A stretch of 64,000 nt of DNA, from assembly GCA_028753945.1 (NCBI GenBank), contig JAPNXP010000005.1, positions 2,542,001-2,606,000 on the forward strand, in the 5' to 3' direction. Below, piece after piece: positions 1 through 64,000 of this stretch. The stretch is from Hexactinellida sp. DTS-2022 (lineage: Eukaryota > Porifera > Hexactinellida). Made by a program: the position numbers and the translations under genes. Position 1 is the stretch's first letter; every line of letters starts with the position of its first letter. The notes below the pieces were generated by a model. The model saw nothing but the letters and a program-made list of their open reading frames with translations. It did no database searches and had not been told where the DNA came from.

Positions 1-1512
1 ATGTTCATTTCCTTCTAGACGGCTACTAAGTCTATGATGTAAAATACAGACTTTCTGTGCATTAAAAATCGGATCACATTCAATAGGAGTGTCTAACTTA
101 TTGTGTAAATAGTTAGGGAGAATGTTCCAATTCATTGAGTTGACATGAGTACAGTCAACTGATAATATGTCAATTCCAGCCAAGGCGGCTAACATATCAA
201 GTTCAAAATTTGTACCCCATGCATTGGGTGCAGAAATAGCGTTAATATGTTCATGCAATTCCTGCTCACTGTGTATGCCAGATGTGCGCATAACATTGTA
301 GTGATGCTGGGTACTGGTAATGAATGTATTAATCAGATTGTAGTTTAATATCTCGAAAAAAATTTCAGTGCCAAATATTATATGAGATAGGGTACGGTAC
401 AAACAGTTACCATCTGGTTGAACATTATACACTGAAACATTCTGACCAAAATATGTTGTCAGTTGTGCTTTAAGTGAGGTGTAATAATTGCTTACTGCAC
501 CTCGAGTCTCACGAATAGGTAAAATTAGTATCTCGTGTAATCCAATACAATGCGCAATCTTCTGCCGCATTGGGATAGTAAGATTATTCACCGTACCATT
601 GAGAAAAGACTCTGACAAATCGAATGGATCTCGAATTATTGCATCAAATATACATTCACGATCTGATAATGGTGATACAGTGTATTCAGCTATATCCATT
701 TTGTCTATTACTTCCAATGGGCTAATAGTACTGTCATTAAACTCAAAAAGTTTCATGATTTTACCTTTGCCATCAGATATATTTAGGACAGACTCTCTCT
801 TTGCAGGAGCAATTGCCTCAGGCAAAGGAGTCATTGTCAATTGGGAACTTGGGAATGTTTCATTCAATAGAGAACATATTTCATCTATGTCTTCTATGGG
901 CTCAATATGAGAAGAGGATTTAAAAACTTCCCTATAGACTACATTTCTAATCCAAACTTCCCCAGATTTTGATTTGTCAGTTCCACATACCATTATTTTT
1001 AGTCCCAATGGATTTTTAACTCTACTCAATGCAACATAGAGTTGGCCATGACTAAAAATGGCTTCAGGGGATGGCAGATATAGACCAACGGTATCCAAAC
1101 TCTGACCTTGCCCTTTGTTAATTGTGATACAATAGGCCAAGCGGATTGGAAACTGCCTCCTTCTGAGAATAAATGGAAGTTCAGACTCAGAAGAAGTCAA
1201 TATAATTCGTGGTATAAACACTCGCTTATGCTTGTTTGTACCAGTTGCAATCTCCGCGTCAATTACTCGGTTTGAGAATGCTCTAATAATCAACCGAGTA
1301 CCATTACAAAGACCCTCATCGGGATCAAGGTTACGCAATAGAATTACAGTCGCAAACAATTTCAAGAATAGCCGATGAGGAGGCATACCGTCAGGAGTGA
1401 TGGAATTTAAAAACTCATTTGGAAAATTTACTGCAGCAGAACCTTCTACAGAATCTGCGCTCAAAAGAGTTATACCATCACCAGGAAGCTGATGAATTAC
1501 GTAATCGTTTAT
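1..1512 (-). CDS. Helitron helicase C-terminus joined to an OTU-type cysteine protease domain (partial)
   Basis: Reading leftward from ~1500, one open frame gives the last helicase motifs (ITINKGQGQSLDT, then GHGQLYVALSRVKNP-like SHGQLYVALSRVKNP near 1.05 kb), a linker, and from ~0.45 kb an OTU-like domain. The catalytic Cys motif is VQPDGNCLYRTLSH (~365-425) and the strand-helix segment is WGTNFELDMLAALAGIDIL (~160-220). The likely catalytic His is in GNEH at the very edge of the window. OTU domains are cysteine proteases, mostly deubiquitinases. Some animal Helitrons (Helentron-like) are known to carry them. Two frame disruptions (near 1595 and 1513) separate this from the main frame. The C-terminus is outside the window. 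Confidence 0.82.
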   Translation of the reverse strand, partial: MNDYVIHQLPGDGITLLSADSVEGSAAVNFPNEFLNSITPDGMPPHRLFLKLFATVILLRNLDPDEGLCNGTRLIIRAFSNRVIDAEIATGTNKHKRVFIPRIILTSSESELPFILRRRQFPIRLAYCITINKGQGQSLDTVGLYLPSPEAIFSHGQLYVALSRVKNPLGLKIMVCGTDKSKSGEVWIRNVVYREVFKSSSHIEPIEDIDEICSLLNETFPSSQLTMTPLPEAIAPAKRESVLNISDGKGKIMKLFEFNDSTISPLEVIDKMDIAEYTVSPLSDRECIFDAIIRDPFDLSESFLNGTVNNLTIPMRQKIAHCIGLHEILILPIRETRGAVSNYYTSLKAQLTTYFGQNVSVYNVQPDGNCLYRTLSHIIFGTEIFFEILNYNLINTFITSTQHHYNVMRTSGIHSEQELHEHINAISAPNAWGTNFELDMLAALAGIDILSVDCTHVNSMNWNILPNYLHNKLDTPIECDPIFNAQKVCILHHRLSSRLEGNEH

Positions 1513-1590
1513 TAAACAGCTGTATCATTTTTAGGACACAGAATAATTTTTTGACTTACATAATCACGATCAGCATAATTTACATTTATA

Positions 1591-4500
1591 TCACCATAGA
1601 CTGAAGTAACCTAAGTCTGTAATGGAATCATCTGGTACTACAAATTTGTTATCTATGTGAATCATTTGATTATCATCCTCACGTTCAGTACCTTCTCCCA
1701 CTCTTAATAAAAAGTTGGAAAATTTACTGACCTCGAGGGCATCTTGTGACAATAATGTTTGGAGGCGCATATTTATAGTTAGCTTCATTACTTTAACATA
1801 ACGCCAGAGATATGACCTGTTCAGACAGGAAGAGACCACTTCGGCTCTCGACCCATGCTTAACCACAGGGGGTATCTGACGGAAGTCGCCTCCAAAAACC
1901 ATTACTTTGCCACCAAAGGGGAGATCACAGGAACAAATATCCCTCAAACTGCGATCAACACACTCAGCTACATGCTTATTTGACATGCACGCTTCATCCC
2001 ATACCAAAAGTTTTGTACGCTTAATTAGCTGTGCCAAAGCACTCTGTTTCGAAATGTTGCATACAGTTAACTCATTGATATCAATGGGAACTTTCAACCT
2101 AGAGTGGACAGTCCGCCCTCCTGCGAGGAGGAGAGCGGCTATAGCACTGCTAGCTAACCCAAGGGAAATTTGACTCTTCGAGCGAACTTGAGCCAAAAGT
2201 ATATTATAAAGGAATGTCTTCCCTGTGCCCCCGGGACCATCTACAAAGAATATTTTGGGATACGGCTCAGGATCATTTACCGCTGCTATTATAGAGGTAA
2301 ATACACTAAGCTGATCAGAATTAAGAGAAGGAACATCATGAACAACTATTGCTAGCTGCTCATCAACGTTATAATCTAATTCTCTCTGAATAATAAGAGC
2401 CTCCTCGTATGGACTTCTGGTATGAATAGGTATTGGCATCCCAGGGAAATCTGATAGAGATTTACCCTGGTTTTGCAAACGCTTATCAATATCCACTAAT
2501 ACAGCATTAAGTATGTGCTCATCGACCTCAATATCGGGCACAGATTTTCTAGCACGATGCAGAAAGTCATCAGAAAAAGCAAATTTATACTTTTCCCAAA
2601 GTGCCGCAGGATTACATGGTTCGTTATAGAGTAGAATGGTAACGAATTGATGACGTAACTGTGGAGGCATATGCCACGAAGCAGCCATATCCAAACACAT
2701 ATCATATTCGCTATCATCTTCCAGCAATCCGCGGTGGCATGCGGCCTCCTTGAAGGTACCACAAACAGTTCCGTCAGGAAGAGTACGAATAGCTTCAAAG
2801 CTGGTACAGCCAGTGACGTGATTCAACAGAATTCTCAAGAAGAATCGCTCTCCCTCAGTTGGATGAGCAGAAAACACTCGGCCAACCATCTTACCGTGCC
2901 CCTTAACTCGCGGCTTCCATTCTCGCTTAGTTTTATCCCATACAAAATATTCAGGAAAATCTAAGTAAGAAATTGCCCGAGCAGATGGAAATTTTTGGTT
3001 AGCTAGAAACCATCCTGTTAAAGTGGAATGTTTTTCTACACTTAACACATCCTCAATATCAGCGTCATCTCGAAAAACGACAGATTGCTGATTTTCAAGA
3101 TGAAGAGCTAACCTCATCACATGTGGCAGATTAGCATGGAGATCGTAAGAAAATATTCTATAGCAAGCCTCACATGCAGATATATACCGAGCTTCCACAT
3201 AATTAGATACTTCGTCTACCTTCCGAGGTTTATCAGTGTGATCACCCGACTGGAACTCGATAATGGCTCGGTCATGGCCTTTATAGACATACTTATAGAG
3301 GTACTTAACTGCTCTAACTGTGCTGCAAATTTCAACGTTAATGTGAGCATTAAACTTTAACAAAAGGTATGGGTTATATGGTACAACCCAGCGATTGTCA
3401 AGCTTCATGCCTGCTACCTCTACAGTACGGGAGTTATCTCTGCGCCGATACAATGGGTAACCATCCTTAGTGGTGGTAGTAACGTCAGAGAATTTATTTG
3501 GGTATTGTTTAGAACATGAACCATTGCGCATACAAACAGCAGCCTTCTTTGCAGTACCACATGGACCATGTAACATACAGCGCTTCACAATTTGATGCAA
3601 TCTCGGATTGAGATCAGGATCAGGAAGTTCAGCACACACAATCTTATCGTAATCAGAAGGGTCACGTGGTTTGCAATCATCAGCTAAGATCACCAATATA
3701 TGAGCATGCGGAAGACCACGCTTCTGAAATTCAATTGTGTAGACGTGTGCAACGGTTTTACCAAGAACATGTTTCTTAAGAATGTCATCTAGTAATTCCC
3801 TTAGCTTTTGTTTAAAAACACGAACAATTAAATCGGGACGATCAGTAGCCTTCTGGTTAGGCAAAAGACTACTCGTTATTTCGTCCCAAAGCGGATTACA
3901 TGTAAATGTAATGAATAAATCTGGCTTACCAAATTTCCGCACTATTGTCATTGCGTCCTGATAAAGTTGGAACATTTGCCTCGGAGAGTTGGTAGAGCTC
4001 GAGGGTAGAATAATATTCCGTCCCAAATCAGTCGCATTAGTGTCTCCCTTGGAAACAGCATCAGCCAATCCACTATACAGATCCACTCGGATCTTCTGCT
4101 GATTGGTCTTAATGTAGTTGAGCCGCTGCTGCTCAATCTTAGCGTACATGTCAACGATATACTGGTGGAACAGCCTTCCCGAGAGGTGCAGGTGGTTAAG
4201 TCCGCCCCTGAGCATCAGGCGATAGCTATAGAACTCCAGTGCAGTAACATCGCGTCTACCTCTGCTATGAGGGATACCAAGGTGCCAGCCATCATTTCCT
4301 AGGGGAAACAGTAAGACATAATGCAGCGAGTCATACGCACAGTGTGTTTCTGTGATCCTTTTGAGACCACCACTGTGGGCATGCAACACAATATCCCTGT
4401 TTGCCACTCCCTCAGAGTAACCTCCACCAGGGAGCAGCACTGCAATTTCAGGAGCAGAAGGAGCATTGTATCGGCGTGGATCTGGGCAACCATCAGCTCT

Positions 4501-5700
4501 GATGATCAGCCTGATGTCCACTCCTCCTTGTGCTCGCATTAGATCAACTGCGTGCTTGAAGTGAGAGACATAGGGGTTGACCTCATGTAGCATTTGCTGC
4601 AAGGCCTTTAACTCAGGAAGTTTGGCCTCGCCTAGATGTCTCTGACGGTTTTCCACTTCAGCCTCTGCAGTACCGTCGTGGATGTAAATCTGGGCAAAAA
4701 CTGGTGCCTCATCACTACTTGGAAGCAAACTTCCAATGTAATGGTGCACAACGCCCTGAATACGGAAGGTGTATACACCACGTCTAGCATTAGCAAGCTC
4801 TTTGTCGATATTTGCTCCGAGGGAACAAAACGCAAGGCTTGAGTTGTATGCTCGTATGTGGCTCCTAAAGTACTTGCCTCTGCTATCAGCAGCTGTGAGC
4901 AGATGGCCTAACAACTCAGGAAGTTTATCTAAGGAGGGAAGAACAACCTTGCCCTCTCCGCAACAGAGGGAAAACTTTGCACATGCTTTCGTACTTGTGG
5001 AAAGCTTTTCACTCTCCCAAAACTTAGCATCACAAATTGAACAATTATAGGACATACTACCTATTGAATGTTCATCAACCAAACCATCACTAACCTCAGA
5101 AGAGATTTGTGATCTGGCTAAATTGAGGTACCTCTTAGATTGGAGAGTCTTACTCGTCTCATACAACAGAGTCCGGGACTTCAAACGAACAATTCGCTCA
5201 TTTTCAGACTCACTTTGTCTGAGGACCCCCTGGTGTTTGCGCTGGTATTCCAGGCGATCAGCTGATTCAGCCTCAGACTCACTTTTTCTGAGGGCCTCCT
5301 GGTGTATGCGCTGGTATTCCAGGCGATCAGCTGATTCAGCCTCAGGCTCACTTTTTCTGAGGGCCTCCTGGTGTATGCGCTGGTATTCCAGGCGATCAGC
5401 TGACTGAGCCTCAGACTCACTTTGTCTGAGGACCCCCTGGTGTTTTCGCTGGTATTCCAGGCGCTCAGCTGATTCAACCTCAGACTCACTTTGTCTGAGG
5501 GCCTCCTGGTGTTTGCGCTTGCACTCTAAGCGCATAGCAGTTTCTGCGTCAGACTGCGCCATTCTCCGAGAGGTTTGTCGCTCTCGTTGCTTCTCAAGAC
5601 GGAGAGCTCTTTCGCCAGGAGTCTCATTCTCACGCATTGAGCGCTTTCGCTCAGCTTCCGTCTTGAACGGTTTAGTATTAGGAAAATTATTATCCGACAT
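1591..5700 (-). CDS. Helitron Rep-helicase (RepHel) protein, main reading frame
   Basis: A 1369-residue open frame with the ordered parts of a Helitron transposase. Residues ~50-190 are charged 23-residue repeats (SESEAESADRLEYQR type). Residues ~212-260 hold a Cys-rich zinc-finger-like segment (YNCSICDAKF, CCGEG). The HUH nuclease core follows, with GLPHAHILVIL near residue 660 and the paired-tyrosine motif KYLYKYVYKG near 800. The PIF1-like helicase has Walker A GPGGTGKTF near 1157, Walker B LLVWDEACMS near 1230 and FGGDFRQIPPV soon after. Known role of the family: the Rep part nicks and rejoins one DNA strand and the helicase unwinds it. The frame stops at 1591 inside the helicase; homologous coding resumes in another frame just downstream, so a frameshift has truncated it. 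The ATG at 5700 follows an AT-rich leader. No introns are evident. Confidence 0.92.
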   Translation of the reverse strand: MSDNNFPNTKPFKTEAERKRSMRENETPGERALRLEKQRERQTSRRMAQSDAETAMRLECKRKHQEALRQSESEVESAERLEYQRKHQGVLRQSESEAQSADRLEYQRIHQEALRKSEPEAESADRLEYQRIHQEALRKSESEAESADRLEYQRKHQGVLRQSESENERIVRLKSRTLLYETSKTLQSKRYLNLARSQISSEVSDGLVDEHSIGSMSYNCSICDAKFWESEKLSTSTKACAKFSLCCGEGKVVLPSLDKLPELLGHLLTAADSRGKYFRSHIRAYNSSLAFCSLGANIDKELANARRGVYTFRIQGVVHHYIGSLLPSSDEAPVFAQIYIHDGTAEAEVENRQRHLGEAKLPELKALQQMLHEVNPYVSHFKHAVDLMRAQGGVDIRLIIRADGCPDPRRYNAPSAPEIAVLLPGGGYSEGVANRDIVLHAHSGGLKRITETHCAYDSLHYVLLFPLGNDGWHLGIPHSRGRRDVTALEFYSYRLMLRGGLNHLHLSGRLFHQYIVDMYAKIEQQRLNYIKTNQQKIRVDLYSGLADAVSKGDTNATDLGRNIILPSSSTNSPRQMFQLYQDAMTIVRKFGKPDLFITFTCNPLWDEITSSLLPNQKATDRPDLIVRVFKQKLRELLDDILKKHVLGKTVAHVYTIEFQKRGLPHAHILVILADDCKPRDPSDYDKIVCAELPDPDLNPRLHQIVKRCMLHGPCGTAKKAAVCMRNGSCSKQYPNKFSDVTTTTKDGYPLYRRRDNSRTVEVAGMKLDNRWVVPYNPYLLLKFNAHINVEICSTVRAVKYLYKYVYKGHDRAIIEFQSGDHTDKPRKVDEVSNYVEARYISACEACYRIFSYDLHANLPHVMRLALHLENQQSVVFRDDADIEDVLSVEKHSTLTGWFLANQKFPSARAISYLDFPEYFVWDKTKREWKPRVKGHGKMVGRVFSAHPTEGERFFLRILLNHVTGCTSFEAIRTLPDGTVCGTFKEAACHRGLLEDDSEYDMCLDMAASWHMPPQLRHQFVTILLYNEPCNPAALWEKYKFAFSDDFLHRARKSVPDIEVDEHILNAVLVDIDKRLQNQGKSLSDFPGMPIPIHTRSPYEEALIIQRELDYNVDEQLAIVVHDVPSLNSDQLSVFTSIIAAVNDPEPYPKIFFVDGPGGTGKTFLYNILLAQVRSKSQISLGLASSAIAALLLAGGRTVHSRLKVPIDINELTVCNISKQSALAQLIKRTKLLVWDEACMSNKHVAECVDRSLRDICSCDLPFGGKVMVFGGDFRQIPPVVKHGSRAEVVSSCLNRSYLWRYVKVMKLTINMRLQTLLSQDALEVSKFSNFLLRVGEGTEREDDNQMIHIDNKFVVPDDSITDLGYFSLW
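5140..5550 (-). repeat. 69-bp in-frame tandem repeat in the RepHel N-terminus
   Basis: Five to six units of 69 bp encode a 23-residue charged repeat (core RLEYQRKHQEALRQSESE). Period and reading frame are kept, so copy number can change without breaking the protein. Such N-terminal repeats are commonly seen in animal Helitron proteins. Confidence 0.85.
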
Positions 5701-5949
5701 TCTTGAACAAAAAATTTATTCTTAAGCTCTATACAGCTACTATAGAGCTATTTATATAAAGCTCTCTGCATACTTAATTAGTTAATTCTCATTGGTTAAT
5801 AATTCCTGCATGCATAAAGCTGTTATAAAAAATATCCAATTAATTTAATAATTTAAGTAGAAAATTCTCATTGGTTAACTACACTATTTTAACATTTTAA
5901 TTAATCGAATTATCCATAGTATCTATCTGAATCATATCTGTTTAGTAAC

Positions 5950-6510
5950 GCGAATTTTAATTTTGAATTTTAATTAATTTGTTTACCTATTTGTGTAAAC
6001 AACAACAACAAATATTCATATTAGAAATTTTTAAACGCGAAAATCGTCTTCACATACTTGTTTACCTATAATACACGTTGAAAGCTAACTTCTAGGTTGA
6101 TTTTGAATTTTAATTAATTTGTTTACCTATTTTTGTGTAAACAACAACCACAAATATTAATATGAGAAATTTTTAAACGCGAAAATCGTCTTCAGCATAC
6201 TTGTTTACCTATAATACCCGTGAAAGCTAACTTCTAGGTTGATTTTGAATTTTAATTAATTTGTTTACCTATTTTGTGTAAACAACAACAACAAATATTA
6301 ATATGAGAAATTTATAAACGCGAAATTCGTGTTCGGCATACTTGTTTACCTATAATACCCGTTGGAAGCTAACTTCTAGGTTGATTTTGAATTTTAATTA
6401 ATTTGTTTACCTATTTTGTGTAAACAACAACAACAAATATTCATATTATAAATTTATAAACGCGAAATTCGTGTTCAGCATACTTGTTTACCGATTATAA
6501 CATTTGTTTA
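5950..6510. repeat. ~141-bp tandem repeat, about four copies, in the Helitron 5' region
   Basis: Units each hold TTGATTTTGAATTTTAATTA, TTGTTTACCTATTTTGTGTA, an AACAACAACAAATATT stretch and GCGAAA..CGT..TTC. Successive copies of GGTTGATTTTG lie about 141 bp apart (~6097, 6238, 6379). They lie between the RepHel start codon and the 5' end, so they may be subterminal or promoter sequence of the element. No coding potential. Confidence 0.8.
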
Positions 6511-6726
6511 CCTATTATAACATTTGTTACCAATTATAACTTTTGACAGTTAGTTTATATCTCATACATTAATGCGGTTTCTATCCCCCCCGTCACTTTA
6601 TTACAATCCGGACAAACATACAAACAAACACACAAACAAACAAACAACAATCGAGATTGAATAATATAGATTTAACTTACAGGCAGCAAACATGGAACAG
6701 AGGCTTCTTTAAACTTATGCCTTTTT

Positions 6727-7770
6727 GCGTGCTATTTTGAGAAGCAGTAGATTTTGAGACGTTACTATTAGTTAACCATGGATGTGCTCTACAAATCACA
6801 CAGTGATATTCTGAGACGCTATAAAAGCTATTTTTGGCATTATTGCCATTTATTATGAATTGAGACGCTCCTACATTGGAACCTACAGAAACGAGGTGCC
6901 ATGTGGGCAAGCTTTTAGCCGCCCCAATTCCCAATTTCTGCAGATTCCCCGTTTGTGTATAACATTTTTTGCTTCAATTTGTTGCATTTTTCACACTATT
7001 TATATAGGTTCCCCGTTTGTGGAGGTTACACACAATTACTAAACCTCGAATGTATATTTGGCGGTTCAAACATTACATTATCCAAAATCCCTTTGTTTAC
7101 CGGTTTTCTCCTATCTATTTTTTATCAGCAATCCTACTTAGCTAGATAAACTATCTCCTCCAATGTCAATGTTATGTAACAGTTACATTTATCAAATTTG
7201 TCCGAATTGATTTGAAGGCAATTTGCATTTTTATCTATTAGGTAGTTTTACATCTAATATACCCACTTGGCACTAAAATGTAAGAACAAATCTAATATTT
7301 AATCACTTATTACTAATATTATACCAATTTTATTGGTTATAGAAATAATCACAATGATTCATACTTTTTTACCATATTTACCATACTTAAGGTAGGAGAA
7401 TGTATAGAAGAGATATTAATATGATGATTAATATGTAAACTATATTTCAGTTTTGATTGATCAAAGCAAATAAAGTATGGGGCCTCCTTTTGTGCAGTAA
7501 AACTTACTTATTTGAAACTAATTAATTACTTAGTATCAATTATTTAGTAGATAATTCAATATGTTAATTCACTTGATTACACAGATAATTTACTTACATA
7601 CTAGTCGTCAGTCTTTTGAGCTCGTCTATAACCTCTGGGGATGTGCCGTTTCAGGTCACGTTTCTTTCATCTGGGCTGACCATGATTGGGATTGCGTTCC
7701 GACGGGCCTAGAGCCGGGCGTGCAGAAGGTGGTCGAAAGTTACCCTCCTGATGAGTCCCTGTAATGGGAC
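6727..7770 (-). mobile_element. Truncated Ginger-like element (left end and end of OTU gene)
   Basis: 6735-6870 matches the terminal sub-repeats of the two large elements at 31.6 and 51.2 kb (TATTTTGAGA, GTTAACCATGGATGTGCTCT, CACAGTGATATTCTGAGACG). 7500-7770 matches 55.3-55.6 kb closely, including the minus-strand protein end NAIPIMVSP. Nothing more of the element is present, so it is a fragment of its left side. The stretch between (6.9-7.5 kb) shows no feature I can name. Confidence 0.7.
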
Positions 7771-7811
7771 GAAACCACATACATGATATCTCCATTATTT
7801 GGGGTCGCCGA

Positions 7812-8017
7812 CAGTGATGTTTTTTGGGGGGGGGGGCGCCCCCCTACTTATTTCGCTAAGGGGGGCCTTATATCCCAGGGGGGGGCGCTCCTAGCTCCTT
7901 CCTATTAGTTATCTATAGATTCATTATTGAGGGCCGTTTTCACCTATGTTTTATAAGAAAATGCTTAATTTGAAAAGGGAGCGCCCCCCCACTTCTTTTT
8001 TTGGCAAAACACCACTG
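7812..8017. mobile_element. hAT-type MITE, 206 bp
   Basis: Ends are CAGTGATGTTTTTTGGGGG and (inverted) CAGTGGTGTTTTGCC. It is flanked by a perfect 8-bp duplication GTCGCCGA (7804-7811 and 8018-8025), the hAT signature. The C/G homopolymer-rich middle has no coding potential. It sits in the hairpin of a Helitron 3' end (GTCGCCGAAGCGACTAGT when the MITE is left out). Confidence 0.85.
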
Positions 8018-8084
8018 GTCGCCGAAGCGACTAGTTTTCATACTAGGTCGTGGCCTCATCTCATGATATTATACTAATTCTTAA

Positions 8085-10273
8085 CATAGCCTACTTTACA
8101 TAAGGCCTGACATTAAACTACGAGTTTGGTACCATGGATGCTGTCGAAGTTGGGGAATTTTAGGTAACTACAATATTCTGTCATGATTTTATTTCATACC
8201 TGTCAACCTATTTGAGTCATATCCCTGTACAGGGCTCCAATTTTCCCCTGTACATTGGCCAAAATCCCTGTACGCCTCCCGAAATTTTTTCTCGCTGCTG
8301 CGCTCGCTCGTCCAAGGTATTACTATACATTTACATATCAAAATGATCACTTTGGAAAGGAGGAAGCATGGAATTAGTATATACTGTACTGGGAATCCCT
8401 GTATTCTTTAATAAATATATAAACCAGTTGGGCTTTATGTAGTCAATGCAGAATGCATGACACTGATGATGATGGTAGAATATACTATCGTCACTGTAGA
8501 CATTGTAGACATTATTTGACTCATAATTAGTAAATTAAAAATGCCTGTACAAATGGAATAAATCCCTGTACGCCTGTACAGAACAGCCAAAATTGTTAAA
8601 ATCCCTGTACGGTTGGCAGGTATGGATTTAATTATTTTTATGATATCCAACATGAAATTTTCTTTATTTGTTTCTTATACTAATTTTTCTAATCACTTTT
8701 CAACATACACACTCTCATGCGTGATGCGTGAAACATTTAGAGAAGAGTATATTGAGTACACCCACAAAGGTCCTAACTGAGATAGGACTTACCACGAGCT
8801 TCCACAGAAAAATCCCAACTTAAAAAATGGAGGAGGACAGTACCAGTTTACTTACCAGGTTGTCCATCATACTACTCTTCACAGTATACTACAAACGCAG
8901 ACGTCTCTCCTTCGATTCGAAAGAAGATGAACTACTCCAACATATACAACAAGCAATTGAAATAGTTCCTACTTTTGATGAATTTTGCGATTGTTCTGAG
9001 CTTTCTGGACTTCAATTCATTCTTTGTCAGCTAGAAAATAGCCTCCGCATCTATTTCTGCTGAAAAGATATTTTCTGTTATACAATCTTGTATTGAAGAT
9101 ATTGAACTTTTTGGACTACTGGTTCAGGTAATTTCAACTGATAACTATCCTCAAAATGTGAACTCTTCAAATTGTTTCCCCCTGTTGGTAAGCTAGAGAC
9201 TCGAGTACATCATCCTTATGATATCAACAGGCCACTTTTTCTTACGTTTTATTTTGTCCACATTCTAAAAACGATTCGAAATAATTGGCTCAATCAAATA
9301 TCAAACAACAAAACTTTCGCTTATCCTGATTTAGACAACATTTTCACACAGATTACTGTTCCTTTCCTTTGAGACTATGTTCAGCTTCTTTTCGGGATGT
9401 CAGAGGCATTTACAATTCAGAGAAACCAAACTTGCCCAACGCCTAACTTTGAAACCCTTCTCAAAATGTCAAACTTGTCTTAAAAGTTATTCATGAATCA
9501 ACAGTAGCTGCTTTAGCTGTTCAAAATGACCTACGTTGTCTAGAATTACAAACTGATACGTGGGATTTTATCCCAAATTTTTAATCTCGCTCTGGAAAAT
9601 GTCTAATGTAAACATTCCATATAATCATGTCCTTTTAAACGATGCATTCTCTAGCGGAGTCTAGCCCATTCGTGGGTAATGAAGAGCGATTTTCTTTTTT
9701 GAGGCGAGTTGTCTATTGGTTAGAAGCCTGGAGATCACTCCCTGAAAAGGAAGGAAAATTAAGTCTCCAAACTTTTACAAGCTTTAGACGTGCTTGTGTT
9801 GCATTACCCCAAATAACTAGCCAACTGTTAGATTATTGTGGATTCTCTTGTCTCCTAACATCTTTCTTACAGAAAAACCCACTAGAGCACTATTTCGGTC
9901 TGTATCGTTTATTCTAATGTTACTTGTATAATGTGTATAAGTGTATTATTGTATCTTGTTTAAGATTAATGTATGTTTTCTACTTAACTATATATAGATG
10001 TGCACTTTTGTACTACTACATAGATGTATAATACATTTATTTATTAATGTCCAGTCCAATCATTAGTGATATTAGCTAATTCATATAAGGAAGGGGTATA
10101 CGACAGTATTTTTTTACGATGGACACAAAATACTTAAATTAAATATTAGCCACTTAGTTTATCAATAATTCAGCTTGCAATCGACTTAATTTAGAATTAC
10201 AAATCCATCTTCGACCGCATCCATGGTCCAAAGTTATCAAGTTACTGTGGGGCATTATGTAAAGTAGGCTATG
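8085..10273 (+). mobile_element. P-element-like transposon A, degenerate
   Basis: Inverted ends CATAGCCTACTTTACATAA (8085) and its complement ending at 10273, with matching subterminal blocks (CCATGGATGC.GTCGAAG). The flanks TTCTTAA/TTCTTAC look like a decayed target duplication. Inside, 8827-9063, 9060-9370 and 9640-9917 encode pieces matching the better copy at 26-29 kb: LQFILCQLENS, YFVHILKTIRNNWLNQ and CGFSCLLTSFLQKN..EHYFGLYRLF. Multiple stops and frameshifts break it, and no THAP domain is visible in this copy. Confidence 0.8.
8195..8624. mobile_element. MITE of unknown class, inside P relic A
   Basis: Ends CATACCTGTCAACC and (inverted) CATACCTGCCAACC. The inside repeats ATCCCTGTACG/CCTGTACAG many times. 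No clean target duplication is seen, so the superfamily is uncertain (hAT is possible). Confidence 0.6.
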
Positions 10274-12270
10274 TTCTTACGTTTAAGATGCCGAACAGTT
10301 GTTCAGCTGCGGGCTGCCAGAGTAACTACTACGAGTCAGACGACCGAGTTCCCGTATCCAAAATGCCATCAAATACACCTGAACTTTCCTCGAAATACAC
10401 CTCTAAGTATATTAACAATAGTAGTGATTAGTGAATATCATATACGTATATCGAGCCAAAGAACACATTATTGAGGCAATTTCTGATATAAACAAAATGA
10501 CGGGGTTGAAATACATTCTTCCGACTTAGAAAAGCTTCAATTTATCATTTGCCAGTTAGAAAATACACTTATCCGCAAAAGAGACGAAGAAATAATGTAA
10601 TTACATAAGTAATGGGCTAATGGCTATTAAAACTCATCTCATATCTCCTGGTAGCTATAGACATCTTCAAGGTTTAGACTCTATCTCTACTAAACGTTCA
10701 TGCATTCGAGAAGCTATACAGTGGAACCCCGCGTATCGGGGCACCTCCGTCCAAGCGCTCAGCGCCCCGATACGAGGGAGTGCCCCGATACGCGGGGTTC
10801 TAATAAAACTCCAATATGTTTGGTTAAAACAATTAAGTTAGCACCTACACAACAAATCATACACATATAGTCAAAACCTAGAGTTAAGGCTGATATTTAA
10901 GCAGTACTACACATTACAATTTCACATTATACTTTACCTACACTAGGAGTCACAAATCTATGATATTCACGGAATTTTTTTTTTAAAAAACTCCCCGATT
11001 ACCTCAGCACGAGTCTCTAGCGTGAGTGGGTGACGCTTAGCGGCCATTACAAAGAATACTAAGCTGCTCAAAAGTAAAAGCATGTTACTCAAGAGAAATA
11101 ATCTTCGGTGGAGTGCCCCGATAAGTGAATGGCGCCCCGATACGCGGGGTTATTTTTAATGGGAAAAAAACAAATTCCCAACGGGCCCCGATACGAGGGG
11201 TGCCCTGATACGCGAGTGTCCCGATACGCGGGGTTCCACTGTATTCTTATTTTGGTCTCGAGAATGATTTTTGTGCATATCTTAGACAGCCTACTTCGTC
11301 CTATACTCCTCAGGAACGGAATGTAATTATTAATATGGATGATATACGTATCAAATCGGAAATATCTTACAAAGGAGGAAAGGTATAGGGCAGCAAACTT
11401 AAATGCTAAAGATCCAACGAGAACAGTCTTCGCAGTTATTGATCCAGTCTTCATAAAAAGTGGTATTGTATTTCTCGTTTGCTACCATGCGCATCTATCT
11501 CTGCCGAAGAAATATTTCCTATCATATAATCTTGCATTATAGATATTGAGCATTGTGATTTGAGCGTTCAAGTTATAGCAACTGATAACTACCCGTTGAA
11601 CGTTAATCTCTTTAAATTATTTTCTCTAAATAATAACCTGAAGATAAAGTGCCTCACCCTGTTGACAATCACATAATTCTTTCCTTACGTTTGACTATGT
11701 TAACATTTTGAAGATCATTCGCAACAATTGACTAAATCAGAAAGATTTTGAGAAAACATATAAATATCCATATCTCGAATACTTTGCAGTTGATTATTGC
11801 CAAAATCCTCTTAAAGTCCATCCAGCTTGCTTCCAAGATATACGTCTTCTTTATAACTCGGAAAGTCAAAGTTTAGCTAAACTAGCCCCCATCTTACCAT
11901 GAAAGCTTGTTTTCCTTCTGCTATAGAACGATAAAATGTCAAATTGGTTCTGAAGGTCGTTAACGAATTAACACTAGCTGCTCTAAGAATTCTGTACGAA
12001 TCTCGGTAACCTGAATATCGTAAGAATACTTCTGACTTCATATGTATCCTTCTTTCATTATGGAAAATTTTCAACATCAATACACCGTTTAATTAAGATG
12101 TGTATAAATATTCTGGGTGACCAAAATATTTTTCACAACCACAATGATTAAGTTGAGAGCAGACATAATTGAAAATGCTACGAAAATTTGCGAAACTATT
12201 CAATTACTTCGTTTCCATCCTTGGTCAACACCTCACATTCACTTGTCAGGCTTGAGTTTAGTAGGCTATG
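10274..12270 (+). mobile_element. P-element-like transposon B, degenerate, left end not seen
   Basis: A THAP-domain start MPNSCSAAGCQSNYY is encoded at 10290. Transposase pieces follow near 10.5-10.7 kb (AIKTHLISPGSYRHLQGLDS), at 11.25-11.4 kb (NVIINMDDIRIKSEISYKGG) and at 11.5-11.8 kb (IQSCIIDIEHCDLSVQVIATDNYPLNVNLF). The right end GTAGGCTATG at 12270 matches the ends of relic A, so A and B are the same family and A lies directly at B's 5' side. It is interrupted by a pogo-like MITE and by many stops. Confidence 0.72.
10719..11241. mobile_element. pogo/Tigger-like MITE, 523 bp
   Basis: Ends CAGTGGAACCCCGCGTATCG and the complement at 11241, flanked by TA on both sides (10717-10718, 11242-11243). 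GC-rich copies of CCCCGATACGCGGGG recur inside both ends. It interrupts the transposase of P relic B. Confidence 0.85.
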
Positions 12271-12539
12271 GTTTGAGTTAAATATATAGCGATCCTTATG
12301 TATAATTTTCAGTATAATTTAAGGTCTTTGGCACTACATTAATTATTTATTGAAACAACTTATATGTAGACCGTATATTTCTTGACCAGGTTTAGCTGAC
12401 TTAACAAATTTTAGCTTAGTTTGTATGGGCTTTTATCGACCGTCTACAAATCGTCTACATGTATAAGGAAGCTCTTTTTTAATAATGAGACTATTTGTAG
12501 ACGGTAAGTTCGTCTGATGGTAGAGAAAAATATCTTGAA

Positions 12540-13965
12540 GTTCTAACCTTAAATGAAGTGAAATCTATTATAACACGATTTCACAATAAAGCAGCACATC
12601 TCGGAATGAACACCACTAGTAACGCAATCCAAAGTAAATATTTTGGCCCAGATTGACTTAAGATATCCGAAGATATGTGGGTTGATTAGAATATGTGTAC
12701 CTACATTTGAATATTTTGTCAATATGCTGTGCATTATTACTAGGACAAACGAATATACCTAATATATTCGAATATTTGTTCGAAATGATTGAACAAATAT
12801 TCTTTGTTTCGAAAAAGTATCTTTCATACATTTCTAATCTTTGTTTCGGTTTATTTATATATACAGGTAAACCTCCCAAAGCGGCACCTCCGAGTAGCGG
12901 CAACCTCCGAGAAGCGGCACAAAACCATTCTCCCGATGAGTGCCGCTTTGGGAGTTTTACCTTACGAGCAACCTCCCAAAGCGGCAACCTCCGAGAAGCG
13001 GAACAAAATCATTCTCCCGATGGGTGCCGCTTTGGGAGGTTTACCTGTAATACAGTGACAAGTAAACTATTTTATATGCCAAAAACTTGATACTTGATAT
13101 TGTTCATAAAAAGTACATATAGAACGCGTATTTTTTGAAAGATGGTTAATCAATATTTAAACTAATTAAGATTTATGTTCTAGGTACAACAAGGCCACAT
13201 ATGTCAAATAACAGCTGCAATTCCACGATAAACTCAGCGCGAGCTACATCCTATACAACCACCTGATGCCCCATGGAGTCATATTGGTACGTATTGGCCT
13301 AATTTGTAACATGCCAAAGACACAGAGGGAGAATATCAACATATCTTAGTTGTCGTATGTTACCTATGAAAGTATTTCGTTACAAGGCCCCTCAGGTCAA
13401 ATACACAACTAGAGAAGTTCTAGACCAGCTGTTCGATATATACCTGGTGTTTGGCACTCCAAAAGTAATACAACACGGTCAAGGGAAGAAATTCACAAGT
13501 CGGGTATGTGATTGGATTGATGTTATTTGGTTTCATTTATATTGTATTGTACTTCTGATGGTAATTGATGATTCCTATCACACTGCAAATTGGTGATGAC
13601 TACAATCTGGTAAGTAGAGGATATAATATATATCGTAATAAGATGATCAACAATTTAAATATGTTATCGACATGTTCCATTGCACCGCCTAAGTGATTCC
13701 TTATTGTTTGCATTTTTCAGGAATTTCAAGACTTTTACCGTAAGCTTAAGGAGTCAGTTAAAATTTTTGGCCATGTCCTAATGTATATATGTATGTCTCT
13801 ACAAAGTTATTGTAAACGCGCGCTAGTTATTTTGCCCCGATACTGGAAGTCCATAATAGTCGTTCAGAATTTATTCTGGAAGATTATACGTATGGTATAT
13901 TCTTGTCAGGATAAATCAAAACGTCCCGAAATCTTACTGAAATTCAGACAAGAGACTTATCAGAA
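12540..13965 (+). pseudogene. Relic of an integrase gene, Ginger-like
   Basis: Plus-strand blocks match the integrase gene of the large elements further right: a zinc-binding part RFHNKAAHLGMNTTSNAIQS (~12.56 kb), a core part LHPIQPPDAPWSHIG (~13.25 kb), ILVVVCYL (~13.34 kb) and EVLDQLFDIYLVFGTPKVIQ (~13.41-13.48 kb). EFQDFYRKL follows an intron-like TTTTTCAG near 13.72 kb. The blocks are separated as in the intron-split genes at 39.6-41.2 and 57-59.4 kb. The copy is old and broken in several places, and its element ends are not found. Confidence 0.65.
12864..13047. mobile_element. TA-flanked MITE, 184 bp (AAACCTCCCAAAGCGG family)
   Basis: Ends CAGGTAAACCTCCCAAAG with exact complement, TA on both sides. 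The inside consists of repeated CCGAGAAGCGG and CTCCCAAAGCGGCA segments, so nearly the whole element folds on itself. A second, 100-bp copy is at 46834-46933. Probably pogo/mariner-type by its TA target. Confidence 0.85.
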
Positions 13966-14032
13966 GTAAACTAATTTGTCCCTTTTGGTTTGTTTTGACA
14001 ATGTCCGGTATTGAAACAACCCCTTGTTTTAA

Positions 14033-14810
14033 GGGGTGAGTATACCAGAGATTTCCACACAAAACACCTATTTACACGAAAAGCAGTTTCACAAATTGAT
14101 ACCTTATAAATCATACATGAAGCCCAGGTAATTTTTAAAGTTATAGACCCTTCAAAATTGACCTTTCTCCCAAATCCAATGGCTCATGTGAATCCTTTGA
14201 CCTACAACGTGCCAAAACACTACCTTTCGCTTATATGTGATAAATTTATTTATATATCTAGTAATTATGACACATAAATGTGACTAAGTGTGCTAAATCG
14301 TCCAATTAATGACTTTGAACAGTAAATCTCCCCCTGCTGTACCCCTCCTAATCTTCTCTTATCTCCGAACAAAAATCTTTTTTGGTCGTTGTCTCTAGAA
14401 CCTGATCCATAAGTTCGATTTTCTTAAAGTGAGCCTTGGATGTCAGCCCTGGATACAAAACTAGTTTAAATATTTATCTGTGAATCTCCAAATTTCGCGG
14501 AATCTTTTTACCAAGGTTCAGGCACCTGAACAGAAGAATGTATATTTGGCATATATCAAGAATGTTCTGGCCTGAAAATACCAAGTGGGTGTTAAATAAG
14601 ACAATTAGCTACTAATAACAAATTTTATAAGTTTAGTTTGATACCGCCACATTGGCGGCGCAGTCACTTTCAAAGAGTAATTTTTTTAAGGGTATTTAAT
14701 TTAGATTTGATTGCATTTCCCGGTTTCTCATGAGCAAGAATATACATAGAAAATTTCATGTCAATCGGGTCATTGGTAGTACCACCACAAACCTCGTTTA
14801 TCCTCACCCC
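14033..14810. mobile_element. TTAA-flanked non-autonomous element, 778 bp
   Basis: Ends GGGGTGAGTATACCAGAG and (inverted) GGGGTGAGGATAAACGAG, with TTAA outside each (14029-14032, 14811-14814). TTAA is the piggyBac target, but the ends are not typical CCC, so the class is inferred. No coding potential seen. Confidence 0.6.
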
Positions 14811-14814
14811 TTAA

Positions 14815-15192
14815 CCGTTTTTCTATGTGTGCTTGCTCTATATCCGACTATAGCATACTGAACAAGATCAGAAACTTGGTCACAATGTGTCTTTGACTTC
14901 TAGATTTCAAAACTTAAAGGAAAGATGTGGAATTTATATTATATAGTGCATTTAAATTTTACTTACCAAAAGTACTTTACCCAAAACAGATTTATATACT
15001 ACTACTTGGAGTGCGAGCTATAATAATATACGTATTACAATATTCATATATCTTTACCCAATGAAATATAAAGAACAATCTAAAGTAACAAACAAAGCAA
15101 AACATTCAGCTTCTGCTTCCACTCAGCAAAAAAACAGCTCTAATATAAGGCAAAAATAAAAAAGTGATAATACTAGCTCAATTGCTTGTTAA
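14815..15192. other. AT-rich stretch without recognised content
   Basis: No open frame, RNA gene or repeat boundary that I can support. Confidence 0.5.
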
Positions 15193-15196
15193 TTAA

Positions 15197-15906
15197 GGTT
15201 AAATTAGGGCAGATTCAGCATAAAAACACATAAATTTGTTTTGAACTTGGGTGTTTGATTTTCACATATATGATTGAAGACATTATAGCTAGATCCACAC
15301 TGAAAACGAAATCAAGTAATCTTCTATAACCTCGATTTTATGGGGCATGCAGTTTTATCCTAATACAAAAGTTCCATAGGGGAATTCTTCAGACTCGACC
15401 TGATTGAAAAGTGGATTTGAGAATCTCTATTTGCTAAAGACATATTCTGAGCTATTTATCACATAGATTATCGTTATGAGCGAAAGGAGAATGGTTTATA
15501 ATTTTAATTCAACCTAATTAAAAAAGATTGTGACCTTTTGAACTCAAAAAATGTAGAAAAAGGTCACTTTTTTGTCGGATCTTTGGTAAATTCGTGAAAA
15601 AAATTAATTATGAATCATAATTCAAAAATGTAACTACCAACTCCGTACGCTTATAATCTTTAAATATGGATTCTGATTACAAACATAGATGGCCACATTG
15701 CCAAAATTTCGCATATCAACGACCACCACTTTTGGAAATCCCCCTATGGGAGATTTGTATTAGCCAAATTTTGAAACCCACAAAAAATAAAAAGTATAAT
15801 AGATAGACATTTTCTTTTTGGTTAATTGCTTTCTATCGTGTAGGGTATTTTGTCTCACGATTACAGATTTCTACAAGAAAATAGTTAAATCTGCCCTAAT
15901 TTAACC
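15197..15906. mobile_element. TTAA-flanked non-autonomous element, 710 bp
   Basis: Perfect inverted ends GGTTAAATTAGGGCAGATT and complement, each with TTAA outside (15193-15196, 15907-15910). No coding potential. Could be piggyBac-type, or PIF/Harbinger-type if the target is TTA. Confidence 0.75.
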
Positions 15907-15929
15907 TTAACACATCTAATCTAGAGGTC

Positions 15930-16227
15930 TGTTTAAGATCGACCATGTGCTATATTCAAACCTGCATTCAGAATTTGTATATTCTCATTGCATCTTAATG
16001 ATCAGAAATTATATATTTAATTAACTAATTATACAGTTAATGAGTTTAACACCTTCATTAAAATGTAAATTCAAAAATTTCCAATTTTATTTTATTTTAT
16101 TTTACATATCGTTTTATCTTTTATGTAAATAGCCATGTTGAAGCATCTACCAGTGTTATTATGCTGCTAGAAGTCTGAATGCTTGAATTCAAATTATTGC
16201 TGTTCAATTACTTTTGGCCGGTTAGTG
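15930..16227 (+). mobile_element. 3' fragment of the mariner-like MITE family
   Basis: Matches the right half of the complete copy at 18118-18671 (AGAATTTGTATATTCTCATT, GTTAATGAGTTTAACACC, ACTTTTGGCCGGTTAGTG). The left half is missing. Confidence 0.7.
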
Positions 16228-16907
16228 GATTATCAAATTTTATGTTTTCTGATTCTAGAAATGTTTTCTGATTCTGTTTTCTGTTGCTATGTCTATACAG
16301 TACTACCTAATTCGGATATTTATATCGCTGAGAAATATTAAATCAGGAGAGGAGTTGGAGAAAGGTGTGTTGGATACGGAGTAGAGGATCACCAGATAAT
16401 ACGTCCAAGGAAGAGTTGTATATCGGTAATAATGACCACTTTGAACAAGTGATCAAGATGACCAACAGTCCTACGCCATCATATTCGGACAAAAATAGTT
16501 TGATTGACTGTGTTAATTTATTAAAATGATATTGTTTATATTGAAATAGTGTAAATAATATTCACAATTAGAAAGAAAACATAATTGAAGGTTACGCTTG
16601 AATAACCACCATTATGTTATTATTTTGTTATATTTTGATATCTAACGTTTACAATTAAAGGCTATCAGCCAGTACATATGTATCTTCTATTATATTGTAG
16701 TTGTAATTGGGAACACAAAGGTTGAACGAGTAATTGCTATTGTTTTGGGCAGAAATATCACAGCAAGTCATGTTCCATAGTCCCTTAAAACATTGGAGTC
16801 GAAATATGACGTGAGTCAAGATATCACTGGCGGAACTTTGAATAGCCCTAGAAAACCCTCGGTGGGAGATTTGCATATGTATATATATATATATATACGT
16901 GTATATA
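16228..16907. other. Stretch without recognised gene
   Basis: Contains a short TGTTTTCTGATTCT duplication near 16.25 kb and a (TA)n run just before 16.9 kb. Nothing else can be supported. Confidence 0.5.
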
Positions 16908-17399
16908 CTAGCGCCCTTCGTTTGCTAGGTAGCTTCGCGGCAGAACACAACCACCGCTTCGCGTTTGGTGTGGTCTATATACTTGTAACATTAATTATAA
17001 TGCGTAAATAGGCCTAAATAGTGGAATTTAACAATGTAAATTGTAATGATTACGTAATCATGCGACAATGAGTAAGCATAGTGTCAATCTGATGTGACCA
17101 ACGTGTCTGCTTCATTAATGTACATGTTCTATTATATTTTCATATTTTTATCTCTTATAGGGCGCGAATTATGTGCGATTAAGTTAATTTTAAGGGTTCT
17201 TGAAATGTGACAATGAAGACTTAACTTGTCAAAGTTTGATAAATTTTGAGAGGAAACCTCAACTTGTTGGCGGGTTCTAAAATTACCCCTCTATGCCAAT
17301 AATCAAATTTGTAAACCTTTCCAGTTTCTTCAATCAACTCGGAACATACAATCAAATATATTTACTTATACACAGAGGTTTGTGTTTTATTAGTATAGA
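16908..17399 (-). mobile_element. Non-autonomous Helitron, 492 bp
   Basis: On the minus strand it starts TCTATACTAATAAAACAC at 17399 and ends CTAG at 16908 after a GC hairpin region (AAGCGAAGGGCGCTAG). It lies between a host A and T, as Helitrons do. Related copies at 41243-41686 and 63071-63579 share TGACCAACGTGTC, GGGCGCGAATTATGTGCGAT and TGTTGGCGGGT. Confidence 0.82.
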
Positions 17400-17970
17400 T
17401 ATATACCACATCAGCCCGAAAATTAAAGGTGATATCTTATATTTATTCTGAGTTCACTAGCTTTAGCTTTTGACAGCAGCCGGTTATAGCAAATCTGTAT
17501 GTTGAGAAGATGGTGAAGACGGGCAAAATAATGACACATACGTTCAATATTTCTAAGAGAAAAAGATTTTGAAGCTAATTTAAGTGCTTCATATTCCTTG
17601 AAACGATTACTGATAGTGTTGGCAAGTTTTGAGATTATTCACATCTATATATAATGTATAAATCATTGGAATAACAAATGGAACTCTTATCCAAATCGTT
17701 ACCATGCTAAGAAGTCCCTGTCCATATATGGAGGTGTCATGTGACCATCAATCATTAAAATCAAAAGTGATCTAGAGCTTTGCTCTACAGCCACTAGTTT
17801 ATGAGATACAAATTTGTTGGATCATCAAAAGTTGGCACATTTCACTGCCCATGTATGGTCATTTTCTAAACCGTTAGTGTAAGGTTCATAAAATGAATCA
17901 ATGACGCATATGAAGTCAGGTATTGCGAGCATTTTTCACTAGAATTACTTGATTTTATGTGCTCTGGTGC
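17400..17970. other. Stretch without recognised gene
   Basis: 17640-17900 resembles part of the pogo-like element at 36.0-36.3 kb (GCCCATGTATGGTCATTT), so some of it is old repeat. No coding potential. Confidence 0.5.
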
Positions 17971-17974
17971 CTGA

Positions 17975-19115
17975 GAATTATATTTGGGGGTGGGTGGTAG
18001 ATTAGAATAGTACCCCAAAGATCGATGATGGGGCCTAACCTTACCAATTTCTCTTACTAAGATATTTTGTTGATCAAATCTGGTGTTTTGACCCAAGGCT
18101 ATTACTTGGGAGAACTACACTAACCAGCCAAAAGTATTTGAACAATTGGAATTTAATTGCAGACACAATAGTCGTCTGGTAACTTATTAACGGCTGTTTA
18201 AACTACTCTGAAAGGATAATATATATCTTGATATAGTTATAAATTACAAATACTTTGAATTCACGTCATTTTAGTCAATATCCATCAAGTGGCATAAGTG
18301 TATCTGCCACGTGCCACTTGTGGCACAAATGGGAATGTGGCTGTATTTCAGTAGAAAATGAACATAATGATTTGAAATTATGCACCCAGAGTAATTCGAC
18401 CATGTGGAATTCAAATCTGCAATCAGAACTTGTATATTCTCATTACATCTTGATGATAAGAAATTATATATTTAATTAGCTATTTATATAGTTAATGAGT
18501 TTAACACCTCCATATAAATGTAAATATAAAGATCTTGCTATTTTATTATAATTTAAATATCGTATCATGTCTATAGCAGTTTTGGTGAATCCATCAATGC
18601 TATTAGGCTGCTAGAAGCTTGAATGTATAAATACAAATTATTGCTGTTCAAATACTTTTGGCCGGTCAGTGTATATTCATACTGAATCGTACAAAACCAC
18701 CAAAAATGTTGGCCATTACAGAAAACTATCCCTCTGAAAGTGCTTAACACCACTGAATAACAATTTTCCGCACCCCAAATAATATTTTGTTGATCAATTC
18801 TGGTGTTTGACCCAAGGCTAACACTTGGGAGAACTATATTCATACTGAATCATACAAAAGTACCAATAATGTTGTTCATTACATAAATCAATCCCTCTGA
18901 AAGTGCTTAATACCACTGAATAACAATTCTCCGCACCCCAAATAATATTTTGTTGATCAATTCTGGTGTTTTGACCCAAGGCTATTACTTGGGAGAACTA
19001 TATTCATACTGAATCACACAAAACCACCAAAAATGTTGGCCATTACAGAAATCAATCCCTCTGAAAGTGCTTAACACCACTGAATAACAATTCTCCGTAC
19101 CCCAAATATCGTCAT
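17975..19115. repeat. ~164-bp tandem repeat, about four units, split by a MITE
   Basis: The unit holds CTGAATAACAATTYTCCG, AATATTTTGTTGATCAATTC, GTTTTGACCCAAGGCTATTA and CTTGGGAGAACTATATTCAT. Units recur at ~18.68, 18.84 and 19.0 kb, and a diverged one ends at 18117. The mariner-like MITE at 18118-18671 is inserted at the TA of one unit. Confidence 0.85.
18118..18671. mobile_element. mariner-like MITE, 554 bp
   Basis: Ends CACTAACCAGCCAAAAGTAT and (inverted) CACTGACCGGCCAAAAGTAT, TA on both sides. Inside is a CCACTTGTGGCAC hairpin near 18.31 kb. Partial copies are at 15930, 58510 and 60346. No transposase. Confidence 0.87.
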
Positions 19116-19259
19116 GTCGAGGACAAAATGTTGAGATAATGTAAATTTTACCTTTGCAGGTACTTGGGAACTGAATGAAGCGTATTTGCACAGAATTTAA
19201 TTTTCCTAGTATAAAATACTCTTTTGTAACAATTGTCAAAATACCGACGACAACAATGA

Positions 19260-19305
19260 TCTATATTATTAAATTACAAGTAATCTTTATATATTTGTTT
19301 GCATG
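19260..19305 (+). mobile_element. 5' end of a Helitron-like element, split by the gypsy insertion
   Basis: Starts A|TCTATATTATTAAATTAC and runs to the gypsy LTR. Its likely continuation is at 29746, where TTATTGAAGAAACTATAATA and the conserved core of this Helitron group begin. Confidence 0.55.
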
Positions 19306-19502
19306 TGTTGTGAAGTGATTATTACCTCCCTAGTCGATTACTACCGAATAGGCACTATCATTAGAACTATACGAAGTAAGATTAACCATATACTCTTTTA
19401 GTTTAGTCTTTATTTATTCACCTATTGTTCTCTCTTAAAGTTGATATTTCATTATCCTCTACTTGTATATTCTCTACTGGTTATCCTAATTGGGACATAA
19501 CA
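19306..19502 (+). repeat. gypsy 5' LTR
   Basis: 197 bp, TG...CA ends, matched by the 3' copy ending at 29745. It contains CCTCCCTAGTCGATTACTAC near its start and GGGACATAACA at its end. Confidence 0.92.
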
Positions 19503-19574
19503 CAAATATCAACTTTATCAAATCAGAACTAATCGTGAATGGCTACCGCTCCGATCACAGTACCCCTTCTACAG

Positions 19575-19705
19575 GGGATACGGACAGTTCGGTACGTGGA
19601 CTATTCGGTACGGACATTTCGGTACGGGATAGTTCGGTACTTGGACATTTCGGTACGTGGACATTTCGGTACGGGACTTTTCGGTATGTGGACATTTCGG
19701 TACGT
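19575..19705. repeat. MULE left terminal inverted repeat
   Basis: Starts GGGATACGGACAGTTCGGTA. Repeating 11-16 bp modules of CGGTACGTGGACATTT and CGGTACGGGA. Complement at 21420-21564. Confidence 0.9.
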
Positions 19706-19953
19706 TAAAAATTAAGTTGGATTGCGATTGTAAAAGGATCACACAAATTAACATCTAAAATCATTCAGGAATTACGCAACGCAATTGCATGATTTCTTTA
19801 TTCTTCACATATGTCTTCTTCTTTTAAACACCCTATTCATCACTAATGACAAATAATAACATCAAACATTGGTGAAGTATAAATAACTATACAATGATTT
19901 AAGATTTATAGCTGTTTCAAGATCAGATTACAAAATCAACTTTTTACAAACTA

Positions 19954-20304
19954 ATGGAAAACGATACTCCGCATCAATTTAAACTCATCGAGTCGAGCAG
20001 AGGGGGGCACAAGCTATCCGAAGGAGGATACCTTTTTGACAAACAGAAGATTTATGGTGATACAACTCATTGGCAATGTGAGAGAAAAGGTCAGTGTAAA
20101 GCAAGATTACACACTAAGGGGTTGACAATAGTGAAGAGAACTAATGAACACCTCCATGCACCAGATATGCAATTAGTTAATTGCCTGGAAACAAAGATTG
20201 GCGTTAAGAGAAAGGCACGAGATACACAAGACAGCACCCATCACATTATTGGAGAAACGGTCATGATGATTAGTGATTGTGTATCAGTTAAAAAGAGATC
20301 TTGA
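19954..20304 (+). CDS. MULE FLYWCH zinc-finger N-terminal part
   Basis: 116 residues from an ATG. Residues ~13-70 form a FLYWCH-type finger: GGYLFDKQ, then HWQCERKGQCKAR and NEHLHAPD supply the Cys2-His2 ligands. FLYWCH fingers bind DNA and are typical of animal MULE transposases, probably recognising the element's ends. The frame runs ~30 bp past the start of the catalytic frame, so a single frameshift near 20.27-20.30 kb separates the two halves. Otherwise the sequence is clean. An intron is possible but no good splice pair is seen. Confidence 0.85.
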   Translation: MENDTPHQFKLIESSRGGHKLSEGGYLFDKQKIYGDTTHWQCERKGQCKARLHTKGLTIVKRTNEHLHAPDMQLVNCLETKIGVKRKARDTQDSTHHIIGETVMMISDCVSVKKRS

Positions 20305-21304
20305 AATCCCTGAAGAGTACAAACGAATAAATAAAGGAGATCTATTTCTTCTCTTTGACTCAGGACCAGAACTACAGCGTATATTAATTTTCGGGACTCA
20401 TCAGAATACTGGAATGTTAGAGGCGTCTCAGTTTTGGCTGGCTGATGGTACATTTAAGACAGCACCCACACTCTTCACCCAGATTTATACAATCCATTCT
20501 GTTCGTGGTGGACCAAATCCCTTGGAAGATGGTCACCTGCTTCCAAGCCTATTTGTCTTACTCCCAAACAAGACGGAACAGATCTATATGAGAATGTGGG
20601 AGCAGATCCAAATTCTTTGCCCGAATGCTCACCCCACTCATATGATCATAGATTTTGAGAAGGCGGCCATAAATAGTTTCCAACATTTCTGGCCCAACAG
20701 CAATGTAAAAGGTTGCTTTTTTCACCTTACCCAGAATATCTGGCGTAAAGTACAAGCAGAAGGTTTGCAAGCGGACTATAACACAGATGAAGAATTTGCT
20801 TTGAGAATTAGATATCTACCAGCTCTAGCTTTCGTTTCACCCTTCGACGTGCGCGAGTATTTCGAAGCTGTGTTTGAGGAATTGCCAATGCCCGCTGCAC
20901 AAGGATTGGTATTATATTTTGAACGTACCTACATAGGACGTATACTGCCTGGTGGTACCCAGCAGGAGCCCATTTTTCCAATAGAGATGTGGAATCATCA
21001 CCACGAAGTTCCTCAGGGAATTCCCAGGACTACTAACGCAGTAGAGGCTTGGCATCGTTCATTCAATGCTACCGTCGGGTGTTACCATCACAACATTTGG
21101 CGTTTCATCAATGCATTGATGCGAGAGCAAGGACTTGTCGAAGTAAAACAGGCGAAATTTATTGCTGGAGAAAAGCCTGCAAAACGACAAAAAAACAAAG
21201 CTGCTGAGGAAGGGCTTAAAAGTCTGATCTCCGGATACTTGCACAGACTACCCATGGAGTATATACGTGGAGTGGCACATAGAATTGGCCTTAACGAGAC
21301 ATAA
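20273..21304 (+). CDS. MULE transposase catalytic part
   Basis: About 340 residues, with no internal stop. Catalytic DDE residues are visible: first Asp in FWLADGTFKTAP (residues ~53-64), second Asp in HMIIDFEKAAINS (~122), followed by the CFFHLTQNIWRKV helix with its C..H pair, and the Glu in TTNAVEAWHRSFN (~256). Family role: cut-and-paste transposition with 9-bp duplications, matching the flanks here. The frame opens without an ATG because it continues from the FLYWCH frame. The C-terminus ends ~115 bp before the right inverted repeat. Confidence 0.9.
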   Translation: MIVYQLKRDLEIPEEYKRINKGDLFLLFDSGPELQRILIFGTHQNTGMLEASQFWLADGTFKTAPTLFTQIYTIHSVRGGPNPLEDGHLLPSLFVLLPNKTEQIYMRMWEQIQILCPNAHPTHMIIDFEKAAINSFQHFWPNSNVKGCFFHLTQNIWRKVQAEGLQADYNTDEEFALRIRYLPALAFVSPFDVREYFEAVFEELPMPAAQGLVLYFERTYIGRILPGGTQQEPIFPIEMWNHHHEVPQGIPRTTNAVEAWHRSFNATVGCYHHNIWRFINALMREQGLVEVKQAKFIAGEKPAKRQKNKAAEEGLKSLISGYLHRLPMEYIRGVAHRIGLNET

Positions 21305-21419
21305 TACTAGTGCTCACTCTTATCATTACTTATAATTTTTGTTTCAATAAATCTCAATAAATCATTAATCCAGCAGTAACATTAAATATATTTACGAGTT
21401 TCTACTGTACATCTAAATA

Positions 21420-21564
21420 ACGTACCGAAATGTCCACATACCGAAAAGTCCCGTACCGAAATGTCCACGTACCGAAATGTCCACGTACCGAACTGTCCCG
21501 TAACGAAATGTCCGTACCTAAATGTCCGTACCGAATAGTCCACGTACCGAACTGTCCGTATCCC
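21420..21564. repeat. MULE right terminal inverted repeat
   Basis: Complement of the left end, ending CGAACTGTCCGTATCCC, built from the same modules with a slightly different module count. Confidence 0.9.
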
Positions 21565-21569
21565 CTTCT

Positions 21570-22370
21570 ACAGAAAGGCGACCGAATCGAGGATTGGCGG
21601 CACCTTTTCGAGGCAAGCACTCAACATATGATTGCGGCAGAGGATGGGGAGAAAAGAGCAATTCAATTGTTACCAGCTTATGTGAATAGAGACATTGCTG
21701 ACCGCGAAGCAGTGAGAGATATCGTGAAGTCTGCGAACAGTCTGGAAGAGGCACTCAGCAACCTAGCAGGGGTACTAGACTCCCCGATGGACACCTTCAT
21801 AGCCATGCAGGAAGTCAGTCGATTACATTGGCAACCTGGCCAAAACATAGGGAAATATTTCTTCCTCCTGAAACGAAAGGCTACCTACGCCAAATTAGGG
21901 TTGAAACACGTCGCTTCCTTATTGGCCGCGCAAGTACCAAGAGATGTCCAAACGAGAATTAAAGCGGAGGTAGTCGGAATAAACGACAGTCTAGAACACG
22001 CAGACGCTCATAAACTCATCCGGTCAGTTAAAGCTGAACTAACAGAGAAAGGCTATGCTCTGAATAAAGGAAACCGCAACTTTGAATCAATCACGAAAGT
22101 AGCAGTTATAAAGCAAAACGATGCAGGGAATGACGATAGTCTAGAACAGGCAAACCAAGTCGCTTACTTGAAGGGACAGCCCAATAATTGGAGGTCCAAA
22201 CAGACAGGCAGATCGAGGCGTGCAAGCGGCAGCGGATGCTATATTTGTGGGGATAGACACGCGTGGAGATTCTGTCCTGAAAAGAGGTGCCCCTCCTGTG
22301 GGCAGAAAGGTCACATTTTGAAGGACTTCTATGAAGAAACCTTCAGGAGACAATCGAAAAGTATTTTGTG
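21570..22370 (+). pseudogene. gypsy gag region (fossil)
   Basis: Encodes a capsid-like helical part (EDWRHLFEAS, LQEVSRLHW-type MQEVSRLHWQPGQ) followed by Cys-rich nucleic-acid-binding knuckles near 22.24-22.32 kb (CYICGDRHAWRFC, CPSCGQKGH). The MULE inserted just upstream, near the likely start of gag. Confidence 0.85.
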
Positions 22371-23760
22371 TTGGTCAATCCCAGTCACTCGACTACCTGG
22401 CTGTGGTCTTACCCGTGAAGTTAGATGGCGAACCTGTATCAGCGTTACTCGATAGCGGCGCCGGTCCTTCAGTCGTAGATTTACAAACCGTTCGGAATTT
22501 GGGACTTGAAACACGCATGCGCAACATTACAAGCAAGATATTCGGTTTAGCTCAAGAACCGATAAACGTTGTCGGGAGATTAGAGGTTCTATTAGACCTC
22601 GGAAACGATCAAACCGTGCAACACTCTTTCGAAGTATTGAACGGAGTCCAAAACACTTGCATTTTAGGGAGACTTACTCTCTAAGTTCGGGGCTTTGGAA
22701 TTTGACTGGATAAACCATCAAGTACGCGGAGGCGACGTTTGGAAGAATTCACACATTACGATAGAAGGGGCTGAACCACTAGTGAAAGCTTATTTGGCAG
22801 AATCGTTTCTCCCAATTTACCAAGATTGTAATAGCTCGAGCAGTACAGTTGCAGGAGAAAATAATTGTACCGGACCAGGCTTTAACATTAACCCAGGCCT
22901 ATCTAACCAACAAAAGTACAAATTGACAACTATGCTTAGAGAGTTATCCGGCCTATTTGCTGACAACCCAAAATGCCCGAGTATCGCCAAGGGAGTAAAA
23001 CACAAGATTGACACAGGGATGCACAACCTATTAAGCAGAGAATTTACCCAGTGGCGCCGGCGGTCGAAAAAGAAATTATGAGTCAGGTTACGGATATGAT
23101 ATCTAACGGGATTTGTCGACCTTCAAACTCACCTTGGGCGAGCAATGTCTTATTGGTGTCCAAGCGTGATGGTAACAGAAGGTTTTGCGTTGACTTTCGT
23201 GAACTAAACAAAGTTACGCGCACCGACTCTTATCCCATGCCCCATCCGAAAGATATTCTAGATCGGATGTTTGGTGATACATACTTTTCATTTTTGGACG
23301 GAGCTTCGGCATATTGGGCAATAGAAATATCGGAGGAAGATAAATTCAAGACAGCGTTTACGACCCCAAAGGGCCTTTACGAATTTAATAAGATGCCTTT
23401 CGGGTTAGTAAATAGTGGTTCAACCTACCAGCGATTAATGGACTAGACTTTGAGACCCGTAATCCACGCAGACCCATACGTTGACGATATTTGCGTGCAT
23501 TCATCAGAATTTGACACTCAAGTTGCAGACCTTAAATCCACTTTGGAGGCATTGAGTAAGGCGAACGTCCAACTCAGGCGGGATAAATGCTCTTTGGGTA
23601 TCCCGAAGGGGAATTCGTCGGCCATATGATCACAGCAGATGGTCACCACCCCACCCCAAGGCTCGTAGAGAAGATCAAGAAAGCCGAGAGACCAAGGTCA
23701 AAGAAAAAGTTATTAAGGTTCCTGGGATTAGTTAATTATTACCGTTAGCATTTCCAGGGA
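22370..23760 (+). pseudogene. gypsy protease and reverse transcriptase region (fossil)
   Basis: An aspartic-protease motif LLDSGAGPSVV is near 22.45 kb. The reverse transcriptase follows, with FRELNKVTRTDSYPMP near 23.2 kb, FKTAFTTPKGLYEF and MPFGLVNS near 23.35-23.4 kb, and YVDDI near 23.48 kb. Order and spacing are those of Ty3/gypsy pol. The region is broken. Confidence 0.88.
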
Positions 23761-24290
23761 TTCGCCGATATCGCAGAACCATTATATATATTGACACGTG
23801 ATTCAACAGAATGGATCTGGAACGAAACCGCTGAGACCGCTTTCAACAGCCTCAAAAACAAGCTAATTAAGCCACCGGTAATGCTAGCGTTCCCAGATTG
23901 GAACTCTGAGTTTACATTACAAGTAGACTCTTCTGCAATAGCCGTTGGAGGCGTATTATCCCAAGAGGGGACAGACAGGCGATTGAAACCAATCGCATAC
24001 TTCATCAGGGCTAACCCCAGCTCAAAAGAAGTACTCAGCAGGAGAATTGGAGTGCTGGGCGGTAATTGCAGCCAGTAGAAAATTCAGTTAGTATTTACAA
24101 GCAGCTCCTAGCATTCAGTTCCTTTCTGACCATAACCCTCTCGTGTGGCTACGACGACAAAAGGACCCACGGGGGAAGTTCGCGAGATGGATACAGGAAC
24201 TGGAGATGCTCGCTTACGAGATCAAATACGTAAAGGGTGTCGAGAATGGGCCGGCTGATTTCCTTTCCAGGATTAGTACTGATATCGATT
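23760..24290 (+). pseudogene. gypsy RNase H region (fossil)
   Basis: FTLQVDSSAIAVGGVLSQ near 23.93 kb and the later FLSDHNPLVWLRRQKDPRG-like segment near 24.13 kb are RNase H landmarks, ending in GVENGPADFLSR (24.24 kb). Confidence 0.85.
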
Positions 24291-25812
24291 GGGAAATGAA
24301 CGACGAGGAAGAACATTTCGAAAGACACATTTACCAGATTAGCTATGATCCTAATTGGCACAACAAAATGAAGAGATGTCAAAAGGAAGATGCTCTTGTA
24401 TCTTCGGCGATTAGTCAACTCCGGGAAACGAACCAAGTCACTCAGGGCCAATTCAAGAACCAAGTTGGAATGACCTTAAGGGAAGGATTACTGTGCAGAG
24501 GAAGTTATGTCGTTATACCAAGGGCTATGAGACAAGAAGCAATCTCGATAGTGCACAGTATGGGTCACCCAGGTGTCGACAAGACGACACGCCTTGTCAG
24601 AACCCGATTCTTCTGGAAGCGAATGGATTCTGATATTGATGAATATTGCAGGGGGTGTCTCATATGTCACAAGAATAAACCCAACAGCAACCCGAAAGAA
24701 AAGCTTATCCCAATTAATGTTTCCAAGAGGCCTCGAGAGATGATTGCCTTCGACGTGGCCACTTTACCGTGGGCATCATCCAACCACCGTTATTTTTTAC
24801 TCATGGTGGACCTGTTTTCCAAATTCGTAGAATTGTATCCCATGGCAGACCAAGAGTCGTCCACTATCGTGAGAGGAATACTCGATGGTTGGGTTATAGG
24901 CATGGTCCTCCAAACTTCATACTTATTGATTCGGGGCCTAACGTGGACGGGAGCGAAATAAGGACCGCCTTAGCAATGCACGGAATTAAGAAGAAAAGAA
25001 GTTCGCCTTACCATCCAGAAGGGGACGGCCAAAGCGAATGTGGTATTCAGGCAATAAAACAGATCATGCGGTGTATGCTTGAGGAGAGACAGGTGGCGAA
25101 AGATAGTTGGCCGACCATCCTCCCCGAAGTGAGTTACATAATGAACTCTATACCTAATAAGAGTACAGGTTTTACACCCTACAGGGTTATGTATGGAATC
25201 GATCCCAAACCTTTGGCGACCGCCTTTTTGGAAACTAGTACTCGAGAGGGATATGATTTTATACTCGATTGGGTAACGGAATTGGAACTCATGGAAGATA
25301 TGATCAACGACGAAGTGGGAGAAAATCTTACCCAATCTAGGGCCACTATGAAAAATTTCTTCGAAAAGGGAAAAGTCGATTCCAAGATAGGTATTGGAGA
25401 TTTACTACTACTGAAGAACCAGAATAGAAAGAGTAGTCTCGACCAAAAGTTTGACGGGCCGTATGCAGTAATACATAGAAAAGGACCTAATGTTTTGATC
25501 AAACAAAGAATAGGGAAGGAAAGGTCCCTAGAAAAGTGGATACATCTAAATAGATGCAAACCGTACCTTCCAAAACTCTACTTCCCTAATTGCTACAGGA
25601 CCAAACCTGCAGACATTGACCTACCGGAAGGATACGGTTCAGAAGACGATCTTAGCGAGGAAGAGTACACAACCGTCCCGATACAGAACCCAGAGTTCGA
25701 AGAAATCGTATCAGACGTAGGACCTCGCACATCAAACAGGATAAGGAAGCCATCCAGGAAACTGATCGAATCAGAATGGCTAGATGACCTCTCTGATGAT
25801 GTTGTGAACTAG
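24290..25812 (+). pseudogene. gypsy integrase region (fossil)
   Basis: Zinc-binding part HSMGHPGVDKTTRLVR...CLICHKNK (24.56-24.67 kb), then the catalytic core with AFDVATLP (24.75 kb) and GQSECGIQAIKQIM (25.03 kb). The C-terminal part includes FDGPYAVIHRKGPNVL near 25.46 kb (GPY-like) and an acidic tail. The broken frames mean it is not expected to work. Confidence 0.87.
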
Positions 25813-26102
25813 GGAGGTAATAATCACTTGATGTTGTGAAGTCACAGACTACGTAACTAAAGACTGTTCACGGTCTGACTTCTCCACTACCATGGATTAC
25901 TTCAAGTCTATTTTGTAAACAAACCATAATATTTGAATACGAAATTTTTACTAATTCCCGTGCGTAATCAATGTAGGTATATTCATAGCTAGTATTAGCT
26001 TTTGTATAACATTATTGTTTATTACTATTACATTAATTATTACTGCTTAATTAATAGCTCGTCTTTACATTACACATTATTACTTCTCTTCATAGCAATA
26101 AT

Positions 26103-29100
26103 ATGCCAAACAGATGCAGCGTTGCAAATTGCACCTCAAATTACGACGGTACACAGTATACACCAGTATTTGAAATGTTAAATCATTGGCCGAAAGATAC
26201 TCAGGATGAATGGCGTAAATTTTTACATCGTGAAGATGCATGGGAGTTGACCAGAGTATTTATTTGTGCGAAACACTTTGGTGACGATGACCTTTTCTTC
26301 ATGTTGAGATACCTCAGCAAGATGGAACCGTTGAGAAAGTTTCCCGTAAACCTGGACTCCGGAAGAATGCCAAACCTATTTACCTACCCAATTGTCCTTC
26401 GTATTTGGAGAGCTCTTCTGAACATGCAGAAAGGTTTGACCGAAATGTAATTGATTTTCGACATTTTCAAAAAGCTCTTGAGCTGAGTCTTGCTGAATCT
26501 AAAACAGAAAGTGAAAAGTTCTCTGTTTAAAATATTGAAGAAATTGAACAGAAGCATTCAATATTAAATTTAGCTCAACAATGGTTCTATTTTCGCTCAG
26601 GCCCGACAACGATAAATGGTTTCAAGAGGATACTGTCTGGACATTTACTAATCATGTCACATCAAATCCTTATTTATGATTCTTTACATGTTAGATGTTT
26701 TCTAAATGAAGTTGAGATAAAGACTAAAATTACCGATATTACTGATATCCGCCAGATTTTTGATTTAATTGAAGAGCTTGATACGCATCAACAAGATGAG
26801 ATTGAGGTTGGTATCATGCAAGATACAGATTCCGTTAGACTTACAGTGGAAAAGTTGAAAACGAAAGATGATACGAAAGAATTAAAGGATATTTCTATTC
26901 GACTACAGTTCATCATATGTCAGCTTGAAAATTTGAAACTTAGTAAAAATAACCGTCGGTATAACGTGTTAACATTGGTTCTTTCTCTCAAAGCCCAACT
27001 GATATCTTCTGGTTGTTACCGTTATCTGCAATCATTGGAATGCCTCTCTTTGCCTCATCCATCAACACTCCGAAGACTATATTCAAACATGGGATTAGAT
27101 ACATATTTTATTTACTATCTTAAAGTTTATTGTAAGGCTTTTAACAAATATAAAAGGAATATCCTTTTACAGCTCGACGAAATTCATGTGAAGACCGATT
27201 ACACTTACAAAGGTGGAAATTTTTTTGGATCCTCTTGTATCAATTGGGATTTAGATGATGCAGAGGACATATCTTCTGAATGTGACCCAGCTAAAACTGT
27301 ACTAGCTTTTCAAGTTTCAGGCCTTTACACAAAGTGGTCAGAGATACTAAAGCCTCTGAATTACTTCCAATAGTAAAACAAGTTATTATTGACATTGAGA
27401 AATGTGATCTTAGAGTAATAGCGATTTGTACAGACGATTACCAACTTAACGTTAGATTATTCAAATTACTAGCTGACAATTCATCTAATTTAGAATTAAC
27501 TTGTCCTAACCCTTCAGACCCTACAAGATCCATTTTTTTGATGTTTGATCCGGTGCACATAGTTAAGTGTATCCGGAATAACTGGATTAATCAAAAGGAT
27601 ACCAATACGACATTTACTTTCCCTTCTATTGATCATTATTTTGGTGGAACTTTTCCTTATCAGATTTCAACTGCTTCTTTCATCGATCTCAGGAATATTT
27701 ACAAGCTTGAACAATTTTCAAATGCCAAGATAGCTCATAATTAACATCTAGAGTCGTTTGGCCTTCCACACTTGAAAGGCAAAGTGTACCTTTGGCTCTT
27801 GCGGTATGGGATCAGTCAACATACAATGCTGTTTCGTTATACAATCAAAAGAATAACATTTCAAATCAAACTTCTCAATTTATTTCACTTATAACCCGGT
27901 TTTGGAAAATGTGTAACATACAAAGTCCAGGGAAAGATATCCGCCTGCTCGATCCTGATTCAAGGGTTTTCACATTACAGGATGAACGTTTTGAGTTCTT
28001 TTCTAGATTTGTTTCATGGCTTCAGGATTGGAAGACACCAGTGCTCGACAAAATGAAATTTTTATGGTGGCTAATTAAGCCACCACCTCACCTTTTCTGG
28101 TGGCTAAATAATAAACAACGTCCGATTTAACAAACCACTGATGACTTAACAAAGTTCTAATGCCGTAAAACAACACTCAAATTAATAACAAATAATGTAA
28201 CGATAAATATAATCTACACCACGTCAAATAATCCACAATTCATGGTAGATTAGTTAAGCCACCAAAGGCAATATTTGGTGGCTTAAATATGATTTTTGGT
28301 GGCTAACGCCACCAAACCACCGGATTTGTCGAGCACTGGAAGACACTCAACTGTATCGGTAGAGATGGAAAATTAGCTCACATACATTTACCAGTTTAAT
28401 TCATACATGCCGAGTTTACCAAGAATTGTGAACTACTTAACCAGTGACGCTTGTGGCTTTTCTTATGTCTTGACAGATTTCTTACAAAACGATTCTCTAG
28501 AAAAACACTTTGGGGTATACAGGCTAATGTCTGGTTGTAATTACAATATATCCATTTGCCAAATTCTTGAAAGCGAACGCCGGATAAAACTCTCTAACAT
28601 TTTAAAACTCTATCGAAGCCAAGATAATACATTTGAAACTTCATTGAAGGAATTCATTAACACTTTTTCTGTTGACATTGAAACTGAGAATGTTGAGAAA
28701 CCTGAACTAGATCTGAGCTCTTACTATTTTATTCTCCATCAAAACTTTGATTTTTAACCCATTAAAGAAACTCGTCAAGCCTTAACCTTTATAGCTGGTT
28801 ATGCTATACATAGTATATTTAAGTCGAAGTTATATTCGAAAAAAGTTAAAGCCGCTATTTCTCTGTGTCCTGAATGTGTGCCCTTACTCACCCAACTCAA
28901 AAGTCTTTCTCTTGAATGTGAGGATTCTCACTTGATTCTCATCGAGTTAGCAGATCGAGGGGGGCTTAAATATCCTTCTGATGAAGTTATTAATGCGGTC
29001 TCCAGTTTATGGAGAATTCTTTTCAGAATAGAACAGAACTTTTCTTTAATGCGACAATTTGTTATTAGTAGCAGCAGAAATATTCTTATTCAATTATCAA

Positions 29101-29306
29101 TTTCAAGACTAGAATTTGAGAATTTTCAATTCTGGAGATTTACGTGTCCCAAATGTCAAACACCTTTCCTATGGTATCTCAATCGAATACTTTTTTCTAC
29201 TAGCAATTGTTTGTTAAAGAACAAAGTCCGAAATTTAAATTCGAAACGATGTATTGAAAAATCTACCGGATCGAAAAGAAAACTACTGAAACTACAATCA
29301 AAATAG
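26103..29306 (+). pseudogene. THAP-domain P-element transposase, broken
   Basis: The ATG at 26103 opens a THAP finger: CSVANC, the Trp of HWPKDTQDEWRKF and CAKHF supply the C2CH pattern. Downstream blocks are the transposase body: LQFIICQLENL and LQLDEIHVKTDYTYKGG (catalytic Asp region, ~27.17 kb), CTDDYQLNVRLF and MFDPVHIVKCIRNNWINQ (~27.43-27.59 kb), VALAVWDQSTYNAV (~27.80 kb), FSYVLTDFLQNDSLEKHFGV (~28.46 kb) and a C-terminal block to 29306. The frame is broken in about five places (around 26.45-26.65, 27.35, 27.75, the MITE at 28.04 and 28.76 kb). Some may be introns, since P genes are spliced, but stop codons such as that near 26.53 kb argue for decay. Confidence 0.88.
28039..28338. mobile_element. 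hAT-type MITE, 300 bp (CAGTGCTCGACAAA family)
   Basis: Ends CAGTGCTCGACAAA and complement. Perfect 8-bp duplication GAAGACAC (28031-28038, 28339-28346). GGTGGCT/AGCCACC motifs recur at both ends. Sister copy at 62438-62738. It lies in the P transposase coding sequence, so it is the youngest layer here. Confidence 0.93.
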
Positions 29307-29745
29307 TTATTTAAATGTATTCCTAGTTCAACTTTTATATTTATCTTGCGTGATGTCAGCACCAATTAGGTAAATGGTGTCCTTAAATGATGGAGCATCC
29401 TCATTATTAAAATGAAACTTGACTTTATTATGATTTAGAGCGTTTACGTCTAGTAGCTTTTGAAATATTATTATTTTAGCAGTTTGGATACAAGACTTGA
29501 AGTAATCCATGGTTAAATGCCTTGAACAGTCTTTAGTTACGTAGTCTGTGTTGTGAAGTGATTATTACCTCCCTAGTCGATTACTACCGAATAGGCACTA
29601 TCATTAGAACTATACTAAGTAAGATTAACCATATACTCTTATAGTTTAGTCTTTATTTATTCACCTATTGTTCACTCTTAAAGTTGATATTTCATTATAC
29701 TCTACTTGTATATTCTCTACTGGCTATCCTAATTGGGACATAACA

Positions 29746-31445
<1,700 letters not shown>

Positions 31446-31449
31446 TTTT

Positions 31450-31587
31450 TGGGAAGGGAAAGGCCGCGAAGCGGCCGTTAATTGTATCGCGTAGTGCCTA
31501 ACACGAACTAACAAAAGTCGCGAAGCGACTTTTGTGAGAGTGATCCGTCGCGAAGCGACCGAGACCGTAGGGCTCGTGTCATTAATA
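31450..31587. repeat. Cluster of GC hairpins resembling Helitron 3' ends
   Basis: GGCCGCGAAGCGGCC, AAAGTCGCGAAGCGACTTT and GTCGCGAAGCGACCGAGACC are short perfect hairpins like those before the CTAG ends of Helitrons elsewhere in the window. It ends against the large element at 31592. Confidence 0.5.
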
Positions 31588-32212
31588 GCACTGTTGCATA
31601 TAATTTTCAGACATTGTATTAGTGTACCATGGATGCTTCAGACATATAATTTTCAGACAATGTATTAGATACTGGTATACCGTTTGATATTAGCTCGTTC
31701 TTGATAACTTAGTAATACTTTCATTAATATATTTATACAATTCACACAGTTCAACATTAATTCTTCTCAATAACTAATTTTTATTCATTTTAATATATAT
31801 TTCCATACTTTTTTGTCATTTAGACCTGTTTCAACTTTAATGTATAATTTATATTATATAGATAATATTTTTTTCTGCTCCATGCATCTTCCAATTTATC
31901 GTAATGTACTATCCCAACGGTCTGAACATGTCCACTGTTAATACGATCCAATTATGTAGATTAAAATAAATGTTGATTACAAAAACCCAAACAAAACTAA
32001 ATATAACTACATAGATCATATATGCTTATACATATACAATATATAACAAGGTTTGCAATACGAAATCAGCGGAAATAGATTACAAAATATACTATAATTA
32101 TGATACAATTTACAAAAACATATACAAAATTATTGGCCAGAGTGAATAATTATTAGTTGCCTGTAAATATACAGACAAAGTTTAGACAGGACGAGTACAA
32201 TACAACAACTAC

Positions 32213-34916
32213 CAGGGCAGCATTTAGGGGGGGGGGGGGCGGGGGAGGGCTTTCGCCCCCCCCTGGGCTGCCTTTTTCCCCCTGCGCTGGGTTTTGACCC
32301 TCCCTAGAAGACAAGTAATCACAGAAAGGTTACTAGATATGTCAATACAGAAAATCATACATAAATAATACTGTTAACACAGCTACAACAATTGTCAGTA
32401 TAGTTCAAGAGGTAAAAACGTATAGTTGGTTCAAATCGGTATCCTGCGTGGTTTTCTATTCCATACTTCCAAAATTGAGTCTAAGTCATCATCTGTTAGC
32501 TTTTCAGGAGATTCAATGCCAATCCTCATTAGCTGAGACAGTGTTCCTTCAGATAAAGAGTTTCTAAGCCTTTTTTAATGAGCTTCATCGCAGAAAAGCT
32601 TCTTTCAACTGATGCAGTTGATACTGGTATAGTTAAACAAATAGAAGCAATTTTGCTCAAGTTTGGAAACATTGTGATAAGCGTCTCATTGGTAACTAGC
32701 TCTTTAAGTTGTTTAGCGATATCATCCTCAGCTTTTTTGAGAGGAAGCACGAAAAGTTATCCATTCTGTGTGCAACTCAGGAGTAATCAATCCTTCTTTT
32801 TGAATTTCTTCTTCATCTAGAGTCAGACTGTGTCTCTCTTGGGCATAGTGATCAGTGAGTAATTCAATAATGGACTTTGTTCCATATGTTGGCAATTGAG
32901 TTGAGTCAGAACTTAGGATTTTTCGGGGATCAAATATTGACAATGCTGACACAATATATTGTGCTTCGAACCTTCTTGAAATGTTTGGATTGAGAGTGTT
33001 TACGAATGGGGTAGCCACTGTCTCTTGGAATCTCAGTAGCTTACTGGTGTCAAACGTTTTTCCTGTAGTTTGCTGAATATCATCCTTGTTGTCTAAAAGT
33101 TCTAAATTTCCAGTTAGCTGCAGGTGTTATTGCATCATCTATGGATGTAATGGAGGCATCTACAAGGGCAGATATCATTGAAAGATCAAGTTGTTTTGAT
33201 TGAAGGGTCTTACTAAGTTTAGCTGTTATTGGTAGCACATAATCAAGCAGATAGATTGAGGCAATAGTAGAAAACTGTGACAAGTTCTTGTGTAAGCCCA
33301 ACGCTTCTGGTTCATGAAAATTCTGGTAGTTATTGGACAAGGTAAGCATCAGTGCATTGTAATTAGCTTTAACAGCTTTCACACACATTTGATGTGATAG
33401 CCACCGAGTGTCAGATGGTTTTATGACTTTCAATTCGGGGAGCTCGAGAACTTTTTGAATTTCTTTCAGAGACTCTGCTCGTTTGGGGGAATAATGGAAA
33501 TATTTCCAAAGAGTTGTCAAAGCGGTGTACACATGTTTAATTCCAGGTGTGCTGTTAGCTGCTTGTACACATGCTAATTGTAACATATGGCAGTGGCAAT
33601 GGACAAAGACTGCGTGTGGAGCATGTTTCTTGAGTCTGGCCTGGACTCCAGTCTTCTTGCCTGAGAATGTTGCAGCACCATCGAATCCCAAACCAATGAT
33701 GTTGCTCACTTGAAGGCCTTTGCTTTTGAGGCAATTGGTAATGGCTGTGTATATAGTTTCTGCATTAGTCCTCTTTAATGGTATGATTTCCAAGAATGAT
33801 TCAACAGCTACACCATTTTCTTCCCAGCGACAGAATATGGACAATTCTTCAATCACGCTCACATCTGTGCATTAATCCCCCATTATACTGAAAAATGGCA
33901 CTTTCTGTAGCTTTTTGAGAAGTGATTCCTCAGTCCACGTACCAAGTGCTTGGATAAACTCAACTACAGCCCCTCTAGAAGTGTAGACAGCATTCTTGGA
34001 AGCAGTTTCAATAAAGGTTTGCAATTCCCTAGCCCCACAAGAGACGACTAATTCGACCAAATCAATGAAATTTGTTGAGTGAGCTATATGGTGACGCACG
34101 AGAAAGTGGGTGCAGCGTACTAGTGACTTTAGGGAATCTCTATGTTTCTCCCTTTCCAAAGTGCAGACTTTCTGAATCTGTTGAGCTACTGAGACTTGGG
34201 TTGAGGTCATAACCATGGCTTCACTACATCTGATGTGGTGTGCACTTTTTTGGTGCTCTATCATTTTACCAACAGCTTTTTTCCAATTTTAAAATGGTTT
34301 TGAAACCCAAACACCTCCAGTATGCTCTTGAGTGGTGTGATGCATACTGTGTGTTCTACAAATTCGACAAAAGGCACCATTAACATCTTGATCATACACT
34401 AACCAGTTAAATTCTTTCTCCCAATCCTTGCGATAACTCCTTCGGCTTTTTAGAGGTCTAAATTTCTCTGTGCAGCTCTTCTTATTTGGTGGTAGCATTG
34501 AATCAGAATCGGAAGAGTCGTTATCTGAAACTGATTGGCTTGAGTTACATGTAACTCCATTACAGCTACTAGGTCCAAAATAAGAGAGAATATTCTTGCT
34601 CATGACTCACTGCTAGATGTTCTTCTGTTTTAATGATCCGAGGATTTGAGGTCACTCTACTATCCTGTGTATAAAGTTCACTAACATGTAAAATTATAAA
34701 TAAGCTCCCAATAAAACAATTATCCCCTTGAGTGACCAAATAATGCATACAAAATTGGCTGAAATCGCATTGGAAGCAATCTCAGACACTTCAAACTAAT
34801 AAATTTCCCGGGGGAGCATGCCCCCGGACCCCCTTAGTTGGATGGGCTTCGCCCTCCTTATTTCTTTAACCAACCCCATTTGCCCCCCCTGACCTAAAAA
34901 CCTGTATGCAACCCTG
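32213..34916 (-). mobile_element. hAT transposon with transposase gene
   Basis: Ends CAGGGTTGCATACAGG (complement, at 34916) and CAGGGCAGCATTTAGG (32213), imperfect inverted repeats next to G/C-rich tracts. The flanks (ACAACTAC, GCTACACT) do not show a clear 8-bp duplication. Encloses a broken transposase gene. Inserted in the large element 31592-41785. Confidence 0.75.
32480..34603 (-). pseudogene. hAT transposase (ZNF862/ZMYM-like group), broken
   Basis: Minus strand from an ATG at 34603. An N-terminal TTF/BED-like zinc finger (YDQDVNGAFCRICRTHS, then HQKSAHHIRC) is followed by the RNase H-like core (PFFSIMGD, NIIGLGFDGAATFSGKK, VHCHCHMLQLA, KPSDTRWLSH). The C-terminal hAT dimerisation block IPVSTASVERSFSAMKLIK is at ~32.6 kb. 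Breaks: a frameshift near 34.27 kb, a stop at 33872-33874 right after the first catalytic Asp, and frameshifts near 33.05 and 32.74 kb. The layout matches hAT proteins that gave rise to vertebrate ZNF862-type genes. It is intronless and not functional as it stands. Confidence 0.85.
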
Positions 34917-35421
34917 GCTACACTATACCAGTACCGCTATAACCTAGCTGATAATACTCCCCTAACCCTAAGCTGGTGGTGAATCCCGGATAGCAGGTAC
35001 ACATATATAGCCTAACTATTGTAATTAATACTAAACTACATCTACGTATATAAACCAGACGCAGCTCAGACAAAACACATACATCAGTCGATTCTGCTGA
35101 ATTGGGTCAACTACCCTAGGAAAGTTACCCAATCTAGCGGAGTCGACTGTATTTAAACTACGGCTGAAACGAATATGCCGAATATTCGAATATACGTTCG
35201 AAATGATTGAACGAATATTCATTCGTTTCCAAACGAATATTATCTTAGAAAGAATATTAAATTGTACCGGATATTCGCTAACTGCTTTTCGATAACAACA
35301 TGATCATGAATTGTGTTTAGATTGGAGAGATCGTCAATATGCGTTCTTTCCTACCTAAACTAACCTTTATAGTAAGTAATAACTAACTTGTGTCTAATAC
35401 TTTATCGCTATGATTAAACTA
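34917..35421. other. Stretch with a short TA-type palindrome, otherwise nothing recognised
   Basis: 35095-35149 has inverted ends CAGTCGATTCTGCTGAATTG / CAGTCGACTCCGCTAGATTG, a tiny relative of the MITE at 51742. 35165-35245 repeats CGAATATTCG motifs. Confidence 0.5.
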
Positions 35422-37170
35422 CAGTAGAACCTCGTTAGTACGAACACATTTGATACGAATTTCCGTATAAGGCCGAACTATACTCAAGAATGATATTGAG
35501 ATTATGTTGTTTTTGGATAGTAACCCATAAAATAAACCAGCATTGAAAATTTCAGCTGTTTCTGACTCATACTTTCGAAGTTGCGACCTTTTTAGAGCTT
35601 AGGAATGTATGCATCATCATCAAAAGGTCAGTTTTCAAATGGACGATCATAACTTTTGGTCTAGATTTCACAGATTTGGTTCAATATGCTTGAAACCAAG
35701 TTTAAATGAATGAATACATATGTTCCTTTATAGAAATACGTTTTTTAACACTTCCGAAAAAAACTTTCAGAGTTACAGCACTTTGAAGTCAGATTTCTAC
35801 CGCCAACCTATAACATTTCGATGTTTGGCAGTCAAAGACTGACTTCAATGGTCTGTAACTCTGAAAGTTTTTGTCGGAAGTGTTAAAAAACGTATTTCTA
35901 TAATGGAACATATGTATTCATTCATTCAAACTTGGTTTCGAACATATTGAACCAAATTTGTGGAATCTAGACCAAAAGTTATAATGGTAGGTTTTTACAT
36001 ACACCACTATTTTGACTCAAATCAAGTGAATTCATATGTTTATTACTATTTTGCAAATGCTTTCATCCGTTTTTCATATGAGTTGGTAATAGTACATAGA
36101 TATGAATACAAAGTTAGTGCTAAGCTCTAGAGTTTATAGTTTTCGAGAAAAATATTTGAAAATCATCAAAAATGGGCACACTTTATGCCCATATATGGTC
36201 ATTTGGAAAAATTGTGCGAGTTATGGTCTCAAAATGTATTATTGAGGGATAGTAAACCGGGTATTGGGATCATTTTGCAGTCAAAATTTTATTTATTGGT
36301 CAACGGGTTACTGAGATTCAAAATAGAATAGTGAAAGGACCACCCAATGAGTTGAAAGGTCAGAAAGTTTTAATTGCTTGAGCGTTCACAGTTTTTATCC
36401 TAATTGTTTGAAACCAAGTGTAAACTAATGAATATATATTCAATTTGGGAATGACCCTTAATCTAAACTCTACAATGCGAACTTTCAGAGTTCCAGCCCT
36501 TTGAAGTCTGACTTGGCACATTGACAATCCAAATCTGACTTTAAATGACTATAAATCAGAATTTTTCCATTAGAATGTTGAAAATTTTGGTTTAGATCCT
36601 AAGTATATATGCAAAGATACTATTGGATGAATAACAACGAAATTGATAGTAAATTATGGCAGTGCGAGCCTACAAACTTTTTAACCCATTTGAAAAAGTC
36701 ACCCTCCATGATGTCCATCACATTCCAGGATCTTATAAAGGTCGCTACAGCAAAACTATGGGTCAGATTCACCTGAAATTTGAAATGTAGGTATACTTTA
36801 CAGGGTACTATCCAAAAACAATCGAATCTCAATTTATCTGACGAGCATTGTGGGGCCGTAATTCAAATTTTTGTCCGAAATTGGCTATATAACAGGGAAT
36901 TCCTGGGTCACTGAGCCCTACTGACTTCAAATCTACTCAGAATTCAAAAAAAATTTGCCAGATTATTTACCATTGTGAAACAAACAGGAAAACGAATTAA
37001 ACTCATTTTCCCATTTGCAGTATAGTGTGGCCATAAGACGAACAAACAGTTCCACAAAATCAGGTCCCTACAATGGCTATTCAATGGGTATACTCCGGTT
37101 AATTCGAACTCCGGATAAAGCGAACAAATTTTTACCGTCCGTTGGTGTTCGTATTAACGAGGTTCCACTG
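35422..37170. mobile_element. pogo/Tigger-like non-autonomous element, 1.75 kb
   Basis: Ends CAGTAGAACCTCGTTAGTAC and (inverted) CAGTGGAACCTCGTTAATAC, TA outside both. No transposase. Inside, 35640-35990 is an inverted repeat with ~165-bp arms (GACCAAAAGTTAT at its right end, CATATGTTCC in both arms). 36.0-36.3 kb resembles 17.64-17.9 kb. Confidence 0.85.
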
Positions 37171-37209
37171 TATCTATTAGGAACAAGATATTAGGAACAT
37201 AAAGGTGAA

Positions 37210-37720
37210 ATCTATTTAATTTTGTTTGTAGATCTTCATGCAACGGACTAATAAAAGTATCCTTCCTCACGGTTTCTTGAAGGATGATCTAGTGAGTAAA
37301 TAATTGATATTTATTACAATTACCTACAAGAAAGAAAATATTAAATTTGTGCAGTATATTCATCATCATTGTATAGTTAAAACCATGTCAACAATTGAAA
37401 AATGGCACAAGTTCATGTTTACCTTGAATTGAGATAGGTGACGATGAATAGTTTCACTAGAAAATCCAAACTCTACTTGGGGAGTCTAAATTGCATAATA
37501 AAAGTTCAAAGCTTGAAGTCAGCAAATTTTCTAATCAAAATAAGACATAGGATTGAAGCCTTATTTCGTTTGTTCTCACATTCCGAAGTATCATCACCCT
37601 TTCTCTTCCTGGATATCGACTTGCTGGATTTACTACAGCGTTGATGGTAAGGCATGCAATGTGAAGAGGGACTTTCTTGTCTTTTTTTGGATCCTAACTC
37701 CTCTTTACAAATCACTGCGT
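37210..37720 (-). pseudogene. Ginger-like copy 2: part of the second (accessory) gene
   Basis: Minus-strand blocks FGFSSETIHRHLSQFK (~37.43-37.48 kb, followed by a GT splice donor) and VRKDTFISPLHEDL (~37.23-37.28 kb) match MYKNLFGFSKESIFQHLNNL and LNIRGQTFMTPLHEELHHLL of the other large copy (56.7-57 kb). A Lys/Ser-rich stretch lies before them. The OTU part is not found here. It would lie to the left, where the pogo-like and hAT elements now sit. Confidence 0.65.
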
Positions 37721-37748
37721 GGCTATCAGTAATCCTAGATGTTGTGAA

Positions 37749-38179
37749 CAGGAGCGGATACAGCCCTTCGACTCAGGGGGGCCAAATTTGGAGGGGTATG
37801 GAGCGAGTAAAACGAGCGACGGTAAGGGGGTTTGGGGGGCTTGCCTCCCAGAAAAAAATTACCCTTTGATAGCCAGATATTGATCTATTACCATTTTTAT
37901 ATAAATTATTACTAAAATGACTAAAATTACAAAAATTCCCCCCATTAGAAAAATCTCAGGGGGGGCCGGGCCTATAGGCGTCGGACCCACCCGGCCACCC
38001 GGCATGGGCCGGGCAGCCCGAAGGGTCTACCTGGCTCTACCCCGCCCATGCCCGGCCCATAGTTGTGTTAGTGATGCCGTGAATGTAGCAGCCCCAGAAT
38101 CGATTGGGCCGCCCCCAGAGCCTTCGGGCCGGGGGGCCCAAAGGGCCGGCTTGCCCCCCCCGCCCTAGATCCGCCCCTG
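37749..38179. mobile_element. hAT-type MITE, GC-rich, 431 bp
   Basis: Ends CAGGAGCGGATACAG and (inverted) CAGGGGCGGATCTAGGG. Flanks GTTGTGAA/GTAGTGAA are an 8-bp duplication with one mismatch. The inside is GC-rich (GGCCGGGC, CCCGGCCC) in sharp contrast to its surroundings. Confidence 0.82.
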
Positions 38180-38187
38180 GTAGTGAA

Positions 38188-39360
38188 GAGACCGAGATAT
38201 TTGTCTTGTCCTTGGCTTTTCGGCATCTTTTTTTTTACTGTGCCGACTATACTATAGTATAGTGGCCCAGTTCTAATCTTACTGCCTTGGTTATTATTTG
38301 TCCGTAGCCTCTCTACTGAACAGAGTTTTATTAACTAAGAGCCCATATTTTCAGGATATGTGTCTCATGGGTTACAGATGTGCACCTGGGGTCACGATTT
38401 TTTATTACATTTTTTTAAACACATTTTTAAACTTGTTTAATGTTAGAAAAGGAACAATAAATAGTGCCCGAATATTCAATTTATATGCATTCTATAGAGA
38501 ATAAAATTCTACACCTTTTCACAGTGCACGAATTTTTAAATTGGACTTCGTTTTTGCAACAATTAAGTAGCAAATTCCCTTTGTTTACTAACACTTCAGT
38601 TCAAATGAAAGTGTTAATAATAATTCTATTGTTTCAACTTGTGATTATTATATTGATTCAACTTGTGAGATCGAGTAGGCTTCTATTTTCCAATTGAAAA
38701 CCGAGATTTTACATTCCATAACAACGACAGATTATGTGATTATATTTACTTCTGCGAGAATATTATTGCACTGTTAATATACTGACGTAATTAATTATAA
38801 GTAATTCAGTCAGTATACGACTTATATAGATGCTTCCAATTTGTTTGTTTATAATAGGGTTTATCGAGTGTGCGGAATTTAAATTTGATAGCCAAATTAA
38901 ATAATTAATTATTTATGACAAAATAATTTAACTTAATAATTGTAAGTTGACATTGAAATTGGTGTTATATTATAAATAATATTTATTAAATATTTATACT
39001 AATTAGCTAAATTTCATTAATCTCAGAGATGATACAAGATAGAAACAAACTTTCAATTTATCAATTGGTCCTTATGCCAGGTACCACCTATACAAGTGGG
39101 TCTTGACACCTTGAGGTGATGATGACATAGTCAAAAAAAATTATTTTTACAATTTTGTGAATTAAATAATTCGCATGGGTTGGTTGAATATCCAACACGC
39201 ACCTAAAAAATGCTGATTCAGCACATATTATATTCTACTGAAACTTGAATATCTCTCAAATGAAGTGAGCTAAATGGAAACTTCCACCACTCTAAGGGTC
39301 GTAGCCTTCTGAAACACCTCTCTGAGATAATTTAACACCTTCACAGTGATGATGACATGG
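38188..39360. other. AT-rich stretch without recognised gene
   Basis: Short open frames (for example 38464-38697 with a hydrophobic end) have no recognisable similarity. Nothing else is supported. Confidence 0.5.
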
Positions 39361-39365
39361 CGAAA

Positions 39366-39486
39366 AAATCCAAAATTGCAGCCTGTGCCGACAGCATGTT
39401 CCTTTGGAGGCACTATCAATAAACCTCCAACAAAATATAGTGCCACCAAAGGAACATGCGTCGGCACAGGCTGCAATTTTGGATTT
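39366..39486. repeat. Hairpin, ~50-bp arms
   Basis: AAATCCAAAATTGCAGCCTG...GGAGGCACTAT pairs with ATAGTG...CAGGCTGCAATTTTGGATTT around a ~20-base loop. Arms differ at only a few positions. Possibly a small foldback MITE. Confidence 0.75.
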
Positions 39487-39589
39487 TAACTTTGGCATGT
39501 TGGTGAAAAAGATTTTGGCACCTTCCTTGATTTCATGTCCAAATGAAATTCAATTATACTGTACTCTTATTTATACTTATTAATAAAAA

Positions 39590-41225
39590 TAACAAACTTC
39601 TTTTGGGTAACTTTTTTATCATATTGTCTTTTTTGCTTGAGTTGTTCAGACCTTATTGAGTTAGATGCGAAACTGCGAGTGCATTCTCTCGATTCATCGA
39701 GGAGTTTTATAGATTCTATGTCGTTGCTAGGAAGGGAACAAAACACATCATCCACTTCGCCATCTTTCTCAGCAAGCAAAAATTCAGAATATATAGCTTC
39801 TTCAAGTTCAGTCTTCTTCATGAGACACCTGCATGTTGTTAAGAGAAGGTACTAGGTCTCCATATCTCGATTCGCGACCCCACATTACTTGGAAAGGAGT
39901 ATAGGAGTGAGACTTCTTTACTGTCGAGTTCATACACAAGACTGCAGACTTGAGTAGTACTGACCAATGATCTCCAGTTTGAGTAGCCATATTGCTCAAC
40001 TTACTAGATATTGTTAGTCAAATTAATTCATTATTAGAATATAACATCGTTAGGAAATACTTATGTTTTGAGGATTTGGTTATGACCTTCGACTAAGCCA
40101 TTGGCCATCGGGTGATACGCTTGAGTGCTGCGGTTGTGAATTGCAAATTTTTGATGACATTCTTGAAATAGCTACAAAGAAATGATTAATCATAAGCATG
40201 TTCTTTTCGCAGAATATAGTATCCTCATTTAGCAGAAGACTGCAAGTAAATATTTCCATTGATATATTGACTATTTCATTAAAATTATTTTAATGATGTT
40301 TTTAAAGCATAATCTTACATTACTAGTCAACTCTTTGCCCTGGTCATTTGGATGATATCTGGAAGACCAATTAAGAGATAAATGTCTTTCAGGTTTTCAA
40401 CAACATCTGAGGAAGTTTTGGATTTTAGAGGTCTTACTACCACATATTTGCTCGAATAGCAGACAGTAACCAATATGTTTTTATAACCTTCTGGGCTAAG
40501 TGGGAGATCACAAATTAGATCAATTCCAATATGTTTACACGGTCTGTCTGGCGGGGGAATCGGTTGTAAAGCCTTCTGTGGTTGAGGTGGTAACGCGGCT
40601 GTTCGTTGACATATATCGCACGTTTTTACCTAATACATAAAATTATAGTGCACACTGTTCTCTCTAATAGTCCACCAGTGGGCAATTGGCCCAAAGTGGA
40701 CTATTAGAGATATGGACTATTACAGATATATAAATAGTTTATTTGGACAAGTAAATAAGTGGACTATTAGAGAGAAGAGACTATTGTGTATTATATAAAA
40801 ATAAGATGCTGAACTAACATAATCAGTAATTTGTGTATACATCGCTGGCCAGTAATATCGCTGTCGAATAGAAAGGATTATGCTTTTTATTCCAGGATGG
40901 GCCAAATGATCGTTGAACCAAAATATCCTGAAAATCAGCACGACATGCAACTTCGATGTCTTTCTACTCACAATTCATCACGACTTTCTAATTAATTAGT
41001 TAATTTAATTATAAAGAATTCTACAATAAATTATACAAATGTAATATAATTAATAACCTTGTAAAGTTTGTCAGATTCTGAAATTAAATATTTTCGACAC
41101 TTTCTCCTTGAAATTCCATTTAGCTTGGCGGGAAAATTCCGCTGGGAAATCCCCCTTCCTTAGCAAATTTACGATTCGTTGGTATTCAGTTTGATCAATT
41201 ACAAATTGACCTGTATTAGTGGAAC
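39590..41225 (-). pseudogene. Ginger-like copy 2: intron-split integrase gene
   Basis: Minus-strand blocks in order: an N-terminal helical part (VIDQTEYQRIVN, ~41.2 kb); zinc-binding HLAHPGIKSIILSIRQRYYW (~40.9 kb) with CDICQRTAALPPQPQ (~40.6 kb); core HIGIDLICDLPLSPEGY and KYVVVRPLKSKT (~40.4-40.5 kb); HPMANGLVEGHNQILKT with the catalytic Glu (~40.1 kb); then GDHWSVLLKSAVLCMNS to an acidic tail (39.6-40.0 kb). Blocks are separated by short GT-AG introns, unlike retroviral integrase, so this is a DNA-transposon gene. Decayed, with a few breaks. Confidence 0.8.
40645..40790. mobile_element. TA-type MITE in an integrase intron
   Basis: CTCTCTAATAGTCCAC near 40670 and GTGGACTATTAGAGAG near 40765 form the inverted ends, with the outer parts CACACTGTT / CACAATAGT. 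Exact limits uncertain. Confidence 0.6.
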
Positions 41226-41242
41226 ACAGTTTTCATTATTTA

Positions 41243-41686
41243 CTAGCGCGCTTCGCTTGCTAGGTCGCTTCGCGACAGAACACAATTTAGATACTCCTAA
41301 CAATAATTATAAAGCCTAAATAGGCCTAAATAGTCAAAATTAGCAATGTGAAATTTTAGTGATACGTGATCATGCGATAAGGAGTTAGCATATTGGCAAT
41401 CTGGTGTGACCAACGTGTCTGCATCATTAATGTACATGTTCCATTATATTTTCATATTTTTATCTCTTAGAGGGCGCGAATTATGTGCGATTAAGTGTAT
41501 TTTCAGGGTTCTCGAAATATGACAATGACGTCATAACCTCAACTTGTTGGCGGGTGTCAAAGGTTACCCCTATATGCCAAAAAAACATTTGGAAACCGTC
41601 CACTTTCTTCAATCAACTCGGAACATACAAACAAATGTATACATATATACACATATACACCCAGCATTGTGTTTTAAAAGCATAGA
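41243..41686 (-). mobile_element. Non-autonomous Helitron, 444 bp
   Basis: Minus strand: starts TCTATGCTTTTAAAACAC at 41686 and ends GAAGCGCGCTAG at 41243, between host A and T. Same family as 16908-17399 and 63071-63579. Confidence 0.82.
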
Positions 41687-41914
41687 TATACGTATATCCA
41701 TAATAATAATTAGTAAATGTCCTAAATTCCACACAAGTACAGCATCCATGGTACACTAATACAATGTCTGAAATTCTATGCAACAGCACTAATAAATTTC
41801 CATACAAAAACAAAAATATGCATACAAATTGTCATAACATGACGTCATTTTGATGATATATCAAAAAATACTTCATAAAATGTTTATTTTGAAAAAATTA
41901 AGAGTTTTCTCCTT

Positions 41915-42005
41915 CGCGAGGCTCAAAGTGTCGAGTGTAACACACAACAACCGCGAAGCGGTTTTTGTGTGGAGTACGACAAGTCGCGAAGGACCGAGCA
42001 TTCGT
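41915..42005. repeat. GC hairpins resembling a Helitron 3' end
   Basis: CCTTCGCGAGG, ACAACCGCGAAGCGGTT and AGTCGCGAAGGACCGAGCA. Similar to 31450-31587 on the other side of the large element. Confidence 0.5.
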
Positions 42006-42135
42006 AGTACAGTATATGTCGGATATAAGTACACCGGTTATAAGAACATATCGGATATAAGAACACCATTTTGGAAAACGGTTGCCATTTACCCTTTATA
42101 ATTTATGTCAGTTATAAGAACATGTCGATCAGGGG

Positions 42136-42620
42136 GTATCCTGGAGCGCGCCATACGCCTAGAGGCGTATAAATTGGGATATGTTTGCGTTTAGGAGCGC
42201 GAAAACTGCCGAAAGTTCCCATAGAGTAATACAAAACTTACCTTTTAGGCGTACAAAATTCATACTCTAGTGACCTTATGATAGTTAGGAGTGTTCAATT
42301 ATTAAACCACGAATTTATCAATTTTGTGTTTTTCGAAATTCATTGCGCCAGAAACTGGTTTTTCTTGATTTAACTACTTAAATGAATGTAAATAACCAAG
42401 TGCAATATAGAATACTATCTGTACACTTTACGATATTTATTTTTACCATCAATAGAAACAATAGGCAAATTCCTTTGGACACTTAATGGTCAATAATGGT
42501 TTTTTTTCGATTCATTGCATCAATAATGGTTTTTCTTATTTTAATCCTATTAATTGAATGTAATCAACGAAGTGCAATTTCAGGAGCACTGTCTGTACAT
42601 ATTTTGACTATATTTATTTT
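42136..42620. repeat. Dispersed repeat, relative of 44750-45250
   Basis: 42140-42260 (GCGCCATACGCC, AGGAGCGCGAAAACTGCC, CCATAGAGTAATACAAAA) matches 45130-45240 in the same orientation. 42300-42620 holds two related ~180-bp units (TTTTTCTTGATTTAACTACT, AAGTGCAAT) that match 44750-45120 in the opposite orientation. Confidence 0.65.
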
Positions 42621-42629
42621 TCCCATTAA

Positions 42630-43315
42630 CCGTAGACTGCCGGGCTGATATTCCGGAAAATAGTATTCACTGCAGTTCTTTGTATTATATATTTAGAAAA
42701 TAGTAATTTGAAATCCAGCATGAGCACATTAATATACAATCATGAAACAATTTTTGAAAAGATTTTATCTATGATTTTGACAAAATGTGATGACACATAC
42801 TTTTTCTTAAAATCTATATTCCCCCCTCACCATATAAGTAATCCTTTGTTTCTAAACATTTACAAATACGACTATATTCTATGTTGTCAGATTTCAAATT
42901 TCGAACAATTCTGCCTCTGTGAACGAAACTTACGAAATTTTATAAAAATCAACAAATTTGTCTTTGATGTACCATGGATTACGAAAAAATACAGATATTT
43001 GAGTTATATCTATCACAATACTCTATTTGCCTATACCAAATATCCTAAATTGTTAATATTTAGTCTAATAACTTCTTACCTGTATTTCCACGCTGTAATT
43101 TTAACATTTCGAACATACGAAAGTAAGTGGCAGGCAAGTGGAGCAGTACACGATTATGCTACTTCATCATAACAATTTCGGAAATTTTTGATTTTTTGTT
43201 TAAAATCGAAAGAGAGTACAAAACATTGTCTAAATCCGAATTTTCACTAAATTTGAATATTTTGATCAACCTGTTTTCCACCTGACACAACGTGTATCAG
43301 TTAGGCAGTCTACAG
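42630..43315 (+). mobile_element. TTAA-flanked element, copy 1 of a head-to-head pair
   Basis: Starts CCGTAGACTGCC after TTAA (42626-42629) and ends GGCAGTCTACAG before TTAA (43316-43319). The 154-residue open frame inside (42708-43172) has no counterpart reading in the sister copy and is taken as chance. Confidence 0.7.
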
Positions 43316-43319
43316 TTAA

Positions 43320-43998
43320 CTGTACACTGCCTAACTGATACACGTTGTAACAGGAGGAAAACAGGTCGATCAGATAATTCAAATTTCAAGAAAATTCGGA
43401 TTTAGACATGGTTTTGTACTCTATCGATTTCAATCAAAAAATCAAAATTTTCAGAAATTGTTGATGACGTAGCATAAAAGTGAACTGCTCCACTTGCCTG
43501 CCACTTGCTTTTGTAAATTCTAAATATTATAATTTCACCATAGAATTACCCGAAATAAGATATTAGACTAAATAATATCTATTTAGTATATTTGGTTTGA
43601 CTAATACAGAGTTATGATAGATATAACTCAAATATAAGTATTTTTTGTAATCCATGGTTCATCAAAATCAAATTTGTCGATTTTTTAAAAATCATGTAAC
43701 TTTCGTTTAGTATATCGGATTTGTTCAATTTTTGAGATATGATAACTATGAAGATAGTCGTCATTGTTCACGTTTAGAAACAAAGGATTACTTAATGTTA
43801 ATGGCGTTATATCGATATAAAGAGAATTTATGTGTCATCACTTTTTGTCGAAATCGTCAAGTCAATTTTTTCAATAATTCTAGCATATTGATATATTATT
43901 GTGCTCTTGTTGGATTTCAAATAAATAGTTTCTAAATATTAAATACAAAAAACTACAGGGTATGCTATTTTTCTGATAATCACTCTTGCAGTGTACGG
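43320..43998 (-). mobile_element. TTAA-flanked element, copy 2, inverted
   Basis: Begins CTGTACACTGCC straight after the shared TTAA at 43316-43319 and ends GCAGTGTACGG before TTAA at 43999-44002. Together with copy 1 it makes a ~1.37-kb diverged palindrome centred near 43317. Confidence 0.7.
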
Positions 43999-44056
43999 TT
44001 AATTAGAAGCCATGTATTGAAAGAAATTTATATTAAGGGCATATAAAATAAATAAC

Positions 44057-44371
44057 TTGTTTATCATCCCCGTCCGTCCCAAATTTGACCCCCCGTCCGG
44101 ATATATTTTATTGTTATCTTATGATCATAATCTTACAGATATTAACTATAATCTTGTGTAAAGTACTCCTAATGTATCAATTATTAATTAGTCTTGTATT
44201 TACGGTATTACTTTAATTATTTGGACATTGTCATGTTATTTTCTAATCAAATCAAATATTAATATTAATTGTTTGGCATAGGATAATGTTATTTTCATAT
44301 CAATGGAAATAAAAAATAAAAATAAAATCCCGTCCGCCGTTCGTATATTTTGAAAAAATCCGGATGATGAA
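44057..44371. mobile_element. Short MITE, class unknown
   Basis: TTGTTTATCATCCCCGTCCG at the left and (inverted) TTGTTCATCATCCGGAT at the right, with CCCGTCCG repeated inside. Limits approximate. Confidence 0.5.
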
Positions 44372-44749
44372 CAATTAATTTATTTTACCTGGCCTTACCT
44401 TGATTTTGAATTTTCAGTTTTTAATACTGCAGTTATTCTTAGAATACTGGCGTGGATATTGGTATGAATGTAATGCATTGAAGTTAATCAATGTATAGTT
44501 TATAGATATGTAATCTTATGACTAGGAATTCCGTCAAAAGTACAATGCCATTAAATCCTTCTGAATAAATATGAAATATATTTATCCTTCACGATGTATA
44601 TGCAACATATTCGATGGCTACAAATAATCCCTAAACAGATTCAGACTTCCAGAATATGAAATAGGCATTTGAGTTGGAGGTACTCAAAAGTGAAGTATTC
44701 TTTACATAAAGTTTATTGATAGCTGGGAATTGAATGGCATCATCAAAAA

Positions 44750-45250
44750 TGATGTATGCAGTCTCTTAAGATGTTTTAGTCAAGAAAAACCATATTTTGG
44801 TGTAATGACTCTCAAAAAACTCCCTAATTGATAAATTCGTGGTTTAAGGACGTTGCAGGCTGTATCTTTTGATGCTAAAAGTTAGATATCTTCAAAATTG
44901 TCCTGACAGTGCCCCTCAAATTGCACTTCGTTCATTTACATTCACTTAATAGGTTTAAATCATGAAAAACCACTTTTTGGTGCAATTACTCTAAAAAAAC
45001 TCCCCAATTGATAAATTCTTGGTTTGAGGACAGTGCCGGCGGTTTCTTTTGATGCTAAAAATTAAATATCACTAAAAGTTTACAGACGGTAACACTGAAA
45101 TCTCAATTCGTTCATTTCAGGGTTTCATCCAGGCGTATGCAGCGCGCCTGGAGGCGCGTGAATTTGGAAGGAAACATTTCTAGGCGCGCGAAAATCGACA
45201 GATGCTTCCATAGACGTAATACAAAATGAGTAATTTAGGCGCGTGTGAGC
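44750..45250. repeat. Tandemly doubled ~185-bp repeat plus GC block
   Basis: Two units (~44.77-44.95 and 44.95-45.12 kb) share AAGAAAAACCA, TTGATAAATTC.TGGTTT and TCTTTTGATGCTAAAA. Then comes the GCGCGCCTGGAGGCGCG block at 45.13-45.24 kb, matching 42.14-42.26 kb. It lies immediately upstream of the bZIP gene. Confidence 0.65.
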
Positions 45251-45339
45251 GAGCTCAAACTAAATCTAGTCGCGCGGGAAATTTTGTCTGGATTAAAGCC
45301 TGGTTCATTTACTTTCATTTAAGATGTTTAAACTACCTC

Positions 45340-45359
45340 TTGTTCTTTTATAATTTTAG
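45340..45359 (+). promoter_or_regulatory. Probable 3' splice (or trans-splice) acceptor before the bZIP start
   Basis: A pyrimidine-rich tract TTGTTCTTTTATAATTTTAG ends just 13 bp before the start codon. It could close a 5' UTR intron or accept a spliced leader. Confidence 0.45.
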
Positions 45360-45372
45360 ATTTTAATATTTA

Positions 45373-46641
45373 ATGTATCGAAAAACTCATCAATGCGTAA
45401 ATGCTTCAGAATTTGCCAGTATGGTTTATGACAATTCTTTAGTTCATTCTGAATTTCAGGATGAACAGGGTTTAGTTCAAAATACTTCTTTCCTTGGCCT
45501 ATCTCCCTCCATAAATGTCAGTGATGATAAATATAAGGATTTAGGATTAATTGATGATCTTCGTTTTGATCCCACAAATTTTTCTATAGAGGACATGTTG
45601 CTGCCTATACAGAGCGAAAAATTTCTATCCAATATATTTTGGGAGTTTGATGAATCGTTAAATTACGGAATGGTCTCAAATTCTGAAATCGCCCCCGCAA
45701 TTGATTCTATTCCAGATATTTCTATTGGACATACTATACCGAATGCGGCACTCAATGGGTCCGATAAACACATCAAATCAATGGATTGTCTATTAAACGA
45801 ATCTCACAATTCTATTAATGATAGTAAATCAATAAATATTCTCTTGGACAATTTTTGTATTAATACTACACCTCTTTATAACAATGGCTCTCTATTTGAT
45901 AATCTACTAGATGCACCAGAATGCATTAGTCCTATCCCATATTGTAGGAAAATCCCTTGCTCACTTGATGAAGATTATCAATCACTAATTTCATTACCCA
46001 ACGATAAAAAACCTGGAAGAAAACCAAAACCACTGAACTTAACAGAAGATGAAAAATCTATCTTAAAGAAAGAGGGTGTTGTATTGCCAGAAAATGTTCA
46101 CACACTGACTAAAACCGAAGAAAGGCATATTAAACAAGTTAAAAGAAGAATAAAAAATAAAATATCTGCTGCTGAAAGCAGGAAACGTAAAAAAGACTAT
46201 GTAGACGGGCTTGAAGAAAGAGTTCAACAAACAACCTCTTTAAATTGTGAATTGCAGAAGCGCATCAGTGAATTAGAAAAACGAAACTTTGATTTGTTTA
46301 CAACGGTTAAAAAGATGAAGACATTTTTTTCATCTTATGTACCAAATATACCCAAAAGTAATTCAGCCTTGTTGCTCTTTATTATAGCGTTTTCACTTTT
46401 TAGTATCCCTTCTTGGATTTCTCTTTCTAATAACCTCTTACTATCACAATCTCCATCTCAAAAACATATGAATGTTGGCTCTAGGACGCTTCTTACCCAT
46501 AGTTATTCGAATTCTCAGTTGTTACCCTTTTTAAGAGTTAGTAATCATCAATTAATTCATTACAGTTTTAAAATATTTTCTCAAATTCTAGCTGATGATG
46601 ATATACTTACTTTTAAGCCACATATAAATTCAGAGAAGTAA
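45373..46641 (+). CDS. CREB3/OASIS-type membrane-anchored bZIP transcription factor
   Basis: 422 residues, single open frame. Residues 1-~210 are acidic and Asp/Ser/Asn-rich, like the activation part of CREB3 proteins. The family-specific KKPGRKPKPLNLTEDEKSIL comes next, then LTKTEERHIKQVKRRIKNK and the basic region NKISAAESRKRKKDYVDGLE (~262-281), then a leucine zipper to ~315. A hydrophobic segment ALLLFIIAFSLFSIPSWISL (~331-350) fits a transmembrane anchor, followed by a ~70-residue luminal tail with RTLL (371-374), matching the RxxL site-1 protease consensus. Known family role: ER-resident factors cut in the Golgi, freeing the bZIP part to enter the nucleus and activate secretory or stress genes. 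CREB3L and ATF6 are the alternatives; the basic region favours CREB3. It is host DNA between transposons, with no coding introns. Confidence 0.9.
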   Translation: MYRKTHQCVNASEFASMVYDNSLVHSEFQDEQGLVQNTSFLGLSPSINVSDDKYKDLGLIDDLRFDPTNFSIEDMLLPIQSEKFLSNIFWEFDESLNYGMVSNSEIAPAIDSIPDISIGHTIPNAALNGSDKHIKSMDCLLNESHNSINDSKSINILLDNFCINTTPLYNNGSLFDNLLDAPECISPIPYCRKIPCSLDEDYQSLISLPNDKKPGRKPKPLNLTEDEKSILKKEGVVLPENVHTLTKTEERHIKQVKRRIKNKISAAESRKRKKDYVDGLEERVQQTTSLNCELQKRISELEKRNFDLFTTVKKMKTFFSSYVPNIPKSNSALLLFIIAFSLFSIPSWISLSNNLLLSQSPSQKHMNVGSRTLLTHSYSNSQLLPFLRVSNHQLIHYSFKIFSQILADDDILTFKPHINSEK

Positions 46642-46821
46642 GGACGAGGTTAAACAATTATTCAGAAATTTCTATGTTCTAGGACTTTAGATTTTGTCAC
46701 TGCATTTAATTATGTCCTAATTATTTTGATTCAGCATATCTAATTGCAAACCGTTGTAAATTGTCACCATCGTGCTTTACTTTAACCTACGTTTGCTAAA
46801 TTTACAATTAGAATAATAATA

Positions 46822-47660
46822 TCTATACGTATACAGGTAAACCTCCCAAAGCGGCACCCATCGGGAGAATGATTTTGTGCCGCTTCTCGGAGGTTGCCGC
46901 TACTCGGAGGTGCCGCTTTGGGAGGTTTACCTGTATATAAAGTAGTAGGTTTGTCTGTCTGTCTGTCCTCACATCTCCGAGAGTTCACAACAGATCTGAA
47001 CCAAAATTTGTATGGCATCTAGGAGTTACCCCACCACCCTGAATAAGGAGTTTTTAAGAGATATTTACATTCCTCGCGAAGTTAACTCAAAATGTCATTT
47101 TTTTGGCACCTTCCCATACATTTCAATGGGAATTATCAAAAGTTCACAGTGTGCTAGAAAAACATTTCAAACGAGCAATCTAGGTTTTAGTGTATCAGGA
47201 ATCCAAATATGATATTTTAAAGTCGATAGAATGCATAATTTGCAATTTACCATATCCATATTTTTCACACTTTACGAGGGTGCCGACCTTGAACTATCAG
47301 ATAGCAGAGTTTTCACATTATTCTGACTCGAGTTTTATTGGTCTATAATTCAATGGGTTAATTGTGTATGAAAGAAAACAACAATTGAATGTCCCTTGCT
47401 ATAGCTGACATGATTTACCAATAAAATTTCAGCTTGCAATGAGTTGTCAATACTCAATAGTCTCATTCCTATGGTCCCCGTAATATTAATACAACTGTTA
47501 CAATATTGTTAACTTCTGTCATATCCGTCATATTTCACATTTCACATCCGTCATATTACACATCCGTCATTTTATATATCCGTCATATTTCAAATCATAA
47601 ATTCATTATAAGACATCTCGTGAATTTGAATACCGCAGCGAAGCGCGGGCACCCGGCTAG
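46822..47660 (+). mobile_element. Non-autonomous Helitron, ~740 bp plus an inserted MITE
   Basis: Starts A|TCTATACGTATA at 46822 and ends with the classical hairpin and tail GCGAAGCGCGGGCACCCGGC then CTAG|T at 47660. GTCTGTCTGTCTGTC lies near the 5' end. (ATCCGTCATAT)-like repeats are near 47.5 kb. No coding capacity. Lies just downstream of the bZIP gene. Confidence 0.88.
46834..46933. mobile_element. TA-flanked MITE, 100 bp
   Basis: Same family as 12864-13047: CAGGTAAACCTCCCAAAG ends with TA flanks. It is almost a perfect hairpin. Inserted 12 bp inside the Helitron 5' end. Confidence 0.88.
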
Positions 47661-48059
47661 TATTTCTATGATACTAATCCAATCATATTGAAATTTATTT
47701 TGTATTTACTTTACTCTATATTCAAGATTATGTACCAACTATAGGTAATAATTAATTTGGAAAAATCTTTGCGTATTGGCGGAATATATATGCATACTTC
47801 CAAAATATGGATATTTTCAAAAATCGAAAAAAATGGGAATTAAACCAGGAAATTCATATAATCCTATTATATTACTCCAAGCATTTCATTAGTATAACTG
47901 CTTATTAAATTATTATTATTATTGATTTCGATTGAGTTGGATCAACTTTACAACAATCGCACCCAAACTTCCGTGTCGGACTCATAAATTAATATAATTA
48001 ATTTTTATCCAAATTGTCAAAATACCAATTTACAGTGCTCGAACTGGCTCACGCTAGTA
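47661..48059. other. AT-rich stretch without recognised content
   Basis: No supported gene or repeat. Confidence 0.5.
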
Positions 48060-48067
48060 GTTCAGAT

Positions 48068-48360
48068 CAGGGGTTTATCCAGGTGCACCAAATTAAGTGC
48101 AACTCGGCACCTATTTGGAATCACACTGCAAGCACCTTTGGACCTCAACTGATGCCTGGTTGGCACCTAAAAGTGCCAGGTATCTGGCCCAGAGATTGCT
48201 GGATGAATCCCTATTTGGGTTATGTACAATGTTTACCGCCTTTAAATAATGCCGCATGATTGAATTACACCGATTATTTAGTATGGCTAACACGTTTAGG
48301 GTGCCGTAAAATTTACCTCGATTATTAAGTGCCGGCCAAGAAACCCCTAGGTAACCCCTG
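48068..48360. mobile_element. hAT-type MITE, 293 bp
   Basis: Ends CAGGGGTTTATCCAGG and (inverted) CAGGGGTTACCTAGGGG. Flanks GTTCAGAT/GTTCACAT are an 8-bp duplication with one mismatch. Confidence 0.82.
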
Positions 48361-48368
48361 GTTCACAT

Positions 48369-48969
48369 ATAATGAAAAAGTAAATTATCATTAATTACTT
48401 AATCTGCAGTCCGGGTAATTTCATTGACATTCCGGTCCAGTCCATAAATTTGCCGGACCGCTACATCTCTGATCCTCCAGCATAGGAGAGTTATTCTAGC
48501 TAGGTTTTACTCGTACTGCCGTATAGTGTATTGTATGTATCATGTCAAAGCTGGGTCTTAATTTTACATGGCTAACTAATAATCCTTCCTTCTAGACAAA
48601 AAATTGTATAAATTACTACTTTGTCAATTGTTTTATCTATATAGTCTATTTGTAAATACATTACCACTGATTTTCCATTGCATACCCTCGTATACATATG
48701 TACCATATAAGTATATATGAATTAAATTTTCGGGCAAAACTATTTACACAACAGAGTTTTGATATATTCTTCTGGCAGCGTATTAATGCTATTATCTCGA
48801 CAGGAAGCGGGAGCACGCTCCTTTTTGAGAACAGGAGCGTGGAGCTGGAGCGCGGTCAAAAATTGATAACTTAGTATTCATGCACTTTTCATTGTTAGAG
48901 AGGATACTATATTTTATATTTATCAACTTAGCTGTATGTTCCATTCTATTGTCATAATATTACAATACT
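48369..48969. other. Upstream region of Tim9, no recognised element
   Basis: Contains a short GGAGCGTGGAGCTGGAGCGC-rich block near 48.83 kb and a TCCGG/CCGGA block near 48.43-48.47 kb, both likely MITE remains. The promoter of Tim9 must lie here, but no clear TATA or initiator can be singled out in such AT-rich DNA. Confidence 0.4.
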
Positions 48970-49209
48970 ATGAGTTTCTCCAATGAATTAATTGATGCTA
49001 ATTTACAGTCGGTTCAAGTTAAAGAATTCATGATGTCTTATAATAAATTAGCAGATTCTTGTTTTTCAAGCTGTATTAATAACTTTTCCGTCCTAAATAT
49101 TCCTCCTGATGAAATTCAATGCGTAGACAGATGTTTTTCCAAATTTCTTAAAGCTTATACAAGAATTGGCTTTCGTTTACAAGAATACCAGGAAAATCAC
49201 ATTTTATAG
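48970..49209 (+). CDS. TIMM9: Mitochondrial import inner membrane translocase subunit Tim9
   Basis: 79 residues, one exon, ATG start. The twin CX3C motif of small Tim proteins is present: CFSSC (31-35) and CVDRC (51-55), 15 residues apart, giving two disulfides that hold a helical hairpin. Tim9-like flanks (VKEFMMSYNKLADS before, RCFSKFLKAYTRIGFRLQEY after) distinguish it from Tim10, Tim8 and Tim13. Known role: with Tim10 it forms a hexameric chaperone in the intermembrane space that guides hydrophobic carrier proteins to the TIM22 complex. Length matches the family (80-90 residues). No targeting presequence, as expected for Mia40 import. It looks intact and is flanked by transposon debris on both sides. 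Confidence 0.93.
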   Translation: MSFSNELIDANLQSVQVKEFMMSYNKLADSCFSSCINNFSVLNIPPDEIQCVDRCFSKFLKAYTRIGFRLQEYQENHIL

Positions 49210-49564
49210 AAATTTCATAGTTCTTTTTTCTCTGCAATTTAAACGGATGTCTTTCGTATAGTTAGAAATATGATTTTATTGATTAATTGATTGATTCACA
49301 TCATAATTTTTTAATTATTCGTTTCCAACGCTATCTCAAATAATTACTTACTGTACAGTGATTTAAAAATAATGAATTATTTGATTTTTTGAGAAATATA
49401 GATCATTGATTTGAATGAACTCAAATTTTGTAAAACATATTCAATTGCCATTTGGGTAGTGAATGTATTATGTAATACTCCTTCGAAATTACTGATAGAA
49501 ATATGTTTCGCCCTTTTGAATCAGTAAAATCAACATTATTTATTTCAAATGATTTTGATTCTAA

Positions 49565-49608
49565 TTTTACACTTCGCGAGCGACCGAGCACCCGCAGCGC
49601 ACTAGTTT
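49565..49608 (+). mobile_element. Helitron 3' end fragment
   Basis: CTTCGCGAGCGACCGAGCAC then CCGCAGCGCACTAG|T, the Helitron hairpin and CTAG terminus. The 5' part was not located. Confidence 0.55.
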
Positions 49609-49690
49609 TATATTTTAAACCATTATTAATATTTGTGCGAGTAATCTAATTGTTGTTCGTCTATGACAGCTTTTAATTGATTTAATTAAA

Positions 49691-49818
49691 GTGAACTTTT
49701 TTGTTTGTCTATTAGAAACTTTGAGTTGCTAAATGTGAACTTATTTGTTTGTTTATTAGAAATTTTGATTTGTTAAAATTGTACTTTTTTGTATGTCTAT
49801 TAGCAACTTTATGTTGCT
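49691..49818. repeat. ~45-bp tandem repeat, three units
   Basis: Units share TTTTTTGTTTGTCTATTAGA, AACTTTGAGTTGCT and GTGAAC. No coding potential. Confidence 0.75.
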
Positions 49819-50000
49819 TATAGGGGAACAGATCTACAATTGGGACCAGAAAATAGGTCGCTAAATACCGAATATTGCTGTTAAACTAGTTGCTAAGAGG
49901 GGAGCTTTCACCATATTCTTGATCGGGACTGTAAATTGGTTGCCAATAGAGCAATGTTACTAATAGGGGAGAATTATAGAACCATTAATGGCCTAGGAGG

Positions 50001-50476
50001 TAGGGATCGACCGGGATCGTATTTTGCCGGGACCATGATTCTTCCCGGGATCAACTAATTGCGGCCGGGACAGGGATTTTTACCGGGATTCTATATACCT
50101 AGTCCTAGAAATTTAATTTCCTTGAGAATCAAGAATTGCTACTACCTACAGTGATTAATTTGTTTGTATACCATTTAATAACTAATTCACTTTCAATATT
50201 GAAAATTACTGTAGAAAGATACTCTCTATTGAATCACTTTTATCTAGTTTGATTAGTTATGGTATAAAGTTCGACAAGCCAATGATAGTTAAATTATTAT
50301 ATTGAATTTCTTGCAAAACAACGCTAACACAACATATCAATTAGAACAAATTAATGTTAAATAAGTGTGTAAAAATAACAGAAAATCCCGGTAAATGTTA
50401 ACAATCCCGGTATTACCGGGACCGGGAGAAAAGGGTTGAATTTGACCGGGAATCCCGGGGTGCCGGTCGATCCCTA
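50001..50476. mobile_element. hAT-type MITE, 476 bp
   Basis: Ends TAGGGATCGACCGG and complement. Perfect 8-bp duplication CTAGGAGG (49993-50000, 50477-50484). Repeated CCGGGA/TCCCGG motifs at both ends. Confidence 0.88.
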
Positions 50477-50484
50477 CTAGGAGG

Positions 50485-51147
50485 AGGCTTAGGCCCCTCC
50501 ATGCATTCCGACATCCGGTTCCGGGGGCCAGGGAACCACCTTCATAGGCGTAGGCCATGCCGCGGCGTGCCCCTTCATGATAAAATCATGCCGGGCGGCC
50601 ACTGTCCCGCCCCGGCATGAATCTGCCGGAATCCGGTGATTTTTGGTGGTGTTTCGTGATAATTTGGATGTATCCATCATGGATTACTATTTTCTATTAA
50701 TTCTGAACTCTTTTGAGCAAATTTCCTGCATGTTTGGACCAACTGCGAACATCGCTGGAAAAGTATTCATACCGTAAGATTAGTTCGACACGAACCTATT
50801 TCGTGAAAACAACTTTTCGCAAAACTCGTTTTATACTAGGTGAAATTAAAAAAAAAATCCCTAACTCGTCCCGGCATGATTTTCCGAAAAATGTAATAGT
50901 TCGACGCCACTGCCCACCTGCGCCCCTGATCATACGTAAAGTAATATTCCTTCTAAATTAATTACAACTATAGGAATTTAGTTATAGTGGTATTTCGTCA
51001 TAAAATACTCTCTTTTTGAGAATGCCAGACTCATATAATATAATATAATATATATAATATAATATAATATATATAATATAATATAATATAATATTGCTAA
51101 TCTGGCCTTGGTTTGCATCCATCATAACAAATATCTGATAAAATTCA
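50485..51147. other. Stretch with a GC-rich block, nothing definite
   Basis: 50.5-50.65 kb is GC-rich (GCCGGGCGGCC, CCCGGCATGA) and may be another hAT-like MITE. 51.03-51.1 kb is an (ATAAT)n-like run. Confidence 0.45.
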
Positions 51148-51151
51148 GCTC

Positions 51152-51565
51152 TGTTGCATGATATTTTGAGACACGTGAGATTCTGAGACATTGTATTAGC
51201 AAACCATGGATGTGCTATGAATTATACAGTGATATTTTGAGACACTATTAAAGGAATTTTGGCTTATTTTTACTCTTATTATGAATTTAATTCAAGAATG
51301 AGACGCGTGAGATTCTGAGACATTGTATTAGCAAACCATAGATGTGCAATGAGAAATTATACAGTGATATTTTGAGACACTATTAAAGGAATTTTGGCTT
51401 ATTTATACTTTTATTATGAATTTAATTCAAGAATGAGACGCGTGAGATTCTGAGATATTGTATTAGCAAACCATAGATGTGCAATGAGAAATTATACAGT
51501 GATATTTTGAGACACTACTACAAAAGGAATGTTTGCCTTATTTTACTTTTATTATGAATTTAAGG
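51152..51565. repeat. Left end of the large element: ~129-bp sub-repeats, three units
   Basis: Units carry GAGATTCTGAGACATTGTAT, TAGCAAACCATGGATGTGC, TTATACAGTGATATTTTGAG and CTATTAAAGGAATTTTGGC. Complementary units are at 59566-59849. Confidence 0.9.
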
Positions 51566-51741
51566 CAAGTTATACCAGTAACCCAATATCCAGTGTATAT
51601 CTGATTTGACTTGTTTTTCTTAATCTAATAATTTCCCAATTCAGCAAATGGTTATAATATTAACAATTGCAGGGACACAACTTTAATTAACTATATACAA
51701 AAACAACTATTACAAACAAATAAAATATATATTCTAAATTA

Positions 51742-51926
51742 CAGTCAACTCCGCTTAATCGGGTCACATCGGGACCAAGTTGTTTTGATCCGATTAAGCG
51801 GAGAAACCGATTAACCGAAAATATTGTAAGCCAAACTGTAATTCTGTCCTATAAATCCTGTGAAATTTTGACCCGATTTAGCGGAGAAACCGATTAACCG
51901 GTGTCCCAATTAAGCGGAGTTGACTG
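51742..51926. mobile_element. TA-flanked MITE, 185 bp
   Basis: Ends CAGTCAACTCCGCTTAATCG and (inverted) CAGTCAACTCCGCTTAATTG, TA on both sides. The inside repeats GATTAAGCGGAGAAACCG. pogo-like. Confidence 0.88.
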
Positions 51927-51929
51927 TAA

Positions 51930-52800
51930 TTTACATGAAACATAATACTAAATAGGTAAACTAAATATAAAATCTTCCTCCTGCTCCAGCTCCAGCTCCA
52001 GCTCCTGCTCCTACTGCTTCTGCTCCTCCTCCCCCACAATAATCCTTGTAGAGTAAAATCTCCCCTTCTGCAACCCACCTATTTCGAAACGCAAAGGGTC
52101 CACCTTACCGGAAGGTTGTCCAAAAGAACTCAGTCCCTGATAAAAGCAACATATTGCCTCAGTCCCTGATAAAGCCACAAAGGCACACACTCTCCTCCAT
52201 CTCCCTCCTCTCCCCTTCTCACTTCCGAAAATAAAATTATAGTCAATAAAGTAGTAACATATAAATTAGATAAGTTTGTTAGCTAATACTTATAGTTATT
52301 AACTTTTATTGCAACATACGTAATTATAATTCAGTGTCATTTACGTCAATAGCCAACACTACCTTATCTGATTACGATTAACAAACAATAGAAACAAAAT
52401 TTGTTGTTGAGAAATTTTTCTTAAATGTTTACGTTGCAGTTTATGAAAAGTCCTGGTGTGCACGCAGGTACACCAGGCACGTTCCATAAACTGTGACATT
52501 TAAACCATTTTATTTCTCCTGAATTTCAATAGTATATTCCTTGATTTCTTACGACTTATGGTTACTATCCTACCAATTTAATTGGTTAAAGAAATAATCA
52601 CAACGATTAACTTCTTTCTAAATCTATCATACTTAAACGAGGAGAATGTCTAGAAAGAGATATACATATATTTATAAGATAAATAAAGGTAAACTATTTT
52701 ACAATCAGTTTTGATTGTATTAGCCAATTACTTTTTGGGGGCCTCCTCCTTTTCCCCACACAGCCGCCCTATCCTCTCCATTCATACAGTGGAAACCCAT
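51930..52800. other. Stretch inside the large element, no gene
   Basis: Holds a GCTCCAGCTCCAGCTCC-rich strip near 51.99 kb and a hairpin at 52437-52493 (CAGTTTATGAAAAGTCCTGG / CCAGG...CCATAAACTG). No coding similarity. Confidence 0.5.
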
Positions 52801-52806
52801 ATCCAT

Positions 52807-52955
52807 AGGCGTCGTAAATGCAAAGGTCAATCCTTCGGGCCACCCGGAAATTCCGGGTAATGTCCGGGTAAACTCCGGATATAGTATTATTAGCATAGGG
52901 GCAACCCTTCCGGGCCGCCCGGACATTTCCGAGCACCCGGGCGGGTTACGACGCC
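52807..52955. mobile_element. Short MITE, possibly Mutator-type
   Basis: Inverted ends AGGCGTCGTAA / GGCGTCGTAAC. Flanks CATATCCAT/CATATCTAT are a 9-bp duplication with one mismatch. Contains CCGGGCCGCCCGGACA and CCGGGTAATGTCCGGG. Confidence 0.6.
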
Positions 52956-53113
52956 CATATCTATATCCATTCAATCGGCCCCGATTTTTAATTAAATTAG
53001 CCTTCGTTTGTATGTGTGCAGTGGCGTATCCATGGGGGGGGGATTTGGGTGTTCAAACACCCCCCTCATAAAGCCTCTAAAGCCTTCTTTAGCCATAGAA
53101 ATGAACACACGCG

Positions 53114-53458
53114 TTGAGAAGATGCAGAGGTTGCAGAAAAGCAACCAGCGGGCTCACAACTGAAATCGACGATATAGTCCAAAATGCAATGGAAAGAGTG
53201 AACCAAATCCACACGAAAGAAATGGACCAATTAGAGTCAATGTCAAAGAGGAACCTAGATACTTTCAAAGAAGACGTTCGCAAAAGGGAGAGGGAGGCTG
53301 CGAAAGAATTCGAAGCCGCAGCCCAAAGCACGAAAAGAACAATACACACTGAAACCGAGGAAATGTCTACAAAGTTGCGAAAACTGGAACAGTCGTATCA
53401 AAAAGATACAAATAAAACATATCAGGAGCAACTGAAAGTCATAAATAGTAGCATCTAG
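53114..53458 (+). other. Coiled-coil open frame of unknown origin, no ATG start
   Basis: About 114 codons open with TTG rather than ATG. From ~15 on, the sequence is highly charged with heptad character (EIDDIVQNAMERVNQIH, KREREAAKEFEAAAQSTK). No known domain recognised. It lies between the hAT-type left end and a LINE tail, so it is probably part of a mobile element or a captured fragment rather than a free-standing gene. Confidence 0.35.
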
Positions 53459-53461
53459 GTT

Positions 53462-53656
53462 GAAATATTATGGAGATCGTGCTTTTTCAAACGTTGCTCC
53501 ACGTCTCCGGAATTCTTTTCCTCAAAATATCAGAAAGTCTGTACCAATTGAACTATAGAAAAAAAACATTAAAACTTTCTAATTTAAAAAAAAACATTAA
53601 AACTTTCTTATCTAAAAAAACAATTTTTGTAAATGTTCTTGATTATCTGTATAGAG
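53462..53656 (+). mobile_element. LINE fragment: end of reverse-transcriptase ORF and 3' tail
   Basis: Encodes YYGDRAFSNVAPRLRNSFPQ, the conserved C-terminal tail of many CR1/RTE/jockey-type LINE proteins, followed by NIRKSVPIEL and a stop, then a doubled AAAAAACATTAAAACTTTCT. Only the last ~200 bp are present. Confidence 0.7.
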
Positions 53657-54748
53657 CATAGACTACTATAATAGAAGGACTAGTATCTGACAATCTGGGA
53701 TTGCGGAACTTGGGTCCCAAGTTCAATTTTGGTCCCATCATATCTTGGGTTGTACACAGCTAGAACCTTCATCTTGGTATCTAACATGGGATTTTGAGGG
53801 ATGAGAAATTAATTAATTACACTTTTGACCTATTACCACGTCACCTAAAGGTCATTTTAACACAAATAGTCTTTCTAAATATGTATATATTTCTATGATC
53901 ATAGTTGATTGAATAAACTACAAGACGCACGGGGCTGATTTTTAGCATGCAGGGGTATTTTGGGTCTGGCTCGGACAAGTTCTAGTCTTGAACCAAAATT
54001 CACACCTACCATGGAATTATGACGTCATTGTCACCTTTTCCAAAATGTGAAAATCCACCTATTAGCTTATAACTCACGCTCCATGAGAGATAGAAACGTG
54101 AAAATTTAATACAATATGTATATTAATAGCACCTACATATCTCCCACCAAAATCACAAATATGCTTGCTCATTTTCCAATTTTTTGCATTATCATGATGA
54201 CGTAATAATTAGAAAATACTTGTGATTGGAAAATGAGCAAGCATATTTGTGATTTTGGTGGGAGATATGTAGGTGCTATTAATATACATATTGTATTAAA
54301 TTTTCACGTTTCTATCTCTCATGGAGCGTGAGTTATAAGCTAATAGGTGGATTTTCACATTTTGGAAAAGGTGACAATGACGTCATAATTCCATGGTAGG
54401 TGTGAATTTTGGTTCAAGACTCGAACTTGTCCGAGCCAGACCCAAAATACCCCTGCATGCTAAAAATCAGCCCCTTGGGTCTTGTAGTTTATTCAATTAA
54501 CTCTGATCATAGAAATATATACATATTTAGAAAGACTATTTGTGTTAAAATGACCTTTAGGTGACGTGGTAATAGGTCAAAAGTGTAATTAATTAATTTC
54601 TCATCCCTCAAAATCCCATGTTAGATACCAAGATGAAGGTTCTAGCTGTGTACAACCCAAGATATGATGGGACCAAAATTGAACTTGGGACCCAAGTTCC
54701 GCAATCCCAGATTGTCAGATACTAGTCCTTCTATTAAAGTAGTCTATG
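53657..54748. repeat. Large symmetric palindrome, 524-bp arms, 44-bp spacer
   Basis: 53657-54180 pairs with 54225-54748 without any net indel. Only a handful of mismatches were noticed (for example near 53.67 and 53.92 kb). Arms contain the Helitron-like core also present at 29.75-29.96 kb (GCATGCAGGGGTATTTTGGG, ATGACGTCATTGTCACC). Confidence 0.95.
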
Positions 54749-55186
54749 GTATAGAGTCATCTTTGTATATATTTGGTACTTTACATTCTTTTCCAACTGT
54801 GAACGCTTTGATACTATTATTATGTATAGCGTACTAAGTGCTGAATTATTATTATATTATAAACATTTTGGTACAACTGCACAATATTACACTCCTCCTA
54901 CTATGTGACAAGAATAGCTGTACATCGATGTTCGAGCGTCTAAAATTCAAAACAATTCTGAGGGGCTTGCCCCCCAGGCCCTGCCTTACCGTAGCTCGCT
55001 TCGCTCGCTCCAAAACACCCCCCTCACGATAATCCTGGATACACCACTGTGTGTGTAACGACATATCAGAATGAGCATCGCATTGATGCGCCCTGATAAG
55101 GCGGTTCCCAGTGTACAAAAAAAACTCTCGAAGGAAAATAGGTTAGTTACAGTAAATTACTCAAACTCTGAAATTAAACACTATTA

Positions 55187-55285
55187 TAGTGAACTCCAAG
55201 TCGGCTATAAATCGGCTTATAACAAATTTGGTTTATTATAAATATGAAATCGATGTCCGCAGCTCGTTATAACGGGAGTTCACTG
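55187..55285. mobile_element. TA-type MITE, ~99 bp
   Basis: TAGTGAACTCC at the left and (inverted) CAGTGAACTCCCGTTATAAC at the right, TA outside. pogo-like. Confidence 0.7.
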
Positions 55286-55437
55286 TACTTAATAATATAC
55301 GATCTAACAAAGTTACCTCGTGTATGGTGGACTTACTAAATAGAAACAAATTGATTACTTAGTATAAAGTATATTAGTAGATAATTAAAAATGTTAACTC
55401 ACTTGATTCCACAGATAATTTACCTACATGCTAGTCG

Positions 55438-56990
55438 TCATTCTTTTGCATCGTAGATCGTAGATAACAGCTCGTCTTTCGCCACTGAGGATATGCCGTT
55501 GCAGGTCACGTTTCCATTATCTGGGCTCACCATGATTGGGATTGCGTTGCCTGAATAACCTCGAGCAGAGGTCCCCACAAAGTTCGATGTACCTTGCCTT
55601 TGAGCGCTTTGTAAAGAGTGTTGTGAGCTGTTATTCAATCGTTTGGACATCATCTGAAATAGTTCCATAAGTCTTGTAATTCGTGATCAGCATTGATACG
55701 ACAGGTTGATAGTGGTCGAAGTAGTTTAGGATATAAAGGATGGCTGTAGGCTTATCTATGGCTCTGTGTAAACTCCAGCGCACCTCGCGAATTAATGAGT
55801 CTTTCGTTGTGTAGAAGTTATTGGCAATATAGACATCGGCATCAAGAATACAGAAGCAGCATAAATTTCCACATATGTTCCCCAAATGGATTCACGATTC
55901 ATAAGTCTTTGTGTCCTAAGGTTTTCACACGGTGTCGTTCGTTTGGTTTTAAAATACTATCCTAGTTTCCTTGTTCCTTCACTGGCGATAAAGTGAGAGA
56001 TGATGGAGCGAAGATGTAGGTAGCTGTTTTCACTCACAGTAATTAATTTGGATATGCATCGAAATAGACAATTACCATCTCCTTCGATATGTTCCGCTTT
56101 TCAAGGTTCAAAATCGCTAAGTAACTTGCCAACGCTATTAAATGGTTGTCTACAAACTGATACAAATGATATCCCCAACATATTGCATTTATTACGCTGC
56201 TGATTTTAATCTATCACTGTGATCATTGGGTCCATCGGTGTGTCTTTGGGATTACCAAGCGGAACTGCGTCGTGAAATAATTCCCATAGCATTCTGTTTA
56301 GATACTGCATTCCCTAATATATTAATTTGTTTACAATTTAATTAATATAAGAATTATTTTGATGTCATAACCTGGTTTGATATACTAAACAAACATACTA
56401 ATTTTAATTAAATTGAGTTGTATGAGTGTATTGTTAGATTATTTTAACTTACCACGAAGTACAGTACTTTGTGTGTGTATCTAGCACGTTGGGTATCTGT
56501 ATAGCTGGGGTAGAGATCTGTTGTCCATCCGAGTAAAATCTCCATAATATCTCTCTTCTACAATAGATGGGTAAAATGATAATTTGTAGTTATCGTATGA
56601 ATCATTGTTAACTTACAACTTCCTCTTCTTTTCACCATCCAAATACTCGAAAAACATCGTGTTAGGAGTGTAGTTGTACGCTTTGTATAACAAGTGGTGC
56701 AGCTCTTCATGTAGAGGAGTCATGAAGGTCTGCCCACGTATATTAAGCTTTAGGATTTCCTACAAATGACAACATTGTAAGAAAAATATTACGGAATGTT
56801 ACAAATATTCCGGATTGACGTCAATAGAAGGTGTAGAGCGAAAATAACAATGAGTGTCAATAAAGATTACACTCAATGAATTAGACTTTATAGCTGAGAA
56901 CCGATGCTTACTTTTAAGTTATTAAGGTGTTGAAATATAGATTCCTTAGAAAATCCGAAAAGATTCTTGTACATCTAAAAAATGAATATT
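55438..56990 (-). pseudogene. Ginger-like copy 1: second gene with OTU cysteine-protease domain
   Basis: Minus-strand blocks in order: MYKNLFGFSKESIFQHLNNL (~56.95 kb); LNIRGQTFMTPLHEELHHLL and YLDGEKKRK (~56.65-56.75 kb); LLGWTTDLYPSYTDTQ (~56.5 kb); FHDAVPLGNPKDTPMDPMI (~56.25 kb). The OTU-like domain is ~55.69-56.13 kb, with catalytic-Cys motif IEGDGNCLFRCISKLI and the His region YILNYFDHYQPVV. A tail NAIPIMVSPDNGNVTCNG ends it. Blocks are split by GT-AG introns. The first blocks match no domain I know. OTU proteins are mostly deubiquitinases; its use to the transposon is unknown. Some decay is present. Confidence 0.75.
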
Positions 56991-57004
56991 TACTATAACA
57001 CTAT

Positions 57005-59430
57005 TTATCTTTTAAATAACAACTCAATCACAATGAATTTACCTGTGAGGTGTTGATTCCGATGCGTATCGAGGCTTACTTTCTTCTTAGTATTTTTGGG
57101 ACTTGAGGATCTTTCGAAGTAAGGTCTTGTGATATGGATTGGAATCTTTTTGTCCTTCTTCGTTCCTAATTCTGTTTGAGAAATTGTAACATGGCTTTCT
57201 GTTACTTTCGACGCCGTGTAAGGCCCGAGATGTTTCGTTTGCTTCTTTGTTTTGGGCATGTTGGTATAGATTATATTATCATCATTCTTTAGAGGGGCAC
57301 TAATTACAGAATGAACAATTAAGAAATTAATTATAATCGAAAGAATTAATCGAACATTAGTAACAAGATAGACTGTGTGTTATGTATGAATTAAATATCG
57401 TCATCAGTTCAACTAACCGACTAGTGTTAACTTTATTATCATATTGTATCTTCTGCTTGAGTTGTTCAAAACTGATGCAGTCCATAGCTGATTGCTGTGT
57501 AGAAATTCGAGATTCATCGATGTTGCTAACTGCTTCGAGGGGATTATCAGGAGGTGGGCAAAATATGTCGTTTATACCTTCGATATCATCTAGTAGATCT
57601 GTGAGTTCAGAGAAAATAGATTCTTCCAGATCAAAGTCTGCCTCATGGTTGGTATGCAGGTCGTTAATGGTGGACAAGAGATCTTGATGCCGGGACTCTC
57701 TTCCCCACATAACCTTGAATGGAGTTTGTCCGAGGGATCTTTTCTTGCAGTTCATTGCAAGCACAGCCTGTTTCAGCAGTTTGTACCAATGATCCCCTAT
57801 CTGGCTCTCCATTTTAATCAGTTTTCTATATGGATAATTCGTAAATGGGTCTTAAAATTTTATTACAAATACTAACTGTTTCAGAATCTTGTTGTGCGCT
57901 TCGACTAAGCCGTTAGCCATCGGGTGGTAAGCACGAGTGCTACGATTGTCGATACCCAATTTCTGATTGAATTCCTTAAATATCTGTTAAATACAATAAA
58001 TAAAAAATACAATAAATAAATACAAATAACAATATATACAATAATGTTAGTGTGTAAAATTAAATAGTTATTAATCAAATCTAACATCAGTATTACATTA
58101 TACTACTCACATTGCTTGTGAACTATTTGCCCTGGTCGTGCTGGCTAATATCAGGTAATCCCTTATCGAGATAGATGTCCTTCAGATTCTGAATAACTTC
58201 TTGTGAAGTCTTGGTCTTGAGAGGGCGTACTGCAACATATTTGCTCAGCTAGCATACAGTGACTATAATGTGTTTATAGCCGTCTTCACTCTCAGGGAGG
58301 TCGCATATAAGCTCCATTCCGATATGTCTCCACGTTTTAGAAGGAGCTTGTATTGGCTGGAGTTTCTTTGGCGGTTGAGGTGGCAAGGCCGCTGTCATCA
58401 GACATATATGGCACGTCTTTACCTTTATAATATAAGAAAGCCATTACTATAGTATAATATAATATGTACTACTATGTTACAAAGCTAAGTGACTAGTTTC
58501 TAATCATTATGAATTTGAGATTATTTTAAACTGAGATACAGCCACATTTCCTTATGTGCCACTTGTCCCACAAGTAGAACGTGACATAGACACAGATGCC
58601 ACTTCATGATAATTATTGGATAAACATGACTTAAAATCATAATGTTATGATATATATAATTATATTAGAGATAAAGTCATTTGAGAGTAGTTTAATCCAG
58701 TAGGATTTATTACGAAAACGAGAAGTATATTGTAATTCAGAAATAAAAATTCAGTTCTTCAAATAGTTTTGGTGGATTAGTATGCATTTAGATTTAGTTA
58801 GATTGCATCTTAACATTTTAAACGATTCAAAATTAAAATAGCCCATTTGAATAATAAAATAATAATGTTCAAATGAAACGAGGTAGGTAGGAAATTTTTT
58901 TAAAGTTTGAACAAAATACAGAAGTTGACCGGACAAAGATGGAATATCCTTTATAATAATGTCACTGTAAATGGAAAGTGGTCCGGCCATGACCGAACCA
59001 CGTGCTACCTAGGAAAGTATACCGGATAATTAAACTCACATATTCTTTAACGTCTTGGGAAACGCCTGACCATGTGTATCTTTGTTGAACTGAATGTAGG
59101 GTCGTATTTATTCCGGGATGACCAACTTCGTCATGGAACTTCTTATAGATGCTGTCCAACTCAGACTGCAATGGAACTTCCAAATCTGTCTCTGTGCCTT
59201 CCACTTTTACTCTCTAAAGGGAGAATTCAATTAAACCATGGGATATTTTAAAATGGTATAGGGGAATAAGGAAGTCAATATTACCTTGAAATGTCTGTTG
59301 GTATCTCCAATAAAATAGGAAGACAATCTTTTTTGTAGTTCCATTTTGTCTGACGTGAAGCTTGAGATGCCTCAGGATATTTTTCTTCGCGAATAAAGTG
59401 AATGATTTCGTCATATCCATTTGGATTCAT
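57005..59430 (-). pseudogene. Ginger-like copy 1: intron-split integrase (transposase) gene
   Basis: Minus strand from an ATG at 59430. Blocks: MNPNGYDEIIHFIREEKYPE (59.29-59.43 kb); zinc-binding FHDEVGHPGINTTLHSVQQR (59.04-59.21 kb) completed by CHICLMTAALPPQPP; core HIGMELICDLPESEDGYKH, KYVAVRPLKTKTSQEV and DISQHDQGK (58.11-58.42 kb); HPMANGLVEAHNKILKQ with the catalytic Glu (~57.88-57.98 kb); GDHWYKLLKQAVLAMNCKK and an acidic tail (57.4-57.83 kb); HLGPYTASKVTESHV, a GPY/F-type motif (~57.2 kb). Short introns have plausible GT-AG ends. Family role: cut-and-paste transposition by a gypsy-related DDE integrase. At least slightly broken. Confidence 0.82.
58510..58700 (-). mobile_element. mariner-like MITE fragment in an integrase intron
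   Basis: Matches the 18.2-18.4 kb part of the complete copy in reverse (TGCCACTTGTCCCACAAGTA, GATGCCACTTCATGATAATT). Confidence 0.6.
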
Positions 59431-59565
59431 TTTAAAATAAGAAAGGATTTGATTATTTGTTTGTTGTAAATTAATAAGACAATTAATGTATATATTAAGT
59501 TTCTTATATAGTTAATTAATTTGCTAATATAGGGTTTATCTATATTATGATCTCAAAATCATAGT

Positions 59566-59849
59566 TTCTTAAATTCATAATAAAAAGTAAAAATAAGGAA
59601 AAAATTCCTTTTATAGTAGTGTCTCAAAATATCACTGTATAATTTCTCATAGCACATCCATGGTTTGCTAATACAATGTCTCAGAATTTCAAGCGTCTCA
59701 TTCTTGAATTAAATTCATAATAAAAAGTAAAAATAAGCCAAAATTTCCTTTTATAGTGTCTCAAAATATCACTGTATAATTCATAGCACATCCATGGTTT
59801 GCTAATACAATTTCTCAGAATCTCACGCGTCTCAAAATATCATGCAACA
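59566..59849. repeat. Right end of the large element: two ~129-bp sub-repeats
   Basis: Complement of 51152-51565 with one unit fewer (AATTTCCTTTTATAGTGTCT, ATCCATGGTTTGCTAATACA). Confidence 0.9.
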
Positions 59850-59954
59850 GCTCTTATAAGAATGCATAAACATAGATAATGAATTAGATTACCATACGAT
59901 TAATTTGTTTCACCGGGGTAATTGTGGTGCGTGAATACTTTTTGTAGTGTTTAT

Positions 59955-60195
59955 GGATATTTGTTTCTATTATATTCCGAGTTGATTGAAGAAACTCGAC
60001 GGTTTCTAATCTTATTTTTGGCACATAAAGGTTTTTACTCAAATTTTCTCAATTCTCTCCCAGTTATGGCGTCATGTCAAATTTGAGAAACCTGAAAATT
60101 AACTTAAAACTTAATTCTCACACTCAACGAGATAAAATCTGAAAATTAAATAGAACATGTACATTAAAGATGCCGACTTGAGAAATAGAAATATG
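59955..60195 (+). mobile_element. Diverged Helitron-like core
   Basis: CGAGTTGATTGAAGAAACTC, GGTTTCTAATC..TTTTTGGCACATAAAGG and TAGAACATGTACATTAAAGA follow the order of the 63071-63579 family read in reverse. Ends not found. Confidence 0.5.
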
Positions 60196-60345
60196 TCTCA
60201 ATACCCTTGGATTCAAATTCACCATTCAAAATCAGTGCTTTACTATCCTTGCTGTTGGGAATATGGATAGACTCTATAATTTTTTCTGTTATTCGTACAC
60301 TTTCTCAGAGACTCATTTGGAATGTAACTATTTAATTAGCATATA

Positions 60346-60705
60346 CACTGATCTGCTAAAAGTATTTGAAAAACAGGGTTACTATTTCATCATTCTATGC
60401 TTCAAATAATCTGTAGACGGCTGTTTAAACTACTCAAAATGACCTTAAATTATATTGCTATGATTCCAAACTTCATAACATTGTTATTTTAGAGTAAATT
60501 TATACAATATCCATGAATTGGCATTCATGTCCCTGCCACTTGCAACTAGTTGCGCAAGTGGCACAAATGGGAATGTGGGTGTGTCTCAGTGGGAAATTAT
60601 CTAATGATTAGAAATTGTGCACCTATAGTAATTAGACTATGTACTACAGTAGTATTCAAATCTGAAATCAGAATTTGTATATTCTAATTGAGTCACAATG
60701 ATATT
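60346..60705 (+). mobile_element. mariner-like MITE, left part
   Basis: Starts TA|CACTGATCTGCTAAAAGTAT and shares ACGGCTGTTTAAACTACTC and GGCACAAATGGGAATGTGG with 18118-18671. The right end is missing. Confidence 0.68.
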
Positions 60706-61558
60706 TTCCTTTCCAAAGGGGTTGTTACAACAGAGTTCTACTGTACAGTTTACTGTAACCCCTTGGCTCCAGTTGGGCTAAATAAGTATAGCTCTCCAGG
60801 CAACGTTGGGCCAAACTCAATGATTTGAATTATTTTTCTCAAAATATTGAATCAGATCTCTTTTGAAATGGTTACCCGATCATTCAGTTCAATCATTTTT
60901 TCCTTCTTCCACTCCATCCAAATTTGGCTTATACAAGAATTGGAAAAACATCTGTCAGATTATTATTGAACCTTCATCAGATCATTCAATTAAAATCAAT
61001 CAATTCAATTTGGATTGAATTAAATAATTTCAAATTAATTCAAGTCTAATCAAATATTTTGGTTTTTCAGCACTTTCAGGCCGTAGTTCGTGTCCCAACT
61101 ATATAAATGTCTATTATCCGGTTTCCAGGTATATTCGGGAAGATGTTGGTAACTTCTTTGAAGTATCTGGACACAGTGGGCAAAAACAGGTACATCAGCG
61201 GTCATAGGTATTTAGGTGCAAGATAGAGATATAAGATATTAGTTACCTATGGGTTATCACCTATAACAAATTGATTGGGCCAAAGAATTTTTGGTATGGC
61301 TACTATTTTTTAAGTTGTGATGACTTAGCAAAAATGAGATAAATCGATTTTCGCAAATATTTTGATCATTATCACCGATCTAGTTGGACTATTCATACTA
61401 GCAGTATGTGTCCAGTGTATTATACAGCCATTTGTAAATGCGCTCCTAATGCTTGGTCTGATCCAATTTTCATACGTCTAAATCACAAATTAATGTTACG
61501 GTATAGGAGAGGATTCCTAATTTTCACGCTCCTAATACAAATTTATCAAAAATCATGC
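60706..61558. other. Stretch without recognised gene
   Basis: 60.88-61.05 kb has many ATTCAATT/AATCAAAT-type motifs. 61.44-61.56 kb has GCTCCTAAT repeats. Nothing supported. Confidence 0.5.
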
Positions 61559-61566
61559 TCCAAAAG

Positions 61567-61993
61567 CAGGGTTGCCAATCCAATCCAATCCAATCGAGCC
61601 AAATTTGGACAATCGGCAATCCAAATTTGGACAATCGATTATTCGGATGACAATCCAATCGCAATCGACAATCCAAAATATCATCGATTTTTTTGGATTG
61701 TTTCTCCGAAAATTTTCGATCGTTTACTCCTCAGTATTATATCAAAAATAGTTATGTTTCATCGTATGTTCAAACTTAAAACATATATTATTGGGTTTAA
61801 TTGACGAGCAATTGAGCATTTTATATTTTGGCATTATTTAGAAATTGAAAAAACAAACAATCGAAAAAAATCGATGAAAATTCATCGATTGCAATCCAAT
61901 CGATAAAAATCGAAGCAATCCAATCGACAATCCAATCGATGAAAGCAATCGGCAATCGAAAATATTCTCGATTGGATTGGATTGGCAACCCTG
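61567..61993. mobile_element. hAT-type MITE, 427 bp
   Basis: Ends CAGGGTTGCCAATCCAATCC and complement. Perfect 8-bp duplication TCCAAAAG (61559-61566, 61994-62001). The inside is dense in AATCGA/TCGATT repeats. Confidence 0.92.
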
Positions 61994-62001
61994 TCCAAAA
62001 G

Positions 62002-62429
62002 GAGCGTCTCGCGCTCCTGGATAATTATTTGTATGTGTCGATATGTAGAATACAAATGAGCATCTTACATTTTATTTTCCGCTTATAACTGATTAAAATC
62101 ATGTACTACGTGAGAAACAACAAATTAACACTTACCACAGAACTCAGAAAATATTTCTTATTCTGTTTCATTTGAAATTGACACACTATCTGTTCGAATA
62201 CTTCACTGGTATTATCGTTGCGTGTTTCAAGAACATAAAATGCATCAATATTATTCATTTAACATTGATTTAACTAATAAACACAGTAGATATTACATAT
62301 TTTAACATTTTATACTTAACCACAAGTATTTGAATATTTAATAAACAACTAAATTTTTTGAAATTTTAGTCCGATGGACATTTTAATACTGTATATAACA
62401 TTTTTGGGTCAAATGATGTCAATTAGTGA
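62002..62429. other. AT-rich stretch without recognised content
   Basis: No supported gene or repeat. Confidence 0.5.
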
Positions 62430-62437
62430 CTGGTTAC

Positions 62438-62738
62438 CAGTGCTCGACAAATTAGGTGGTTTGGTGGCGTTAGCCACCAAAAATCTTTCTTAAGCCACCA
62501 AATTTAAACTTTGGTGGCTTAACTAATCCACCATTAATTGTGGAATTATTTAATGTTGTGTAGATTAAATTGTTCGTTGAATTATTGGTTATGAATATTA
62601 TTGTTGTTTTACGGCATCAGAATTTTCTCAAGCCATCAGTTGTCAGTTAAACCGGCCGTTGATTATTCTTTAGCCACCAGAAAAAGTGAGATGGTGGCTT
62701 AATTAGCCACCATCTAAATTTCATTTTGTCGAGCACTG
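62438..62738. mobile_element. hAT-type MITE, 301 bp (CAGTGCTCGACAAA family)
   Basis: Sister of 28039-28338, opposite orientation. Perfect 8-bp duplication CTGGTTAC (62430-62437, 62739-62746). Confidence 0.94.
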
Positions 62739-62787
62739 CTGGTTACATCTTAAAGAGAATTTTCTACAGTTTAAGATAGCATAGGTG

Positions 62788-63680
62788 CAGAGGGTCCGAA
62801 TGGATTGGAAGACGTATCCATATCCGCTCCATAATCCATCACATCTAGAATTAAAATTCCATATCCGTTCCATATCCGTAAATTACGGATTTTCAATCCC
62901 TAAATCCGTAATCCATATGGACCCTCTATCCATAGCTGATTTTTTAATTCTATAAAATCCATACGGATTTGCTAAATCGATACGAACTTCCAAATCCATA
63001 TGGATCCATTATACCATATTACGATAAGGATTTTTTATAGATTTGAGAATAATTTCCAAATTCATTAAAACTAGCGCGCTTCGTTTGCTAGATCGCTTCG
63101 CGGCAGAACACAACCGCACACCAACCGCTTCGCGGTTGATGTGTGGTTTATACACCTCTAACATTCATTATAAAGCGTGAATAGGCCTAAATAGTCCAAT
63201 TGAACAATGTGAAATTTTAGTGATGACGTCATTATGCGACAATGAGTTAGCATATTCTGGTGTGACCAACGTGTCCGCATCGTTAATGTACATGTTCTAT
63301 TAAATTTTCAGATTTTTATCTCTTAGAGGCGCGAATTATGTGCGATTAAGTGACTTTTCAGGGTTCTCGAAAGTGACAATGACGTCATAACTTGTCGAGG
63401 ACTCGGGGTGTGAGAAATTTTCAGTGGAAACCTCAACTTGTTGGCGGGTGCCAAAGGTTACCCCTATATGCCAAAATCACATTTGGAAACCGTCCACTTT
63501 CTTCAATCAACTCGTAACATACACACAAATATAGCTCACACCTACCCACCCACCCAGGCTTGTGTTTTAATAGTATAGATATCCGATATTTACGGATTTG
63601 GAATGATTTTGAGAATTATTCCAAATCTGCAAATTACGGATTTGACTGATTCCAAATCCGTAATCCTTTCGGATCCTCTC
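62788..63680. mobile_element. hAT-type MITE, ~384 bp, interrupted by a Helitron
   Basis: Ends CAGAGGGTCCGAATGGATT and (inverted) GAGAGGATCCGAAAGGATT. Perfect 8-bp duplication CATAGGTG (62780-62787, 63681-63688). The inside repeats ATCCATATCCG/GGATTTG. The Helitron at 63071-63579 sits inside it. Confidence 0.87.
63071..63579 (-). mobile_element. Non-autonomous Helitron, 509 bp
   Basis: Minus strand: starts TCTATACTATTAAAACACAA at 63579 and ends after an AACCGCGAAGCGGTT hairpin with AGCGCGCTAG at 63071, between host A and T. Best-preserved of the three copies. Confidence 0.88.
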
Positions 63681-63688
63681 CATAGGTG

Positions 63689-64000
63689 TAATAATTGACC
63701 ATATCTTACCATATAAGATCGGGCACTAAATTTACAAAAAGTATCATCGAAAACTGAATATTATAAATGACAACGAATTCGAAAACCATAAGAGATTAAC
63801 TAATTATAGACAAATATCTGGAAACTAGAAGAAAAATTGCTACTAGCATGCTTTCAAATGCTCTAGAAAGCTTCTTTTATGTTGTGAATTTAGCACTTGA
63901 AACTTGATACTATTTGAAAACTCGAGTTTTATCTTGGAAACTATTGTTAATGATCGTAATTCCAATTATAATATCTTGACTTGCAGATGCAATTTGAAAT
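63689..64000. other. Stretch without recognised content
   Basis: No supported gene or repeat. Confidence 0.5.

Follow-up and report, generated by a model that had tools for sequence, protein, structure and literature searches.

A frameshifted copy of a probable Ginger1-like transposon with a predicted integrase-OTU protein

The window (the whole stretch of DNA analyzed here, 64,000 nucleotides from Hexactinellida sp. DTS-2022) holds an integrase and an OTU cysteine protease domain between two inverted ends. A sequence-only reading had described this locus as a complete, giant Ginger-like transposon, and the question raised is what kind of element it is, and whether it carries two genes or one. 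The evidence makes it very probable that this locus is one dead copy of a Ginger1-like DNA transposon present many times in the genome, and that intact copies encode, by predicted splicing, a single transposase of ~807 aa in ten exons.

Boundaries and genomic copies of the element

The element spans 8,698 bp of the window sequence (51152-59849) and has inverted TGTTG...CAACA ends; TGTTGCATGATATTTTGAGA starts at 51152, and the reverse complement of TGTTGCATGATATTTTGAGA ends at 59849. Over about 275-280 bp the two inverted repeats are 93% identical, and they consist of ~135-bp tandem units, ~3 on the left and ~2 on the right. The inverted TGT ends and exact GCTC duplication noted earlier were confirmed at the positions below.

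51148..51151, no strand: left target-site duplication GCTC, of the GNNC pattern seen in 25/25 exact duplications
51152..51570, no strand: left terminal inverted repeat region, ~3 tandem ~135-bp units, at the downstream end of the gene
53019..55049, no strand: nested 2,031-bp insertion with ends CAGTGGCGTATCCA / TGGATACACCACTG, absent in the sister copy L043
59569..59849, no strand: right terminal inverted repeat, ~2 tandem units, at the upstream end of the gene
59850..59853, no strand: right target-site duplication GCTC

Because the sister copy is uninterrupted at the position of 53019-55049, these 2,031 bp are an insertion; they contain a 529-bp palindrome (98%; arms 53652-54180 and 54225-54753). 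Without the insertion, which accounts for the larger window copy, the element is ~6.7 kb, and the term "giant" no longer applies. The end-to-end distance was 6,140-6,921 bp in 20 of 29 end pairs, and the remaining pairs measured 3.7-15.8 kb.

The search of the host genome for ends with 4-bp duplications, as the sequence-only reading had proposed, covered 112 Mb in 18 contigs. The 20-base end (with one Y position) occurred 154 times (70 + 84), and a reversed control pattern was found 0 times. End pairs were drawn from 100 of the 154 ends as neighboring convergent ends no more than 16 kb apart, giving 29 pairs, the window pair included; the candidate pair at C7:2166287-2183489 (17 kb apart), more distant neighbors and the other 54 ends were left out of this check. 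An identical 4-bp duplication flanked 25 of the 29 pairs, and the duplications of the other four had a one-base mismatch. Together with the 154 versus 0 occurrences, these exact duplications exclude a chance origin of the element ends, and the possibility that the two ends belong to unrelated repeats was not borne out, as they recur in pairs with 4-bp duplications. Every one of the 25 exact duplications has the form GNNC (GGCC 8, GTAC 5, GACC 3, GGTC 2, GTTC 2, GAAC 2, GCGC 1, GATC 1, GCTC 1), which is far from chance given the base composition of the window (G 17.8%, C 18.5%).

For 25 pairs, the flanks were joined with one copy of the duplication and searched against the available sequences. 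A junction-spanning match was obtained for 16, of which three (L083, L091 and L062) were dropped because the sole match was their own flank. The resulting 13/25 pairs with an uninterrupted counterpart site (best identity 74-97%; for L089/L090, 96% over 200 bases) show that insertion was precise in many cases. The joined flanks of the window copy matched only themselves.

Gene structure and predicted protein

The gene lies on the minus strand, and its exons in the window copy are listed with their differences in length from L037, a copy with an uninterrupted frame.

59285..59430, minus: exon 1 with the start codon, 1 base shorter than in L037
59040..59213, minus: exon 2, with HxxxxH of the zinc finger
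58111..58422, minus: exon 3, with the zinc-finger CxxC and catalytic D residues 1 and 2
57877..57983, minus: exon 4, with the E of DD35E as third catalytic residue
57418..57825, minus: exon 5, sequence after the integrase core, 3 bases shorter than in L037
57043..57299, minus: exon 6, region of the GPY motif, 20 bases shorter than in L037
56912..56974, minus: exon 7, linker
56617..56759, minus: exon 8, linker, 1 base shorter than in L037
56453..56557, minus: exon 9, linker
55631..56313, minus: exon 10, end of the linker and OTU cysteine protease domain, 1 base shorter than in L037

In L037, ten predicted exons separated by nine GT-AG introns give one in-frame product of 807 aa, and the HHCC, DDE and GPY residues were located in it, in agreement with the intron-split integrase described earlier. 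Eleven non-window loci (L032-L042) were aligned, where L043 is the same place as L033 and L044 the same as L032; L045 was not part of the alignment, and L046 contributed only 181 bases. Four of the 11 have a single uninterrupted open reading frame (L037, L038 and L039, 807 aa; L035, 801 aa), all of their introns are GT-AG, and these four are 98.7-99.5% similar to each other. L041 and L042 are frameshifted, and in L032, L033, L034, L036 and L040 the end of the locus cuts exon 1 or 2 and exon lengths change as well. The window copy, once called complete, is frameshifted and dead, given its losses of 1, 3, 20, 1 and 1 bases in exons 1, 5, 6, 8 and 10 relative to L037.

The stretch from exon 5 to exon 10 was covered over at least 2,228 of its 2,231 bases in 28 of the 47 matches listed, the window included. 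As 40 of 272 candidates were scored, it occurs in at least 28 places; the 27 near-full-length matches outside the window showed 92-94% identity. Between L037 and four non-window copies, codon positions 1 and 2 differed by 1.0-2.1%, position 3 by 2.5-3.9% and introns by 2.3-7.3%; for L037 and L036 the three codon positions gave 1.6, 2.1 and 3.9%, and the introns 7.0%. Two comparisons ran counter to the pattern, with introns below third positions (L036/L032, 3.0 versus 4.6%; L037/L041, 2.3 versus 2.5%). In the window copy the codon positions were nearer even (4.0, 4.1 and 5.9%; introns 9.7%).

The 801/807-aa protein has the order HHCC finger, DD35E core, GPY motif, linker and OTU. Pfam matches above the cut-offs in the spliced L037 protein were Integrase_H2C2 (PF17921, E 3.9e-17), rve (PF00665, 8.5e-10) and OTU (PF02338, 6.5e-10; residues 658-782 of the predicted 807-aa spliced frame). 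This profile check bears out the claim that the DNA transposon is Ginger-like and combines a gypsy-type integrase with an OTU domain, and the window copy has exons corresponding to those that carry the H2C2, rve and OTU domains in L037. The finger residues are H76, H81, C111 and C114, and the catalytic residues are D144, D203 and E239, the last two being separated by 35 residues. By eye, GPYT was found at residue 415, after GDKI, and no Pfam model for this motif matched. The N-terminus has KYPEAS...NYKRR..SYF upstream of the finger, where a YPYY motif would be expected, and this stretch is a tentative candidate for it. Cys 662 in DGNC and His 781 in DHYQ are the OTU motif residues. The solved structures best related to the integrase by sequence were the Ty3 and PFV integrases (PDB 7q5b and 3l2q). 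The OTU exon alone gave weak matches to viral and human OTU domains (best E 0.0019), and its predicted fold, computed with two sequences, had a mean pLDDT of 29 and was not used.

The OTU domain had been taken as part of a separate second gene, the first ~150 residues of which matched no known domain. In the intact copies (4/11) it is in frame with the integrase by predicted splicing, and the two most likely form one predicted protein. The absence of a known domain held, as no Pfam model matched between the GPY motif and the OTU domain at residue 658; the stretch itself is now read as the GPY region and linker of this protein.

By homology, the HHCC finger and the tandem end units may help to build the transposase-DNA complex, in which the DD35E core would process the CA-3' ends and join them to the target with a 4-bp stagger on GNNC. 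Gap repair after joining would then yield the 4-bp duplication. The probable role of the OTU tail is to strip ubiquitin, either from the transposase or from host proteins of repair or chromatin.

A related family and a segment shared behind the OTU domain

Two further features of the window are needed here.

31592..41785, integrase and linker on minus: second, related Ginger family, with GCAC at 31588-31591 and 41786-41789
55482..55612, minus: 135-bp segment that follows the OTU stop and is conserved between families

The stretch at 37.2-37.7 kb, in which the sequence-only reading had seen another copy of the second gene, belongs to this second family, the window copy of which has the ends TGTTGCATA...TATGCAACA with GCAC on either side. 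Its integrase is 72% identical to that of the first family over residues 108-207. No OTU match was found in 31592-41785 up to E 10, and the matches listed from a less stringent search were scattered and weak. Among six other long matches of the second family (92-94%), an OTU domain lies 1.2-1.7 kb downstream in four (C3, C5, C17 and C18:5294386). The C17 copy, L109, keeps the linker and OTU exons in the order of the first family, with similar intron places. These results show that OTU travels with the integrase in both families, contrary to the possibility that the two never occur together. Between the two families, the exons that carry OTU share 51% identity and retain the Cys and His, and by eye the second family has GPFT at the GPY/F position. 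The GPY region and linker, read here as these ~150 residues, were found in both families.

The 135-bp segment showed 93-98% identity among four copy groups, and the adjoining 170-200 upstream bases, which are mostly the end of the OTU frame, 42-70%. The L111-L113 group yielded no scored OTU match there, and its upstream frame is similar to an OTU end only as judged by eye. A 24-base core of the segment was found at 133 places in the genome with at most one mismatch, 88 of them exact. Of these exact cores, 47 lie 145-259 bases behind an OTU domain on the same strand (150 scored OTU domains), and none of the 88 lies within 1.5 kb of a scored OTU domain on the opposite strand. The other 41 have no scored OTU domain upstream, and at least six of these are at exon 5-10 matches, including that of the window itself. 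The L109 and L111 groups share ~220 further downstream bases at 90%. A type III hammerhead-like (self-cleaving RNA) core was matched in this downstream part in five of eight loci searched (L109, L112-L115), at 22.7-25.6 bits versus a gathering threshold of 48.5 (E 0.05-0.34); L110, L111 and L116 gave no match. Such a match follows the segment in two of the four groups.

Two candidate roles of the segment were rejected. As a coding exon it showed no third-position excess (variable sites 7/10/6, 10/6/7 and 6/7/10 in the three frames), and as a structured RNA it gave z-scores of 0.60, -0.14 and 0.23 in three of 10 sequences, with two-sided changes at 2 of 38 consensus pairs. Stops were present in 8, 7 and 1 of 9 sequences per frame, and the one frame open in 8/9 leaves some room for coding. 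A search of Rfam up to E 1 gave no match to the segment in L037 or L109. Its constancy is most simply explained by recombination or gene conversion between families, with constraint at the DNA level as a possible alternative. That several Ginger-like OTU families share a 3' module of at least this segment, swapped between families or held near-constant in DNA, is a speculative and rather unlikely proposal; if true, the module could be a 3' RNA or DNA signal of Ginger-like OTU transposons.

Alternative explanations and comparison with known systems

Three other explanations were weighed against a Ginger1-like element with one protein. The transposon could carry two genes, with the OTU protein starting at an internal ATG such as that of exon 7, which opens with ATG at a phase-0 junction and would permit a separate start. 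Exons 6-10 are joined in frame by phase-0 GT-AG introns without a stop in four copies, and exon 6 contains GPY, a motif of gypsy-type integrases (PMC2836005); published Ginger1 elements have INT and OTU in one protein (PMC2836005), and the two-gene arrangement is therefore considered improbable. A gypsy retrotransposon remnant trapped between unrelated inverted repeats would agree with the similarity to PFV and Ty3 integrases and with a second integrase, with its own zinc finger, at ~24092-25809 of the window. Against such a remnant, the ends, integrase and OTU recur together as one block, flanked by 4-bp duplications, at many places, and the second family is built on the same plan, which makes it the least probable of the three. 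Nearly as improbable is that the element belongs to Ginger2/TDD and not to Ginger1. The two groups have 4-bp duplications and TGT ends in common (PMC2836005), but the present element has GPY and GNNC targets, whereas Ginger2 is described without GPY/F and with RTATAY targets (PMC2836005).

The preferred reading, a Ginger1-like transposon, rests on features compared with the description of Ginger1 in the sections used here of Bao et al. (2010, PMC2836005). Ginger1 is defined there, and Table 1 gives seven families in which a gypsy-like integrase is followed by a C-terminal OTU in a single protein (four Hydra, one Aplysia, two aphid). The same paper suggests that OTU or Ulp1 may act on repair factors and have a role in their activation (PMC2836005). 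The present element resembles Ginger1 in its H2C2 finger, DDE core, GPY motif and OTU within one protein, here predicted, and in its TGTNR ends, 4-bp target-site duplication, introns and several families per genome (PMC2836005). Its size (20/29 pairs at 6,140-6,921 bp) is near the Ginger1 range of ~2.6-7 kb, and its inverted repeats of about 275-280 bp slightly exceed the 40-270 bp given for Ginger1 (PMC2836005); the sections used make no mention of ~135-bp tandem units. The target is GNNC (25/25 exact) in the present element versus CCGG (75%) or CCGT/ACGG (24%) in Ginger1, and nine predicted introns compare with 0-4 (PMC2836005). Since it matches Ginger1 except in target sequence and intron number, we call it a Ginger1-like variant, not a strict member. 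The suggestion of a poorly described lineage survives in part: Ginger1-OTU was published in 2010, and GNNC and nine introns are outside the values given there (PMC2836005).

Ginger2/TDD is similar in its integrase-type DDE transposase, TGT ends and 4- or 5-bp target-site duplication, and its RTATAY target is AT-rich (PMC2836005). Ty3/gypsy and spumavirus integrases resemble the present one by sequence in zinc finger and catalytic core, whereas the ends here are inverted and not LTRs, and a C-terminal OTU is added. An LTR retrotransposon identity was not supported, as the ends are inverted and Pfam found no RT domain in the spliced protein. OTU Helitrons also join OTU to a transposition protein, but they have Helitron_like_N and a PIF1 helicase and, unlike the present element, no integrase. 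There seems to be an OTU Helitron at 1-5715 of the window.

With this comparison, what had seemed a giant element with two genes becomes an example of a known plan with one protein. Here the plan, that of Ginger1-OTU, comes with another target rule (GNNC) and a transposase in ten exons, and the copies are nearly identical and probably recent. They would make it possible to test what the de-ubiquitinase-like tail does in integrase-type transposition. The integrase-OTU pairing is already known; what differs is the GNNC target rule and the many introns.

Ginger copies on C6 and in the window

Two copies of the Ginger1-like family lie on one contig of the host genome in opposite orientation, with ~15 kb between their starts:

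C6:1882901-1890900, Ginger copy L043, duplication GGTC
C6:1897558-1905558, Ginger copy L044, flanks GTAA/GTAC

Over the aligned ~3.9 kb they are the same to three decimals, yet their target-site duplications are unlike. The window copy carries a 2-kb insertion, inside which a palindrome is nested:

53652-54753, palindrome, 529-bp arms (98%), 44-bp loop

A third Ginger relic is probably present at 6725-7698: a single end, 80% identical to the family's end, is accompanied by fragments of the family's 3' part.

A segment behind the OTU stop and hammerhead matches

A 135-bp segment follows the OTU stop at several loci:

Window 55482-55612, minus strand
L109:1818-1952
L110:201-334
L111:245-378

Between copy groups this segment shows 93-98% identity, as compared to 42-70% for the DNA immediately upstream. 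Codon tests and fold tests of the segment gave no signal. Hammerhead-like cores were found 3' of it in five of the eight loci searched (L109, L112, L113, L114 and L115), scoring 22.7-25.6 bits, below the gathering score. One core and the window match are listed here:

L109:1991-2049, hammerhead-like core behind the 135-bp segment, below the gathering score
Window 7727-7780, plus strand, Type III hammerhead ribozyme match (Rfam, 48.5 bits, E 1.3e-07)

The window match is at the Rfam gathering score, and a broken Ginger piece adjoins it.

OTU domains in the host genome

OTU domains are abundant in the host genome, with at least 150 above the cut-off (150 of 440 candidates were scored and all 150 passed). 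In 14 control genomes there were none. Several of the host's OTU domains are held in open frames of more than 1,000 aa. An OTU domain also accompanies an apparent Helitron:

Window 1-5715, minus strand, Helitron with Helitron_like_N and PIF1 helicase

Its next open frame (window 1-1524) contains Pif1_2B and an OTU domain.
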